Part shown: in pieces, positions 1 through 64,000 of the stretch | How positions within the stretch are numbered: the stretch's first letter is position 1 | Layout: every line of letters starts with the position of its first letter | NCBI RefSeq assembly: GCF_035083965.1 | Contig: NC_089729.1 | Coordinates: 16,542,964-16,606,963 of the forward strand | Direction: 5' to 3' | Length of the DNA stretch: 64,000 bases | Source: Branchiostoma lanceolatum | Lineage: Eukaryota > Chordata > Leptocardii > Amphioxiformes > Branchiostomatidae | Program-made: the position numbers and the translations under genes | Notes under the pieces: generated by a model | Told to the model about the DNA's origin: nothing | Database searches by the model: none | What the model saw: the letters and a program-made list of their open reading frames with translations, nothing else

Positions 1-273
1 GACTAGTGTCACTCTAACTTAATCGCAACACTGTAAATGTAGAGGTAAAGTACATACCAATGTATCGTGGAATCAATGGAAGCACTTGAAAAAAGAATGC
101 AATCTTTGTGTTTGATGCGTACATGTAGTTCCTTTTATTTAGTATTGACTATAATTGTAACACTACGAGCAATATGTACCATATAAAATCCAATCCAGAA
201 AACGCACAAACTATCGTTATTTGTCACGTCACGTCACGTACAGTATATGTACAACTAGAGTTCCACGACCTCA
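1..273. other. AT-rich intergenic stretch, no gene seen
   Basis: No reading frame with coding character, no splice-bounded conserved peptide and no clear repeat unit was seen here. It leads into the large repeat that starts near 274. Confidence 0.5.
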
Positions 274-1787
274 TACCTTCGCCAAATGATCTTGACCTTT
301 ATGACTGACGTATGTAGGAGTGTTTCTCATCAATCATAAATCATACCAGTTGATCGTCTTCAGCCAAATAACAGAAGTTGCCCAAAGTATGAGCTTATCA
401 AAGAAGGTTATGCTAACATTTATCATCAATTATGCAAATGAGGTCCTTATTAGCATAATTTGATTCAACGATTCAACGATAAGTATGAAATTGCCATCAT
501 TTACCTGTATGGAAATATAGTAGTTTCTCGTTGATTATGCAAATTACGCCTACAATTGCATATTTTCTATCTATTAACATTCCTCTCTTCCTCAGTTACG
601 AATGTCACATATTTGAAAAGTCATATCATGGAACACAGCGGGGTTTTGAAATTGTCTCATTAGTTATGCAAATTATAATCTGATTTGCATAATTATATCC
701 AATCATACAAAGCATCACGTAAGCTATCTACATACCAAAAATCAAGCCCATCCATCAAGCGCATCCATCAAGTTATAGTATTTTCTCATTAATTATGCAA
801 ATGAGGTCTTCATTTGCATAGTTGATATGTATTGATATTTCTCTCCTCAGTTTAATACATATGTCACATGTTTGAGAGTCCTATCATGGAATTTGGCGGA
901 TATATAAACTTTCCTCATTAATTATGCAAAATAGATACTTATTTGCATAATACGCCAAAAAGCAATTACTCAAACAACTGGATATGATTTTGGGAACGGT
1001 CAGACGTTTCAAGTAGCATCCACTACTTTTCGTCAGTGACTGTGAGCAAGATCAGTTGAACAGCAGGTTTATAACCACGAACTATGAATTGATATGCTTG
1101 ATTTGCATAATAAGTATCTAATCATGTACATCATCACTCAAGCTATCTACCTACCAAAAATCAAGACCATCCATCCAGCCCATCTTGAGTTATAGTATTT
1201 TCTCATTAATTATGCAAATGAGGTCTTCATTTGCATAGTTGATATCTATTAATATTTCTCTCCTCCTCAGTTACACATGTCACATGTTTGAGAGTCCTAT
1301 TATGGAATTTGGCGGATGTGTAACTTTTCCTCATTTATTATGCAAATTAGATACTGATTTGCATAAGAAGTATCTAATCATGTACATCATCACTCAAGCT
1401 ATCTACTTACCAAAAATCATGACCATCCATCAAGCCCTTCTTGAGTTATTCCCTTTCAAAGTCTGAATCAAAACCTGCTCCTGCAGTTCCAAAAAAGCCG
1501 CTAGGGGGCCAAAACCTATATCACTTACTCTCTGTCCAAAGAGCTATCTACCAAAAATCAGGACCATAGCATGACCAGAACACGAGATATCAAAACAGGA
1601 AGTTCCGCTGCAGTACCGTAACAAGCCGCTAGGGGACCCAAAATCTAATCATTTCCATGTCTCATCAAGACCTACCCACCTACCAAATATCAAAACAATC
1701 CACCCAAGCCTTCTCGAGGTATGCTGTACGTTACAAACACACACACAAACAAACGCTACCCTCTGCATAACCTTCTCGGCGAAGGTA
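274..1787 (+). repeat. 1.5-kb dispersed repeat, copy 1 (short terminal inverted repeats)
   Basis: The element opens with TACCTTCGCC and closes with GGCGAAGGTA, an imperfect-flanked 10-bp terminal inverted repeat. Inside are several blocks in which ATTATGCAAAT is followed 15-25 bases later by its inverse ATTTGCATAAT. The same opening, internal blocks and closing sequence recur at 2164-3248, and the closing half recurs at 15739-16528. No protein is encoded. It is probably a non-autonomous DNA element family; the class is not determined. The block at about 950-1070 also matches a second dispersed repeat seen at 5320-5400 and 19060-19130. Confidence 0.7.
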
Positions 1788-2163
1788 ATCAGGTATATTT
1801 TTAGCACTGGGTATTATCATATGGTTTCGAATCAGCATGTCACTTCAAATGAATTCGCTGCAAAGTGTATAATATGTTAACGTCACATTCCCAAAATTTA
1901 TTATTCAAGGAACAGGTATCTCTACGTTAATCTTCACTCTAACGTTTTCTCTTTTTTGGCGAGATCGAAGGAACTGAATTGCTTGTTTTATTGCTCGCTG
2001 GAGCCAAGGAGGTTAAATACATGTGTATTTAACCACCTTGCTGGAACGTTCGAACAAGGTCTGTTCTTAATGTATCCCCTGTTCACACTTTGCTTGGACG
2101 GAGAGAGACAATATCTACCAGACAAAATGTGTTGTTTATGTATAACTAGAGTTCCACGACCTC
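1788..2163. other. Spacer between repeat copies, no gene seen
   Basis: AT-rich sequence with a short inverted pair CCAAGGAGGTTAAATAC / GTATTTAACCACCTTG near 2006-2041, a small hairpin. Nothing coding is supported. Confidence 0.5.
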
Positions 2164-3248
2164 ATACCTTCACCAAATGATTTTAACCTTTATGACTGAC
2201 GTATCAGGAATGTTTCTCATCAATTATAAATCCTACCAGTTGATCTTCTTCACCCGAAAAACAAAAGTATGAGCTTAACAAAGAAGGTTATGCTAACAAA
2301 GTAACATTTATCATGAATTATGCAAATGAGGTCCTTATTAGCATAATTTGATTCAACGATGTTCACATTCAAATAACTTCCAAATGACACTAGTATGAAA
2401 GTGCCATCATTTACCTGTATGGCATTATAGTAGTTTCTCATTAATTTTGCAAATTAGGCCTATATTTGCATATTTTTTATCTATCAAAATTCCTCAGTAA
2501 CAAATGTCACATATTTCAATAGTCATATCATGGAACACAGTGGTTTTTTAAATTGTCTCATTAATTACGCAAATTAGAATCTGATTTGCATAATTATCGT
2601 CGAATCATACAAAGCATCACGTAAGCTATCTACATACCAAAAATCATTACCATCCATCAAGCCCATCTTGAGTTATAGTACTTTCTCATTAATTATGCAA
2701 ATGAGGTCTTCATTTGCATAATTGATATCTATTAATATTTCTCTCTTCTTCAGTTACATGTGTCACATGTTTGAGAGTCCAATCGTGGAATTTGGCGGAT
2801 GTATAAACTTTCCTCATTAATTATGCAAATTAGATAATGATTTGCATAATGAGTATCTAATCATGTACATCATCACTAAACCTATCTACTTACAAAAAAT
2901 CATTACCATCCATCAAGCCCTTCTTGAGTTCAAAGTCTGAACCAAAACCTGCTCCTGCAGTTCCATATATCACTTACTCTCTGTCCAAAGAGCTATCTAC
3001 CACTCAAAAACCAGTCCCATAGCTTGTCCAGAACACGAGATATCGAAACAGGAAGTTCCGCTGTAGTACCGTAACAAGCCGCTAGGGGACCCAAAATCTA
3101 ATCATTTCCTAGTCTCAACAAGACCTACCCACCTACCAAATATCAATACAATCCATCCAAACCTTCTCGAGTTATGCTGGTCGTTACAAACAACCAAACA
3201 AACATACACACAAACGCTACCCTCTGCATAACCTTCTCGGCGAAGGTA
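2164..3248 (+). repeat. Dispersed repeat, copy 2 (1.1 kb)
   Basis: Same opening (ACCTTCACCAAATG, one mismatch to copy 1) and the same close, ACCTTCTCGGCGAAGGT, as the element at 274-1787, with the same order of ATGCAAAT/ATTTGCAT blocks. It is about 430 bp shorter, mainly through loss of an internal duplicated block that copy 1 carries near 1080-1400. Confidence 0.7.
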
Positions 3249-3719
3249 ATAACATGACGCAGTCCACATTTCATACTATGTCGTGCGTTCATAGGGACTT
3301 TCTACAACGGAGGTGTACCTTAGCCTACATAGCAGGCTTCGGCCGTGCTGTTTTCTGAAGCTTTCTTTTGAGGCTAGGTGAAGTATATTTTGAAAACGGC
3401 AGTCAAACTGGTAAGAAATGTTCAATTTTTATCAAGCCTTTGCTACGATTGTTCCTAGATAAACAAACACAAGGAAGGATCACAACACACAGTTCTCTAT
3501 AAATTTATTAAAAGGAATCATTTTACAATGTAATTTCCTATTTTTGCATTTACACACATTTATGTAGATATTTTTGGATGGAAAATATTGTCACCTTGAA
3601 TATACTAATTTATTATTAACTAGAATGGCAACATTTTCTGGAAAATGCAGAATATTCCCCTTCCATTACCTACACCTCAAATATGACATCCTTAGCATTG
3701 ACTGTAAGGATATTGCCAA
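3249..3719. other. Intergenic, no gene seen
   Basis: AT-rich sequence without a supported gene or repeat unit. It leads into the 127-bp tandem array. Confidence 0.4.
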
Positions 3720-4704
3720 GTTTCTGCATACATTATGCAAAGGAGGTCGGCATTAGCATATAGCATCTCAAATATGACATCCGTTATGATCCGTAGCTTT
3801 TATGGTAAGGGATATGCATAAATTATGCATAAATTATGCATAATGCACTCATTAGCATAATGTATGGCCAGGTTTTCTGGCCTTTCCTAAAGGTACCTGC
3901 ATCTCAAATATGACATCCGTAGCCTTTACAGTAAGCTAAATACAAGTTTATGCATAAATTATGCAAATGAGGTCTGCATTAGCATAATTTTTAAACAGAT
4001 GTGTTCACCTCTCCTAAAGGTACCTACATCTGAGATATGACATCCGTAGCATTTACGGTAAGGGATATGCATAAATTATGCAAACGAGGCCCTCATTAGC
4101 ATAATTTATGGCCAGGTTTTGTGACCCTTCGTAATGGTACCTACATCTCAAATATGACATCTGTAGCTTTTACGGTAAGGGAAATACAAGTTTCTGCATA
4201 AATTATGCAAATGAGGTCCTCATTAGCATAATTTATTGTCAGGTGTATTCACCTTTCCTAAAGGTACCTACATCTCAAATATGACATCTGTAGCTTTTAC
4301 GGTAAAGGAAATACAACTTTATGCATAGATTATGCAAATTAGGTCCTCATTAGCATAATTTATGTCCAGGTGTGTTCACCTTTCCTATAGGTACCTACAT
4401 GTCAAATATGACATCTGTAGCTTTTACGGTAATGGAAATACAAGTTTCTGCATAAATTATGCAAATGAGGTCCTCATTAGCATAATTTATTGTCAGGTGT
4501 ATTCACCTTTCCTATAGGTACCTACATCTCAAATATGACATCTGTAGCTTTTACGGTAAGGGAAATACAAGTTTCTGCATAAATTATGCAAATGAGGTCC
4601 TCATTAGCATAATTTATTGTCAGGTGTATTCACCTTTCCTATAGGTACCTACATCTGAAATATAACATCCGTACATTGTAACATAAGGTACATATGACTT
4701 TCTG
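3720..4704. repeat. 127-bp tandem array with palindromic octamer core, 8 units
   Basis: The landmark CATTAGCATAA falls at 3751, 3850, 3977, 4094, 4221, 4348, 4475 and 4602. The last four intervals are exactly 127 bp; earlier units carry small deletions (99 and 117 bp). Each unit has an inverted core, ATTATGCAAATGAGG then CCTCATTAGCATAAT, plus GGTACCTACATCT and TTTTACGGTAAGGG. A second array of the same unit lies at 28970-29640. A GAA-rich simple repeat follows at about 4747-4800. Confidence 0.85.
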
Positions 4705-6010
4705 CAATACCATTACTAGAGCTACCACCGCACATCTACTTGGTTTTTGGCAGAAGAAGAAAGAAGAAGAAGAAGAAAGAAGAAGAAGAACAGGCAAGCA
4801 AAAACAATATATCCCCCTTCCCACTGGAAGGGGAATATAATTATATATCTCGATAGTAAAATATTAACCATTTGGTTTTTTGTTCACTCTATGCAATAGT
4901 TTAAGTTATACAATAATTTTGACAGAAAACATGATTTTTATATTTACAGAAATTGCAAGATCTGCAAGCTGTCAACATCATCGGCTAAACACTAATCTGC
5001 TACATCTTTCCCTAAGTTGCACATTTTTCAATTTACATGTTACAGTCGAAAGTACGATATAAAAATATAATAATTGTTATGAAACAAAACAAAACACCCA
5101 TCTGTAATAACTAATAACCGATACAAAAATAGCTATATTGCATCTTGATATATATCGTCACCTTAGTATCATGATAATGCAAAAGAACAAGTACACCTAA
5201 CAATGTAAAAGATATATCTATATTCATAAAACTAATACTAACCTGCTAAGACATTTCAACGTTACGAAACAGGTTTAACAGCTGGTAGCTAGACTATTGA
5301 TAATAGTCCCAAAATAATTACTCAAGCAACTGGATAAAATTTTGAAACAGTCAGACGTTTCAGACAGCATCCACTGTCTTTCGTCAGTGACTAACGACGA
5401 TAGGACTGAGAACACCAGGTTTTATACCAAAACTCTGAATAGGTATGTTAATGAGGTTAAGAAAATTTAGGATGTCTTGAAGTAGTCTTTAAAAGGAGAT
5501 TAATTCAAGACAAAGTTATGTGCCAATAGGTCAATTAGCTACTGTTGATTTTAGTACAATAACTAAAGATTGTTCGTCCGGGGGTGGGGGGTGGGGGGCA
5601 GTACATTATCCCAAGTGCCTGAAAGTTCAACGCGAAGACCCCCTTTCCTGTTGAGGACGGGGTTGTACATCCTCTCGTATATTGCGTCTCTAATTCCCCG
5701 TTCGAACCAGCGTTCCTCACCCCCCACCCTGGGTGGTGGTGAATACTGTAATTCTTGTTTCTTCCACTGTAAATTTTAAGTTCACTGTTTTCACGGTCAC
5801 CTCTGTACCGTGAACATATCATATGATTGATTCACATATCCGTTCTGTAAATCGCTTGCCGCCACCGTGAAGTTAAAGTTCAGTGAAAATGTGCATTTTC
5901 GATACACCGTGAAATTTCGCTACCTGAAGATAAAGTGAACTACAGTACTCACCTTGGTATCAAACAGTCCCTGTAGGAAATGTTTGTATGTATTGTGGAA
6001 TGTGTATTGC
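4705..6010. other. Intergenic; simple repeats and a G-rich run, no gene seen
   Basis: Contains a GAA/AAG simple repeat (4747-4800), a dispersed repeat block (5320-5400, also at 950-1070 and 19060-19130), a run of 17 G in three blocks near 5579-5598, and short inverted pieces around 5755-5950 with GTAAATTTTAAGTTCACTG-type ends. Frames open on both strands at 5535-5822 reflect the repetitive GC-rich insert and show no recognisable domain. Confidence 0.45.
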
Positions 6011-6368
6011 ATCCTCCCAGCATGCCCGATATGGTCGGTTTGTTACCTCCCATAGCGGCCCTGCCCTTCCGAGCCCCTGAACACGGTTATGGCGCCGTCA
6101 CCAAACGGCTTTCGGCCAATCAGAGGGTCTGCTAAAGGTCATCTCAAGCAAAAGCGCAAAGGACGCTATCAACCAATCAGGTTACGTCTTTCGTCTTGCT
6201 CATTAATTATTCATGAGCCACAACTGCCGTTTGTGCCAAATAAGGTCAGCTCGTTAATTATTCATGAGCAAGTGTCGGCGACGGCGCCATAACCGTGTTC
6301 AGGGGCTCGGAAGGGCAGGGCCGCTATAGGGGGTAACGAACCGACCATACCGGGCATGCTGGGAGGAT
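6011..6368. mobile_element. Foldback/MITE element, 358 bp, ~95-bp terminal inverted repeats
   Basis: The left arm starts ATCCTCCCAGCATGCC and the right arm ends GGCATGCTGGGAGGAT. The two arms stay nearly complementary for about 95 bp, through the GCCCTGCCCTTCCGAGCCCC block and up to GGCGCC. The loop has two copies of TTAATTATTCATGAGC. No coding capacity. A target-site duplication was not clear. Confidence 0.85.
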
Positions 6369-6944
6369 AGTATATTGTAATGATTGCTGAGATGGTCTCA
6401 TACATTTATGTCAACCAATCAACCAACCGAACCCAGTTTTAACCAACATCCAACCCCAGCCAACAACCATATTTCCTTAATTAATCCCTTGAGTGGTTGA
6501 CGGATACAAGTTTGACTGTACCTTGCCCCCTTTTTCTGCCACAAAATACTGTGTGTTGTGTGTTTTCTTGTGACTCTGCAATACATAAATAAGAGTAGGT
6601 TGGAAGCTGGGCCAACAGTAATAAACAAGCAGTAATTATTAAGTAATAAAAATAATTTTGGTCATCTTTTCAAACCGGTTTATCTACATTCACACTGGCC
6701 ATTTCAGGACCTTCGTCAAGCAGCCTTTCGACACTGGACAAAACTAAGCCGCACTTTCAGGTAATCATCATCGTTTTGTTCTAAATCAGCAAACTGTATT
6801 CAAGATTTTAACCTACAGTAACAGTATGACTATGTTGAAAAATAGAATATCCGATAACAATGCATTGATAATGAATCTATCTGTATAAAATGCAGATAGC
6901 CAAAACTGATGATTCCTAATCATATGCAAGAATGGACCCTCTCC
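6369..6944. other. Intergenic, no gene seen
   Basis: No reading frame of coding character and no repeat family recognised. Confidence 0.4.
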
Positions 6945-7140
6945 TACTCTCCAAGCAGAGGAGGGGTTCCAGCTGGTTTTTGACGTGTTTTTAGGCGCTT
7001 TTGTCGGGCTTTCTACTTTGTCATTTTTTTGGTCTCTTCTGGGGTTTGAAGAGACCAAAAAATGACAAAGTAGAAAGCCCGACAAAAACGCCTAAAAACA
7101 CATCAAAAACCAGCCAGAAACCCTCCTCTGCTTGGAGAGT
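6945..7140. mobile_element. Foldback hairpin element, ~195 bp
   Basis: Two nearly perfect ~90-bp inverted arms meet around 7037-7046. The left arm carries TCTCCAAGCAGAGGAGGG and the right arm its complement CCCTCCTCTGCTTGGAGA. CCCTCTCCTAC occurs just outside both arms and may be part of a flanking duplication. The similar peptides readable on both strands here are a product of the palindrome, not genes. Confidence 0.8.
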
Positions 7141-8459
7141 ACCCTCTCCTACAACAAGCCGCCATTCAGTATTCTGGATAGATATAAAAAAGCCATGTTG
7201 GACACTTAACTACATTTTGTGTCCCACTAATGTTCTCTGTTAGTTCGAGGAGGTAACCCCACATATAAAACCTCCTTGGTCGGTCCAACCAAGGAGGTTT
7301 AAACGTCTTTAGTTCATTTACCGTTTTATACCCGAGTTTTCTTTGACCCCTTTTCTATCAATCAAGAATTTCAAATCGTTATGCTCCATATTTCATTTAT
7401 TTGCAACTACAGCAAAATGTTGTCATGGGTAATGAAGTTCACCACTTACACTTACTGCATTTGAGGTGAAAAGGACGTTTTGGGGTTAGAAGGAGCAAGG
7501 ACATTAGAATGTCCTTAAAAGGTCAGTGACCTGCCTTGGGTTAACTGGCATCAAGGAGGTTATAATTATACAGTAAATGCATCTAAATTCGCATGGTTTT
7601 TATTTTGCAGTATGGAGAAAATCGAGTGTTCGCGGTGTTTTCAAGTTTGCGTTTGAAACTATAATAGCGCTACAGTCATAGGTCGGCATTTCTGCATTTA
7701 CAGTTGGCATCATGTTTCTAAGCAGATGTAGGCCCCGGGGGTGAAAACAAAATTCACACCCAGGTTATAGTATCTGTATCTGTCTGTATCTGTATCTATA
7801 TAGCCGGTATAACCGCCATCAGGCGTAACACACCAGCTTAGTCGAAATCGTGGTGAAAAGGGTTTTACACTTCAGTCCATGTGAAATACTCTCTCGCTGC
7901 CCAAGGCACATTTGTGGATATTCAAATGCTGGAACATGTTTAAAACAATTGGTGTAATGTAAGTCCAACAAATGCAAGCGTTAGCCCATCTCACTTTGTA
8001 CCAGAGGTGTTATAATGCATTTATAATTAGTGTCACACTACTAATGTTCGCTGTACTTGTTGTCTGTACAATTGTCGGTGACAACAGTACCTTTTGTATT
8101 CTGTCCTGAATAATGTTTGAGAGGTATCACATAATGCTATATAATATTCTTTGTCTGGAAAAAGCTTTTTAAATTTTGAACTGAGTTTATAGGGTAAAAA
8201 AATGTGTGAGGTCTTTGCCTACTCCGTCCATTTGGTAAGAAAATAGAATACAAAAATCTTTTGTAATAAATTGGCTAGAGAATGACAAAATTTCTTAAAT
8301 ACATTGGAATCGCTATGGCAAAAGGAGTGAGTGCATTTCAAATCTATATTTACATGTTTAAATGTTCTTTTTTATTTTCTATTTATGTTAAGTTTTTATT
8401 TTCAAAGATAAGCAACTACACATGCATTTGTAATATCTTATCAAGTACTGTACTGTACT
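7141..8459. other. Intergenic with small inverted elements, no gene seen
   Basis: Includes a short palindrome AACCTCCTTGGT / ACCAAGGAGGTT at 7269-7301 and a ~134-bp element at 7570-7703 whose ends are ACAGTAAATGCAT and TGCATTTACAGT. That element resembles the one at 60111-60284. Nothing coding is supported. Confidence 0.5.
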
Positions 8460-8735
8460 GTGACCAGTGCAATGGCCTAGTGGGTAGAGTGTTCGCCTTG
8501 CACACGATAGGTCGTGAGTTTGATCCCCGGCCGGGTCATACCAAAGACTCTAAAAATGGTATATACTGCTTTCTCTACTTAGCACTCAGCATTTGGTAAA
8601 GAGTATGGAAGTTAAACACACACCGCTACCAGTGGACTAGCCCCCTGCTGTAGTGATTGCACAAAGTTGTGTGGCATTGGTGCGGGAAGGAACTTTGACT
8701 GTACTGGTTTCAGATGTCTACAGCATTTAGCAGCA
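8460..8735 (+). mobile_element. tRNA-derived SINE
   Basis: The head reads like a tRNA gene: A-box-like TGGCCTAGTGGG, an anticodon-loop-like CCTTGCACA (TGC, alanine-like), and B-box-like GAGTTTGATCCCC. A non-tRNA body follows, including AGTGGACTAGCCCCCTGCTG. The lack of a matched acceptor stem and the long body make a functional tRNA unlikely. Confidence 0.75.
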
Positions 8736-9109
8736 TGTCGATCAAGTACTATAATATACTATATACCTATACTTATGCCAGCATCAGCACAATTGTTTCT
8801 TGCCTAATTAATTCACATAACAATTTATCAATCCTAAAATATGCATAATTTTCATTTCTTCATACAGAGGACAACCACGTCATATCTATGACTCACAGTG
8901 ACAACGAGAATCTCCAAATCAAGCGGCTCTCTACAAAGGCATCAGGAATCGTGAATGAGACCTTCTTCGTGGGTTATAATTACTGACACTGGGAAAAAGG
9001 TGGAATTTGACAGATCAAATCATCACTGAGTAAACCTGCTATCGTGGAATTCTGGGACGGTTTCATAAACACAACGTCTTCCAAACGTTCGAACCACCCA
9101 ACAGCTTCC

Positions 9110-9435
9110 AGTTCATGGATATGAGAACAATTTCAACCATTTGTCACACCGATCCTGCTGCAGTTGTAGAGGGGACTGAATGACATTGACAATACCTTCA
9201 CTTCCCCTTGTTTCATCTTGACATTCCAGCCAGTAGGTACCCTGCTGAGTAACCAGGCTGTTGAAACGTGCTCGAGGCACTACATCGAACTTCATTTTTA
9301 CATCCCACCTGAAGAACGGTGCAGCTCCTACAAGGTCAGCATTCCCCAGATTCCAACCGGGGTCTCCCAATAACCAACTGATTGGGCTCAGGAGCTCAAC
9401 TGTGAGGCCGCTATACTAATCGAGCTATACAGGCA
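9110..9435 (-). mobile_element. tRNA-derived SINE, minus strand
   Basis: Read on the minus strand, the head CTGTATAGCTCGATTAGTAT (A-box-like) and GGTTGGAATCTGG (degenerate B-box) is followed by a body ending near 9110. The minus-strand frame at 9113-9370 lies inside it and is not taken as a gene. Confidence 0.6.
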
Positions 9436-9555
9436 CATCTTTGATAGTAGGACTGGTGTAACAACTATTGTTTTAGAGAGAACACTGTAACATTGCGATA
9501 CTGCCAGGCAAAAAAAGTCACAACTGTAAGAAAGCACATAGGCAGGGAGAATATT

Positions 9556-10554
9556 ATGGAAGCAAACGACGCTGCCAAGGCAAAAGTAATGTCTTCACTG
9601 AAGGCAGCAAAAGGCATTTTGATAACCCTGCTGTCAGCCATTTTCATTTCCTTCAGTGCTGAATTCATAGCATTGGTAAGAAAGGATGGTATCCCGAGTT
9701 TCCAAATCCTCTTCTTAATGCAATTGATTGAGCTTTTAGCTACTGTACCTATTTATGCAGTCCTTCGGCCAAGATTAAGAGTTAAGAACAGACATGAAAC
9801 CATCATGCTGCTCCTTTCTGTGATTGTTGCAAATGCCGTTGTGATTGTGTTCAACCTGTCTTTTACCTATACAGTTCCTGGCATTGCGTTAAGTATCATT
9901 CAAGGTGCGATGCCTTTCTTTGTTGCCTGGATGGGATTTTTATTCCTAGGTGAATCTCTGGGTCTTGTAGACGTTTGTTCGATTCTGATTAGCGTGACAG
10001 GTGTTGTTTTGGTGGCGATTGGGGTGACACAGATAGCCGCAATATCTTCCAAGCTACTCGTGTTGTCGATTGTCATTCCGCTGCTAGCTGCATTTGTCTT
10101 TGCCCCCGACATGGTTATCATGCGGTACCTGACGGCAACACTAGGGGTGCCGATAGTCACATCTTTGCTGTATCAAGATTTGTTTGGGACAGTAGCATTA
10201 CTTGTTATAACCTACGCGGTAGAGACTCCAGTCTGGACAATGACATTGCGTACAGCGTTATACGTGGTAGGAATCGGATTGAGCAACTGCCTTGGCTACT
10301 TTACTCTCCTTATAGGCTTAAAATGGGAAAAAACATACATCTCCACAGCAGTTCGCATGTTTGTCATCCCCTTCTCCCTTCTGCTGGACTACTTGTTTTT
10401 GCACAAAGTACCGAATTCCCTCCAAGTTGCGGGTGTGGTCTTGGTGATATTAGGAGTGGTGTTAGTTAGCGTGTACACATGGTGGACCCATCGTCAGGAG
10501 GAGTTGCAAATCATACTTCTCGAAAAACTACATTTTGACCCTGGCGAGAAATAA
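9556..10554 (+). CDS. EamA/DMT-superfamily transporter (SLC35G-like), intronless
   Basis: The protein is a 332-residue, very hydrophobic membrane protein of the drug/metabolite transporter superfamily. These are ten-helix carriers built from two EamA repeats of about 140 residues. I see a first repeat from about residue 20 to 160 (helices such as FFVAWMGFLFLGE, the usual EamA ending) and a second from about 180 to 315, ending LQVAGVVLVILGVVLVSVY. The frame is open upstream to a TAG at 9448, but the first ATG is 9556, with A at -3 and G at +4. The substrate cannot be read from sequence. The whole CDS lies in one exon, so it may be a retrocopy-derived or naturally single-exon member; an upstream 5' UTR exon is possible because ATACTGCCAG at about 9497-9506 resembles an acceptor. 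Confidence 0.85.
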   Translation: MEANDAAKAKVMSSLKAAKGILITLLSAIFISFSAEFIALVRKDGIPSFQILFLMQLIELLATVPIYAVLRPRLRVKNRHETIMLLLSVIVANAVVIVFNLSFTYTVPGIALSIIQGAMPFFVAWMGFLFLGESLGLVDVCSILISVTGVVLVAIGVTQIAAISSKLLVLSIVIPLLAAFVFAPDMVIMRYLTATLGVPIVTSLLYQDLFGTVALLVITYAVETPVWTMTLRTALYVVGIGLSNCLGYFTLLIGLKWEKTYISTAVRMFVIPFSLLLDYLFLHKVPNSLQVAGVVLVILGVVLVSVYTWWTHRQEELQIILLEKLHFDPGEK

Positions 10555-11563
10555 GGGATGCTGTATGTACCACTGTCGTTCAAGAGAGTTCCTACTTACC
10601 TTATTGCCCAACCATCCTTTGTACCGAAATTTGTACTGTGATATGTACTTGTACAGATAGATACAATGTCCGAGACAAAAAAAACAGCATCTTCCTATCT
10701 TCATACGTCCCAACCCTGGCTGAGACTGCAACGCGAGGATAGGAATGACACACATGACGCACAGTCCATAGCCATGACTACGGCCGGAGTGCAACCATCA
10801 TCCCTCCAGATGAAGAGAAAAGAAAAAATTTCAAAGTGATCTCTGAACCAATTTATAATTAGCTCTTCTTCCACACCATGTCACGACAGAGAAGACAAAC
10901 CCTATTCACTGGACTATGCACGCTACTAAAATGGAAATGGACATGTACAAACTGGTATGTTCTTTTCTACCTGACATAAGGAGAAAAGCTGCCAAACAAT
11001 GGAAGACCAAGGAGGTAGGGAAGACAATATAAGAGGTTCCATACAGATTGATCAATGCATCAAGAGTTAAGTGTATGGAAGCACTATCGAAGCTGAACAG
11101 AAACTTCAAGGCAGCCAGGAAATTAAGAAGCTGCAAACAGAGTACATGCTGTTCTCTAAGTATATGAACTTTATGTAAATGAACTGTAATATCATTAATT
11201 TAGTATCTGAGGTTTCACAGGGTATGGGTTGATAGTTACCACAATGTACATGTAGGACCATGGAGGTTATAGGGAGACAAATTGCTTAGTTGTTAAATGT
11301 TAATTGACATTGAATGTGATACTAATATTTGTGTATGGGTCAATCTGTCTCTATGCACAATTAAGAACGATCATTTTCTCATTATTTATGCAAATTAGGC
11401 TAAATTTAATAATTGTTATCTGTTAATGTTCCACATGCCATAAATAACATAATTTTACATGTAATAAAGTCCTACCATGAAAAACTTCAAAAAAGACTTG
11501 CATATCCGGACAGATTTATTTGATCCACTCATACCGTAATGGATCCATGAAAACAATGAAAAG
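10555..11563. other. Intergenic, no gene seen
   Basis: Downstream of the transporter. Several frames are open but have no recognisable domain or splice-bounded conserved peptide. No continuation of the neighbouring VPS8 exons was found here. Confidence 0.45.
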
Positions 11564-11631
11564 AATGACCTGTTGCATCTACTCATGCCCACTGTCGTCC
11601 TCAGGACTGGCGTGGAACTCAAGCCATTTCC
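11564..11631 (-). pseudogene. Decayed partial duplicate of the VPS8 exon at 11736-11912
   Basis: On the minus strand this 68-bp stretch repeats the 3' end of the functional-looking VPS8 exon just upstream of it in transcription order. The peptide reads LEFHASPEDDSGHE, stop, MQQVI, against LEFLASPEDDSRHEERQQVI in the intact copy. The similarity continues a few bases into the intron after the donor. The in-frame TAG rules out normal use. Confidence 0.7.
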
Positions 11632-11639
11632 AAAGGCAC

Positions 11640-11712
11640 AACATTAAAGCATGTGACAGGGGATTCAAACTCGGGACCTCTGGGTTTTGGGCCGTTAAGC
11701 TATCGATGCCAC
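11640..11712 (-). mobile_element. SINE fragment (tRNA-like head)
   Basis: Minus-strand A-box-like TAGCTTAACGG and B-box-like GAGTTTGAATCCC, spaced as in a tRNA gene. It lies between the decayed and intact copies of the VPS8 exon. Confidence 0.5.
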
Positions 11713-11735
11713 TTATACAATTGAAAAAGAATGAC

Positions 11736-14253
11736 CTGTTGCCTCTCCTCGTGGCGGCTGTCGTCCTCGGGACTGGCCAGGAACTCCAGCACCTGCTCGA
11801 ACAGCAGGCGGTTCACCAGGATGGAGTTCTCGTGGCTCGCCATCTGTCGCGCCAGGAACGTGGAGAGGCAGCCCACCTGGATCGGCGTGAAGCCCACGCT
11901 TTCCACCATCACCTAGTGGGGAGAGAACGTTCCCACATTGATAATAGCGCACATTGTACAGTCAAACATGTACAAGCAGGCTTTTATTTGGGATTTATAG
12001 ACGCTTCCAAAAAATTTTTGGGAGGGGGGAACAGTCTTCCCCAATGGGCTCTATGGATTCACAATTTCCCGGTAGCTTTGAATGTCAATCAATTTTCATA
12101 TTGTATGACGAATCCTATCTATTAAATGGCCAACTGTCTACTGTGATCATTGGTTCATTTCCCTTAGCTTTGTGTGGTCACTGAAGAAAGGTTTGACTGC
12201 ACTTTCTCTATAAAGCAAGACATTTGAAGAGATCATCGGGGCTATGAATGGGAGGTGCACAACTATTAGCTATAGCAACAGACAAGAAACAACAGAGAAC
12301 AGTAACGGGGGGAAAGGAGGTTTTAGGGGTGTTTTGAATTTGTGGTTGAAACAATTCTGTAGTGCACTAGTAATACAATGGAAATGTACCTCATACCAAA
12401 CACATACATGTAAATCTATAGGGCATATTCACGTGACGTCATCAACCTTGCCCTCCGTGGGCGGCCAGTTTGGGGTCCATCCCTGCAGCGAAGTTTCTCG
12501 GTGTCCGACGGTCTCTAAATTTCCAAGGAATGCGAATCGTCTGATCGCTGTTTTATCATGCAAAGAGTCTCCAGCCTCACATCCTTTTCGCTACAAAAAT
12601 CCAATTTCACCTACTGGAAATGACCCATTATCAACGAGCGAGGAAAGGTTTTCCCCCAACCTACAAACACATCCGCTAAATAGTACCGGCGGAGTCCATT
12701 GATTTTGTCTTCAGTTGGTCATGGAAACGACTATTTACAGAGTACAAATAAAATCAGTTCACAGCATACAAGTGTTCCAAGGCCTGCAGCCACGTAGAAC
12801 AGTGTCTTGAGAAATTTAGTTATGACAGGGAGAACGTTATGATCAGGAAAGTTCGAAGTTGAAAGACCCTCAGTTTATGAACGTATCTCAAGCATCGACA
12901 ACACGGTGCTGCGACTGTGTTACACAATGGGCCTGTAATTACTTTTCGGCCAGATAAAAAGGTTTCCATACACACACGTTGATTCTCAAACTTTAACTAT
13001 TTAGATCCGCTGTTCGTATGTCAGAAATCTACTTTTGTTTCAGTCGTTAGTCCCTTCGTATGTTCCCGCACCTACACGAGAAACGCAAAACCAATCTTAC
13101 TGTTACCCGATCAGTGTGTGCTTTATCAGTCCCAATCCAACATCCGACCACGAGGCAAAACACCATGATTATGAGACAAAACGCTTTGAAGGGAAATTGT
13201 GAATGGCGTAGAAACATCTGCCATTTCTACGGAGAGTTCCATAGGGCTCCACTATCAAGTGGACCCCAAAATGGCCGACAGTGCTCGTTGCTAGGGGGAG
13301 GATCATGTGACTGAATACGCCCTATATAAATTAGAGGTACAAGATGACGTTACCTGAAGTAAGATGTCGACTATTCTCTGTCTCTGTCTCATCCCCTCCT
13401 CTGTATTAAACTCGGGCCCCTTGAACGCCAGCGCCAGGACATTCAGGAACTCCCTGGTGTCAAACTGGACCAGAGTTCTCAGGTATGGGTAGGTCTGCTC
13501 ACCTAACATATCACCAGGAAAACAAAACTGCAACTTGAATATCAGAGTACAATGTAAGTACAATATGACTACTTTCTAGTCTGAAAATTAGCCCCATACA
13601 CAATCTCTCCACATCAATATAAAACTAGTCTAAAAATATATATGTGATCAAGTGGAAAGCTACCCTACTTTTTCACCATATTGGTCAAGAGGGCGGAGGT
13701 TCGAACCTCGCTTGGGCATGGTGTAAGGGGTTGCATTAGTCCTTTGGATGGGGACAGCCAGCGGCCCTAGACAAGTTTTGGGAGAGCTACAGACATAAGC
13801 TTTAGACAGCCAAGAACCCTGTAAAAAATCTAGTGGAAAAAAAACACTCCCTTCTAGAGTTTAGGATCCTTTAATGATTGAAGAAATCATTGTCAATATA
13901 TTTCATTTGGCTCCATATCTTTCCCACTCACAGACACAAAAGAAAAGTTTTAAAAAGATTAACAATTTTGCAGAGAGATATGAGAGTGACGCCAGGGGAT
14001 AAACACTGTTTCCCCCCAACCCAACGAATGTTTCTGAATTTTCCCCCACAGCATTTTTACCCACCACATAAGTGTTTCTGAATTGTCCTCATATCATACC
14101 TTCACTGGCATCTTTAGTGTGCAATACTGTTACACATTTGAAGACTTCAGGCTTGACTATGTCGACCAGGTTGGGCGAGATGTCGCCCAGCGGATACGCC
14201 CGTCCAGCAAGACAACAACTGATGTACACCAGTAACTTGTTACCCAGCTTTAT
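11736..14253 (-). CDS. VPS8: VPS8 (CORVET subunit), three internal exons only
   Basis: Exons on the minus strand: 14100-14253, 13354-13502 and 11736-11912. They join in phase into 160 codons. The peptide begins IKLGNKLLVYISCCLAGRAY, contains YPYLRTLVQFDTREFLNVLA and RQRIVDILLQ, and ends LEFLASPEDDSRHEERQQ. These are hallmark blocks of the middle of VPS8, a subunit of the CORVET tethering complex that acts with Rab5 on early endosomes. Each exon has AG and GT borders and no stop. VPS8 is normally well over 1,000 residues, and I found neither the N-terminal propeller exons (higher coordinates) nor the C-terminal exons (lower coordinates). It is either a displaced gene fragment or part of a gene with very long introns. 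Assignment to VPS8 is firm; functionality is not. Confidence 0.8.
12419..13325. mobile_element. TIR element, long form (0.9 kb)
   Basis: Starts TAGGGCATATTCACGTGAC and ends ATCATGTGACTGAATACGCC-CTA, an inverted pair flanked by TA. The outer 240 and 190 bp match the short element at 57935-58277. The middle ~560 bp is absent from that copy, so this is the longer and possibly older form. No transposase is readable. It sits in the intron between the second and third VPS8 exons. Confidence 0.75.
13670..13850 (+). mobile_element. SINE fragment
   Basis: B-box-like GAGGTTCGAACCTCG is followed by a body with GGATGGGGACAGCCAGCGGC. The A-box half is degraded or missing. Confidence 0.45.
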
Positions 14254-14702
14254 CTGAAGTAAAAATGCAACATAGAGTGGTCACCATAGACAGATTCGAC
14301 TGTTACATTGTGATTGTCAGGAAAGGAGAAAGAGAGACAAGCATTTCTTTGAAACTATCTCACTAATATCAAACACAACAGAAAAAATCTAAATCAGCAA
14401 AATTTTAGGTGTAAAACTAATAAATGTCAGTAGCATTCCATACAGTGCTTAGCAGAAGCAGTGATATGTAAATTCGTTTACTTTCACCGTGGTTTTGTTT
14501 TGCAGTAAGAGGGAAAATAGGTTTTTGCGATGTTCTAAATTTGCACGATTCTGTAGTACAGTAGTCCAACAAGGGAGACATATTGCAGTGTCGTAAATTC
14601 ATGGTGGGGAGTTCACCACAAAAAAAAAGTTTTACAGTACTTCATAGCCTTGATCTATCTAAGAGACAAAGCCTTACCAGCTGTTTCTTACACTTTGGGA
14701 GC
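14254..14702. other. Non-coding stretch upstream of the VPS8 exons
   Basis: No further VPS8 exon was found. A GTAAATTCGTTTACTTTCACC-type block at about 14468 resembles the small ACAGTAAATGCAT-ended elements. Confidence 0.4.
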
Positions 14703-15246
14703 TTAAAGGTGCCCTAAGCGATTTCAGGGGGTAAAACTTGAAATATTCTGCGGAAAACAATTCTGTTTGGTGAGGTTGAAATTTACATTTACTTCCCTAT
14801 ATTAGCACATCTGCATCATTATTTCATACTTTAGGCGTTTAAAGATAGCACAGAAGCAAGCCACAAAAGGAGTATTTTATTTATTGGGTCCCCCAAAAAT
14901 TCAGCCCAGAATCCAGCCGTAACCGTTTTCTGTCGACAATTTACGGTAACTTCCGGCCGCGTGACGTCGCAATGCCAAGCACATTGAGCCATGACCACGT
15001 GATTATTTCTTCGGAAGCATTCGGGACTTATCGGTCAGAATCGTGCATCTGAAATGATGGCTGGCCTCCAAGTGCTCAGATTTTTAATGAGTTCCCACCA
15101 CACAACGGCATCACATTTTTGCTCCATGATGGTCGATATGCGATGGGATAGTGTTATCTAAACTTACTATGGATAGAAATCAGAAAAAAAAAATGATTTT
15201 GAATATATGACTTTCAGCGCCCTAATATTGCTTAGGTTGCCTTTAA
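14703..15246. mobile_element. TTAA-flanked TIR element, 0.54 kb
   Basis: Left end TTAAAGGTGCCCTAAGC and right end GCTTAGGTTGCCTTTAA are inverted repeats, each starting at TTAA, the target duplicated by piggyBac-type elements. No coding capacity. It is related in its ends to the element at 33231-33545. Confidence 0.7.
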
Positions 15247-15738
15247 GTTTGAAAAGTCTGTCCAGCTAGAGAGGTCTACAACAGGTGATACACAAACGCA
15301 CACAGAACACAACAAAAAGGGTAAAGAAGATCAGAAAAGCTGTTGAGAAACATACTAAATCACAGCTATCTTTCTGCTTGTAACTATGAGGCACTAGCAA
15401 AATGGGCATCATAAGAAACATTTAGATTTTAAGTATATAGACAATAGTATAAAAGGGAAAGGAAAATGGCACAGCCTAGAGACAACATTGAAAAAATCTT
15501 CTGATCAGTAAAATTTTGGAATCAGAGCTTCCATGTTTCATGCAGTCTTCCTTCCACAATTCATACATAGTAAACTGTTATTTTATTTTTCTGTACCTTG
15601 ATCCTCATCTATGAGTAGCCATGATGTATATGGCAGACCAATCCATACAAATATGTATGATTGATATATCAAAACATTTAATATATTTCAAGTATTTCAA
15701 GGAGAATGGAACAAACTGGCAGGACAGAAATAACATCT
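15247..15738. other. Intergenic, no gene seen
   Basis: AT-rich sequence with no supported gene or named repeat. Confidence 0.4.
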
Positions 15739-16528
15739 ATTAACAGTCCTCTCTTCCACAGTTACAATTTGAATAGTCATATCATGGAACAAAGCGGATT
15801 TTTAAAGTTGCCTCATTAATTATGCAAATTTGAATCTGATTTGCATAATTATCGTCCAATCATACTAAGCATCACACAAGCTATCCACATACCAAAAATC
15901 ATGACCATCCATCAAGGCCATCTTGTTATAGTATTTTCTCATTAATTATGTAAATGAGGCCTTCATTTGCATAGTTCATATCAATTAATATTTCTCTCTT
16001 CCTCAGTTACATATGTCACATGTTTCAGAGTCCTATCATGGAATTTGGCCGATGTATAAATTTTACTCATTAATTATGCAAATTAGATACTGATTTGAAT
16101 AAGAAGTATCTAATCATGTACATCATCACTCAAGCTATCTACTTACCAAAAATCATTACCATCCATCAAGCCCCTCTTGAGTTATTCCCTTTCAAAGTCT
16201 GACGCAAAACCTGCTCCTGCAGTTCAAAAAAAGCCGCTAGGGGGGCCAAACCCGTGGCACTTACTCTCTGTCCAAAGATCTATGTACCACTCAAAAATCA
16301 ATTCCAAAGCATGTCCAGAACACGAGATATCAAAACAGGAAGTTCCGCTGCAGTACTGTTAGAAGCCGCTAGGGGGGCCAAAATCTAATCGTTTTCAGGT
16401 CTCATCAAAACCTACCTACATATCAAATATCAAAACAATCCATCCAGGCATTCTTGAGTTATGCTGGTCCACTACAGACAAACAGACAGACAAACGCTAC
16501 CCTCTGCATAACCTTCTCGGCGAAGGTA
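15739..16528 (+). repeat. Dispersed repeat, copy 3 (5'-truncated)
   Basis: Matches the second half of the elements at 274-1787 and 2164-3248, with the same ATGCAAAT/ATTTGCAT blocks, the CAAAACCTGCTCCTGCAGTT block and the closing ACCTTCTCGGCGAAGGT. The opening end is missing. Confidence 0.7.
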
Positions 16529-16643
16529 ATGAGTCACTTACAGCCTTACTATCAATCCAGCCATAAACAAACCAAACGTTTATGCGTCTTTCACATGCAG
16601 CAAGGTAAAACGACCATCTTCTTCTGATATATAACTATTTGTA

Positions 16644-17235
16644 CGTAACGTAACATGACCTATTTACGTGCAGAACCTATTTAAGTCCGGTTTGGCTCAT
16701 GTCGCGGTGTATCATGCCAAAGCCTGTTCTCATGAGCAATAAAGAACATCATAAGTATGATCCTTAGCCATCTCTTTAATTTTTGCACAGCAAAACATAA
16801 CGGCCATGCGTTTACCACGTGAACGCCACGTGCCGCGCATGTGGGGGGAATTTACAGATAAACATTGTTTTTTTTCATCGCGTTAAGCAAGTGGCCGGAC
16901 AGACATAGTGATTTTATTATCATTTGTCTGCAGACTACTTTGGACAGTTACTGTGCATTTTTTTCTGGTCTATGTTCTTCAAGCATAGCGCTAGAAGGGA
17001 AAAGACCGAGATGGACGATAATGGGTTACCCTAGCACAATTCTTCATCATATACCTCAGTATAAATACATGCTCGCACGGCGTTAAATAGGCGGAGAAAA
17101 ACTTACAGACCATGCATTTTCTTTTTAGAAGAGCTGATATTTCTGACCATGGGTTTAAAATTTGGCTCTGTCCGTGCGGTTTTAAGATAAATACGTTTTG
17201 AATAAATCGGACGTAAATTGGTCATGTTACGTTAG
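16644..17235. mobile_element. 592-bp TIR element inside duplication unit A
   Basis: Ends are inverted repeats of about 25 bp: left GTAACGTAACATGACC then ATTTACGT, right ACGTAAATTGGTCATG then TTACGTTA. Units B and C are uninterrupted at the equivalent site (CTAACTATTTGTA joined to GCTGTAATCAT), which shows it is an insertion. No transposase is evident. Confidence 0.75.
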
Positions 17236-17267
17236 TTTATTGTAATCACCCTCGCAAATATTTTGCA

Positions 17268-17521
17268 GCATCTCTGCATCTCATAATGCCAAAGAACTTT
17301 TAATTTTACGTGGTAGTTCCATTATTTCTTCTAGTATTAACTGTAGTATTATGTTAGCTGTTCAGGACTATGTGATAGCAACCAAACGCTATATTATTGT
17401 GTTCTTTTCATTTCTTTTCCGCTGGGGGAGGGGGGGTTGTCGGATTCACGTCAACTAGTTTTTCTCCTGTTTTAGTGTGCTGTAGTAGGCCGCCACTTTG
17501 TCTTATATGAATAAAAAGAAT
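17268..17521. mobile_element. 254-bp insertion with 10-bp direct flanking repeats
   Basis: ATATTTTGCA occurs at 17258-17267 and again at 17522-17531. Units B and C have a single related copy (TTATTTTGCAAATAG) and no insert, so the direct repeats look like a target-site duplication. No SINE head or long inverted repeat is visible. Confidence 0.55.
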
Positions 17522-19145
17522 ATATTTTGCAAATACTTTAATCGTATTATAGTCTACTTCTGCAAGAAAATAATTAATGACACAGTAATTTCCATTATTC
17601 CAGAAACAGGTCAAGAGAAGAAAAACAACATGAGGATCAACTGAAATCGAAATTTCGCCTTGGAGAATTTCATCTAAGGTGGGGAAGGGTTTTTCTGACA
17701 CGCAACCCTTCCCTTTCCAACATCTGCTTGATGACTAGTATGCATGACATGGGCATGTCGCAAGGAGGCATATCTGACGCGTATTGCCTGCAGTCAGAAT
17801 CAACGTAACGAAAATACGAAAATACAGAAAGTTACTCTGAAGCCGTTAACTAAACGTGATAACAACTATGTGCCATCGTAGCTAACCGCTTTTGTCGTAC
17901 GTATTTTATTATAAACACGCCATGATGATGGCATAAATTTGTTGATTAATTCAGCACTGAACTTTTCATAGACATGGTATTCAATTCACCAACTACCGAT
18001 ACTAAGTTGAAACATCCAGCGTGTCTGCTTTTACAGGGACCAAATAAGGCCGCGAGAAAGTTTGCTTTGTGCTAATACAATAGCAGAAGAATTCGTAAAC
18101 GATTTTCTAAATCCTCCGTTTTTTTAGTTTCTCTTTTCAGGCAAGGGCATGAATGCGAATGAAGCACATTGTAATATCACCACTTTATTTGTCGACGGTT
18201 CGATGCACAACGACTAGTATTGACTTGTTATTATCTAAGTGGGACAGACTTTACTGCTGAGTAGTTCATTTTGATTATTCAAAGGGTAAAGGTCACACTC
18301 TGACCTAGTTATCATAGTCTTCTTCCACACTGTTGCACCACGTTACAACATTTTACATTCACAGCCTACCTGGTCGAATAGATCCAAGTGCATTACATAG
18401 CAGGTAAGTTTGCTTATATTTTGTAGATGTCTGGTTTTGTCTAGAAGTAGGTTTACACCTATATCATATGTGTACGCTATAAGGATGGATGTACCGTATA
18501 CATCTGTGAGATATTTCAAGTTGTCGCCAAACAAAAGGTGGTACTTCACTAACTCTACATGGGCTGGTATGCAGAATACAACACGTAATGCACGTAGGTT
18601 AGATAGGCATATAGCCTAGATATATAGCGTTGGAGAAACCAACATATATAGCTATTTACCATGTCTTATACATTAGTAATTCTCATATGGCCAGCTTGGA
18701 CAAACCAAGCCCTATCTACCAGGTCTTAAACCATTCTCTGGGTGGGATTCATGTTAGGCCACAGCAAGTAAATGTTATGGATGACAGCCTCTGCAGACTC
18801 CAAATTTTGCGCACGCGGGCGAAAAAAAATAAGGCGCGCCAAAAAAACAAGACATCCACATTTTCAAACTCGAATACCATAAAGCATGTAAGAAGAATTG
18901 AAGCGACAAATTTAAAACATGTTGATACAACCAACAACTCTTTTATACCTGTATTCAATAAAATATTGACACTGATGTCAACATTAAAATCATTATCCGG
19001 GTTTGTATAGCACATCACAAACGCAGAGACAAGGCTTCCCGTACCGAAAGCTAAGACAGCGGATGCTGTCTGAAGCGTCTGACTGTTTCAAAATTTTATC
19101 CAGTTGCTTGAGTAACTCTTTTTGGCGTATCTTACTACCTGGATG

Positions 19146-21095
19146 TCTAACATTCATCAACAAACATTTATGCGTCTTTCACATACAGCAAGGTAAAACG
19201 ATCATTTTTTTTCTAACTATTTGTATAGCGTTTGCTGTAATCATCCTTGCGATTATTTTGCAAATAGTTTAATTGTATCATAGTCTATGTCTGCAAGTAA
19301 ATAATTCGGGACACAGCAATTTCCATTACTCCAGAGAAACAGATCGAAAGAGAAAAACACGGGGATCAAGGTAAATCGGAATTTCGCCTTCGAAAATTCT
19401 ATTTGAGGTAGGGACGGGCTTTTCTGACACTCACCCCTCCCTTTCCAACATCTGCTTGATGACTAGTTTGCATGGCATGGGCATGTCGCAAGGAGGCATA
19501 TCTGACGCGTATTGCTTGCAGTCAGAATCAATGTAACGAAATACAGAAAGTTACTCTGAAGCCGTTAAAAACACGTGACAACAACTATATATGTGCCATC
19601 ATAGCTAACCGCTTTTGTCGTACTTGTTTTTATTGTAAACATGCCATGATGATGGCATAAATTTGTTGATTAAATTAATTCAGCACTAAACTTTTCATAG
19701 ACATAGTACTCAATTCACAAACTACCGATACTAAGTTGAAGCATCAGGCGTATCTGTTTTTACATGGACCAAATGAGGCCGCGAGAAAGTTTGCTTTGTG
19801 CTAATACAATAGCAGAAAAATACGTTAAGAATTTTCAAAATCCTCCGTTTTTTTAGTTTCTCTTTTCAGGCAAGGGCATGAATGCGAATGAAGCACATTG
19901 TAATATCACCACTTTATTTGTCGACGGTTCGATGTACAACGACTAGTATTGACTTGTTATTATCTATGTGGGACAGACTTTACTGCTGAGTAGTTCATTT
20001 TGATTATTCAAAGGGTAAAGGTCACACTCTGACCTAGTTATCATAGTCTTCTTCCACACTGTTGCACCACGTTACAACATTTTACATCCACAGCCTACCC
20101 GGTCGAATAGATCCAAGTGCATTACATAGCAGGTAAGTTTGCTTATATTTTGTAGATGTCTGGTTTTGTCTAGAAGTAGGTTTACACCTATATCATATGT
20201 GTACGCTATAAGGATTAATGTACCGTATACATCTGTAAGATATTTCAAGTTGTCGCCAAACAAAAGGTGGTACTTCACTAACTCTACATGGGCTGGTATG
20301 CAGAATACAACACGTAATGCACGTAGGTTTGATAGGCATATAGCCTATATATATAGAGTTGGAGAAACCAACATATATAGCTATTTACCATGTCTTATAC
20401 ATTAGTAATTCTCATATGGCCAGCTTGGACAAACCAAGCCCTATCTACCAGGTATTAAACCATACTCTGGGTGGGATTCATGTTAGGCCACAGCAAGTAA
20501 ATGTTATGGATGACAGCCTCTGCAGACTCCAAATTTTGCGCACGCGGGCGAAAAAAAATAAGGCGCGCCAAAAAAACAAGACATCCACATTTTCAAACTC
20601 GAATACCATAAAGCAGGTAAGAAGAATTGAAGCGACTAATTTAAAACATGATGATACGACCAACAAGTCTTTTATACCTGTATTCAATAAAATATTAACA
20701 CTGATGTCAACATTAAAATCATTATCCGGGTTTGTATAGCACATCACAAACGCAGAGACAAGTTTTCCCGTACACTGGGCACGGGAGTCTCCCGAGTCAT
20801 AAGTCAGACTGACTGTGACTACATAATGCTGGCTCTGCTCACTTAGTCTCAACTCTCCGCTGTTGCTGTCCTAACTGTCTGACTGAATTGCCGTACCTCA
20901 GAAACCCCCGTCTTTTTATTGTCTTCAACAGACATACAGCTAAGACAATGTGAGGAATATTATTACAGCTCTTATTACTCGTTAGTCACTGACGAAAGCT
21001 AAGACAGGGGATGCTGTCTGAAGCGTCTGACTGTTTCAAAATTGTATCCAGTTGCATAAGTAACTCTTTTTGGCGTATCTTACTACCTGGATGTC
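19146..21095. repeat. P450-upstream tandem duplication, unit B
   Basis: Repeats unit A with offset 1,729 bp over the region 17714-18998 and unit C with offset about 1,948 bp. By eye, units B and C are nearly identical over long stretches, so at least one duplication is recent. Unit B carries about 219 bp near 20762-20985 that is missing at the equivalent junction of unit A. The dispersed repeat with CTGACGAAAGCTAAGACAG lies at the B/C junction. Confidence 0.9.
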
Positions 21096-22546
21096 TAACA
21101 TTCATCAACAAACATTTATTCGTCTTTCACATACAGCAAGGTAAAACGATCATCTTTTTTCTAACTATTTGTATAGCGTTTGCTGTAATCATCCTTGCGA
21201 TTATTTTGCAAATAGTTTAATTGTATCATAGTCTATTTCTGCAAGTAAAAAATTCGGGACACAGCAATTATCATTACTCCAGATAAACAGATCGAAAGAG
21301 AAAAACATGGGGATCACGGTAAATCGGAATTTCGCCTTGGAGAATTCTATTTGAGGTGGGGACGGGCTTTTCTGACACTCACCCCTCCCTTTCCAACATC
21401 TGCTTGATGACTAGTTTGCATGGCATGGGCATGTCGCAAGGAGGCATATCTGACGCGTATTGCTTGCAGTCAGAATCAATGTAACGAAATACAGAAAGTT
21501 ACTCTGAAGCCGTTAAAAACACGTGACAACAACTATATATGTGCCATCATAGCTAACCGCTTTTGTCGTACTTGTTTTTATTGTAAACATGCCATGATGA
21601 TAGCATAGATTTGTTGATTAAATTAATTCAGCACTGAACTTTTCATAGACATAGTACTCAATTCACAAACTACCGATACTAAGTTGAAGCATCAGGCGTA
21701 TCTGTTTTTACATGGACCAAATGAGGCCGCGAGAAAGTTTGCTTTGTGCTAATACAATAGCAGAAAAATACGTTAAGAATTGTCAAAATCCTCCGTTTTT
21801 TTAGTTTCTCTTTTCAGGCAAGGGCATGAATGCGAATGAAGCACATTGTAATATCACCACTTTATTTGTCGACGGTTCGATGCACAACGACTAGTATTGA
21901 CTTGTTATTATCTAAGTGGGACAGACTTTACTGCTGAGTAGTTCATTTTGATTATTCAAAGGGTAAAGGTCACACTCTGACCTAGTTATCATAGTCTTCT
22001 TCCACACTGTTGCACCACGTTACAACATTTTACATTCACAGCCTACCCGGTCGAATAGATCCAAGTGCATTACATAGCAGGTAAGTTTGCTTATATTTTG
22101 TAGATGTCTGGTTTTGTCTAGAAGTAGGTTTACACCTATATCATATGTGTACGCTATAAGGATGGATGTACCGTATACATCTGTGAGATATTTCAAGTTG
22201 TCGCCAAACAAAAGGTGGTACTTCACTAACTCTACATGGGCTGGTATGCAGAATACAACACGTAATGCACGTAGGTTTGATAGGCATATAGCCTATATAT
22301 ATAGAGTTGGAGAAACCAACATATATAGCTATTTACCATGTCTTATACATTAGTAATTCTCATATGGCCAGCTTGGACAAACCAAGCCTATCTACCAGGT
22401 CTTAAACCATACTCTGGGTGGGATTCATGTTAGGCCACAGCAAGTAAATGTTATGGATGACAGCCTCTGCAGACTCCAAATTTTGCGCACGCGGGCGAAA
22501 AAAAAATAAGGCGGGCAAAAAAAACAAGACATCCACATTTTCAAGT
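21096..22546. repeat. P450-upstream tandem duplication, unit C (3'-truncated)
   Basis: Same landmark order as units A and B. It breaks off near 22546, where the sequence jumps directly into the GCGAGAAAGCTTGCTTTGTG landmark of unit D. Confidence 0.9.
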
Positions 22547-23230
22547 TGCGAGAAAGCTTGCTTTGTGCTAATACAATAGCAGAAAAATATGTTAACGATT
22601 TTCAAAATCCTCCGTTTTTTTAGTTTCTCATTTCAGACAAGGGAATGAATACGAATAAAGCACATTCAACTAGCGCCAATCCAACTGTCTATGGTTCGAT
22701 ACATAACTACTAGTAGTGACATGTTATCTATGTGGTTACCTTAAGGCTTCAATAGTTTGTTTTACTTTTATCTCACCAGGGAGTAAAGGTCACGCGTAGT
22801 TGTTATCATAGTCTTCTCCCACGCTGTCCCACCACGGTACAACATTACACATTCACAACCTACCTGCTCGAAAAGATCCTCTCTGATTACTTTGCAAGTA
22901 AGTTTGCTTGTATTTTGTAGATGTCTGCTTTTGTTTAGAAGTAGTTTTACACCTGTGTCTACCGGCTATAAGGATGAAGGTACCGTATACCGTAACCTAT
23001 GACATATTTCAAGTTGTCGCCAGCGGCAAAAGGTAATACACACTAGATCTACATGCGCTGGTATGCAGACAATAGTAAGTAATACACGCAGGTTTGATAT
23101 GGCATATAGCTAGCCTAGATACAGTTGGACCAAAGAGGTTTTGTATGAAACCTCCTTGGTTGGATGAACCAACATGTATTCATCAGGGCTTATACCATTC
23201 TCAGGAAGAGTTCATGTCAATCTTTAACCA
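22547..23230 (+). repeat. Unit D: diverged copy forming the P450 5' flank
   Basis: Aligns with unit C from 21727 onward at clearly lower identity: GCGAGAAAGCTTGCTTTGTG, AAGTTTGCTTGTATTTTGTAG and TTTCAAGTTGTCGCCA in order. It continues through ATACCATTCTCAGGAAGAG, the counterpart of ACCATTCTCTGGGTGGGATT near 18729. The P450 start codon lies about 60-100 bp downstream, so units A-C are copies of this gene's upstream region. Confidence 0.8.
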
Positions 23231-23283
23231 GACTTATCTTTACCACTGAAGAAGTGTCTTATTTCTGTTTGACATATCCAGAG

Positions 23284-24776
23284 ATGGTCAGCCTGGTGGG
23301 ACTTTGCGACACCACGAGCCTTCTCGTTGGGCTACTCCTCCCGGCACTTGTCTACGTGTTGGTTGTGGTCGTTAAGTCTCTGTTGGGGCTCCGGAAGGAC
23401 ATAAGTCTGGGAAGCAAGTTCCCCTCCCCTCCCTACCACTGGCTCTACGGTAACAATCACTTGGTAGGTCTGAAACATCCTTACAATTACAACGGTATCA
23501 AATTCATGGCGTATCAATACACTGTTATGATCCTCAACCTCTGGAGAGACTAGTATCGTGGGAAGGGGGCACTGGTGGGCATTGTACGTACTGGCAGAGA
23601 TTGGGAACTATGACAATATGTGAGACGCATTCTGCACAAGCACACCCCTGAGAATGTTTGGGATCTTTAAAACGACGCCATTTTACAAAACTAGAACTCA
23701 AAGATCTTATGACTTCGTTAAATATCTAGAGGTTCTCGTATGTCCTGTTTGATTGTAGTTCATTGATCATGCAAATAAGGTTTCGATTAACATTACATGT
23801 GACCATTGATCTATTCCTGTTACTCTGTGGTGAACATCACAACGTTACATATTTAGAATACATAAATTTGAAAATATAAACTGGCCGACCAAACACAATA
23901 TCCCCTTGACCTAGACCGTCTTGTCTGATTAACGAATAATTCTGGCATCTATGTTTCCTAAACTTCCTGCGCTTCCTGTCACTCTGGCAAACGATGTGAC
24001 CTTTGCTGTCATCTTCCCACTCACATCTGCATCCTGCTAGTCTCCAGTTACAACTCAACCGAGGAACAAATTTTAACCCAGGCCAAACTCTAAAACACAC
24101 CAAGACAAACAAACAAACAAACAAACAGACAAGCAAACAAACGAAAAACTCAGATTCCGTATCAATATCTGACTTGTATGACACGCAGACTGACTTCACG
24201 TTTGGTGAGAAGTACCTGTCCATGACACGGGCGGTTGTGGAGAAGCACCCGCAGGCTCACTCTTTCTGGATGGCGGGATTCAATAATACCATCAACATAA
24301 CTCATCCGGAAACCATCAAGCAGCTCATGAAATACCAAAGTGAGTTTTTTTTTCGTGACACAGAACAAAATCAAGAGCGTGAATCTTTCTGAAACTACTT
24401 TACGTACTTTAAGCCTGATGTATTCAAACTACTGAAGTGCATAATGCAACCTTGCCTACTACAATCTTGTATTATTTATATATATGCCATATATGAAAGG
24501 CCAAGTACATGTCAGAAGAATGTAAATTATGTGAACATACTTTTGACACTTGCCAACACAGCAAATACAATTAGTAATCTAGCCATTGCGACATGTAAAA
24601 GCACTATTTGTTTTTATCCCAAATTAATCTATATCATCTCAATCTTTTACACACGTTCACCTCTCTCTGTGTTTAAAGGCAAAAAGTCAAATGTGTACGG
24701 CACGCTGCACTCATGGCTGGGTGAGTTTTTACCTTGGCCTTTTTTACCTAATGAAAAATTGAGGTATTATCTTTGG

Positions 24777-24816
<40 letters not shown>

Positions 24817-27800
24817 TGTTGTGTTTCCGGATGCATGTATTTGTGGTCAGCATAAGTTGAGAACCTCTGTTTGTATTATACAATTATTTTTTATTATATT
24901 GCGAAATGCAATAAAAACTTTTAAAAATGAAGAGAACCAATGGCTAGGATTCATTTGATTTGCTAGGTAACGGCCTGTTCATGAGTGACGGAGACACATG
25001 GAAGGTTCGCCGACGTCTCCTCACGCCTGCTTTCCACTTTGACATCCTCAAACAGTACGTCAGCGTCTACAACAGGGAAGCCACGGAAATGATAGTAAGC
25101 TTATAAAATTGATGATTTCATTTATTTTACGGTCAATTCTTGTGACCATTTACTATGAGTTAGAAAACTTCTAACGTAATTAATATCATGATTACTGCCT
25201 TAGTTCTGATGATAAAGATTTATGCAGCGCAATTTTTCATAGAAATCACTTGCAACATTGTATATATAAATACACTATATATATATATATTACTTAAAGG
25301 TATAGGGCTATAGAATGTACTCAACTGTGCCGTTATGTGTACAGACACGAATTTTCTGTGCTTCCACAGAGCAAGCTTTTAGAGACTACCAAGAGAGGTC
25401 AAATTTTCGAGATGTTCCAAGAGGCCAGCATGTGTACCCTGGAAACCATCCTACAATGTGCTTTTTCAGGGGGACAGATGTCAGATGAGTAAGTCACTAA
25501 CAAGTTTCAATTAAAAGGGGACATACATGTACTTGTTTAATGGATTGTGATTAATGAAAACAACACATATTTGTATACATTTCGTGAAAACAATCTAAGG
25601 TCAGATTTGATGTACACGCTAACCACTATTACTAACTGCCGACGTTTACAGGGGTACATTTGTCCAAGAAATGTCTTCAGTTACTCGATGAGGAAGAGCT
25701 CAATATACCAACGTTTCCATCATTTCTTCCCTCCTCAGGACCAAGAACGAGTACGTCGAAGCAATTAGGAAACTAGAAATCCTGTTTATCGAGATGGTGT
25801 TGTAAGTATCTTTAATTCTGCCGTATGTCATAGGATGATCATCGTCAATATTTAACATCAGCCTTTCAGGACATGGGATAGCACATCCAGTCAACAGCTA
25901 TGTTGTAGAGCGGTTATCGTCATTACTCAACATCAGCCAATCAGCACTGACAAAAAGCATTCAATCAATGGCTTTAATGTATAGTGATCATCACCACCAT
26001 TCCACATAACCCAATCAACACCGACATAGAGCATCCAATCAATGGTTTTGTTGCAGAGTGGCCATCGCCATATTCAACATCAGCCAATCAACACTGACAT
26101 AGAGCATCCAATCAATGGCTATGTTGTAGAGCGATAATCACCATATTCAACATCAGCCAATCAGCACTGACATAGAGCATCCGATCAATGACTTTGTTGC
26201 AGAGCGGTCATCGTCATTATTCAACATCAGCCAATCAATTTGGAGGTACGTATTTCGCTACCTTTTCGAGTCATTGTTTGACGAATATTCTTGTAACAGC
26301 CAATCAGCACTGACATGGAATATCCCATCAATGGGTAATGCGTGTTGGAACTGACTCGCGATTAACATGTAAGACCTTTTGTGAATCCAAATCAAAGAAG
26401 ACATCACAAGCCATTTTCATTTTTTTTCTATGTTGTTTTTGTGTATGCAGCAACCCAATATTTATAGTAGCACCTTCTGCGTACAAACGGCTTCCACGGG
26501 GGCGTGAATACACTCGCCTGTGCAAGTTTGTGCACAACACGTCGGAACTAATCATTGCAAAAAGAAGGCAGCAACTCGTAAGTACTGAAGTGGATACAAC
26601 AGCGTAATGATTCTTCTAAGCTAAGTAAAGCAAATGACGCTCTTCCCTAGTTAGACATGTACACTCACATATTATAATCAAATGTATCGCTTGCATTTGG
26701 TAATGGTCTGCCTTCACGATTTCACCACTGAAAGGGGATGAACACATGGGCCGGTGTTCATTTTAGAGACAAAAAGGCACATAGATGTCAACTTTTGTTT
26801 GTTCATAATCAAATCTAGATGCGCGACGGACGTCCTCAACAAACAACCGGCAGGCTGGACTTCCTCGACCTTCTACTGTCAGCGCGTTACGAGGACGGAA
26901 CTGGGCTAACGGATCTGGAGATCAGGGAAGAAGTGGACACCTTCATGTTTGCTGGTGACGTTCCATCTTGCTTCTTTGTTTCTTTTTCCTCTTTCCATAC
27001 AATAACACACAGTCCTCCATAACAATCCTGGTAAATGATATTCTACCCGAAAATGGCAACAAAATACAATGGAAATGTTGGTGCAAGTACCTAGGATAAT
27101 TATGCAGTATAGAGTACTTAATAAAATCAAGTTGCCTACTGTATTATTGAATTGAAAAGGCGTTACGTTAATTGTTGCTTTGGATGGATGGTTGTAAAGA
27201 GAATGAAGTTGGAAGAATCGTTTTATCAGGACACGACACGACAGCAAGTTCCCTGTCCTGGACCCTGTACTCCCTGGCTCAACATCCACATCATCAGGAC
27301 AAGGTGCGGGAAGAAGTGAATTATTTACTGTCTGGCAGGGAGGATGACACAATTCAATGGTAAGACGACATCGCAATACTAGTGCGCTACACGTGAGCGT
27401 TGTCCAGGCGCTTCTGGTGGAGGTTATGATAGAACGTTGCACTTTCAGTCGGAAGAAATAAAAGCACCGCAACGGTGGGCGGCTGACTTACACGAGACAA
27501 TTATGAAATGAATATATGATGACGGTCGTCTCTTTTGAATTATTACGAAATATAAGATACAGGGTTTGAGGGGCATAAACGGGAAACGGACATATGATAT
27601 ATTATCAGGCTAGCCCCTCAGGCCGTGACAGGCGTCGCCGAAAAGTCCTGTGCTTTTTGTTGCAATTCCCACACGCCCTAAATATTTTTACTTTGATATT
27701 TCAGGGAAGACTTGCAGAAACTCCCTTACCTGACCATGTGCCTGAAAGAAGCTATGCGGCTTCACTCTCCTCTTGCTCTCATCGAGCGCAAAATGCTGGA

Positions 27801-30800
27801 GGACACTGTGATTGACGGCGTTACTGTACCAAAGGGGTATGATGTAGCCATACACCTGTACGGACTGCACCACAACCCGGCCGTCTGGGGACCCGATCAC
27901 ATGGTATAGTCGCTCATTGGGGGTCCCTTATTGGTCACTAAAATTTAGCACATCATGCAGATATAACATCAGCTCTGTAAGCCAAGAAAATTGGGACCTG
28001 GTAACTTATCACTGAAGATCGAAATTCTAGTGACTGTTGATGACATGACAATAAACCTAGCAAAGTTTCCTATTTTACCTGTTGTTTAATAGTAACTTTT
28101 AAGTTGATACCACAGTAAAGCCCAAAGATTGAGGTTTCGGTTGTAATCATCTAAATCACGTTTTAGTATAGAATTATTACCTGCACATTACCACTGGTTA
28201 TCTCGTTACAGGAGTTTGATCCGAGTCGTTTTCGTCCTGAGCGCATGAAAGACAGAGACTCTCATGCCTTCTTGCCGTTTTCGGCAGGACAGAGGTTAGC
28301 CTTGTTTTCGCTTGAATTGTGTTTTTCAAGATCCGTTTTGTCGGTTAGCCGTCTATGTCAGCGCATTATTAGATAATTGAACCATATTCAATTAATGCGT
28401 TTGGAATAGTAACATCACATTGTCACCCCTGTTCAGGAACTGCATTGGTCAGAACTTTGCAATGAACGAAGTGAAGGTGCTGCTTGCAAGGCTGATTTAC
28501 AAGTAAGAGAAACTACCATGCTCATGAAAGAATACATGAAACGTGTATATGCTAGCGACTACATTCATTTTTACTTTACAAAAGTGAGCAGAGCAGTAAA
28601 GATAATGAAGGTAATAAGGTATATTATCACATAGGTAGATGGCGTCGACCAATCAGAAGCCTCCATTGCCCACAATAAGTGGTCTGTTATCACGCCATAA
28701 CACACCACTTATTGACGTCATGTAAGAACAAAACCGTTGCATTTTGTAGAGGGGGTATCTTTTTGATGAATCTTTTTCTTAACCTTGTTTAGAATATCTT
28801 TATTGTCTTAAGATTCCCAAAAAAATTTCTTAGGATACATAAACAATACATTTAAAAAGGAAAACAAATTCAACTAGACTGGCCGTCATTTGCTTTAAGA
28901 GCAAATTCAGGATGTTTCGCCCATACTCCTCATGCAAGAAGTGGGCTGTCCCAAAATAATTCCTGGGCAAATCCAAGTTTCTGCATAATTTATGCAAATG
29001 AGGTCCTCATGAGCATAAGTTATGTCCAGGTGCTTTCACCTTCCCTACATATACCTACATGTTGTCACGGTAAGGGAAATACAAGTTTATGCGCTAATTA
29101 TGCAAATGAGGTCCTCATTAGCATAATTCATGGCCAGGTCTGATCACCTTTGCTAACGGTGCGTACATGTCAAATTTGACATCTGCAGCTTTTCCGGTAA
29201 GGGAATTACAAGTTTATGCAAAAATCATGCAAATGAGGTCCTCATTAGCATAATTTATGGCCAGGTGTGTTCGCCTTTCCTAAAGGTACATACACCTCAA
29301 AGATGACATCCGCAGCTTTTACGGTAAGGGACATACAACTTCATGCATCGATTATGCAAAGTAGGTCCTCATTAGCATAATTTATGGCCTGGTGTGTTCG
29401 CCTTTCCTAAAGGTACCTACATCTGAAAGATGACATCCGCAGCATTTACGGTAAGGCACATACAACTTCATGCATACATTATGCGAATTAGGTCCTCATT
29501 AGCATAAGTAATTGTCAGGTGTAGTCACCTTTCCTATAGGTACCTACATCTCAAATATAACATCCGTACCATGTAACATAAGGTACATATAAGTTTCTGT
29601 AATACCATTAGTATAGGTACCCCCTGACATCTGCTTGGTTTTAAGTCCCAGACACGGGGAAGTGTAGGAGGGCTTATGTTACAGTATGACCTAGTTCTTG
29701 CTGGGCCCGACAGAAAATAACCAAAAATTGCATCAAAAAATTGCAAAATAAATCATTTTGAAGTAGTGTATGCCAAAAAAAATAATGGGGTCCTTTGGGT
29801 AAATATCCAATGCACAACTAAACCAAATGTCAGGTCCTCAGGTTTCAACACCACGGCACTGGAGACCATAATGTGCGACTTTTGTCTGAAAATGACCAAA
29901 AAACCTCCATAAAATCATTTTAAAAACTTATATCAAAATAATTTAAAAAGGGTCTAGGGGTATACACGTACTCTACCTGCATACCAAATTTCAGCTTATT
30001 TGGTCGACGGACGACCGAGAAGAAGCGATTTGAAGATTTGACAGGAGAAGAAGAAGAAGGAGAAGAAACCTGACAAAAACAATATGTTTCGTTGGCGAAA
30101 CATAATTCAAGTAAAATTCAAACGGAAGGACTAAAAACAATATTTTTCACACCCCCGCCGTCAAAGTGGAACCGGCCCAGATCAGGCGATCGTTCGCAGA
30201 ACGCGTTCGAACGTCCGCCATAAGAGTACCACAGTTTTTCGTCGAGGAACTGTCAGACGCCGACTTAGAGTCAGTTTTCGGGTCATGGGAAGTTAGGGAA
30301 GACGCCCAGGAACATACTTCATCAGCAGTTGAGAGGCAAGGAAGCTGACGAGTGTCACCAACAAGAAGCAGCGGGCACACGGCCAGAGTCCCCTCCCCAC
30401 TCATCACATTGTATTTCCCGAAGTAGCAAATCATGGCAGACAAAGAAATCGCCCATGAAACCTCCTACGTTTCTACCCAAGAGGACCCCAGACCGGTATG
30501 TTCACGTTTCTGAGGGGTTTTACCTGACGAAAATTAAAAATATTACTGGCAAAGTGATGTCGTCTTGTTCAAAACAAACGCCCCCCTCCCCATGGCCCAA
30601 GTCACGAACACGTAACTTCCCGAAACCGATGTGTTGGCATCGAAAGAATTACGGTCAAAATCGCCCAAATTCTTACAGGTTTGTACCTACAATGATCTCG
30701 GCTCGATATGTGTACGCTTCTGTGGGATTTTTTCCGGCTTGAGCAATAATTATCCGGGGAAACTACAACTTGCGGCAAAGGGGAGGTAAACATGTACGAT

Positions 30801-31626
30801 TCTTACCACACCTAGGCGTCTAACAACCTGTCAATTTATAACCGTGTGGGCTCGAAGACAAGTCACCGCTTGTTTACATTGGATTATATGAAGATCATAT
30901 GTACAATGGATTGATTTTACATGTATAGTATTAAATAAAGAATCTATGTATTATACAGAAATTTTTCTCTCTTATATGGGTCAGTTTGGATAGGCTATGT
31001 GATAATAATGTTAATGACCCGCCTGTTCCTCGGTGTATATGGTGTCATAACGCCTGGTCATGTGCTATAACCACCTCATAAAACCACCTCGTTCGCTTCG
31101 CTCACTCGGTGGTTTTATTCGGTGGTTATAGCACATGACCAGGCGTTATGACACCATATACACCTCGGGGCGGGTCATTAACCCTTAAGTATACAATAAG
31201 TGACATGAAAGTCGACAACTAATGCCACTTCTAATCTAAAACAGTTTGATTTCTTTTCTGTATGCAGCGGAATAAGAAATTCACGACGTTTTTGGAGATA
31301 TATGAAAGAAAAATATTCAATATAAAATATATAATAGAAAGTGCCTTTGATATGTTTGTTTTTTCATAGACCTATTTGAGTAAATTTGTCACTATATGCT
31401 AAGATAATAATCAGACGGATTGAGATGCTTAGTTGATAACGAGACGCTTTTTGGACAGTACTTCAGTTCAGTCAAAAACGTTATTGTCTATATGAATGAC
31501 ACTTCCCCTGTCCTTTGTTTCGGCAGATTTGTCTTTGAAGTCGATCCGACTCGTCCTGCGAAGAAAGAAGTGTTGATCATTATGAACACCAAGGACGGCA
31601 TGTGGATGAAAGCTACACCAGTCTGA
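23284..31626 (+). CDS. Cytochrome P450, family 4-like (13 exons, 507 aa)
   Basis: Exons: 23284-23463, 24189-24339, 24679-24720, 24967-25094, 25370-25488, 25739-25801, 26451-26577, 26819-26954, 27230-27359, 27705-27903, 28212-28294, 28437-28502, 31527-31626. All junctions are GT-AG and in phase, giving 507 residues, normal for CYP4. Seen: an N-terminal membrane anchor (about residues 10-32), helix C WKVRRR, I-helix AGHDTT (315-320), K-helix ExxR in KEAMRLH, FRPER, and the haem loop [13 protein letters not shown] with ligand Cys455. CYP4 enzymes are endoplasmic-reticulum monooxygenases that mostly hydroxylate fatty acids and eicosanoids near the chain end. Most CYP4s have Glu before GHDTT, which is esterified to haem; here it is Ala315. 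The last intron is 3 kb and holds repeats. CYP4F-like is my best guess; the subfamily is uncertain. Confidence 0.93.
24095..24145. repeat. ACAA-type microsatellite in P450 intron 1
   Basis: Runs of AAAC/ACAA repeats interrupted by GACAAG, about 50 bp, ending roughly 45 bp before the exon 2 acceptor. Confidence 0.7.
24776..24816. repeat. TG microsatellite in P450 intron 3
   Basis: About 20 TG dinucleotides with one GC interruption, just downstream of the short exon 3. Confidence 0.85.
25840..26330. repeat. 73-bp minisatellite in P450 intron 6
   Basis: The motif ACATCAGCCAATCA and variants recur at about 25857, 25932, 26005, 26078, 26151 and 26224, at intervals of 75, 73, 73, 73 and 73 bp, with a partial copy near 26298. 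Each unit contains CCAATCA and AGAGCATCC. Confidence 0.85.
28970..29640. repeat. 127-bp tandem array, second locus, 5 units
   Basis: The CCTCATTAGCATAA landmark lies at 29006, 29114, 29241, 29368 and 29495; the last three intervals are 127 bp. The unit, and the sequence following the array (ACCATGTAACATAAGGTACATAT), match the array at 3720-4704. It sits inside the last intron of the P450 gene. Confidence 0.85.
30120..30800. other. GC-richer stretch in P450 intron 12, function unknown
   Basis: Less AT-rich than the surrounding intron, with frames open on both strands (30147-30443 minus, 30166-30348 plus). Neither peptide matches a family I recognise and neither has convincing splice borders. 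It may be an old transposable element or a captured exon fragment. Confidence 0.3.
31010..31182. mobile_element. Near-perfect hairpin element, 173 bp
   Basis: Left end GTTAATGACCCGCC and right end CGGGTCATTAAC. The arms pair almost perfectly for about 65 bp (GGTGTCATAACGCCTGGTCA on the left), with an inner palindrome of AAAACCACC / GGTGGTTTT around TTCGCTTCGCTC. It lies in the last P450 intron. Confidence 0.85.
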
Positions 31627-33230
31627 ACATAAGTTTGATAGTATTAAAGAAAAACAGGCATCATTTAATATTCTAGTACATTTAAAAGATATCATGATAA
31701 ATTTGATTTACTTGTCAGATCATATAACATAATTACTAGTAACTTTGCAAATTATGATAGTTAGTGTTAATTTTGGTCCACCGTTGCTCTTGTAAGCAAG
31801 GCTATGAAAAATTTGGTATTCTTTGTACAGTTGTTGAAGGCTGACCCGGCAGAGAAAAATATTCTGGTTTTGGAGGTAATATTTTTCTGAAGAAAAATTT
31901 TTGGAAGAGAAGACCATCGATTAAAATCAATTATGCTAGTTACAGCCTTATTTGCTTAATCAACGGGACAAGATAAAACGAGAAATTCACAAAAGCTCTA
32001 AATATTTCATGGAGGTATGAGGTCCCCGAACTCGTTTCATCTGTTTTGTTACTATGCAGGCATTTCGCTTGCTTCATTACCATTCAGTCATTTCACTTGT
32101 TTTCAAAATGTTACTACTCAGTTTGCAGATCCATTTTACTTATAGTGACACTATGCAGTTATTTCACTTGAATTGTTACTATGCAATGCACTTGCATGGT
32201 TGCCATGCAGTCATTTCACTTGTACATCCAGTTAACTTACTTACATTGTTATAAGATCATACGTAACACAATAGTCCTTACCATTGCACAATTGTGTAAA
32301 CAATTGTAACACATAGTTATTCTGTCTATCAACCATTTGAATTAATACATTATGAATCATTTAATCATAATCATATAACAAGAAGTCGCAAAAACAGTTG
32401 GTTTTCTCCAAACATATCCATACGTAGTCTCCAAGTAGATCTATAGGTTGCAAAGACCGTATCCAACTGGCAAAAGGAGTTTTTATGGGGTTGCAATAAA
32501 AACTCATTTTGCCAGTTGGATACGGTCTTTGCAACCGTTAGATCTGCTTGGAGATTAATCCACACGGTCATCAAACCCTTTTCACACAGTCAAATATAAG
32601 ATAACATAGGAAGTTCTTCATTCACATGATTACTAAGGGTTTGCTTACAATGAATAGTTTCTCTATTATTTAAATGCTTTATGACTGTAGGTCATTACTT
32701 TTTAATTTCTTCTTACTATAAGATAATATAGATACCGATCTACAGGTTCATTCCATATGATCAAAGGGTTGGCTAACATTGGATATTTACTCCTGTGCTT
32801 AATGTTTTGGTGATGAGAATGAACGGAAAAAGGTACTATCAATAAGGTGTGGAATGTCTTTTAAAAGTTTTGTGTACACGTGAATGAGTTGATAATGACC
32901 ATGGTCAAGTTAACATGTATCTCTTATCATCCTTCATCTATTCCATTGTTCATAGCTCGCGTATCAACAGTTATTTGATGATTCTTATCGCAATGTTATC
33001 AATGTTTCATGCACTGTGTGTATTACTTACTTCTTCTTTATTGTTATTCTAAATGTTAAACCAGTTTGAAGGAGGAGCACATAGAATAAGTCACTTTAGG
33101 TTTTCCCCTCCTCCTGCACGTGTTTTTATTAGTATTGTGTTATTTTGTCATGGTGTTTATTGCGCAAATGAATTATCAAACAAATGAAACAAACAGCTGG
33201 TGGCAGTGATGCTGATAGTTTGGAACGACG
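31627..33230. other. Convergent intergenic region between P450 and lectin genes
   Basis: The 3' ends of two genes face each other here. ATTAAA near 31641 could serve the P450. TTTATT at 33125-33130 (AATAAA on the minus strand) could serve the lectin. Contains the hairpin at 32428-32554. Otherwise AT-rich with no supported gene. Confidence 0.45.
32428..32554. repeat. Hairpin, 127 bp
   Basis: TCTCCAAGTAGATCT at the left and AGATCTGCTTGGAGA at the right. The inner arms GTTGCAAAGACCGTATCCAA and its complement are perfect. The loop is about 25 bp, around GGGGTTGCAA. Confidence 0.8.
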
Positions 33231-33545
33231 TTAAAGGAAACCCAGGCAAGATTTGGGCCGCGATTTAACGTTTAGAGAAAAGTAGTAGAAACTATCTTTT
33301 CTAAACGTTAAATCGCGGTCGCTTTCAATCACTTCCAAAGTGCCAAAATTGTCAACCTGAAAATATCTTTGGAGAGCTGACACCTCCCACCATCTCACTG
33401 GCGAGTTTGTTTTGTCAGATGTAGTCGTTAACGCAACTTAGAAAGCGATTTGTCGGAAAATGGCTGATACGAATCTGAGTTTCAATGCGATTCACGTGGT
33501 TTGATTGGTCGGGGTGCACGTGAATATTGCTTTGGTTGCCTTTAA
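33231..33545. mobile_element. TTAA-flanked TIR element, 315 bp, at the lectin stop codon
   Basis: Left TTAAAGGAAACC and right GGTTGCCTTTAA are inverted ends, each beginning at TTAA. An inner palindrome CGCGATTTAACGTTTAGA / TCTAAACGTTAAATCGCG lies at 33258-33318. The right TTAA (33542-33545) overlaps the stop codon of the lectin gene. Confidence 0.7.
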
Positions 33546-36500
33546 GGAATGGTATGTTTTAGTGAAGACCCTGGGGCCACCTGGCATATGAAGGGCAACG
33601 GCTTGCTGCATGTGTCGTCATTCCACTTGTTTTGCGTCAGCCATTTGAGGGCGGTGGACTTCATGTAGCTACCACAGTGCTCTTTGTTGTCATGATTATT
33701 TGGTTCTTGCGGAGCCCATGGGTTGTATTCCCACCCAAGTTCAGTGCCATCAATCCATTCGAAGCTTCCTTCCTTGCGTTGGTCGTGAAGGCCAAACCAG
33801 AAGTTGGAATTGCGGTCGACGGAGCTCTTGAGACCGATGAGAAAGTTGTTGTTATCGGCGTCTCGGGGCATGGCAAGGGTACCGCCATCGAGACGACAAT
33901 GCAGGACCGCGTCCCCGAAGTTTGCTGGGGTGTTGAACGCCTTGTAACAGGTTCCACGCCATTCCCCATAACCTTTGGGACAGGCAACTAGAAAAAAGGT
34001 TTAACGTTGACTATAGTCATACCGAGGGGTTGATTTTAACCTCCTAGGTCATACATATAGGGATAGAATATTTGATATTGACGAAGGACCCCAACTCGCA
34101 AAATATGGTGTCATTGAATCGGCTGCATTGAATGCTTTGCATTACAGTCGTGCAATATATGCCCGTTGATTAATATGTCATTTTCTTTAATAGTGGCACT
34201 TTCTGATGTAGATACCTCTTTATCGCCGAAAACGTCAATTTGAGCCATATGATCGAAGCCAGGTCAAGAAAACAGATGGACCACTACACAACTGAATATT
34301 AATCAATTATAAATATCAATATAGATTCCGGTAAGTCCAATTGTTATCTCCATGAAAAAAGAATTTTCATGGGGATATTGTTTTGCGTACGTTTGCGTGT
34401 GTGTATGTTTATGTCACCGTATGCTTAACGTCAGCATAACTGAAGAACGTGTAAATGGATTGTAATGGTATTTGGTTTGTGGGTCGCTGTTGGGAGGAGA
34501 AAGGTCAAGGTCGATTTTGGGCCCCCTGGTATGTGTCACTGGAACTGCAATGGGGTATTTGTAATAATCTTCTAAAGAGAATAACTGATTATTTGGTATG
34601 CAGGTAGATTGGACAGAGATGTACAAACTGAAGTGCAAATTATGCAAATTGGACTGAATTTGCATAATTTATGAGGAATATATACACCTCCAATCTAGGC
34701 ATGTGGTCACACTTGTCACATCTGTTAGTCTCAAATCTAGGACAAGAATTCCCCGGGTCCCAACAGCCGGTGATGAGGAAAATCTATACCTCCATAATAA
34801 AACGCATCATATATGAAACAAAATTTCATGGAGATTTTGGGTCTTCAGACTCTTGTTTAGTTGGAGAACAGTTTATCTGTTCATAATGTATTTTACCAAC
34901 TCAGATGAACTTTCATGCTAATATACTCTGAAACGTTTGAGTAGAATGGTCGAGTACCTTCATGTGTAGGTGGTTCGGCAGCTTTCAAAAACATTGACGT
35001 TCCATTCTTTCCAGGCGGGCCGATGGGCCCTATCAACCCTCGAGGGCCAGCCGGCCCCATGGCTCCGTTTGCTCCTGGGGGCCCCGGCGGCCCGACAGAC
35101 ACAGGGCCAACCGGCCCCATGGCCCCCTTTTCTCCAGGAGGTTCCGGCGGCCCGATACACACAGGGCCAGCCGGCCCCATGGCTACCTTTGCTCCGGGAG
35201 CAGCAAATGGGCCAGAATCTTTTGGGCCAGAAAAAGATAGGGACTGAGTTAAAACATGCAGCCATTGAGGTTTTCCTTGTTCATCGTATGTATCAGTTGA
35301 GATTATTGTCTCTCTTGTACAAAGTGAACTACGATGCAAAAGATTTGTATTCAGTCTCTTTTCCGCTTATAGATTATGTATTGACCGGATCCGTGGTATT
35401 CATGTTCCTTATACTAGTAGTATGTTTAATGTTCTTCTCCTGTTGTTGTTGTTTTGTTAATGTGAAAATGAACAAAATAAAAAAAGACATGTACGTCCAT
35501 TTTTGGAAGACGATCAACTTAATGTTCGCCGAACAACCACACGGTAAACTTTGTATTTACCGTAAAATCATTATCATCTCAATGAGTTGACACATGAAAT
35601 GTACTCTGTTACATTGTTGTGTCACTGCTCTGTGCAGATAAGACGAGCAAATACTGTCATTTGAATCGATCTGTAGAACATAAGACATAGCATTCATGAA
35701 ATTGCCATCATCTAATCATATGGAATTATTATATGTATCATTTCATTACTACATGCTACTAACCTTCAAGTTCTACAATTCGTTGCTTCATCTTCCTGTC
35801 CTGTGCTCTAAGCTCAGCAATCTCATTAGAAACAGTTGTCACTTTAACTATGTAAGGAAAGAAAGAAAGAAAATTACGATAGGTTTCTGCAACGACACTA
35901 TTAAGATTCCAACAACACAATCATCATTTTGCAAGTACCATAATGATCGGTCTGCAAAACATGACAGTAGCATAACTTCAACCAAGGCGATTAGTAAGTA
36001 ATTAAAACCAACTGACCTGCAAAGTAAGCCAGTAGAGTGACGATAACCACGAGTAGGGCGGTACAGGTGGTTATGGCAATCCAAAGCTTTTTGCTCAGGC
36101 CGCTAGGAGATGTTTTGTCAGTGACAGCATCGGAGGTCGCTGTTTCACAAAACAACAAGCGTTTTTATAATTTTTTTGTTTCATCTTGTCTCATTAAATA
36201 TGAAAATAATGTAATTGTAAGAAGCACACTCTATAAACATAAGCAATCGTGCTTGTTGCCTTATACTTATGAAATGAATGTGAATAAAATATGAAATAAG
36301 AAATATAGAAATGACTGCGCAACAACGAAAGTATTTACCTGCTCCTGAGGCGTACATAGGGTTGGGCACATTGGCAGCTGCGTCGGCAATTGACCTCCAA
36401 TTAGTCTGAGACTGCTGCACGGGCGTGGTGCCTGGAGGAAAATTACAGAATCATGATGTTTGGGCAAAAATAGAATTATCTTAGTAAATCCAGTGCTGCA

Positions 36501-37158
36501 AATGACGACTACATTGAAGAAGAAAAAGAACTTTGTGTAACGTATGTCATTATGAGGCCATAGTAGTATATATGCAATGACTGTTATGACCAACAAATGT
36601 TCTGAGTCACTCTTTTTATTTCATCAATGGTGAAACTTGTGAAAGAAAGAACTTGTGTCGTCTGATTTTCGATCCTGATGTTTCATTTTGTCCGGTCACC
36701 TTGGTATTTACACTCATTTTAGATGATACATACATGTACACACCATTTCGTTAAATCATTAAGGTTATCCTCGTTAAAAAATTTAAGAATTGTATATTCA
36801 CACGAAACATTGATCTTTTATTTCATTTTACTTTTTCGAGAGAATAGGGCAACGGAAGAAGTACAGGTGCAAGAAAAAATTCATCGAATATACTCTCAGC
36901 TATCAATGTTTCATTCGGGGGTTTAGGAGTGGTCGGGATTTTCCCCTCCCTCCAGGCGTTAAAAATTGAAGCCTTTGTATGGAGAATATACATCTAAGAC
37001 CTTGCAAATGAAAATGTCTCAGGCGTCACCGTCCTTTGTCGTTTGAAATGTGACTTCGCAGGACGAACATTCCATTTGCGTACTAGATAGTAGTTAGTAA
37101 ATCATGAAAACTCACCAGTGTTGGCAGTCCGTGTCTGGTCGTGCTTCTGCCCCTGCAT
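33542..37158 (-). CDS. Type II membrane collagen-lectin with C-type lectin domain (6 exons, 349 aa)
   Basis: Coding exons on the minus strand: 37116-37158, 36339-36431, 36017-36139, 35764-35847, 34958-35218, 33542-33987. All are in phase and GT-AG bounded, totalling 349 residues. Order: cytoplasmic tail 1-63, membrane helix 64-86 ([20 protein letters not shown]), short coiled-coil neck 87-114, Gly-X-Y collagen stretch about 126-190 with a few imperfections, and C-type lectin domain about 203-338. The lectin domain has cysteines 204, 215, 232, 306, 328 and 336, EPN at 296-298 and WND at 323-325, the calcium and mannose-type sugar ligands of the family. The design resembles collectin-12 and other membrane scavenger lectins, so a role in recognising microbial or self glycans at the cell surface is inferred. 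The start ATG follows an in-frame stop. The stop codon lies at an inserted element. Confidence 0.93.
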
Positions 37159-37436
37159 GATGCCACTTGTCAGGTTTCCGAACAGCAGAAACACGCCCTA
37201 CCTCAGGCAAGGGCGGGGGTGTATATGACTTTGAACAGTCGAGACCTATTATATGAACACGTATAATTGTTTTCGTAGCTAGATGTTGAAAACACTTTAA
37301 GAAAAACATAGTGCAATGTTTTCTGAATTGTTTATGAAGTAAAAATGATGAGTTTATTGTATACATTTACACATGCCTACTTAGTAAAAAAACAAACATT
37401 TTAGACTAAATGTGTTATTACACATAGTCCTTATTA
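37159..37436. promoter_or_regulatory. Upstream region of the lectin gene
   Basis: An in-frame TAG about 40 bases upstream of the ATG supports the start. No TATA box was identified. Further 5' untranslated exons could exist. Confidence 0.3.
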
Positions 37437-37640
37437 ATGCTAGGGTCACATTTCTAATCCGGGGCCCGGCCGGGCAGTCTTTGGGAACGAAAATTATGAT
37501 ATAAAAGACAACAAAACCACAAAACGTACGCAAAAGTATCTAAGAGCATAGCTTGTGCAAATCTATTGACATACACTTTGACTTTTCGTTTCCGCAAACA
37601 GCCCGACCGGGCCCCGGTTGGGAAATGTGACCCTAGCATA
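37437..37640. mobile_element. GGCCCGGCCGGGC-type TIR element, 204 bp
   Basis: TGCTAGGGTCACATTTC at the left and AAATGTGACCCTAGCA at the right are inverted; inside each arm is a GGGGCCCGGCCGGG block or variant. Related elements are at 39128-39333 and, partly, 38760-38992. Confidence 0.8.
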
Positions 37641-39127
37641 ACTAGTACAACAGTCTTCCCTGTACGGATTGTTGAACGATAAAGTTTGTTTTGCACTATA
37701 ATTTTGGACTCATTTACTAGAGACAGCTCCAATTTTCTCAGTTCTCTTACGTCAGTGAATACTAGTAGTTCTTATCACCAAATAGAATCTTAAGTTTCAA
37801 ATATAGTCCAGCCGACATTGTGACAATTTGTTTGTTGGTGAGATTTCGGTGAGATTTTCTAATTCAATAAACCTTAACACAAGACCAGATGCTACTTTTT
37901 GACGTGCTCCAATGTCTTCGTCCATTTACTGATGATCAGTCTCTCTTTTGAAGCTCACGCACATGCCTCAATTACTATTACGAGTGTGTCTGCGATTAGG
38001 TTTATGCGAAATGTAATTTTACCGATTCCAAAAGGAGCAATATCAAAGCGTCAAGACTAACTTTTATCTATCGTGTGAAAGCTTTTTCAATCCTTCAGCG
38101 TACATGAAACTTTGTATCATAGCCGATATGCTAATTAGACGACCTGAGATTTTCGAAAAAAATGCCAATTTGCAACTATGCTTGGAGTGTTGACATGTGA
38201 ACATGTTGTTTTTTGTTTTTGCTTTATTTATTTGCACAACAAGAAAGTACATGATACATAATACGATAAACAATAGATAAAACAGGTGTGGGAGGAGGGG
38301 AAAGGCGTACATGTATTTTTACTAGGCCCTCCTCCTCTATAGTAATCAAAATTAATTATGATCAATAAATCATAAATTAAATTAGTATATAGAATGCGGT
38401 AGCGATACAACAAGGATAATAAGATAACTGATGTTATAAATTAAGATTAGATAATAATTGAACATATGAGGCTACTACAGGGGCTACGATAGCTTATGAG
38501 ATTGGTTTTCAGGGCACTTTTAAACGTCAGAGAATATTGTTTGTTTTGAGTGGACCATTTTTACTTAGAAAAGCTTCTCCTATAAAACATTAACACAAAC
38601 ACTCTTTCTTTATCATGTTTTCGTGATATTGTGTACATATCTCCCACATAATTTCCAGTGGATCACTAGCACTCTGCTATTACATTTAGTTTCATGTTTT
38701 CTTATGACAGAGGCAGATTCATCATAGCATATAAGATTGGTACTCAACTAAAACACCTAAATCACTCGGGCTTGGCTTTTTTTGGCCCGGCCGGGACCCC
38801 GAATTATTTTAACTCGGACTTAAAATCAACTCGGGACCAAGTAACAAATAGACACCGTGAGCTAATCGTGCGGACACCGAGAGGTACCTCCCCTCCCGTA
38901 CCCGGCAGCCCACCGGACAAATCTGTGGCTTCGGGGCCCGGCCGGGACTATACTCCCTACGGGCAGGAGCGAAATTGGGACCTAAGCATTATCAGACACT
39001 TTTTATTTTGGCCTTGTTGGAAACAGACATATGAACAGTATCACTACTGGCGTATTTTGCTTTAGCGCAGGCATTTTTCAACACAGTAGAGCCTATCGTC
39101 ATTGGCACTGTATTGACACCCCTCTTT
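37641..39127. other. Intergenic, contains a partial GC-box element, no gene seen
   Basis: AT-rich apart from 38760-38992, which carries GGCCCGGCCGGGACC near the left, GGGGCCCGGCCGGGAC near the right, and ends GGGACCTAAGCATTA, like the elements on either side. The readable frame at 38694-39065 is within that element and has no domain. Confidence 0.45.
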
Positions 39128-39333
39128 ATGCTTCGGTCCCATTTCCAATCCGGGGTCTAGCTGGGATGATTGTGAAAACGAAAAAATAAAAAAAAGGCAC
39201 ATCAACAAAATACACAATATATGGCTAGAAGTAATCTCTTTACGTTTTGTGTCTTTTGTTGCCTTTTGTATCATATTCTTAGTTACCACAAGCTGCCCGG
39301 CCGGGCCCCGGATTGGAAATGGGACCGAAGCAT
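39128..39333. mobile_element. GGCCCGGCCGGGC-type TIR element, 206 bp
   Basis: ATGCTTCGGTCCCATTTCC at the left pairs with GGAAATGGGACCGAAGCAT at the right. The GGCCCGGCCGGGCC-like block sits just inside each end, intact on the right and mutated on the left. Confidence 0.85.
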
Positions 39334-41104
39334 TATTTACCCCTGTGACCTGGGTGTTTTCAGCGTGTGTATAGAGTTTCACTGGTGCGTTAAGACAAAT
39401 TTGTCCCGCTCGGTCACAAGAGCACAGCGTAAAAGAGCAATGCGCTAGACATGTCATAATATTACCATGATGTTTTGCCTACCGACTTGCTCACTTGGAT
39501 ACCAAACAACGTCAGGAATCCAGTTTTCTGAAGAACATGTTCTACGAGCCTCAGGTGAGGTGTGATATGTCGGACCGAAAACACCAGTGAGCATTACCTT
39601 CCCTTCCTCCATAACCAAGGCTGTAACTCTAGTCTGGTAGGCAATCACATGTATCGGGTAACCTTCGAAAAGCCCCTACAACCCACAGTTGTCAGTTTTA
39701 ATTGTAGCACATTGCATCTTCCGCCACGTATTGTATAATAAAGAAGGTTCACTGGGTTGCTTTCAGCGATGCCTTGTCTGGGAAAGGTTTGTAACACCTT
39801 CAAAGACCTGTTTTGCTGCTATACAATAACATGGTACTATACTGGATTAAAATGGAGTCTGTTAATCAAGCAGAAACAGGATTAGCACGGAACAAAATAT
39901 CTACCGGGCATGCGCACTATGAACTGGATACCTGCTGGCCCAAGTACACTTGTGAACAGGTGAGTCACTAAACGTCTATAAATCACCCCTTTTTTGTACC
40001 AAACTTTTGGCCAGATGTTGTTCTTCGTTTTTTAACACCCACGTCTCCGACTGTTACGTCTGTGTCTTTCTAAGGTTTATTTCCTCTTTCCTACCTTTCT
40101 ACTTCCGGTTCCCTTGGCAAAGGCACCACCATTGACCGTGACTTACGACCTCCCTGTTCATACCGCACTGAGGCTGGTCCAGTGGCGTGAACCATCCAGG
40201 CTTGTTCGAAAGCTGAAAAAACTCTTCTTCTTGTCATATAGGAGGTGATTAGAGTTGGTATGCAACCCCTATTGTACAGTAATTAACATCCTAGAACGCG
40301 TGTCAGTATCAGCAAGCATTGCTCTGCTGTCGTGCCATTCGTGAACAGAAAATGTACACTTCATCACTGATTAAGGCGCGTGTGATAGCCCTCTCCCGTG
40401 TGATTCGCAACAAAACCAAGTACATGTTACCTAGGTGTAGGTTTTTAAACGCTTTTACACCTCCTTGTTTTTGATGTCTAGTAATAATACTGGTAGCTAC
40501 AACATGCTTTGTCTGTGGTGGTCGTTCGTATGTAAACAACAAGTAGAATTTCCAATCTAGATGCCACATTTTATCGTCTGATAGCAGCAGTGCATTCGTA
40601 CTGAGTGTGATGAAGTTAGAGTCTGATACATTCAGGCATGTTTTGTACCGAGGCTGACTTAACCATTACAGTGATAGATTAATCCCGGTGGCTGCGTGCC
40701 ACTTGTGACAAGGACAGACGCATATCATAAATATTTAATCTTCCTCATTGCATTTTATCATTATGCACCTTCATAACCTCTTATATTTGAATTATTTATT
40801 ACCTTCGCGTAAAATGTTATATCTAAGTGCAGTTTCAGTCTGTGGACAGTTACAATAGACAGAACATGCTATAATACCTCAGTGGTACGTAGAATAAGAA
40901 TAAGAATTTCATACAGATAAGGTATGTAACCCTGGTACAGATTATTGATTTAAACATGGATGATGCACATTATGGCATAATGAGACCAAATTACTTGACG
41001 AATGTTTGAGTTCATGGAACTCTACTTTATATGTATAACGACTTATTTCAGCTTGTCCGTGTAGCTCGGTTTAGCTTTAAGTGATTGTCTGTTTATTTTT
41101 TTCA
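39334..41104. other. Intergenic / upstream of the sialyltransferase, no gene seen
   Basis: No exon with a recognisable domain. A pyrimidine tract and AG (TTATTTTTTTCAG) at 41092-41104 look like the acceptor of the sialyltransferase's first coding exon, so a 5' untranslated exon may lie somewhere here. Confidence 0.4.
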
Positions 41105-41176
41105 GCTCTTATACTAGTACATTACGGACACTACTTGGTGACGTGTTTGAAAGGGAAAAACTCAACGGAACAAATC

Positions 41177-43401
41177 ATGGGGAAAAGGATGCTCCTGCTT
41201 ATCGTTGCTGGTCTGTGTGTTTGTGCAATGGTCTATATTATCTTACCCAAGACATTGATGACAAGGTCTGTGTTTAAAGCCTATAAAGCTATGGATGATA
41301 GGAAATCTCAACTTCCAATGCTACAAAATGCCACACATCAGTATATACCAGTGCATGCTATGGACGCCGAGTTAGTTGGAGCATTCAGAAACACGCCGAC
41401 TAACCACACGGAAATCAATCCGCGCGAAGCCGAAAAACTGTCAAAATTACGACAAGAAATGTTGTGTAGATTGAAGAAGAAGGTTCCGTTTTCCACCATA
41501 ACAAGGAAACAGGCGGCCAAAGATAAAAACAATGGCGTCTTGCCGGAGGAGAGTCTGGAGAAGTTGGTGCACTTTAACTCGTGCGCAGTCGTCAGTAGCA
41601 GTCACGCCCTGAGGCTTCACACGTACGGTCGGGAGATAGGTAATGACCTGGTCACATTCGTCATGCGATCGTCGTACAATCGTACGGCGAGCGTTCTTGC
41701 AATAGTCGTGCATGTGTCGTACAAACTGTCTTGTTACTGAAAAGGCAGTCTTACATCCTCGTCGGCTGCCACAGCTAGCCTCCGTTGCAGACTCCTTCCG
41801 GCTGTTTTCATTTTCTAAGTTCCAGTTTTACTATTACCTGGACGAGATGCCCCACTGGGGTTTTGTCCAGTATGATTAAGATTAAGAAGATTAAGATTAC
41901 ATTTTTTTCTTGTTGTTGGCCGGGAAGCAATTAGAAAAGAAATGTAATAGTATAAAAACAAAAACTTGAAAAAGAAAACAGCCGGGAGGAGTCTGCATCG
42001 GAGGCTAGCCACAGCCTGCTTAGATACTTTTCACCCTCAAAATCGAACGGCGACATACGAAGAATGTGACCGCACCCTAAGTTGGGATGGTTACATATCA
42101 TATATTGGTAGAAAAAAGTACATGTTTCAAATTTTTGTGATTTTCATGAAAGCCCTCCGCATTGCCATGAGTCATACTGAGGTCTAATCCAAACGCAGAA
42201 CATACAGATTATCGGTCACATTTCTCTTTCAGACAGCCACGATGCCGTGCTGAGATTCAACTGCGCACCCACGCACACGTTTGAACAGTTCGTCGGAAAA
42301 CGGACTGACATTCGTCTGATCAACACACTCATACCTCACCGAAAGTGCGGGGATGAATTCTGGAGCGAGAACAGTACCATATTCACACACGGATCATTAG
42401 TGATTAGAAACATGGATGGCATCAACTTGGAACCACGAGGAGTGGACGCTAAAAAGGATCCTCATCATGCGTTTGATAACTTGATAAAATACAGGAAGAC
42501 ATTTCCAAACAGGTCTTTGCCTTTCATACAGAGGCCTAGATTTGGGCAGGACATCAAGACAGAGATGGCGCGTTTCTGTGCTTCTACTGGAATGTGTGAG
42601 AAGACAAAGATGAGTCCAAGTACAGGACTATTTGGTAAGAATTACATTTTTATTAAACCTCGACTAGAAAATATCAATACCCTTCTTTTTTTCTCTCTTT
42701 GTATGGAAACTTAAACTTCAGCAGCTCTTTAGATCGAGTGCAACGCAGCCCAGCAAACGGCTCAACTGAATATAAAATTCAATGTTCTCTAAAACCAATG
42801 CAAGACTTTTGTACACAACGAAGTGTTTTATTCAACCGACCTTTCGATGACCGTCTGGCACATTCCTCAGGGCAATTCTGACTGGTTCCCTATGCACTGC
42901 AACGGTAGGTGTCGCTACTTATGATGCGGTTCCAAACGAAAGTATTTACATATACAGAGAGCAGCGTTTACGATGCGGTGGCCAAACGCAAAGGAGCGTA
43001 TTATACAATGCAATTTATGTTCGTGGAATCGCGAACTTTCGTGTGAGTTATAGACGGTCGGCATGTCCTTACCCGTCGGTATACCGATATATTTGCCTTA
43101 CTGCTTAGCCACGCCTTTTGTGGAATGACTATCATCAGCTTCTTAACACTATTTTACAGGTGTGGTGATGATGATGCACCTCTGTGACTGGGTCCATGTC
43201 TACGAGTTCGTTCCGTCCAACAGAGACAACACGACGCTCATCTATTACTTCGCAGAGACTGCTGTTCGATCGCCGCATGACCTACATTCTTACAACCAGG
43301 AGCGAACTTACGTCAAAACATTGTCACTGACTCCCTATGAAGTTATAAACGATACGGGCGTGGTACTTATACAAGGACTCTCACAGACTCGATGTGGTTG
43401 A
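41177..43401 (+). CDS. Beta-galactoside alpha-2,6-sialyltransferase, GT29 family (3 coding exons, 368 aa)
   Basis: Coding exons 41177-41639, 42233-42634 and 43160-43401, all in phase, give 368 residues, slightly shorter than vertebrate ST6Gal1. A short cytoplasmic tail and signal-anchor helix (about 5-25, LLLIVAGLCVCAMVYIIL) mark a Golgi type II enzyme. Sialylmotif L starts near residue 135 (SCAVVSSSHAL, GREIDSHDAVLRFN), motif S spans the exon 2/3 junction (PSTGLFGVVMMMHLCDWVHV), and the VS-type His...Glu is in HSYNQE. The family transfers sialic acid from CMP-sialic acid to terminal galactose on glycoproteins. ST6Gal-like linkage is inferred from the motif S region. The first coding exon probably joins an upstream untranslated exon at 41105. 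Confidence 0.92.
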
Positions 43402-44472
43402 TACCATTTTTACGTCTTACCACTTACCCTCGCTAAAGCAGTACATGACCATTCGAATGTCTATGTTTCGCATTATTTATTGCATACAACCAAGGAGATT
43501 TTAATATTTATATTACATAGAGTTATGCTGCAGTCCTAGGCCAAATTGAACATTAAAGCGCGCTTCTAAACAGACAATTTACTATCGTTACAAAAAAGCT
43601 GTCAGAGCTGAAAACAGGTCATTTTGTCGACAGTGTCGTTTTTGTTATAATGCTGTTTGAAATGTATAGTGTCATTGCTTTAAAATGTAGTAAGATATAA
43701 GAAGTAGTTCTCAATACCATTGTTTTTTATTGTTATTATTATACCTATGTTATATGTACTTGCAATTGACCCTCAGATATGTATTTGCAATAAACTTATT
43801 AATATTGCATAATAAACAATCGTCATGGAAACGATGTTGATCGGCTTGATTTCAGAATTTCGACTACAATATTGTGAATGAAAGGTTATGAACTTTACAA
43901 GTATGTAATAGTAGCTACAACACGCTTACCTTGCGTTGGTCGCCCATAGCACTTTCTCCGCGACATCGAATTCTTGAAAATTCTCGCTCAATTCTAACCC
44001 AGTTTATATGAGTCATTGGTCATACGTCATAACAACACTGACAATGGGTAAGGATGCATATTTGTTTATTCATATTTACTTCTTTCAGATCAAAGCTTAA
44101 GGCAACAATGGGCCTAGCGTATATAACGTAATATAGAGTGTACATTATAAGAAAATATGTACATAAGTTGGGAAAACAAAATCGAAGATGTACACAGAAA
44201 TTAGCACAATGAAACAATAACAATTAAGGATAAACATATATAAACAACTTAACTCAAGCATAGATTTAGCGTAAATCGTAGCCAGCCTTCCTGAATTTTG
44301 CGTAATACGTAGACGGTCCGCCTGAATTTAGCTTAAAGCGTTGTGGGGACAGGCCCCCATTTAAGAACTATGTTACAAAATCAATTTTCCGCCCGGACTG
44401 AACATACTAGTGTCCACCCACGTACATAGGTTCGTGGTCTACCGCTACACATGTATATCATTGATGACCAAT
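43402..44472. other. Convergent 3' region between sialyltransferase and chitin-binding gene
   Basis: AATAAA at 43789-43794 and again near 43811 could be polyadenylation signals for the sialyltransferase. No other gene or repeat was identified. Confidence 0.5.
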
Positions 44473-46174
44473 CTACCCAAAGATGTCTCCGAAGAAACTC
44501 TCCAATAATTCTTCTGAAGATTCTTCTGAAGATTCCTCGGAGGATTCCTCGGAAGATTCTTCGGATTCCTCGGAAGATTCTTCGGATTCCTCGGAGGACT
44601 CCTCGGACGATTCTTCGGATTCCTCGGAGGATTCCTCGGACGATTCTTCGGATTCCTCGGAGGATTCCTCGGACGATTCTTCGGATTCCTCGGAGGATTC
44701 CTCGGAACTGTCTACGTCATCACCGTCAGTGTTCTCATCTTCGTCCGAGGCGCCTGTCTCCTCTTCTCCGTTGCCGCCATTTTCATCTCCACCCGTCTCG
44801 GTCTGTTCTCCGTTCTCGTTCCCATCTCCCGCCTCGGTCTGTTGTCCGTTCTCGTTCCCATCCCCTCCCTGGTTACCGCCGTCTTCCTCAGAGCTGTCGT
44901 CTGTCTGTTCTTGCTCTGTAGAGCTGTCATCTTTAGTCTGCAAGGAGAACGACAACAAAAACTGAGCTAAGGACGAACCACAGACCATATAATTCAATAG
45001 ACAAAACGACGAAAGATATCAGGTGAAGGATGATTAATAATGTTGTGTTTCCGGTTTTGGCCCAGAAAAAAGATTAGAGTCAGTACGTGTGGATGTTTTA
45101 AATCTTTCTCAGATTTCGGCCGTGATCAAACAAATACAGTTTAGCAATCTAAAACTGTAATGCCTCAGGGTTTTTTTCATATTCTAGTTATGCAGATATA
45201 CATGTACAAGCACTCTGTCTCAGATGTCAGATCGAAAATTTGACTTCCCATACCAGCGGTCAAAACAAAAAGGCTAGGGTTGGCAGGTTTTTGCTAGGGT
45301 CGGCCGGGTAACCGAAAACACAACATTTTTTTCCTAGACCTATGAACAATTTCCGACATTTCTAAACAATCCGTTTGCATAGAAAACTCCTGGTTAGAGG
45401 TACATACCCCACAAGGAGCCGGTACGTTTGACGGCCAGTCACACTGCTGTTGGTCTTCATCGAAGACGATGTCTCCCGGCGCACAGTTGCGGTGGAACGG
45501 TTCGGAGTGACCCTCCACGCACTCGAAGTACCGCTGACAGTCCTGCAGATCTTGGTACAGACGGCCGAACTCTTTCCCTTCACATGAGAAATCTGGAAGG
45601 AACGTGCATAAAAGCACAATGTTATTGAAATCTCAAAACTTAACATAAACCGACTGGTCTCATGAAAGATACAAGCAAGGAAGTTTGGATAAGGCCAGGA
45701 AAATGATAATATGGTGGCATTGTTTGCAACTCAACATTGGCATTTTCAACGTCATTTTACCCCATCAAAGCACAAAGGTGTGAGAAAACATTGTTACAGT
45801 CAAATCATGGCAACGGTCTGAGCCATTACTAATAGTAATTCTTGATTTGTTAGCTGTAACTTAATTTTAGCTGATTTAATGGTCACTTGTCAACCGCTAA
45901 AATTTCATCATCACTAATATTTGATTATTAGTATTTCAGACAGTAATGTTTGTTCAAACCATTAGAATTAAGTGCCGTGACCTACTCCATTTTCCCCCGA
46001 ACCGCTATATTAAAGTGATTTACCACCCAGACGCATTGTTAAATGTACGATTTAAGGTACATGTAGTTAGACTGTTGACTTACAGTTCGATCTAGCTCTG
46101 CGATGGTGCCTAGCGGGCACGGAGATAACTGCAGCCGGCAGGACTGCAAGCAGGACCAAGAGTAGACGGTTCAT
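44473..46174 (-). CDS. Secreted chitin-binding protein with acidic SSEE-repeat tail (3 exons, 246 aa)
   Basis: Coding exons on the minus strand: 46084-46174, 45408-45592, 44473-44937, in phase, 246 residues. Residues 1-20 (MNRLLLVLLAVLPAAVIS) are a signal peptide. A basic patch RHHRRARS follows, then one peritrophin-A/CBM14-type chitin-binding domain, about 34-92, with the six cysteines of the family and the aromatic FEC block (CQRYFEC). The last exon is extremely acidic: Gly/Asn/Glu-rich, then a long run of SSEE and SEE units, ending LLESFFGDIFG. Ser-x-Glu is the recognition motif of secretory-pathway Fam20C-type kinases, so the tail could be heavily phosphorylated and bind calcium; that is inference. 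It does not match a named protein I know. Repeat copy number may vary between alleles. Confidence 0.88.
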
Positions 46175-46277
46175 GTTGAAGTCTTAAGAGTTGGTCTAAC
46201 TGGAATCTAAGAACCTGTCGATGTCTTGTTGATGGGGCCTTGGCGAACCGGTATTCTGTGGACTGAGACTTCGAGTC

Positions 46278-46292
46278 TACTTTTATATCTTA
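46278..46292 (-). promoter_or_regulatory. Probable TATA box of the chitin-binding gene
   Basis: Minus strand AGATATAAAAGTAG lies about 107 bases upstream of the start codon at 46174, a normal distance for a short leader. No experimental support. Confidence 0.55.
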
Positions 46293-46539
46293 CAAGAAAG
46301 CTGTTTACGACTTAAAGTCTTTGTTGATGTTTGTACTCAAACGCGTCACGAGGAGAAAAGTACACACAACACTACGTCATGACGCGTCCCAGTGACGTGC
46401 CTATCAGCTGTCGTTATCGATACGATCAGCAATTTGCATTGATAGCAAATTTTGGATTATCAGTAGCAAAATTTCAGTCTCAAAATTACTTGTAAGCTTC
46501 CATAGGCCAGATGCACCTGTACTTCTATTTTTAAGTTGG

Positions 46540-46800
46540 TGGCAAGATGGTTTTGTGGTTAGCGTTGTTGACTTAGAATCGTATAGTTTTGGGTTCAAAT
46601 GCCTAGCAATCCCAAACGCTGTGCCTTGGGGAAGGGACTTAGCACTCATTTCACTCTACTCATGTGAAAATGAGCCTCTAGCTTCGGTTAGGGGCGTCCT
46701 CTCGAATTGGAGGTAAAGTCGGAGGTCCTGTTTGTGAGGAGAGCCACACCTCGTGAAAGTTAAAGATCCCACCACACTTATCCGTTATCGAATGATTAGG
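46540..46800 (+). mobile_element. tRNA-derived SINE
   Basis: A-box-like TTGTGGTTAGCGTTGTTGAC and B-box-like GGGTTCAAATGCC are correctly spaced. A body follows with CCTTGGGGAAGGGACTTAGC and GAAAGTTAAAGATCCCACC, as in other lancelet-type SINEs. The missing acceptor-stem pairing argues against a tRNA gene. Confidence 0.7.
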
Positions 46801-48784
46801 GGTCCTTTTCGATGTCAGTGAATCAAAACTTACAGTCCGGACTTACGCAGCTTAACCTATTGCACATTACTGGTGTGTTATGGCTAAAAAGGTAGCTATA
46901 CGAAACAAACGAACAAGTTTCTCAGCACACTGCGACCTCCCGCTGACCCAGCCGCTGACCTATCCGACACGTGTTTACCCACCTGTTTCAACCATGTGTG
47001 CATCCTGTCAACAAACACACGAAGATAAGAACGTTAACCAATCACTGTCGCCCTCGGAGGCATTGTTACATCCCTAACTCGATCTTATGACCTTTGCTTT
47101 AAACACATGAGAGATACGCTGCTTACCGTCATTGGTCTTTTATTGGCGTCAATACGACTTCTAACGCATCTTGCCCCTGTTTTTTCCTTTATCAACTTTT
47201 GTGGTTGTGATCGCTTCGATCTGATAAGGCAGACAGTACAAACAGTACTGAATTCTGGAAAGGAAGTTTGATACGTCCTGTGACGAAAAAGCAGTTAGCT
47301 AACGTCACTGAAACACCCATGTTTACGACAATGTTGCTGACAGCATCACAAGTAAGGCTGCTGATCAGCAAACAACAGGCTTCCACAAACAACTTTTTTT
47401 CTTCATTTTTTTATTGCGAAACGTATACTGTATACTTTTCTATGCACCCTATGTTAATCCCTTGAAAAAGTACAAAAATACGACAGGGTCATCACATTTG
47501 AAACTCGATGCCTAAAGGAATGGCGTTAAAATGGAATGCTACAAAACCTCACACAAAGCGGTTACAAATATCAAATTACACCTCGTTAACAATTTCTATA
47601 ATATAACATTTCCGTTGTGACATTATTACATGTACATTCTCCCGACGGGAATAGAGAGGATGTATCTCAACACCACAACAGTATAACGGAACTCTTAACG
47701 GAAGACTCGATAATCAGATTGTCATCCAAAATTGTATAGTTGTAATTATTGCAGGGTGTGTACTGCTCTGATGCAACGTACTTGGAGTCACGTACAATAC
47801 AGTCATAATACAATATAGGCTGTCCTTTTGTGCAACGCAATTGCAGCTCCAACAGATACGTTCACAGTATCATATTGTACAAGTTGATAAATGGTACATA
47901 CACAATCTCAAACAACTGATGCCTCTCTCCCTTTCAAACACAAACATGAATCTAAAGGAGTACACATGAAATTGAACCAAATGATAAAATAGAAACATTG
48001 AAACATGAATGCACAGGAGTCACACCTAGAAAAAATACTGACAAAATATTAAACAAAATATATTCATAATGGAAACAAACTACAAGTGAAGTGGAACAAT
48101 AAAAATCATCACGAATGTTATGTTTGCTATAACTTTCTCAAGCCACTGACAAAGAAGAAATCTACTCTTTCTACAGTGGGATACTGACTTATACGTATGT
48201 ACAACAAATAGACAAATAAAGGGCTAACCAACTGATATAAAAATAGAATATTCCTTTTCCTTTGCCCACGTAATTTAGCAAAAAATTCTGAGTAAGCCCT
48301 AGCACCCTGGCCTTAGGAGAGATTTATACATACAATTGCAAATGCATTGTAGTTACATTAAACTGCATACTACTGATCAGTAGTATCTAATACACAAATG
48401 CACCGTAGTATTCGGAAGAAAGTTAGAGAAGGGTTTTAGTAAGATCTGGTTTAGAGTTTGCTGATATCAACAAACAACTCTCTACATATGAATTAATTCC
48501 CTTTTTCAGAATTCCACTAATTGATATGTACACCTTATTCGTTGAACTATTCTATACAGTATAAAGATAGCACATATTCCTATTGTGTGATAATGCCAAC
48601 TAAATGACATGCGCATCCACCTAACCATCACTAGGTTCTTCCATTATCACTAGGCACTGACACGCCCTGACAACCATACACTGTCTCTGACACACCCTGA
48701 CAACCATCGATTACTGGCCTGCCTCGCCCTGGCAACCGTCAAAGGGCACTGATATGTCCTGAAAAAACGATCTTTTAAACGAGA
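46801..48784. other. 3' side of the RHIM/TPR gene, probably its long 3' UTR in part
   Basis: No gene seen. TTTATT at 47410-47415 is AATAAA on the minus strand and would give a 3' untranslated region of about 1.4 kb. 48655-48745 has three short copies of CACGCCCTGACAACCAT-like sequence. Confidence 0.4.
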
Positions 48785-51700
48785 TCAAGCCAAAGCAATT
48801 TTGCACTCCCTCCACACGTTTTCAAACACCTCGGCAACTTCTGTGACCGAGAATGTGAATTTCACTGCATCAGGGGAAACCTGTTCTAGCATTGACGTGA
48901 TCCTTTCATCAAGCACGGCAAAGTTAGGATGTCTACGGCCATAAAGAGTTTGTGCGACTTTGTAGGCTTTGTACGCCGGGTCCCTCCCCGACCCTCTCAC
49001 ACATGCTGCCGTCTCACCCAACAACATAAACAGATTTGCAATTTTCTTGTGCTTCCTGCCATACTTTGGGAACAGTATATCAAACGCTGCATGTAGGAGC
49101 TCTATCGTCTCTTTGGTCTGTCGCAGAGCTAGATGCATTTTTGCCAGAGACTTGTAACACAGACCCAAGTGAGGATGATCCTCGCCAAAGTCTCTAAGTA
49201 GCAACGGTTTCATTTTCTCACATTCTTCGATAGCGTTTCTTATCAGTTCAACGTCTTTCGCGCAAGCGGCTGCCATTCTTTGTTCGTTTATGACGTTGAC
49301 AGGGTAGCGGTAACTGATGGGGGATATCATGCTACGTGCTCGTCGATAACACTCTAGGGCACTTTCATTCTGACCTGTCTCCTCATAGTACCGACCCAAG
49401 AAAGAATAGTACCTCATCTGCCTGTACTTCGTCATGCGACCGAAAGCCGGCGCTTTTTCGCAGAGCTCGAGTAACTGTCGAGCTTGGTCGAACTTGCCCT
49501 GGTCTAAACATGCTCTCGACTCACTCAGCGAGACCCCTAAGTACGACACACAATCTTCGTTACTCACTTGTCTCTGTTTGTTTACGTGGCTTAAGATTTT
49601 TTTCGCCAGTGAGAACGCCGTGCGAGCGTTTTGGAGGTTACCCTTCTTTCTTTCAAAGTCGCCGATGGCTCTATATACCTTAGCCAAGGCTACGTCATCT
49701 GGTGTCAGTACAGAGACGTCTAACTCGTACTTTGTGCAAGTTTGAGTCAAACGAAACGCCACCGACACCTGTCCCATACGACAGAAACAATACGCAATGT
49801 GAAGCGCTAGGTCAAAGTCAAGCAACTCCTCCTTATCCAAAGACTTAAGATAGTCATAGAAGGTCTTAACGTGTGGAAGGAGTTCCTTGCCTTTCTGCCA
49901 ACTGTCGTCATCTATGGTATCGTACACGTTACCTACACATTGAGCCATGTGCATAAGTGACACCTGTTTACCTCTAGATGACAGATGATCCCAAACATCC
50001 TTAACCTTTGCGGTCAAGTACACCCGATTTTTCTCAACCTTGACTAGGGGCTCTACAACCTCTATCAGTGTGTTGTACATCTCCCGGATCGATCCTTTAC
50101 TGCCCCTCCCCCATTTCCTAGCCTGGAATAACAGTTGTTCGATAAAACTACGGGGAAGCTCTACGTCCGGGGAACAACAGGCCAGGACTTCTACGACCTT
50201 ACACAAGGCAGGGCGGACCTGGAGCTGCGCCTGGAGATGGCGGAGAGCAGGCGGCAGAGGAGGACGTCTTGTACCCCTTCCGTCACTTTTGGGGCTGAAA
50301 AGTCCTGCTTCTGAAGTTCCTATAAGAGTTAAATAACAATTGGTACGACAGAAACATAACCGTGTACATCAAAGTACATATAACATCGAAAAAGCTTTCT
50401 AACAGCACCTTTATTTTCTTTTGATTCTTCTCACTTTCATCAACATATATGATCACATTGATGGTACATAGTTAGATACGGCGGAGCAAGTGTCAATCGG
50501 TTTTGTGCTACATTTCTTAGTAAACAATTTCAAAGCAGCGTTGAACTGACCTTCATCTACCCAATCACTACTGGGGAGCTTACAGATGCACATGGAGTTT
50601 TTTCTTCCAATCTGGACGTTTTGCAAGTTGCTGTTCAATATTGTGTACGTGATGTATGTCTTGTTGACCACGGTTGGACCGCCCGAGGCACTCTCCTCAG
50701 TTTCTGATGAAAAATAAATAGTTATGGTTGGTATTTCTTGGCAGGTATATTTGCTTTGTCTTATATTTTTCATATACTGTTTTTTTCATATATTCTTTTT
50801 TTACCGTCTTATACAATAAAACTTCTAGAATTTCGGAAACAAAACAGGAAAGCCTCAGAATTAGTAACATTGTGTAAAGTTAATGACCCATCAATGTCAA
50901 TCCTTAGAACTATAGATCCATCCAAGTGCTCACACACCTAGCGAAGACTCGAGCTCGTCTTCTGTGCTTGAGCCGCCACCCTTGGTGAAAAACGTTCAAA
51001 AAAATATGACATGAATAAAATGAAGCAGCTTAACCATACAATATCAATGATACCCCCACTGTCTACCGGAAACTGCAAATTTATTCATACAAATTGTGTA
51101 ATTCTGTGTAGTGCACAACCAACGAAACATTAAAGGTTTTGTTCTTTCAGTCATAACAAATTAATTATAATTGACGTGGAATTACGAAATAACTCTTGTA
51201 TCAGTCGCTCTTTGAGGTTGACTGCATGTATACATGTAACAGCTACATGTACAGACACAAGTTCAACGTTGACGCTCAGTATAATATGCACATACAGGTA
51301 TCCTGAAATATACTTATTCATGTCTAGAATTTTAGACTGTGTTAAAATGTACAAAAGCTAGATATCACAAGTTTTAAAAAAACTAAAAAAATGCGATACA
51401 GTAGCCGTCGAATAAAATGGAGGTTAGAAAGGTCACCACATATACCAGACATATACAAACAAGCATGGTAAGATGTAGTTCATTATTTTACCGGTGGGTG
51501 TCTCTTTTGACGCGTGTCCCTGGTATGATGACTTTGCTTCCGGCGTTTTTGGCGTGGGCTGTCTGACGAACTTGCCGTCGTGTCCTCGGTTGACCTGAGT
51601 CTTTTGAAAATAAATTTGTATGTAACGTCTGGATCTCTCCGAGTGACGTACAAGGTACACAGTTTGTGCTAACAATGTCACACAGGTTGATTACACGTAT

Positions 51701-51977
51701 ATACATGTACATGTACACTACAGATACAGATAAAGATACAGAGCAAAATTTGTGTGGCCTTGGAGGCACTTCACCCTACCTTTGAGGAGATTCTGAGAAT
51801 ATTCCTTACCTTCTTGGGTTCAACATTGTCTTCCCGTCTCTCCTGACGTGGTCCTAGGCGTATGTTGTTGTCGTCCGACCCGCCATTGTTTCCAGACCCT
51901 TCTTCCTCCCGCGTCTCAGCTCCAGTCCCAGACCGCCCGGCTTGTTTCCTACCGTCCTGACGCGGAACTCTGGACAT
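48785..51977 (-). CDS. RHIM-containing TPR protein (innate-immune signalling candidate)
   Basis: Well-supported in-phase exons on the minus strand: 50938-50980, 50551-50703 and 48785-50319 (512 codons in the last). The 50551 exon encodes NVQIGRKNSM (50591-50620), matching the RIP homotypic interaction motif, the amyloid-forming core that links RIPK1, RIPK3, ZBP1 and TRIF. The big exon begins with a possible winged-helix-like segment (VVEVLACCSPDVELPRSFIE) and continues as TPR helices, for example RYYSFLGRYYEETGQNESAL. The arrangement recalls the C-terminal part of NB-ARC/NACHT-TPR proteins, but no nucleotide-binding domain was found. Two upstream exons are likely: 51492-51594 (basic, Ser-rich) and 51810-51977 with ATG MSRVPRQDGRK. 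The first of these joins 50938 in phase, but 51810 to 51594 is out of phase by hand, so an exon may be missing. Confidence 0.82.
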
Positions 51978-52958
51978 CAGTTCACTGACGGTCCCGCGGA
52001 CTGTTTCCGAAGCTACTCACGATTCTTTTAACTACTGAAACAACGCTAAAAACGCCAGAACTGAGCTGTAGCGCAAACACAACCAACCCTTGCTGGCTGT
52101 TTGGATCTGGAATGACTGTAGTTTTGACTGCGTAGGCCCTGTTGTGAAACTTTGGGCAATCCCCCACCTCAAGTCAGATAAAAACATTTAACCAAGCAGC
52201 GCCTTACCAGCACACTTAGCGTCCTCTATATCGTGGCTATGCAGCAATAATCATCTGTGAAACCATCGATGACCTTTGGAATGGTAACAATTACCACAAT
52301 TTTGCTGAAAATGTAGCAATATAGACGCGACCCTGCCACCCGACACTATTATCCTATAATAGTCACGCGCTTTTTGAGTCAGTGGATAGGAATGTATGCA
52401 AGGGGGAATCCCCGATAGGTAAAGAACGGGCGATGCCAGTGGGTCTGTGGTACCCTATTTCGAGCGTTCATCGCTTCCATCTTCATCTAGGTAGCATTCT
52501 ATACATTTCATCTTACTTTCAGAAAGTCCTGGTTTCTTACGGCAATACCGAAAAACTATATGGCATGCCACCTGTTCCACCACAACCACCTGTAAGATCT
52601 GCATGTTTCATATGATCCGCAAGGCGGCGCTGCAATCAGTAACACAGGTCAGAGTTCACCAAGGCGCTCGATTCAAAAAGCCAAACTCGTCGCCAGGATT
52701 TTTGACATCTTCAACAACAACAACAACAACAACAACGGAATTTTCGACACGATCTGACTCTAATCCCCAAGAAACTTTATGTTTCTGTCTTAGGCATGCT
52801 GGAAAGGGTCTCTATTAAGATAGGTATGACCCAGAACTTGGCGAAAACTTGGAATGATGAGGGGAGGTGAACCGCCCCTCCCCCTTAAAATTTAAAAAAA
52901 AAGTCACAACTGAGGACCAGAAGAAGACAATCTTTGGTTCCGTCGCATCTGTAAGACA
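51978..52958. promoter_or_regulatory. Divergent spacer between the RHIM/TPR gene and CCDC57
   Basis: The putative start codons of the two genes point away from each other across 981 bp. It has a CAA microsatellite (52711-52737) and no TATA box that I could assign. A shared promoter region is plausible; untranslated first exons may lie here. Confidence 0.45.
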
Positions 52959-55900
52959 ATGGCACAACGAATAGAACCTCCTGAGGGATCCCTGCGTGAA
53001 CTAGCAGAGCAGAAGGAACGAGAATGGAGAGAAATCCAAGAACTTCGGGTCGAGACTTTAGATGCTGCTTACAAACAAAAGGACAAAGACCTGAACGAGG
53101 AAAAGGCCAAGTTTCAAAAGCTGAAGGAAGACTTTAAGTACAACTTAAGACTCCTCGAGGAGAGGGATAAGGAACTGGAGAGGTATGACGCCGTCTTCGC
53201 CGAGCTGAGGGCAAAGGAGAATGCCAAAAATGCGGAAGTGAGTTGAGCATGAAAGTTCACCTGTGTTGGTAAACAGTACATAATTGTTTGGGCTGTTAAA
53301 AAAAAAAACTGCAGAGCTAGGGAGTTGGAGGAGACCGGATTCCAAGCATCTGGCCTAGGAACTAGGGAGGGTTTGGAGTAATTTTGACCAGGAACTAGGG
53401 TCTGTTTCATTTTGGACCAGGAACTAGGGAGGGTTTGAGCAATTTCTGGATTGGAACTAGGGTAGGGACAAAACCAGATTCTGAAAAAATCTGTGTGATA
53501 TGTTCAAGTTTGCCATTGCTAACTGTTAGCAACTTGTAAATTTTTGCACTCTTGCATACGCCAATGATTGACTGAACCTGTTCCCAAGTTTTCAACATAC
53601 TGTCATACTGAGCTTTCTGACTTCTAACCCAAGTGTAGCCAAGCACAAACCCATTGTCGCCGTTTCTCCAATTCTAACACAGATAAGTGAGCTGAAGATC
53701 AAGCAGGATGAGCTGCGGACGGCTGTGAGTCGTGAGGAGGCGGCTCGAGCAGAGCTACAGAAACATTATCAGCACAGGCTCAGGGAACAGCAGCAGGACC
53801 TGGACAAGTTCAGGAGGTGAGGACTTTTTATGATTCCATACTAGTACATACATCATGAGTTAGGAGACATGATATTCTTACAATAGGCTTTTTTTCATCA
53901 TGCACAACAGTATTTTGTACATTATGGAGCATGGCAGTATATGAAGCAAAAAAATTGACTTTTACTTGTCCTGTTTACGTTTACTTGTCCTGGTTCGACT
54001 GTCACCATTGAGTCTTACCGTGCCAGGTTGGAGGCCTGCCTGCCTTAGCCTGGGACCTCCCCCCCCCCCTACTTTGCCCCTCGCAGGGTCATCTATTGCA
54101 GTTGAAGTTTAATGCAGAGTTAAATAAAGAAGTGAACGTGACAAACAGAAAAATGTAGGAGGAAAAATATGTATAAAAACAAAAGATACAGAAACTAAGA
54201 AAGTAGATAACAAAAGAAAGAAGCAGAATTGCTCGTTAGTAATGGAGTGCTACTTGACTTACAAGCACATTTCAGAATACATCGTACGTGTTAAACTACT
54301 CCGTAATGAAGTTGCCTTTTTGCACCAAATCTGTATTGCTTACGAGAAGGTTACAACGATCCCAAAAACGCAGTGCAGTAATTTATAACTTCCTGTTGTT
54401 GTTTAGTTTGAAGGAAGCGGAGGTGAAGAGAGAGCGAGAGGAGTTTGAGAAGTTTAAGCGCGACCTTGAGCGGAGCCTTCAGGAAGTGGAGGCCGACCTT
54501 GACGCACAGAAACGCGAACTCACCACGGGGTTCGACGAGGCGCTACGGAGACGCGAGCACGAGTTCCGGAAACAAGCTGATGAGATGAGCAACACGGTCC
54601 TGGCGCACGAACTCAAGGTCGATAATGTCCTTGTCAATCATGAAATAAACTAGAAGACAAATTTTCCATACTTGTGCAAATTCATTACCGTAAAACTTAA
54701 AACTTTTGTGGTGTTTTTATTTTCCCGTTTTTTGCTATGACTTGACTTATGACTTTATGACTTTATTATATGCATTTCCACTGTATTACTGCACTATTAT
54801 GTGTTGTTCCAACTGTGAATCTAAAACACATTGCAAAAGTCTCCTTTTTCCTTTTCTACCACAAAATGGACCCACCTCGAAAATAAAGGAATTTACAGTA
54901 TCTCTTGACTGTCTTCCATTTCTGGAATCCTCCCTAAATTTTGTAAGGAAAGTAAAGAAATCACAACTCTTCATGTTGAAAATTCAGGAAAAATTTAAAT
55001 TTTCAGCAGAATAACCCTTGTCATTCCATACTACTGGATCAGATAGTACACAGGTACAGAATAGCATTGTGCTTGTCAGCAGATGGAACAAAAGGGTTAA
55101 CTTGAAGGCCATTTTCTTGACAAAGTCATGCACTTGTAACCTCTGCCACTCCTATATTGCATGAAGGAGAAAGATCACCAATGATTCCATGTTTTGAAAC
55201 TCTCCACATATTCACACAGGTAAAACTGCTGTCCAAGGAGCTTGAGATGGTGCGATCAGCCAGTGAGAAGCAGAACACAGAGCTACAACACACAGACCAG
55301 AACATACAACAGCTACAGAAGGCCCTCAAGCAGAAAGAGTGGGAACTGCAGGATGTTACAAGCATCAAAAATGCCAGGTCAATACTTCATTTTGTAACTA
55401 CGAACAATGTCTTAAAGTTTGTATCGACACAGAACAATGTGTTGTAATTCACAAAAAAGTCAAGATTTAGCCGCTGAATTCAATTGAGGCGTGTACTCAA
55501 TTGTCTTTTTGCTGGAAAATTCTGAGGTATCTAAAATTATCTAAACCAATTTTGTCCTTGTGTCTACAGGATAGAAGAGCTTGAAAAACAGATGAAACAG
55601 ATGGAGGTGAAGATGCAAAGGCTACAGGAGGAGTTTCAGAGAAAGTGAGACGGACAGTTAACATGACATTAGAGTGTTTGCAGTTCTATTTGACTTTTAC
55701 ATTTCTGTTTTTTTTTAATACTACAAAATTTAAGAATGAATGTTGTTTTTATCTAGACATGCAGATGTGGACAGATATGCAAGGGAGAAGGAAACTGCTC
55801 TTACTGCTGCAAAGGAGGTCAGTATAGAAGCATCCTTGACTATCCTGTCTTAGAATATCAGTTGGCTACTAGTGGCGTGGGGTAAAAGACCCCAAAATAA

Positions 55901-58900
55901 GTCAACAACCTAGATATGAATAATGTCATGATGGTATCAATTTATGTAACTCTATCAATCTTTTTTCTTTTTTTCACAGGCCCATGCAGAAAGAGAGAGG
56001 GCCCTGGAAGAATCCTTGAGGGACCTCCAAACCCAACTGGAGACCAAAGATGTGGAGCTCAGGAGACAGGCATGGAATCTTCAAGATGTCATCAAGGACA
56101 AAGACATGGTCCTGGAAAAGTATGCCTTATCTTTTTAACCTATATATTGATTTGCCATGACTGAGATACATCTGTCCCTTTAAAACAGGATCATGTCCAA
56201 GTCTAAGGACTAGAAATGAGATTGAGCAGACCACACTTATTGAAAAAAAGCAGGGATCCTTCCCGGTGTGAGTGGTTCAAAACCTAGAGTTCTATGGCCG
56301 CGCATGGGGCCATTGTCATATTGAGGTCACCTGCACGCCAAATGGCAGTCGCTCCAGACCCTTGCGATTCAGCCCTGCCAAATGTGCGCTCCTCACAATT
56401 CAGCCCCTGGCTGGCAAGAGAGAGTAGTTGGCCTACCCAATAATAAAAAAAATATTTTTAAAATTACAAAAATTATGTTTGCCACTCAATTTTGATTAGT
56501 CTTGTCAGAGAATTGACTTAAGTACCTGTTTTTGTTTAAAATCTTATTGAAAATAGGGTAAAGTGTAGGACGCTTTCAAGCTTCATTTGAGTGTGAGCTC
56601 GACCAAAGTAAGTAAAGTAAGTTGAAATTTTCTAGATTCCAGCAGGAGATCTCTGACCTGAAGACCCGTGGCGAGGCCCAGGTGACAGAGTTGTCCAGGA
56701 ACTCTGTAGCACGGGACATGGAACTACAGGTCCTGCGGGAACAGACCACCAGTCTGAAGGAAGAACTGCTGACCAGGAAAGTGGATATAGACAGGTGACT
56801 TATCATTAACGCACTATTAACTAACTAACTAGATTTGCGACTTAGCAAGATCTCAATATACCTTAAAAATACAAGTAATTATCATGACAACCTAGCAGTC
56901 AACTTTTGAATAAATATTGAAAATGATGATTCTGTAATAAGATTAATAAATCACAAGTTGCTTAAGTGGCCCCTTCTCTCGGAAAGGAGGAAGGACACCC
57001 ATCTCACCACTTTATGCGAGCTAGTGTGCAAGCATATTAATATAAACACTGACAATAATGAAAGCTCATCTGTGTTGGTAGTAATCATAATACAATGCTA
57101 AACAGTGACAGTGGGCGTTATAAACTTCCTGGCACGTTTGACCAATTGCTGACGTCACGTATCCGCAATGACACGTGTCAATAAAGTCACGTGTCTGTAA
57201 CTCTCGCGAGTTTACGTTCGGCAGTGTTTGGTCATTATTGATCCTGAAGAAGGCGACAGTGGTCATCGAAAATTTGATCTGTGAATACCTTAGTGTTGGA
57301 ATAAACACTGACAGTTTACTTAAACCAGCCCAGGGTTGCACACGTTGAGTCGTTACGTGCTGGAGGCCTGCCCACCCTAGCCCGGGACCTCAACTCTCCC
57401 CTACTTTGCCCCTGATGGGGTTATTCAAAGGTATCACCGATGTAGATGAAATCTGATACAAAATTGACTGTTATTTGATATTGTAGATACAAGAAAGACT
57501 TGACGTTAGCCCTAGAGAGAGAGTCGTCGCTGGAGCGGGCTAAGGCCCAACTGGAGCTGGACTGGCAGAGAAGGGGGGAGGACATGGAGAGACTTCAGTA
57601 CCAGAAATCTGAGGAACTCATACACAACCTCACTCAGGCCAGGGATGAGGTAGACATTTCATCTGCAGTCACTTTCTTTGCATTGTTTTTGAAAATTACT
57701 TAGATCTTGCAAAATTATGGTGTGGAATAATCTGATTGACAGGAATTGACTTTTCTTTCCTTTCAGAATGTACAAAAACATGCAAATTTTAAAGAACTAG
57801 AACCACTTTAGCTTGCTGAATAGCTAGTCCTCCACTGGTAGTGACAGAAAAGACGCAGATGTTATGTACAGAATGTAAAGTTTCAATTTACGGTCAGGTG
57901 AGGGACAAAAGTCGGGATTCAAACTCACGCCTTATAGGGCGTATTCACGTGACGTCATCACCCTTGCCCTCCGTGGGCGGCCATTTTGGGGTCCATCCCT
58001 GCAGCGAAGTTTCTTGGTGTCCGACGGTCTCTAAATTTCCAAGGAATGCGAAGTTGTCTGATCGTTGTTTTATTATGCAAAGAGTCTCCAGCCTCACATG
58101 ACATACAAAAATCCAATTTCACCTACTGGAAATGACGTTTTGAAGGGAAATTGAATGGCGTAGAAAACATCTGCCATTTCTACAGAGAGTTCCATAGGGC
58201 TCCACTATCAAGTGGACCCCAAAATGGCCGACAGTGCTCGTTGCTAGGGGGAGGGTCACGTGACTGAATACGCCCTATAGGTTCAGAGACAGAGTTGCTC
58301 GCCTCTAGACCATACTATGCTGGAACTGTTGCTGCTATTTTCTCCAGGCTGTTGCAGCAGTGAGAGAGAAGGACCGTGAGTTAGAACAGAGGGAGGACCT
58401 GGTGAGGATCCTGACACAGGACAGGGACCGGGCACTGGCCACACTAAGGAGACACGGACTACAGGCGGACACACACATCCCGGTACGTCTCAACACATCT
58501 CCACTCTGATACGATAGCTTCCTACTCCAGTGTAACATTGGCAGGTGTATTTTCTATATATCCTTGCCATGTTTCAACTATAGCTCCTGCAGTATGAAAT
58601 CATTATTGTCAACATTGTTTTTTAGCTTTAATCTAATACCATGATAATTGAATTTTGTTAACTCTTGGTAACACAAAAAAGGTTAACAAACCCAACTAGT
58701 CAACTTTACAATGTTGGTGAAAAAGGAACATACACATCACTTTGTGGCTCTGATACAAAACCCTGTTCTGTAAAGATACACTCAAATGTTTTGGCAACAC
58801 ATGTCCCATAAATATCAGCATTTTTTAGTTAGATCTGCTGTTACAAATTCCAACTGAAAAGATTAAATGCAGATCTCCCTTTTTTTTCCATAGACCAAAG

Positions 58901-61900
58901 AAGACTCCCCTGAGCAGACAGACCCGGACCTGTCAGCCTCGGAACAAATCCAGCAGCTGCAGCAGCAGAACCAGAGTCTGAAGGCTGTCATTCATCAGAT
59001 GAGGCAACAGATGGAGCAACTGGGTGGGGAGATGGCAGCACCAACAGCCAATCAGATCCAAGGGGTTGTATCACATGATGAACATGGACCAATCACGGCA
59101 GGTATGTGTGATGTCATGATTGGCCAATCAGATCCAAGGGGTTATTTCACATGATAAACATCACTGCAGGTATGTATGATGTCATGATTGTCCAATCAGA
59201 TGGAGGGGGATATGTCACATGATAACCATGAACCAATCACTGCAGGTAAGTGTAATGTGATGATAACCCAATAAGATGCCAGTGGTTGTATCACATGATC
59301 AACATGGACCAACCACTGCAAGATGTTATGTAATTTGATATTTAGCCAATAAGATGCCGGGGTTTGTGATACATCATCCACATACACCAATCACTACAGG
59401 GATGTATGATGTTGATTAGCCAATAAGACGCAAAGGGTATCTTAGATATGGTAACTACAGTTCAACCCATTCTCACTGCCTTTCACATGTGTTTGTACTT
59501 TAGACTATGTAAAGTCCCTGGAAGCAGAAGTCCGAGTGCTGAAGGCTAAGAACAGACAGCTGGCTGGGCAGGTGGAGGATGCCTCTTCAGCTGCAAGACA
59601 GCTGGGAACAGCTGCACCAGGTGCTGGGGTCGAGAAGCCTGTGTCAGCTGACAATGCCTACCTCAGAGCACACATCAAGGAACTCAATGACACCATTGGT
59701 GAGGAGCTGTGTACTAAGGTGTATTTTTGGTAACACCAAAGGGGTGGAGCCTTTGTAGTAAAGTTTGTAGCCAGCACTATTGAATGATTCGGAATGTGCA
59801 TTCCCTTGAAGTTGAAAGGATTTTAATTGTTCAAGATTACTCAAAAGCTGATTTTATGCAATATGCGTCACAGATAGAGGTACTTATGATTGTGGCAATA
59901 AACTTGTATGTTTTGTAGATTTTTGTTGCTTATATTTTGTGCCTGACAGGTGGTTTGAGAGTGGATAAGGTGTCATCCCAGGCTCAGCTGAAGAAACAAC
60001 AGGCCCGGATCCCCCATCTGGAGGGCCAACTGGCACAGCTACAGCAAGAGGTGGGGAGAAAATAACTTTGAATCGTACAGTTTAACTAACTGCAAAAAGA
60101 CTCTTGCTATTACTGTAAATGCATTTAAGTTTACATGGTGTTTTTAAGTTCGCGGCAGCACTATAGTCACATACTGCTACAGTATTGGACAAAAATATTT
60201 GCGGTGGTTTTAAGTTTGCGGTGAAACGGTCGCCGCGAAAACAGCGAACAGAAAATCACCGCAAACATTTCTACATTTACAGTAATTGTTACAAAACTGT
60301 TTTTGGCTTCTGTGATCTGAAAGATGATGATTTTGTTTTTTGTCAGGCGAGACAGAAGCAAGTTGAGAATGACCAGCTGCAGTACGACCTGGCAGCGCAG
60401 TCCAAGCGAGCTGCAGCAGAGACGGCAGCACTCCGCAGCCGCGTGACCGACCTGGAGCTCCAGCTGGCAGAGACCAGGAAGGAAGCAGACGAGTACTACA
60501 GGGGAGGGCTGCAGAGGAACCTGGAGGCAACCGCACTGGGTAACCAGGTGGGTTAGTGGGGAGGGGACATGGAGGCCATGGCACTGGGTAACCAGGTGGG
60601 TTAGTGGGGAGGGGACATGGAGGCCATGGCACTGGGTAACCAGGTGGGTTAGTCACTTAGTGGGGAGGGGACATGGGACATGGAGGTTACTATACTGGGT
60701 AACCAGGTGGGTTAGTGGGGAGGGGACATGGAGGCCATGGCACTGGGTAACCAGGTGGGTTAGTCACTTAGTGGGGAGGGGACATGGGACATGGAGGTTA
60801 CTATACTGGGTAACCAGGTGGGTTAGTGGGGAGGGGACATGGAGGCCATGGCACTGGGTAACTAGGTGGGTTAGTGGGGAGGGGACATGGAGGCCATGGC
60901 ACTGGGTAACCAGGTGGGTTAGTGGGGAGGGGACAGGGAGGTCACTGTACTGGGTAACCAGGTGGGTAAGTGGGGAAGGGACAGGGAGGTCACTTTACTG
61001 GTTAACTAGGTGGGTTAGTGGGGAGGGGACAGGGAGGTCACTGTACTGGGTAACCAGGTGGGTTAGTGGGGAGGGGACAGGGAGGTCACTGTACTGGGTA
61101 ACCAGGTGGGTTAGTGGGGAGGGGACAGGGAGGTCACTGTACTGGGTAACCAGGTGGGTTAGTGGGGAGGGGACAGGGAGATCACTGTACTGGGTAACCA
61201 GGTGGGTAAGTGGGGAGGGGACATGGAGGCCATGGCACTGGGCAACCAGGTGGGTTAGTGGGGAGGGGACATGGAGGCCATGGCACTGGGTAACCAGGTG
61301 GGTTAGTGGGGAGGGGACAGGGAGGTCACTGTACTGGGTAACCAGGTGGGTTAGTGGGAGGGGACAGGGAGGCCACCGCACTGGGTAACCAGGTGGGTTA
61401 GTGGGGAGGGCACATGGGACATTGAGGTCACTGTACTGGGTAACCAGGTGGGTAAGTGGGAAGGGGACATGAAGAGTATTGTATCAGGTGGCTAACCAGA
61501 TGGGTTAGTGTAGATAGAGACATGGGACATACAGGTTGCTGTACTGGGTAACCAGGTGGGTTATTAGCAGAGTGAGGTTCATTGCAAGGTGCATAATATA
61601 ATGTTGCGGACATGAATTACAGATTTTATGTGTATTGGCCTGTTCACAGAGTCTTAGGACATACTGATTTCTGGAATTGTTGTTACAGATATCCTCACTA
61701 AAGATTGACCTGGCTTCAGGGAAAACTGCATCAATGGGCCCAGAACAGGTCAGTTATGTTTGCCAATAAACAAATTCCGTACACTTCAGCATATACTTGT
61801 GGTATGCATTAAGAATGATGTCTGTAAGTATGCAGCTCAATTTACAGCTGATACATTCGATTCATATTGTGTGCAAAAAGTTATAATTTGATTGTTATTC

Positions 61901-63594
61901 TTTTCTTATGACAGTCGCTTCTTGTCAAGGAACTCCAAGGGGAAATTCAAAGTCTCAGGCAGCAGCTGTCAGGTGCTGCTGGTCATGCGACCGCCAAGCA
62001 GCCAATGAGAAGCCGAGGAGGGTCAGAGGTCGTTGAACTGAGGAGGAAGCTGAAGGGAGCGGCCCAACACATCGGTCAGCTGGCCAAGGAACGCCAACAG
62101 CTGATCGAACTGGGCAACAGGCTCAGGGCAGAGTTGGCCAGAGCCACCGGTCAGTTATCTTGACCACTTAAACTTCTCTTTTCTTTGTACAAATTAAAGT
62201 TACTCAAAATCACCAGAATCACTTCTTCCTTTTGCCAAGTCTTGTATGTACACTTAAATCTTGAAAATCTATTTGGAAGATTTTAGTGGTTCTTGTCCTA
62301 AGTAAAAAGTCCTACTTCAATGTTTCTCATTGGCAGAGGTAATAATTGCATAATAAACGTACATGTACTCGTAATGAATTTGCTTCAAATTAAGATGTTT
62401 TTGAAAGGACATCCTTAATTTGGTTTTTGAAAGAAATAAAGTATATTGCACATGTATATAATAATCCGTCTATCATGAAGTGTACATGACTTGTATATCT
62501 ATTGCCATGCAGGTGGAGGAATGCCATCATCAAATGGTGTAACAGGTGCAGCAGCTGACAGACAGCTGCCATCAGAACGCGCAGCAGGTGTGGCAGGTGC
62601 CAGGTCACCTGATGACAGAGACAGGTCCAGGAGGCTTGGAGAGGAGTACAAAAACAAACTGGGGGAGCTGGAGAAACTGCAGTACCAACTCACCCAGCAG
62701 GTGGAGCCACTCGCTATTGCTACATACACATGTACTAGTATATAACTTGTTCAGAAATGTTAAAGATTTGATTTTGTGATGGTGTAAACTTAAGGCTCAC
62801 AATCAATCACTCACTAACTCACTATCCAGTTTTCCTTCATGCAACATGAGCATAATTTCATATTTGATAATAGCTTGTACCTTCATAGAAGAACTTAATT
62901 GCGTGACTATTGTAGCAGGTACAAAGTATGGCAACAACAGTAAACATAGAACAAGACATAAGTAAATTGGAATAAAACTATTCACTACAACAAAATGACT
63001 ATCTTAGGTTTTACCTGATTCAAGTTGGGCTAATTTTGAGTATCATTATTTTTTCTGATAACAAAACAATCTTTTATGTATTTGCATATTTTAATACATA
63101 AGACTGACGAGGGATTATATTCAGTTCAGTTCAGTTCATCCTCTGTGAAGTGACACAAATGTCTCCACTCTACAGGTCCCTGTCAAGCATGACAGACCAG
63201 AGTTCATCATCTTAAAGACCCACATCATCTTCCATCACCTTCTTCTGTCAACGAGGGGCAACCATGCCTACGCTTCTCATTCAGTTTCCAAACGAAAACC
63301 ATGCCGGCCATTTCCTCATGGTGCATAACAAAAATTGGTCTGCCAGTGACAAAGGGGCTAATGTAATCTCCCATTTCATCAATGAAAAATCTTACCCATA
63401 AGAACAAATCATTTTTCAGGAACTCCGGGTTGCTAAGCAACAGCTACAGCGTGAGCAGAGAGCGGCGGCCTGGGCTGTCGTGGAGTCTAGCGTGGAGCTG
63501 GAGTCAAACGGAGAGACCGCCGCACCAGAACAGCCTGCCCAACCATCCGCACCTGTCACAGGTCCTGCACAGTACCCTCCACATGGACCAACAG
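52959..63594 (+). CDS. CCDC57: CCDC57 (coiled-coil domain protein 57), 18 exons, continues past the window
   Basis: Exons: 52959-53237, 53683-53816, 54407-54617, 55220-55377, 55570-55644, 55757-55817, 55980-56119, 56636-56794, 57487-57649, 58348-58482, 58894-59101, 59504-59698, 59950-60050, 60347-60547, 61689-61748, 61915-62149, 62513-62700, 63420-63594. Every junction keeps phase, giving 959 codons so far. The protein is almost entirely coiled coil. Diagnostic stretches shared with vertebrate CCDC57 as I remember it include YNLRLLEERDKELERYDA, REHEFRKQADEMSNT, LERAKAQLELDWQRR and DYVKSLEAEVRVLK. CCDC57 is a centriolar-satellite and microtubule-associated protein needed for centriole duplication and cilia; that is known for vertebrates and inferred here. 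The last visible donor carries a split codon, so more exons lie beyond 64000. Introns after exons 11, 14 and 18 contain copies of the exon ends. Confidence 0.93.
53285..53475. repeat. Short tandem repeat with GGAACTAGGG in CCDC57 intron 1
   Basis: GGAACTAGG occurs at about 53355, 53391, 53420 and 53453, with GGGAGGGTTTGGAG/GAGC and TTTTGGACCA between. The unit length varies (29-36 bp). Confidence 0.6.
54025..54095. repeat. Short dispersed repeat shared by two CCDC57 introns
   Basis: GGAGGCCTGCCTGCCTTAGC followed by CTACTTTGCCCCT recurs with small changes at 57360-57425 in another intron of the same gene. About 65 bp, non-coding. Confidence 0.55.
57935..58277. mobile_element. TIR element, short form (343 bp), inserted in a SINE
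   Basis: TAGGGCGTATTCACGTGAC at the left and GTCACGTGACTGAATACG then CCCTA at the right. TATA flanks both sides. It matches both ends of the 0.9-kb element at 12419-13325. SINE-like sequence on the left (GGGATTCAAACTCACGCC, a reverse B-box) and on the right (GACAGAGTTGCTCGCCTCTA) seems to be one SINE split by it. Confidence 0.8.
59124..59440. repeat. ~75-bp tandem repeats of the exon 11 end in CCDC57 intron 11
   Basis: The exon's last ~55 bases (CCAATCAGATCCAAGGGG through CCAATCACGGCAG) and the donor GTATGT recur at about 59124, 59192, 59268, 59346 and 59420, at intervals of 68-78 bp. Later copies are more degraded. At least two retain donor-like GCAGGTATGT or GCAGGTAAGT. Confidence 0.85.
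60111..60284. mobile_element. TIR element, 174 bp, ends TACTGTAAATG
   Basis: Ends TACTGTAAATGCATTTAAG and CTACATTTACAGTA are inverted repeats. The inside has GCGGTGGTTTTAAGTTTGCG. Related small elements occur at 7570-7703 and probably 14460-14600. Confidence 0.75.
60548..61565. repeat. 48-bp minisatellite derived from the exon 14 end and its donor (about 20 copies)
   Basis: The exon ends CACTGGGTAACCAG followed by donor GTGGGT. Immediately after, CACTGGGTAACCAG|GTGGGTTAG recurs about 20 times, mostly every 48 bp (for example 60542, 60590, 60638), with some 63-bp units carrying an extra CACTTAG block. Two sequence types alternate (ACATGGAGGCCATGG and ACAGGGAGGTCACTG). In the exon frame each unit begins with GTG GGT TAG, a stop. 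Confidence 0.9.
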
Positions 63595-63775
63595 GTGTCA
63601 ATCATCATTACTTAGCAGTCCTCATACCCCTCCTATCCCTTGACCTCTTTTTGGGTCGTTGGGGTTCCATGACTTACCCTCCACAGTACCCTCCACATGG
63701 ACCAACAGGTGTCAATCATCATTACTTAGCAGTCCTCATAACCCTCCTGTCCCTTGACCTCTTTTTGAATCATTG
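63570..63775. repeat. 114-bp duplication of the exon 18 end and donor
   Basis: CAGTACCCTCCACATGGACC, then AACAG, then donor GTGTCAATCATC at 63570 repeats at 63684. The following ~70 bp (CCTTGACCTCTTTTTG and so on) is also duplicated, with few changes, implying a recent event. Confidence 0.85.
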
Positions 63776-64000
63776 AGGCACCATGACTAGTTTCTCTACT
63801 ATCCTCCTCCACCTCACTCTGTCCTCTGCTGTGCTGCTATCATTTCTTCAGCATATAGGCTTAGTCCTGTCCATCCTGAACTTGTTGATACATGTGGTAT
63901 TGATTCGTATTGTTTAATGGAGTGAAAAATCTGGCACGGTAGAAAGATTCTACTAACTGTAGCCTCAAATAGTAAGACGATAAACTCGTCTCACACTTTA
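63776..64000. other. CCDC57 intron sequence at the window edge
   Basis: No exon recognised. The CCDC57 frame ends at 63594 with an incomplete codon, so the next exon should lie beyond the window. Confidence 0.5.

Follow-up and report, generated by a model that had tools for sequence, protein, structure and literature searches.

Tandem repeat arrays at three predicted splice donors of a coiled-coil gene in the lancelet Branchiostoma lanceolatum

Results

Gene model and location of the arrays

The window, i.e. the whole 64,000-nucleotide stretch of lancelet DNA analysed here, contains a coiled-coil gene for which 18 exons were modelled and which possibly runs on past the window end. The exon ends of the model are predictions from the sequence, and that of exon 18 was put at 63594. 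The exon numbers 11, 14, and 18 given in the initial annotation hold in this model. The gene, named CCDC57 in that annotation, presumably resembles human CCDC57, but the name was not confirmed by Pfam, which returned only sub-cutoff coiled-coil matches (CCDC93_CC for exon 1 and GAS for the joined protein). For the exon 1 protein, nine pattern stretches were found in viral_contigs and tblastn gave no relative, and the core pattern of array 2 had 0 exact matches in viral_contigs and genome_contigs, neither of which is expected to contain lancelet DNA. The features of the gene are as follows.

52959..63594, + strand: coiled-coil gene, 18 exons modelled, with a joined open frame and AG/GT borders
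58894..59101, + strand: exon 11, phase-1 end CAG/GTATGT, last 55 bases within array 1
59024..59025, + strand: alternative in-phase GT (TGG/GTGGGG), upstream of array 1
59047..59460, + strand: array 1, ~6 units, 68-79 bp when full, the last partial; end set by eye
60347..60547, + strand: exon 14, phase-0 end CAG/GTGGGT, last 26 bases within array 2
60522..61577, + strand: array 2, 21 copies, unit mostly 48 bp; end set by eye
60618..60839, + strand: two identical 111-bp blocks (63- plus 48-bp units) in array 2
61367..61414, + strand: distal copy of array 2, donor at 61393, exon 14 peptide EATALGNQ kept
63420..63594, + strand: exon 18, end uncertain; candidate GTs at 63562, 63595, and 63709, all in phase
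63564..63788, + strand: array 3, two 114-bp units, the unit including the last 31 bases of the modelled exon 18

TRF reported arrays at 59047-59330 (in rows with periods of 76, 68, and 144), 60522-61471 (48), and 63564-63788 (114), which, together with the unit alignments, bears out the periods of about 75, 48, and 114 bp claimed earlier. By eye, arrays 1 and 2 exceed these extents, reaching about 59460 and 61577, respectively, and repeat copies make up most of introns 11 (~89%) and 14 (~90%). A probe covering positions -40 to +12 of each donor was aligned to the rest of its own intron and compared with 300 dinucleotide shuffles. Three of the 18 donors, those of exons 11, 14, and 18, are found again in tandem copies within the intron that follows (z = 18.4, 20.9, and 30.3, respectively). 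In the same test, the remaining 15 donors gave z values of 2.2 or less and did not recur in their introns, and 16 of the 17 acceptors gave values of 1.3 or less, the single exception being acceptor 7, with a weak match of 13 nt (z = 4.2). As also claimed earlier, the units carry donors: the GT is intact in 22 of 26 intronic copies, i.e. in 2 of 5 (one of them partial, with the register judged by eye) in array 1, 19 of 20 in array 2, and the only one in array 3.

A donor-like site at 25803, located 36 bases before a 73-bp array, was considered as a fourth case and rejected (score of 15 vs. a shuffle mean of 15.3). Its region, which we take to be a P450 gene, gave no match when 10 ORFs from 23149-30345 were searched against Pfam and one of them against PDB.

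Exon 14 and array 2

In array 2, the GT is found in 20 of the 21 copies and is absent from a degenerate copy at 61500; the 9-base donor of the exon is identical in 17 of the 20 intronic copies. The eight exon 14 codons that lie within the array have a coding-like codon score of 1.28 (codon scores rest on the codon table of this one gene and on overlapping windows). From its sequence, the inclusion of the genuine exon 14 end in the first copy is well supported. The peptide EATALGNQ is kept, with a synonymous change, in the copy with the donor at 61393 and is altered in the other 18 of the 19 intronic copies translated. Because this copy differs from the exonic one at 3 of 48 positions, as do five others, only its peptide would mark it as an old copy. 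The two most distal copies are the most diverged (24/48 differences in the copy at 61500 and 16/48 in the last copy). There has been recent turnover inside the array, in which the two 111-bp blocks show 0 differences.

Exons 11 and 18 and arrays 1 and 3

The identity of array 1 units to the exonic unit drops with distance (0.93, 0.80, 0.76, 0.71, and 0.52, the last value taking in unrelated bases), and pairwise identities among the five full units range from 0.66 to 0.93. The GT is present at 59102, 59170, and 59246 but is gone in the three distal units. The 18 exon 11 codons within the array have an intron-like score of -0.13, and only 1 of 559 overlapping 18-codon windows of the other exons scores as low, although exons 15 and 17 also have short low-scoring stretches. 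The gene's own donor matrix favours 59102 over the upstream GT at 59024 (8.0 vs. 3.0), whereas the U1 duplex favours 59024 (-9.0 vs. -7.8); the copy at 59246 (CAG/GTAAGT) is stronger than the first donor (U1 duplex of -11.6 vs. -7.8). The + strand of the window contains 22 occurrences of CCAATCA, a motif of the array 1 unit; 6 lie in array 1 and 8 at 25839-26340, which is another array, where no coding ORF was recognised.

The 10 exon 18 codons within array 3 are likewise intron-like (codon score of -0.45; 4 of 687 windows as low). The donors at 63562, 63595, and 63709 are indistinguishable by phase because the next exon lies beyond the window; the donor matrix slightly favours 63595 over 63562 (3.8 vs. 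3.3), as does the U1 duplex. The second donor of the array, 63709, is reached through an open 38-codon read-through, of which the 37 codons scored are intron-like (-0.53). The two units differ at 12 of 114 positions, and these mismatches are clustered, leaving a run of 59 identical bases around the second donor (P = 0.006), for which partial conversion between the units is a possible explanation. Exon 18 may also be terminal, ending at the TGA at 63774; no AATAAA or ATTAAA was found after 63594 within the window.

Given the intron-like codons and the in-phase upstream GTs at 59024 and 63562, arrays 1 and 3 may each have been captured by their exon or may be wholly intronic. Thus, the initial description of exon ends repeated together with their GT donors applies to exon 14, whereas exons 11 and 18 repeat a predicted junction whose genuine exon part is not firm. 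All three arrays are real, but they do not clearly represent three independent events of one kind, as had been proposed, since a coding-like exon end is present only at exon 14.

Comparison with known lancelet repeats

Tandem repeats spanning exon-intron boundaries have been described in amphioxus as 'mirages' (PMC3087553, PMC3902484, each as excerpted, as are all papers cited here), so the present arrays add another example to a kind that is not new. The mirage hosts include Adh3 and the globin genes BflGb6 and BflGb9, with units of 10-72 bp in Adh3 and 150-160 bp in the globins (PMC3087553); the units of ~75, 48, and 114 bp fall within this span of 10 to 160 bp, those of 75 and 114 bp between the published values. 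A unit that spans the boundary and includes an exon part is found here for exon 14 only, at its predicted end. In published mirages, AG or GT is retained by a large number of the copies but lacking in others, and RT-PCR points to regular splicing (PMC3087553); the incomplete retention of splice signals is shared by our arrays, and the internal homogenisation with diverged edges by array 2 only. Unlike the excerpted cases, three arrays occur in one coiled-coil gene, all at donors, and for exons 11 and 18 it is not clear that the repeated end is coding. In lancelet PGBD5, another gene, imperfect 60- and 108-bp tandem repeats overlap exons and abut splice sites, giving two cases in one gene; there, a gene model had taken two repeats as an extra exon (PMC3902484). 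Amphioxus huntingtin also contains tandem repeats, junctions not being mentioned in the excerpt (PMC2206037), and partial exons with splice sites occur inside VCBP3 introns of amphioxus VCBP (PMC2632668).

Discussion

The arrays are probably minisatellites of the mirage type, reflecting tolerated DNA duplication for which no function is needed. A short tandem duplication overlapping a 5' splice site by chance would have placed a second donor in the intron, and the array would then have expanded and turned over within the intron. If the first donor is used, the mRNA would remain unchanged and the downstream copies would be decoys, so that the gene would tolerate the arrays. In arrays 1 and 2, an in-frame stop precedes the downstream donors; array 3 stays open. 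Observations that run against use of the first donor are the stronger copy at 59246 in array 1 and the exon's own 9-base donor in most array 2 copies.

It is quite possible, if short of probable, that only exon 14 represents a true junction duplication and that arrays 1 and 3 are intronic minisatellites of the ordinary sort, with 59024 and 63562 as the true or ancestral donors or with the exon having grown into the first unit. The intron-like codons that exons 11 and 18 have within the arrays and the two upstream GTs agree with this, as do the recurrence of CCAATCA in the other array at 25839-26340 and the fact that splicing at 59024 would bring QMEQL and DYVKSLEAEV together in what we read as one coiled coil; the donor matrix, in contrast, prefers 59102 and, slightly, 63595, and the U1 duplex is mixed, preferring 59024 but also 63595. 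For exon 11, a reverse or mixed order of events, with today's exon end and donor derived from a repeat in or adjacent to the intron, is likelier. We tentatively raise the further idea, on balance doubtful, that repeats move both ways, the exon 14 end having entered its intron and a repeat unit having provided the exon 11 end and donor, thereby adding ~18-26 residues; these residues do not look like coiled coil.

The large share of repeats in introns 11 and 14 would also be expected if these introns had themselves arisen by duplication of a junction or exon. A duplication origin has been proposed for amphioxus globin introns (PMC3087553), and the excerpted PMC4974935 cites fission-yeast introns that lie across a 24-bp AGGT segment present in two or four copies. 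Our arrays share with such Rogers-type intron gain the tandem duplication of AGGT-holding DNA. In that model, however, GT and AG are both supplied by the copies (PMC4974935), whereas introns 11 and 14 have their acceptors, at exons 12 and 15, beyond the arrays and without similarity to the intron sequence (z = 0.0 and 0.1), and we therefore consider this origin unlikely. Tandem arrays are often misassembled. One globin mirage was described as apparently misassembled in the draft genome (PMC3087553), but because the copies differ from one another, as seen in the identities of array 1 and the 12 differences of array 3, simple read duplication is no explanation; an assembly artefact or collapsed haplotypes would thus be extremely improbable as the source of the arrays, and what may be wrong is the copy number, above all in the identical 111-bp blocks of array 2.

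The initial annotation had invoked a mechanism tied to exon-intron junctions, such as replication slippage or repair at R-loops, or selection for multiple donors. All three arrays span a donor, which has a probability of 6e-4 if the first duplications fell at random (1e-3 for at least three of the gene's four arrays with a TRF score of at least 100). If whole arrays were placed at random but kept from reaching an exon start, the product 0.37 x 0.64 x 0.33 is about 0.08, which is unremarkable, and the gene was picked by eye because of its three arrays. The coding strand of array 2 is rich in G (GC skew of +0.53, nine G4-type motifs), but arrays 1 and 3 (+0.12 and -0.37) contain 0 such motifs, and with compositions this different the arrays have no R-loop signature in common. 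The part of the unit that is exonic also differs (55 of 76, 26 of 48, and 31 of 114 bases). A mutational process tied to donors or co-transcriptional R-loops is accordingly not supported and appears decidedly unlikely. Maintenance of multiple 5' splice sites by selection, whether for regulated alternative splicing or as decoys, would account for the near-complete retention of GT in array 2, where 7 of 9 donor columns and 8 of 39 other columns are invariant across the 21 copies (Fisher p = 0.002), and for the unchanged bases around the second donor of array 3, which would add 38 in-frame codons. The copies were, however, located by their donors and are related to one another, their columns are linked, and one copy has a 1-base deletion that makes the columns after it seem more variable than they are; the p value becomes 0.02 without the copy at 61556 and 0.06 without those at 61500 and 61556, and with 19 copies ten other 9-column windows, out to columns 30-38, are as quiet as that of the donor. 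Donor-specific conservation in array 2 is therefore suggestive at best. With the in-frame stops in arrays 1 and 2, the loss of the donor from three of five intronic copies of array 1, and the intron-like read-through of array 3 also against it, selection for many donors is weakly supported at most, and we regard it as a very improbable cause of the arrays.

Under the preferred reading of tolerated mirage-type duplication, the exon 14 array, if confirmed in RNA, would be a natural test of how a spliceosome chooses one donor among 20 near-identical ones, and exon 11, if likewise confirmed, would exemplify a repeat that has altered the end of an exon. Should repeats indeed move both ways, lancelet introns would be a visible source of shifts in exon ends. 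What is at stake for mirages in lancelets is whether they mark a mutational hot spot or random duplications tolerated by selection.

Tandem repeats at the donors of exons 11, 14 and 18

Eighteen exons were modelled in the coiled-coil gene from open frames with AG/GT borders, the end of exon 18 being set at 63594, and the joined frame is open. The exon numbers of the initial annotation agree with this model, and its gene name, CCDC57, is unconfirmed, as Pfam returned only sub-cutoff coiled-coil matches. Three arrays overlap predicted exon ends and run into the following introns:

59047 to ~59460, + strand, array 1, exon 11/intron 11 (end set by eye)
60522-61577, + strand, array 2, exon 14/intron 14 (end set by eye)
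63564-63788, + strand, array 3, exon 18 (two 114-bp units)

The 18 donors and 17 acceptors of the gene, together with a single donor-like site elsewhere in the window (25803, negative), were examined. Each donor was represented by a probe taking in 40 bases of the exon and 12 of the intron, and its alignment to the remainder of the intron, or as far as the window end for exon 18, was compared with 300 dinucleotide shuffles. Donors 11, 14 and 18 scored 60 (z 18.4), 69 (z 20.9) and 81 (z 30.3), and the last 30 exonic bases by themselves gave z values of 11.1, 15.7 and 19.5, respectively. With the full probe, the remaining 15 of the 18 donors did not exceed z 2.2. Of the 17 acceptors, 16 did not exceed z 1.3, the exception being acceptor 7 (z 4.2, from a 13-nt match). 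On these scores, the observation that three introns open with copies of the exon end and its donor stands as a sequence pattern. The bias towards donors (three donors, no acceptor) is not significant, being 1 in 8 by coin.

Array 1 comprises about six units (full ones 68-79 bp, the last partial) and makes up ~89% of intron 11. Identity to the exonic unit, i.e. the first unit, which overlaps the predicted exon end and donor, drops with distance (0.93, 0.80, 0.76, 0.71 and 0.52, the last value taking in unrelated bases). The GT is kept in two of the five intronic units, and the unit at 59246 (CAG/GTAAGT) is a stronger donor than the first one. Array 2 contains 21 copies of a mostly 48-bp unit, including two identical 111-bp blocks, and occupies ~90% of intron 14; 20 copies carry the GT (18 CAG/GTGGGT and 2 TAG/GTGGGT), which is replaced by AT in the degenerate copy at 61500. 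The two units of array 3 differ at 12 of 114 positions, of which three lie at the far edge. A stretch of 59 bases around the donor is free of differences (P 0.006 if these were evenly spread), after which the differences are clustered, several being G in copy 1 and A in copy 2.

Direction of copying

The initial annotation read all three arrays as tandem copies of an exon end and its donor, a view that fits exon 14 better than exons 11 and 18. The eight array codons of exon 14 score 1.28 bits per codon, compared with 1.18 in the rest of the exon, and thus have the codon character of the remainder of the gene. One distal copy, at 61393, has a single synonymous change and so retains the peptide EATALGNQ, whereas the peptides of the other 18 of 19 translated intronic copies (61500 omitted) are changed. 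Array 2 could therefore stem from the exon, with 61393 surviving as an old copy, although five further copies match 61393 in overall closeness to the exonic copy (3/48 differences) and the first base of 61393 is that of another subtype, both of which count against such survival. Taken together, the sequence offers good evidence for copying from exon 14 into the intron.

At the other two exons, the array codons score low: -0.13 for 18 codons of exon 11 (equally low in 1 of 559 windows from other exons) and -0.45 for 10 codons of exon 18 (4 of 687 windows). For comparison, intron stretches of 9 to 18 codons that contain no stop average about -0.8. In-phase GTs lie shortly upstream of both arrays, at 59024 and 63562, and on our reading, splicing at 59024 would yield a continuous coiled coil. 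For these reasons, arrays 1 and 3 may be intronic repeats into which the exon has reached, or repeats confined to the intron. Exons 15 and 17 also contain low-scoring stretches, so the codon scores of exons 11 and 18 are evidence rather than proof.

Placement, splicing and mechanism

The placement probability depends on how the arrays grew. When the initial duplication (76, 48 or 114 bp) was placed at random in the gene and required to extend at least 10 bases to either side of a donor, the probabilities were 0.093, 0.047 and 0.146 (joint 6e-4; 1e-3 for at least three of the gene's four arrays with TRF score >=100, the 29-bp array at 53357 included). When whole arrays (284, 1056 and 225 bases) were placed instead, those reaching an exon start being dropped and the donor covered with at least 20 exonic bases, they were 0.37, 0.64 and 0.33 (joint ~0.08). 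All of these values concern a gene that was picked for having three arrays, and with exon 14 alone counted, little remains to be explained.

The initial annotation had also proposed a mechanism tied to exon-intron junctions, such as replication slippage or repair at R-loops, or selection for multiple 5' splice sites. Comparison of the three arrays revealed no common R-loop base-composition signature. The donor columns of array 2 are less variable than its other columns (Fisher p 0.002 for all 21 copies; 0.007 without 61500, 0.02 without 61556 and 0.06 without both), as selection for donors would have it, but these values overstate the difference because the copies were located via the donor, neither columns nor copies are independent, and the variation of later columns is inflated by a 1-base deletion in one copy. 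Blocks neighbouring the donor columns are about equally quiet. Reading from the exon, an in-frame stop precedes the downstream donors of arrays 1 and 2, and their use would therefore yield truncated products. In array 3, 38 open codons lead to the second donor, and these look intron-like (-0.53, 37 scored). Both a junction-specific mechanism and selection for many donors are thus possible but would not be needed to account for the arrays.

Other repeats in the window

Arrays at 3789-4673 and 29067-29566, 25 kb apart, share the same 127-bp unit, part of which (~35 bp, near-palindromic and matching both strands) is scattered at 424-2853 and 15814-16102; this unit is probably a dispersed repeat family. 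A 73-bp array (25839-26238) begins 36 bases past the strong donor-like site at 25803 but does not resemble the exon end presumed there; its unit and that of array 1 both contain CCAATCA. Long open frames of the minus strand contain tandem repeats whose periods are multiples of 3, at 34896-35366 and 44476-45018; the units are collagen-like ones of 60 bp, and others of 33 and 36 bp within an acidic stretch, rich in Ser and Glu, close to a chitin-binding domain. Near-identical open frames at 18346-19269, 20075-21217 and 22023-22632 suggest a repeated segment of ~1 kb at a spacing of 1.7-1.9 kb.

Relation to known systems

In the Rogers model of intron gain, as outlined in PMC4974935, both splice sites must come from copies, whereas in introns 11 and 14 they do not both do so. 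No report of such repeats in CCDC57 was found in a literature search under that name, which was centred on centrioles, and such reports may well exist. Tandem repeats spanning exon-intron boundaries, termed 'mirages', have been described in the amphioxus globin genes BflGb6 and BflGb9; according to that work, mirage length differs between haplotypes, similar structures occur at other loci, and splicing seems to be normal despite mirages, judging from Adh3 data and RT-PCR (PMC3087553). A study of lancelet PGBD5 reports two repeats of this kind in one gene and also names troponin C (PMC3902484). The coiled-coil gene thus appears to add another case to the amphioxus mirages, one that carries three arrays.
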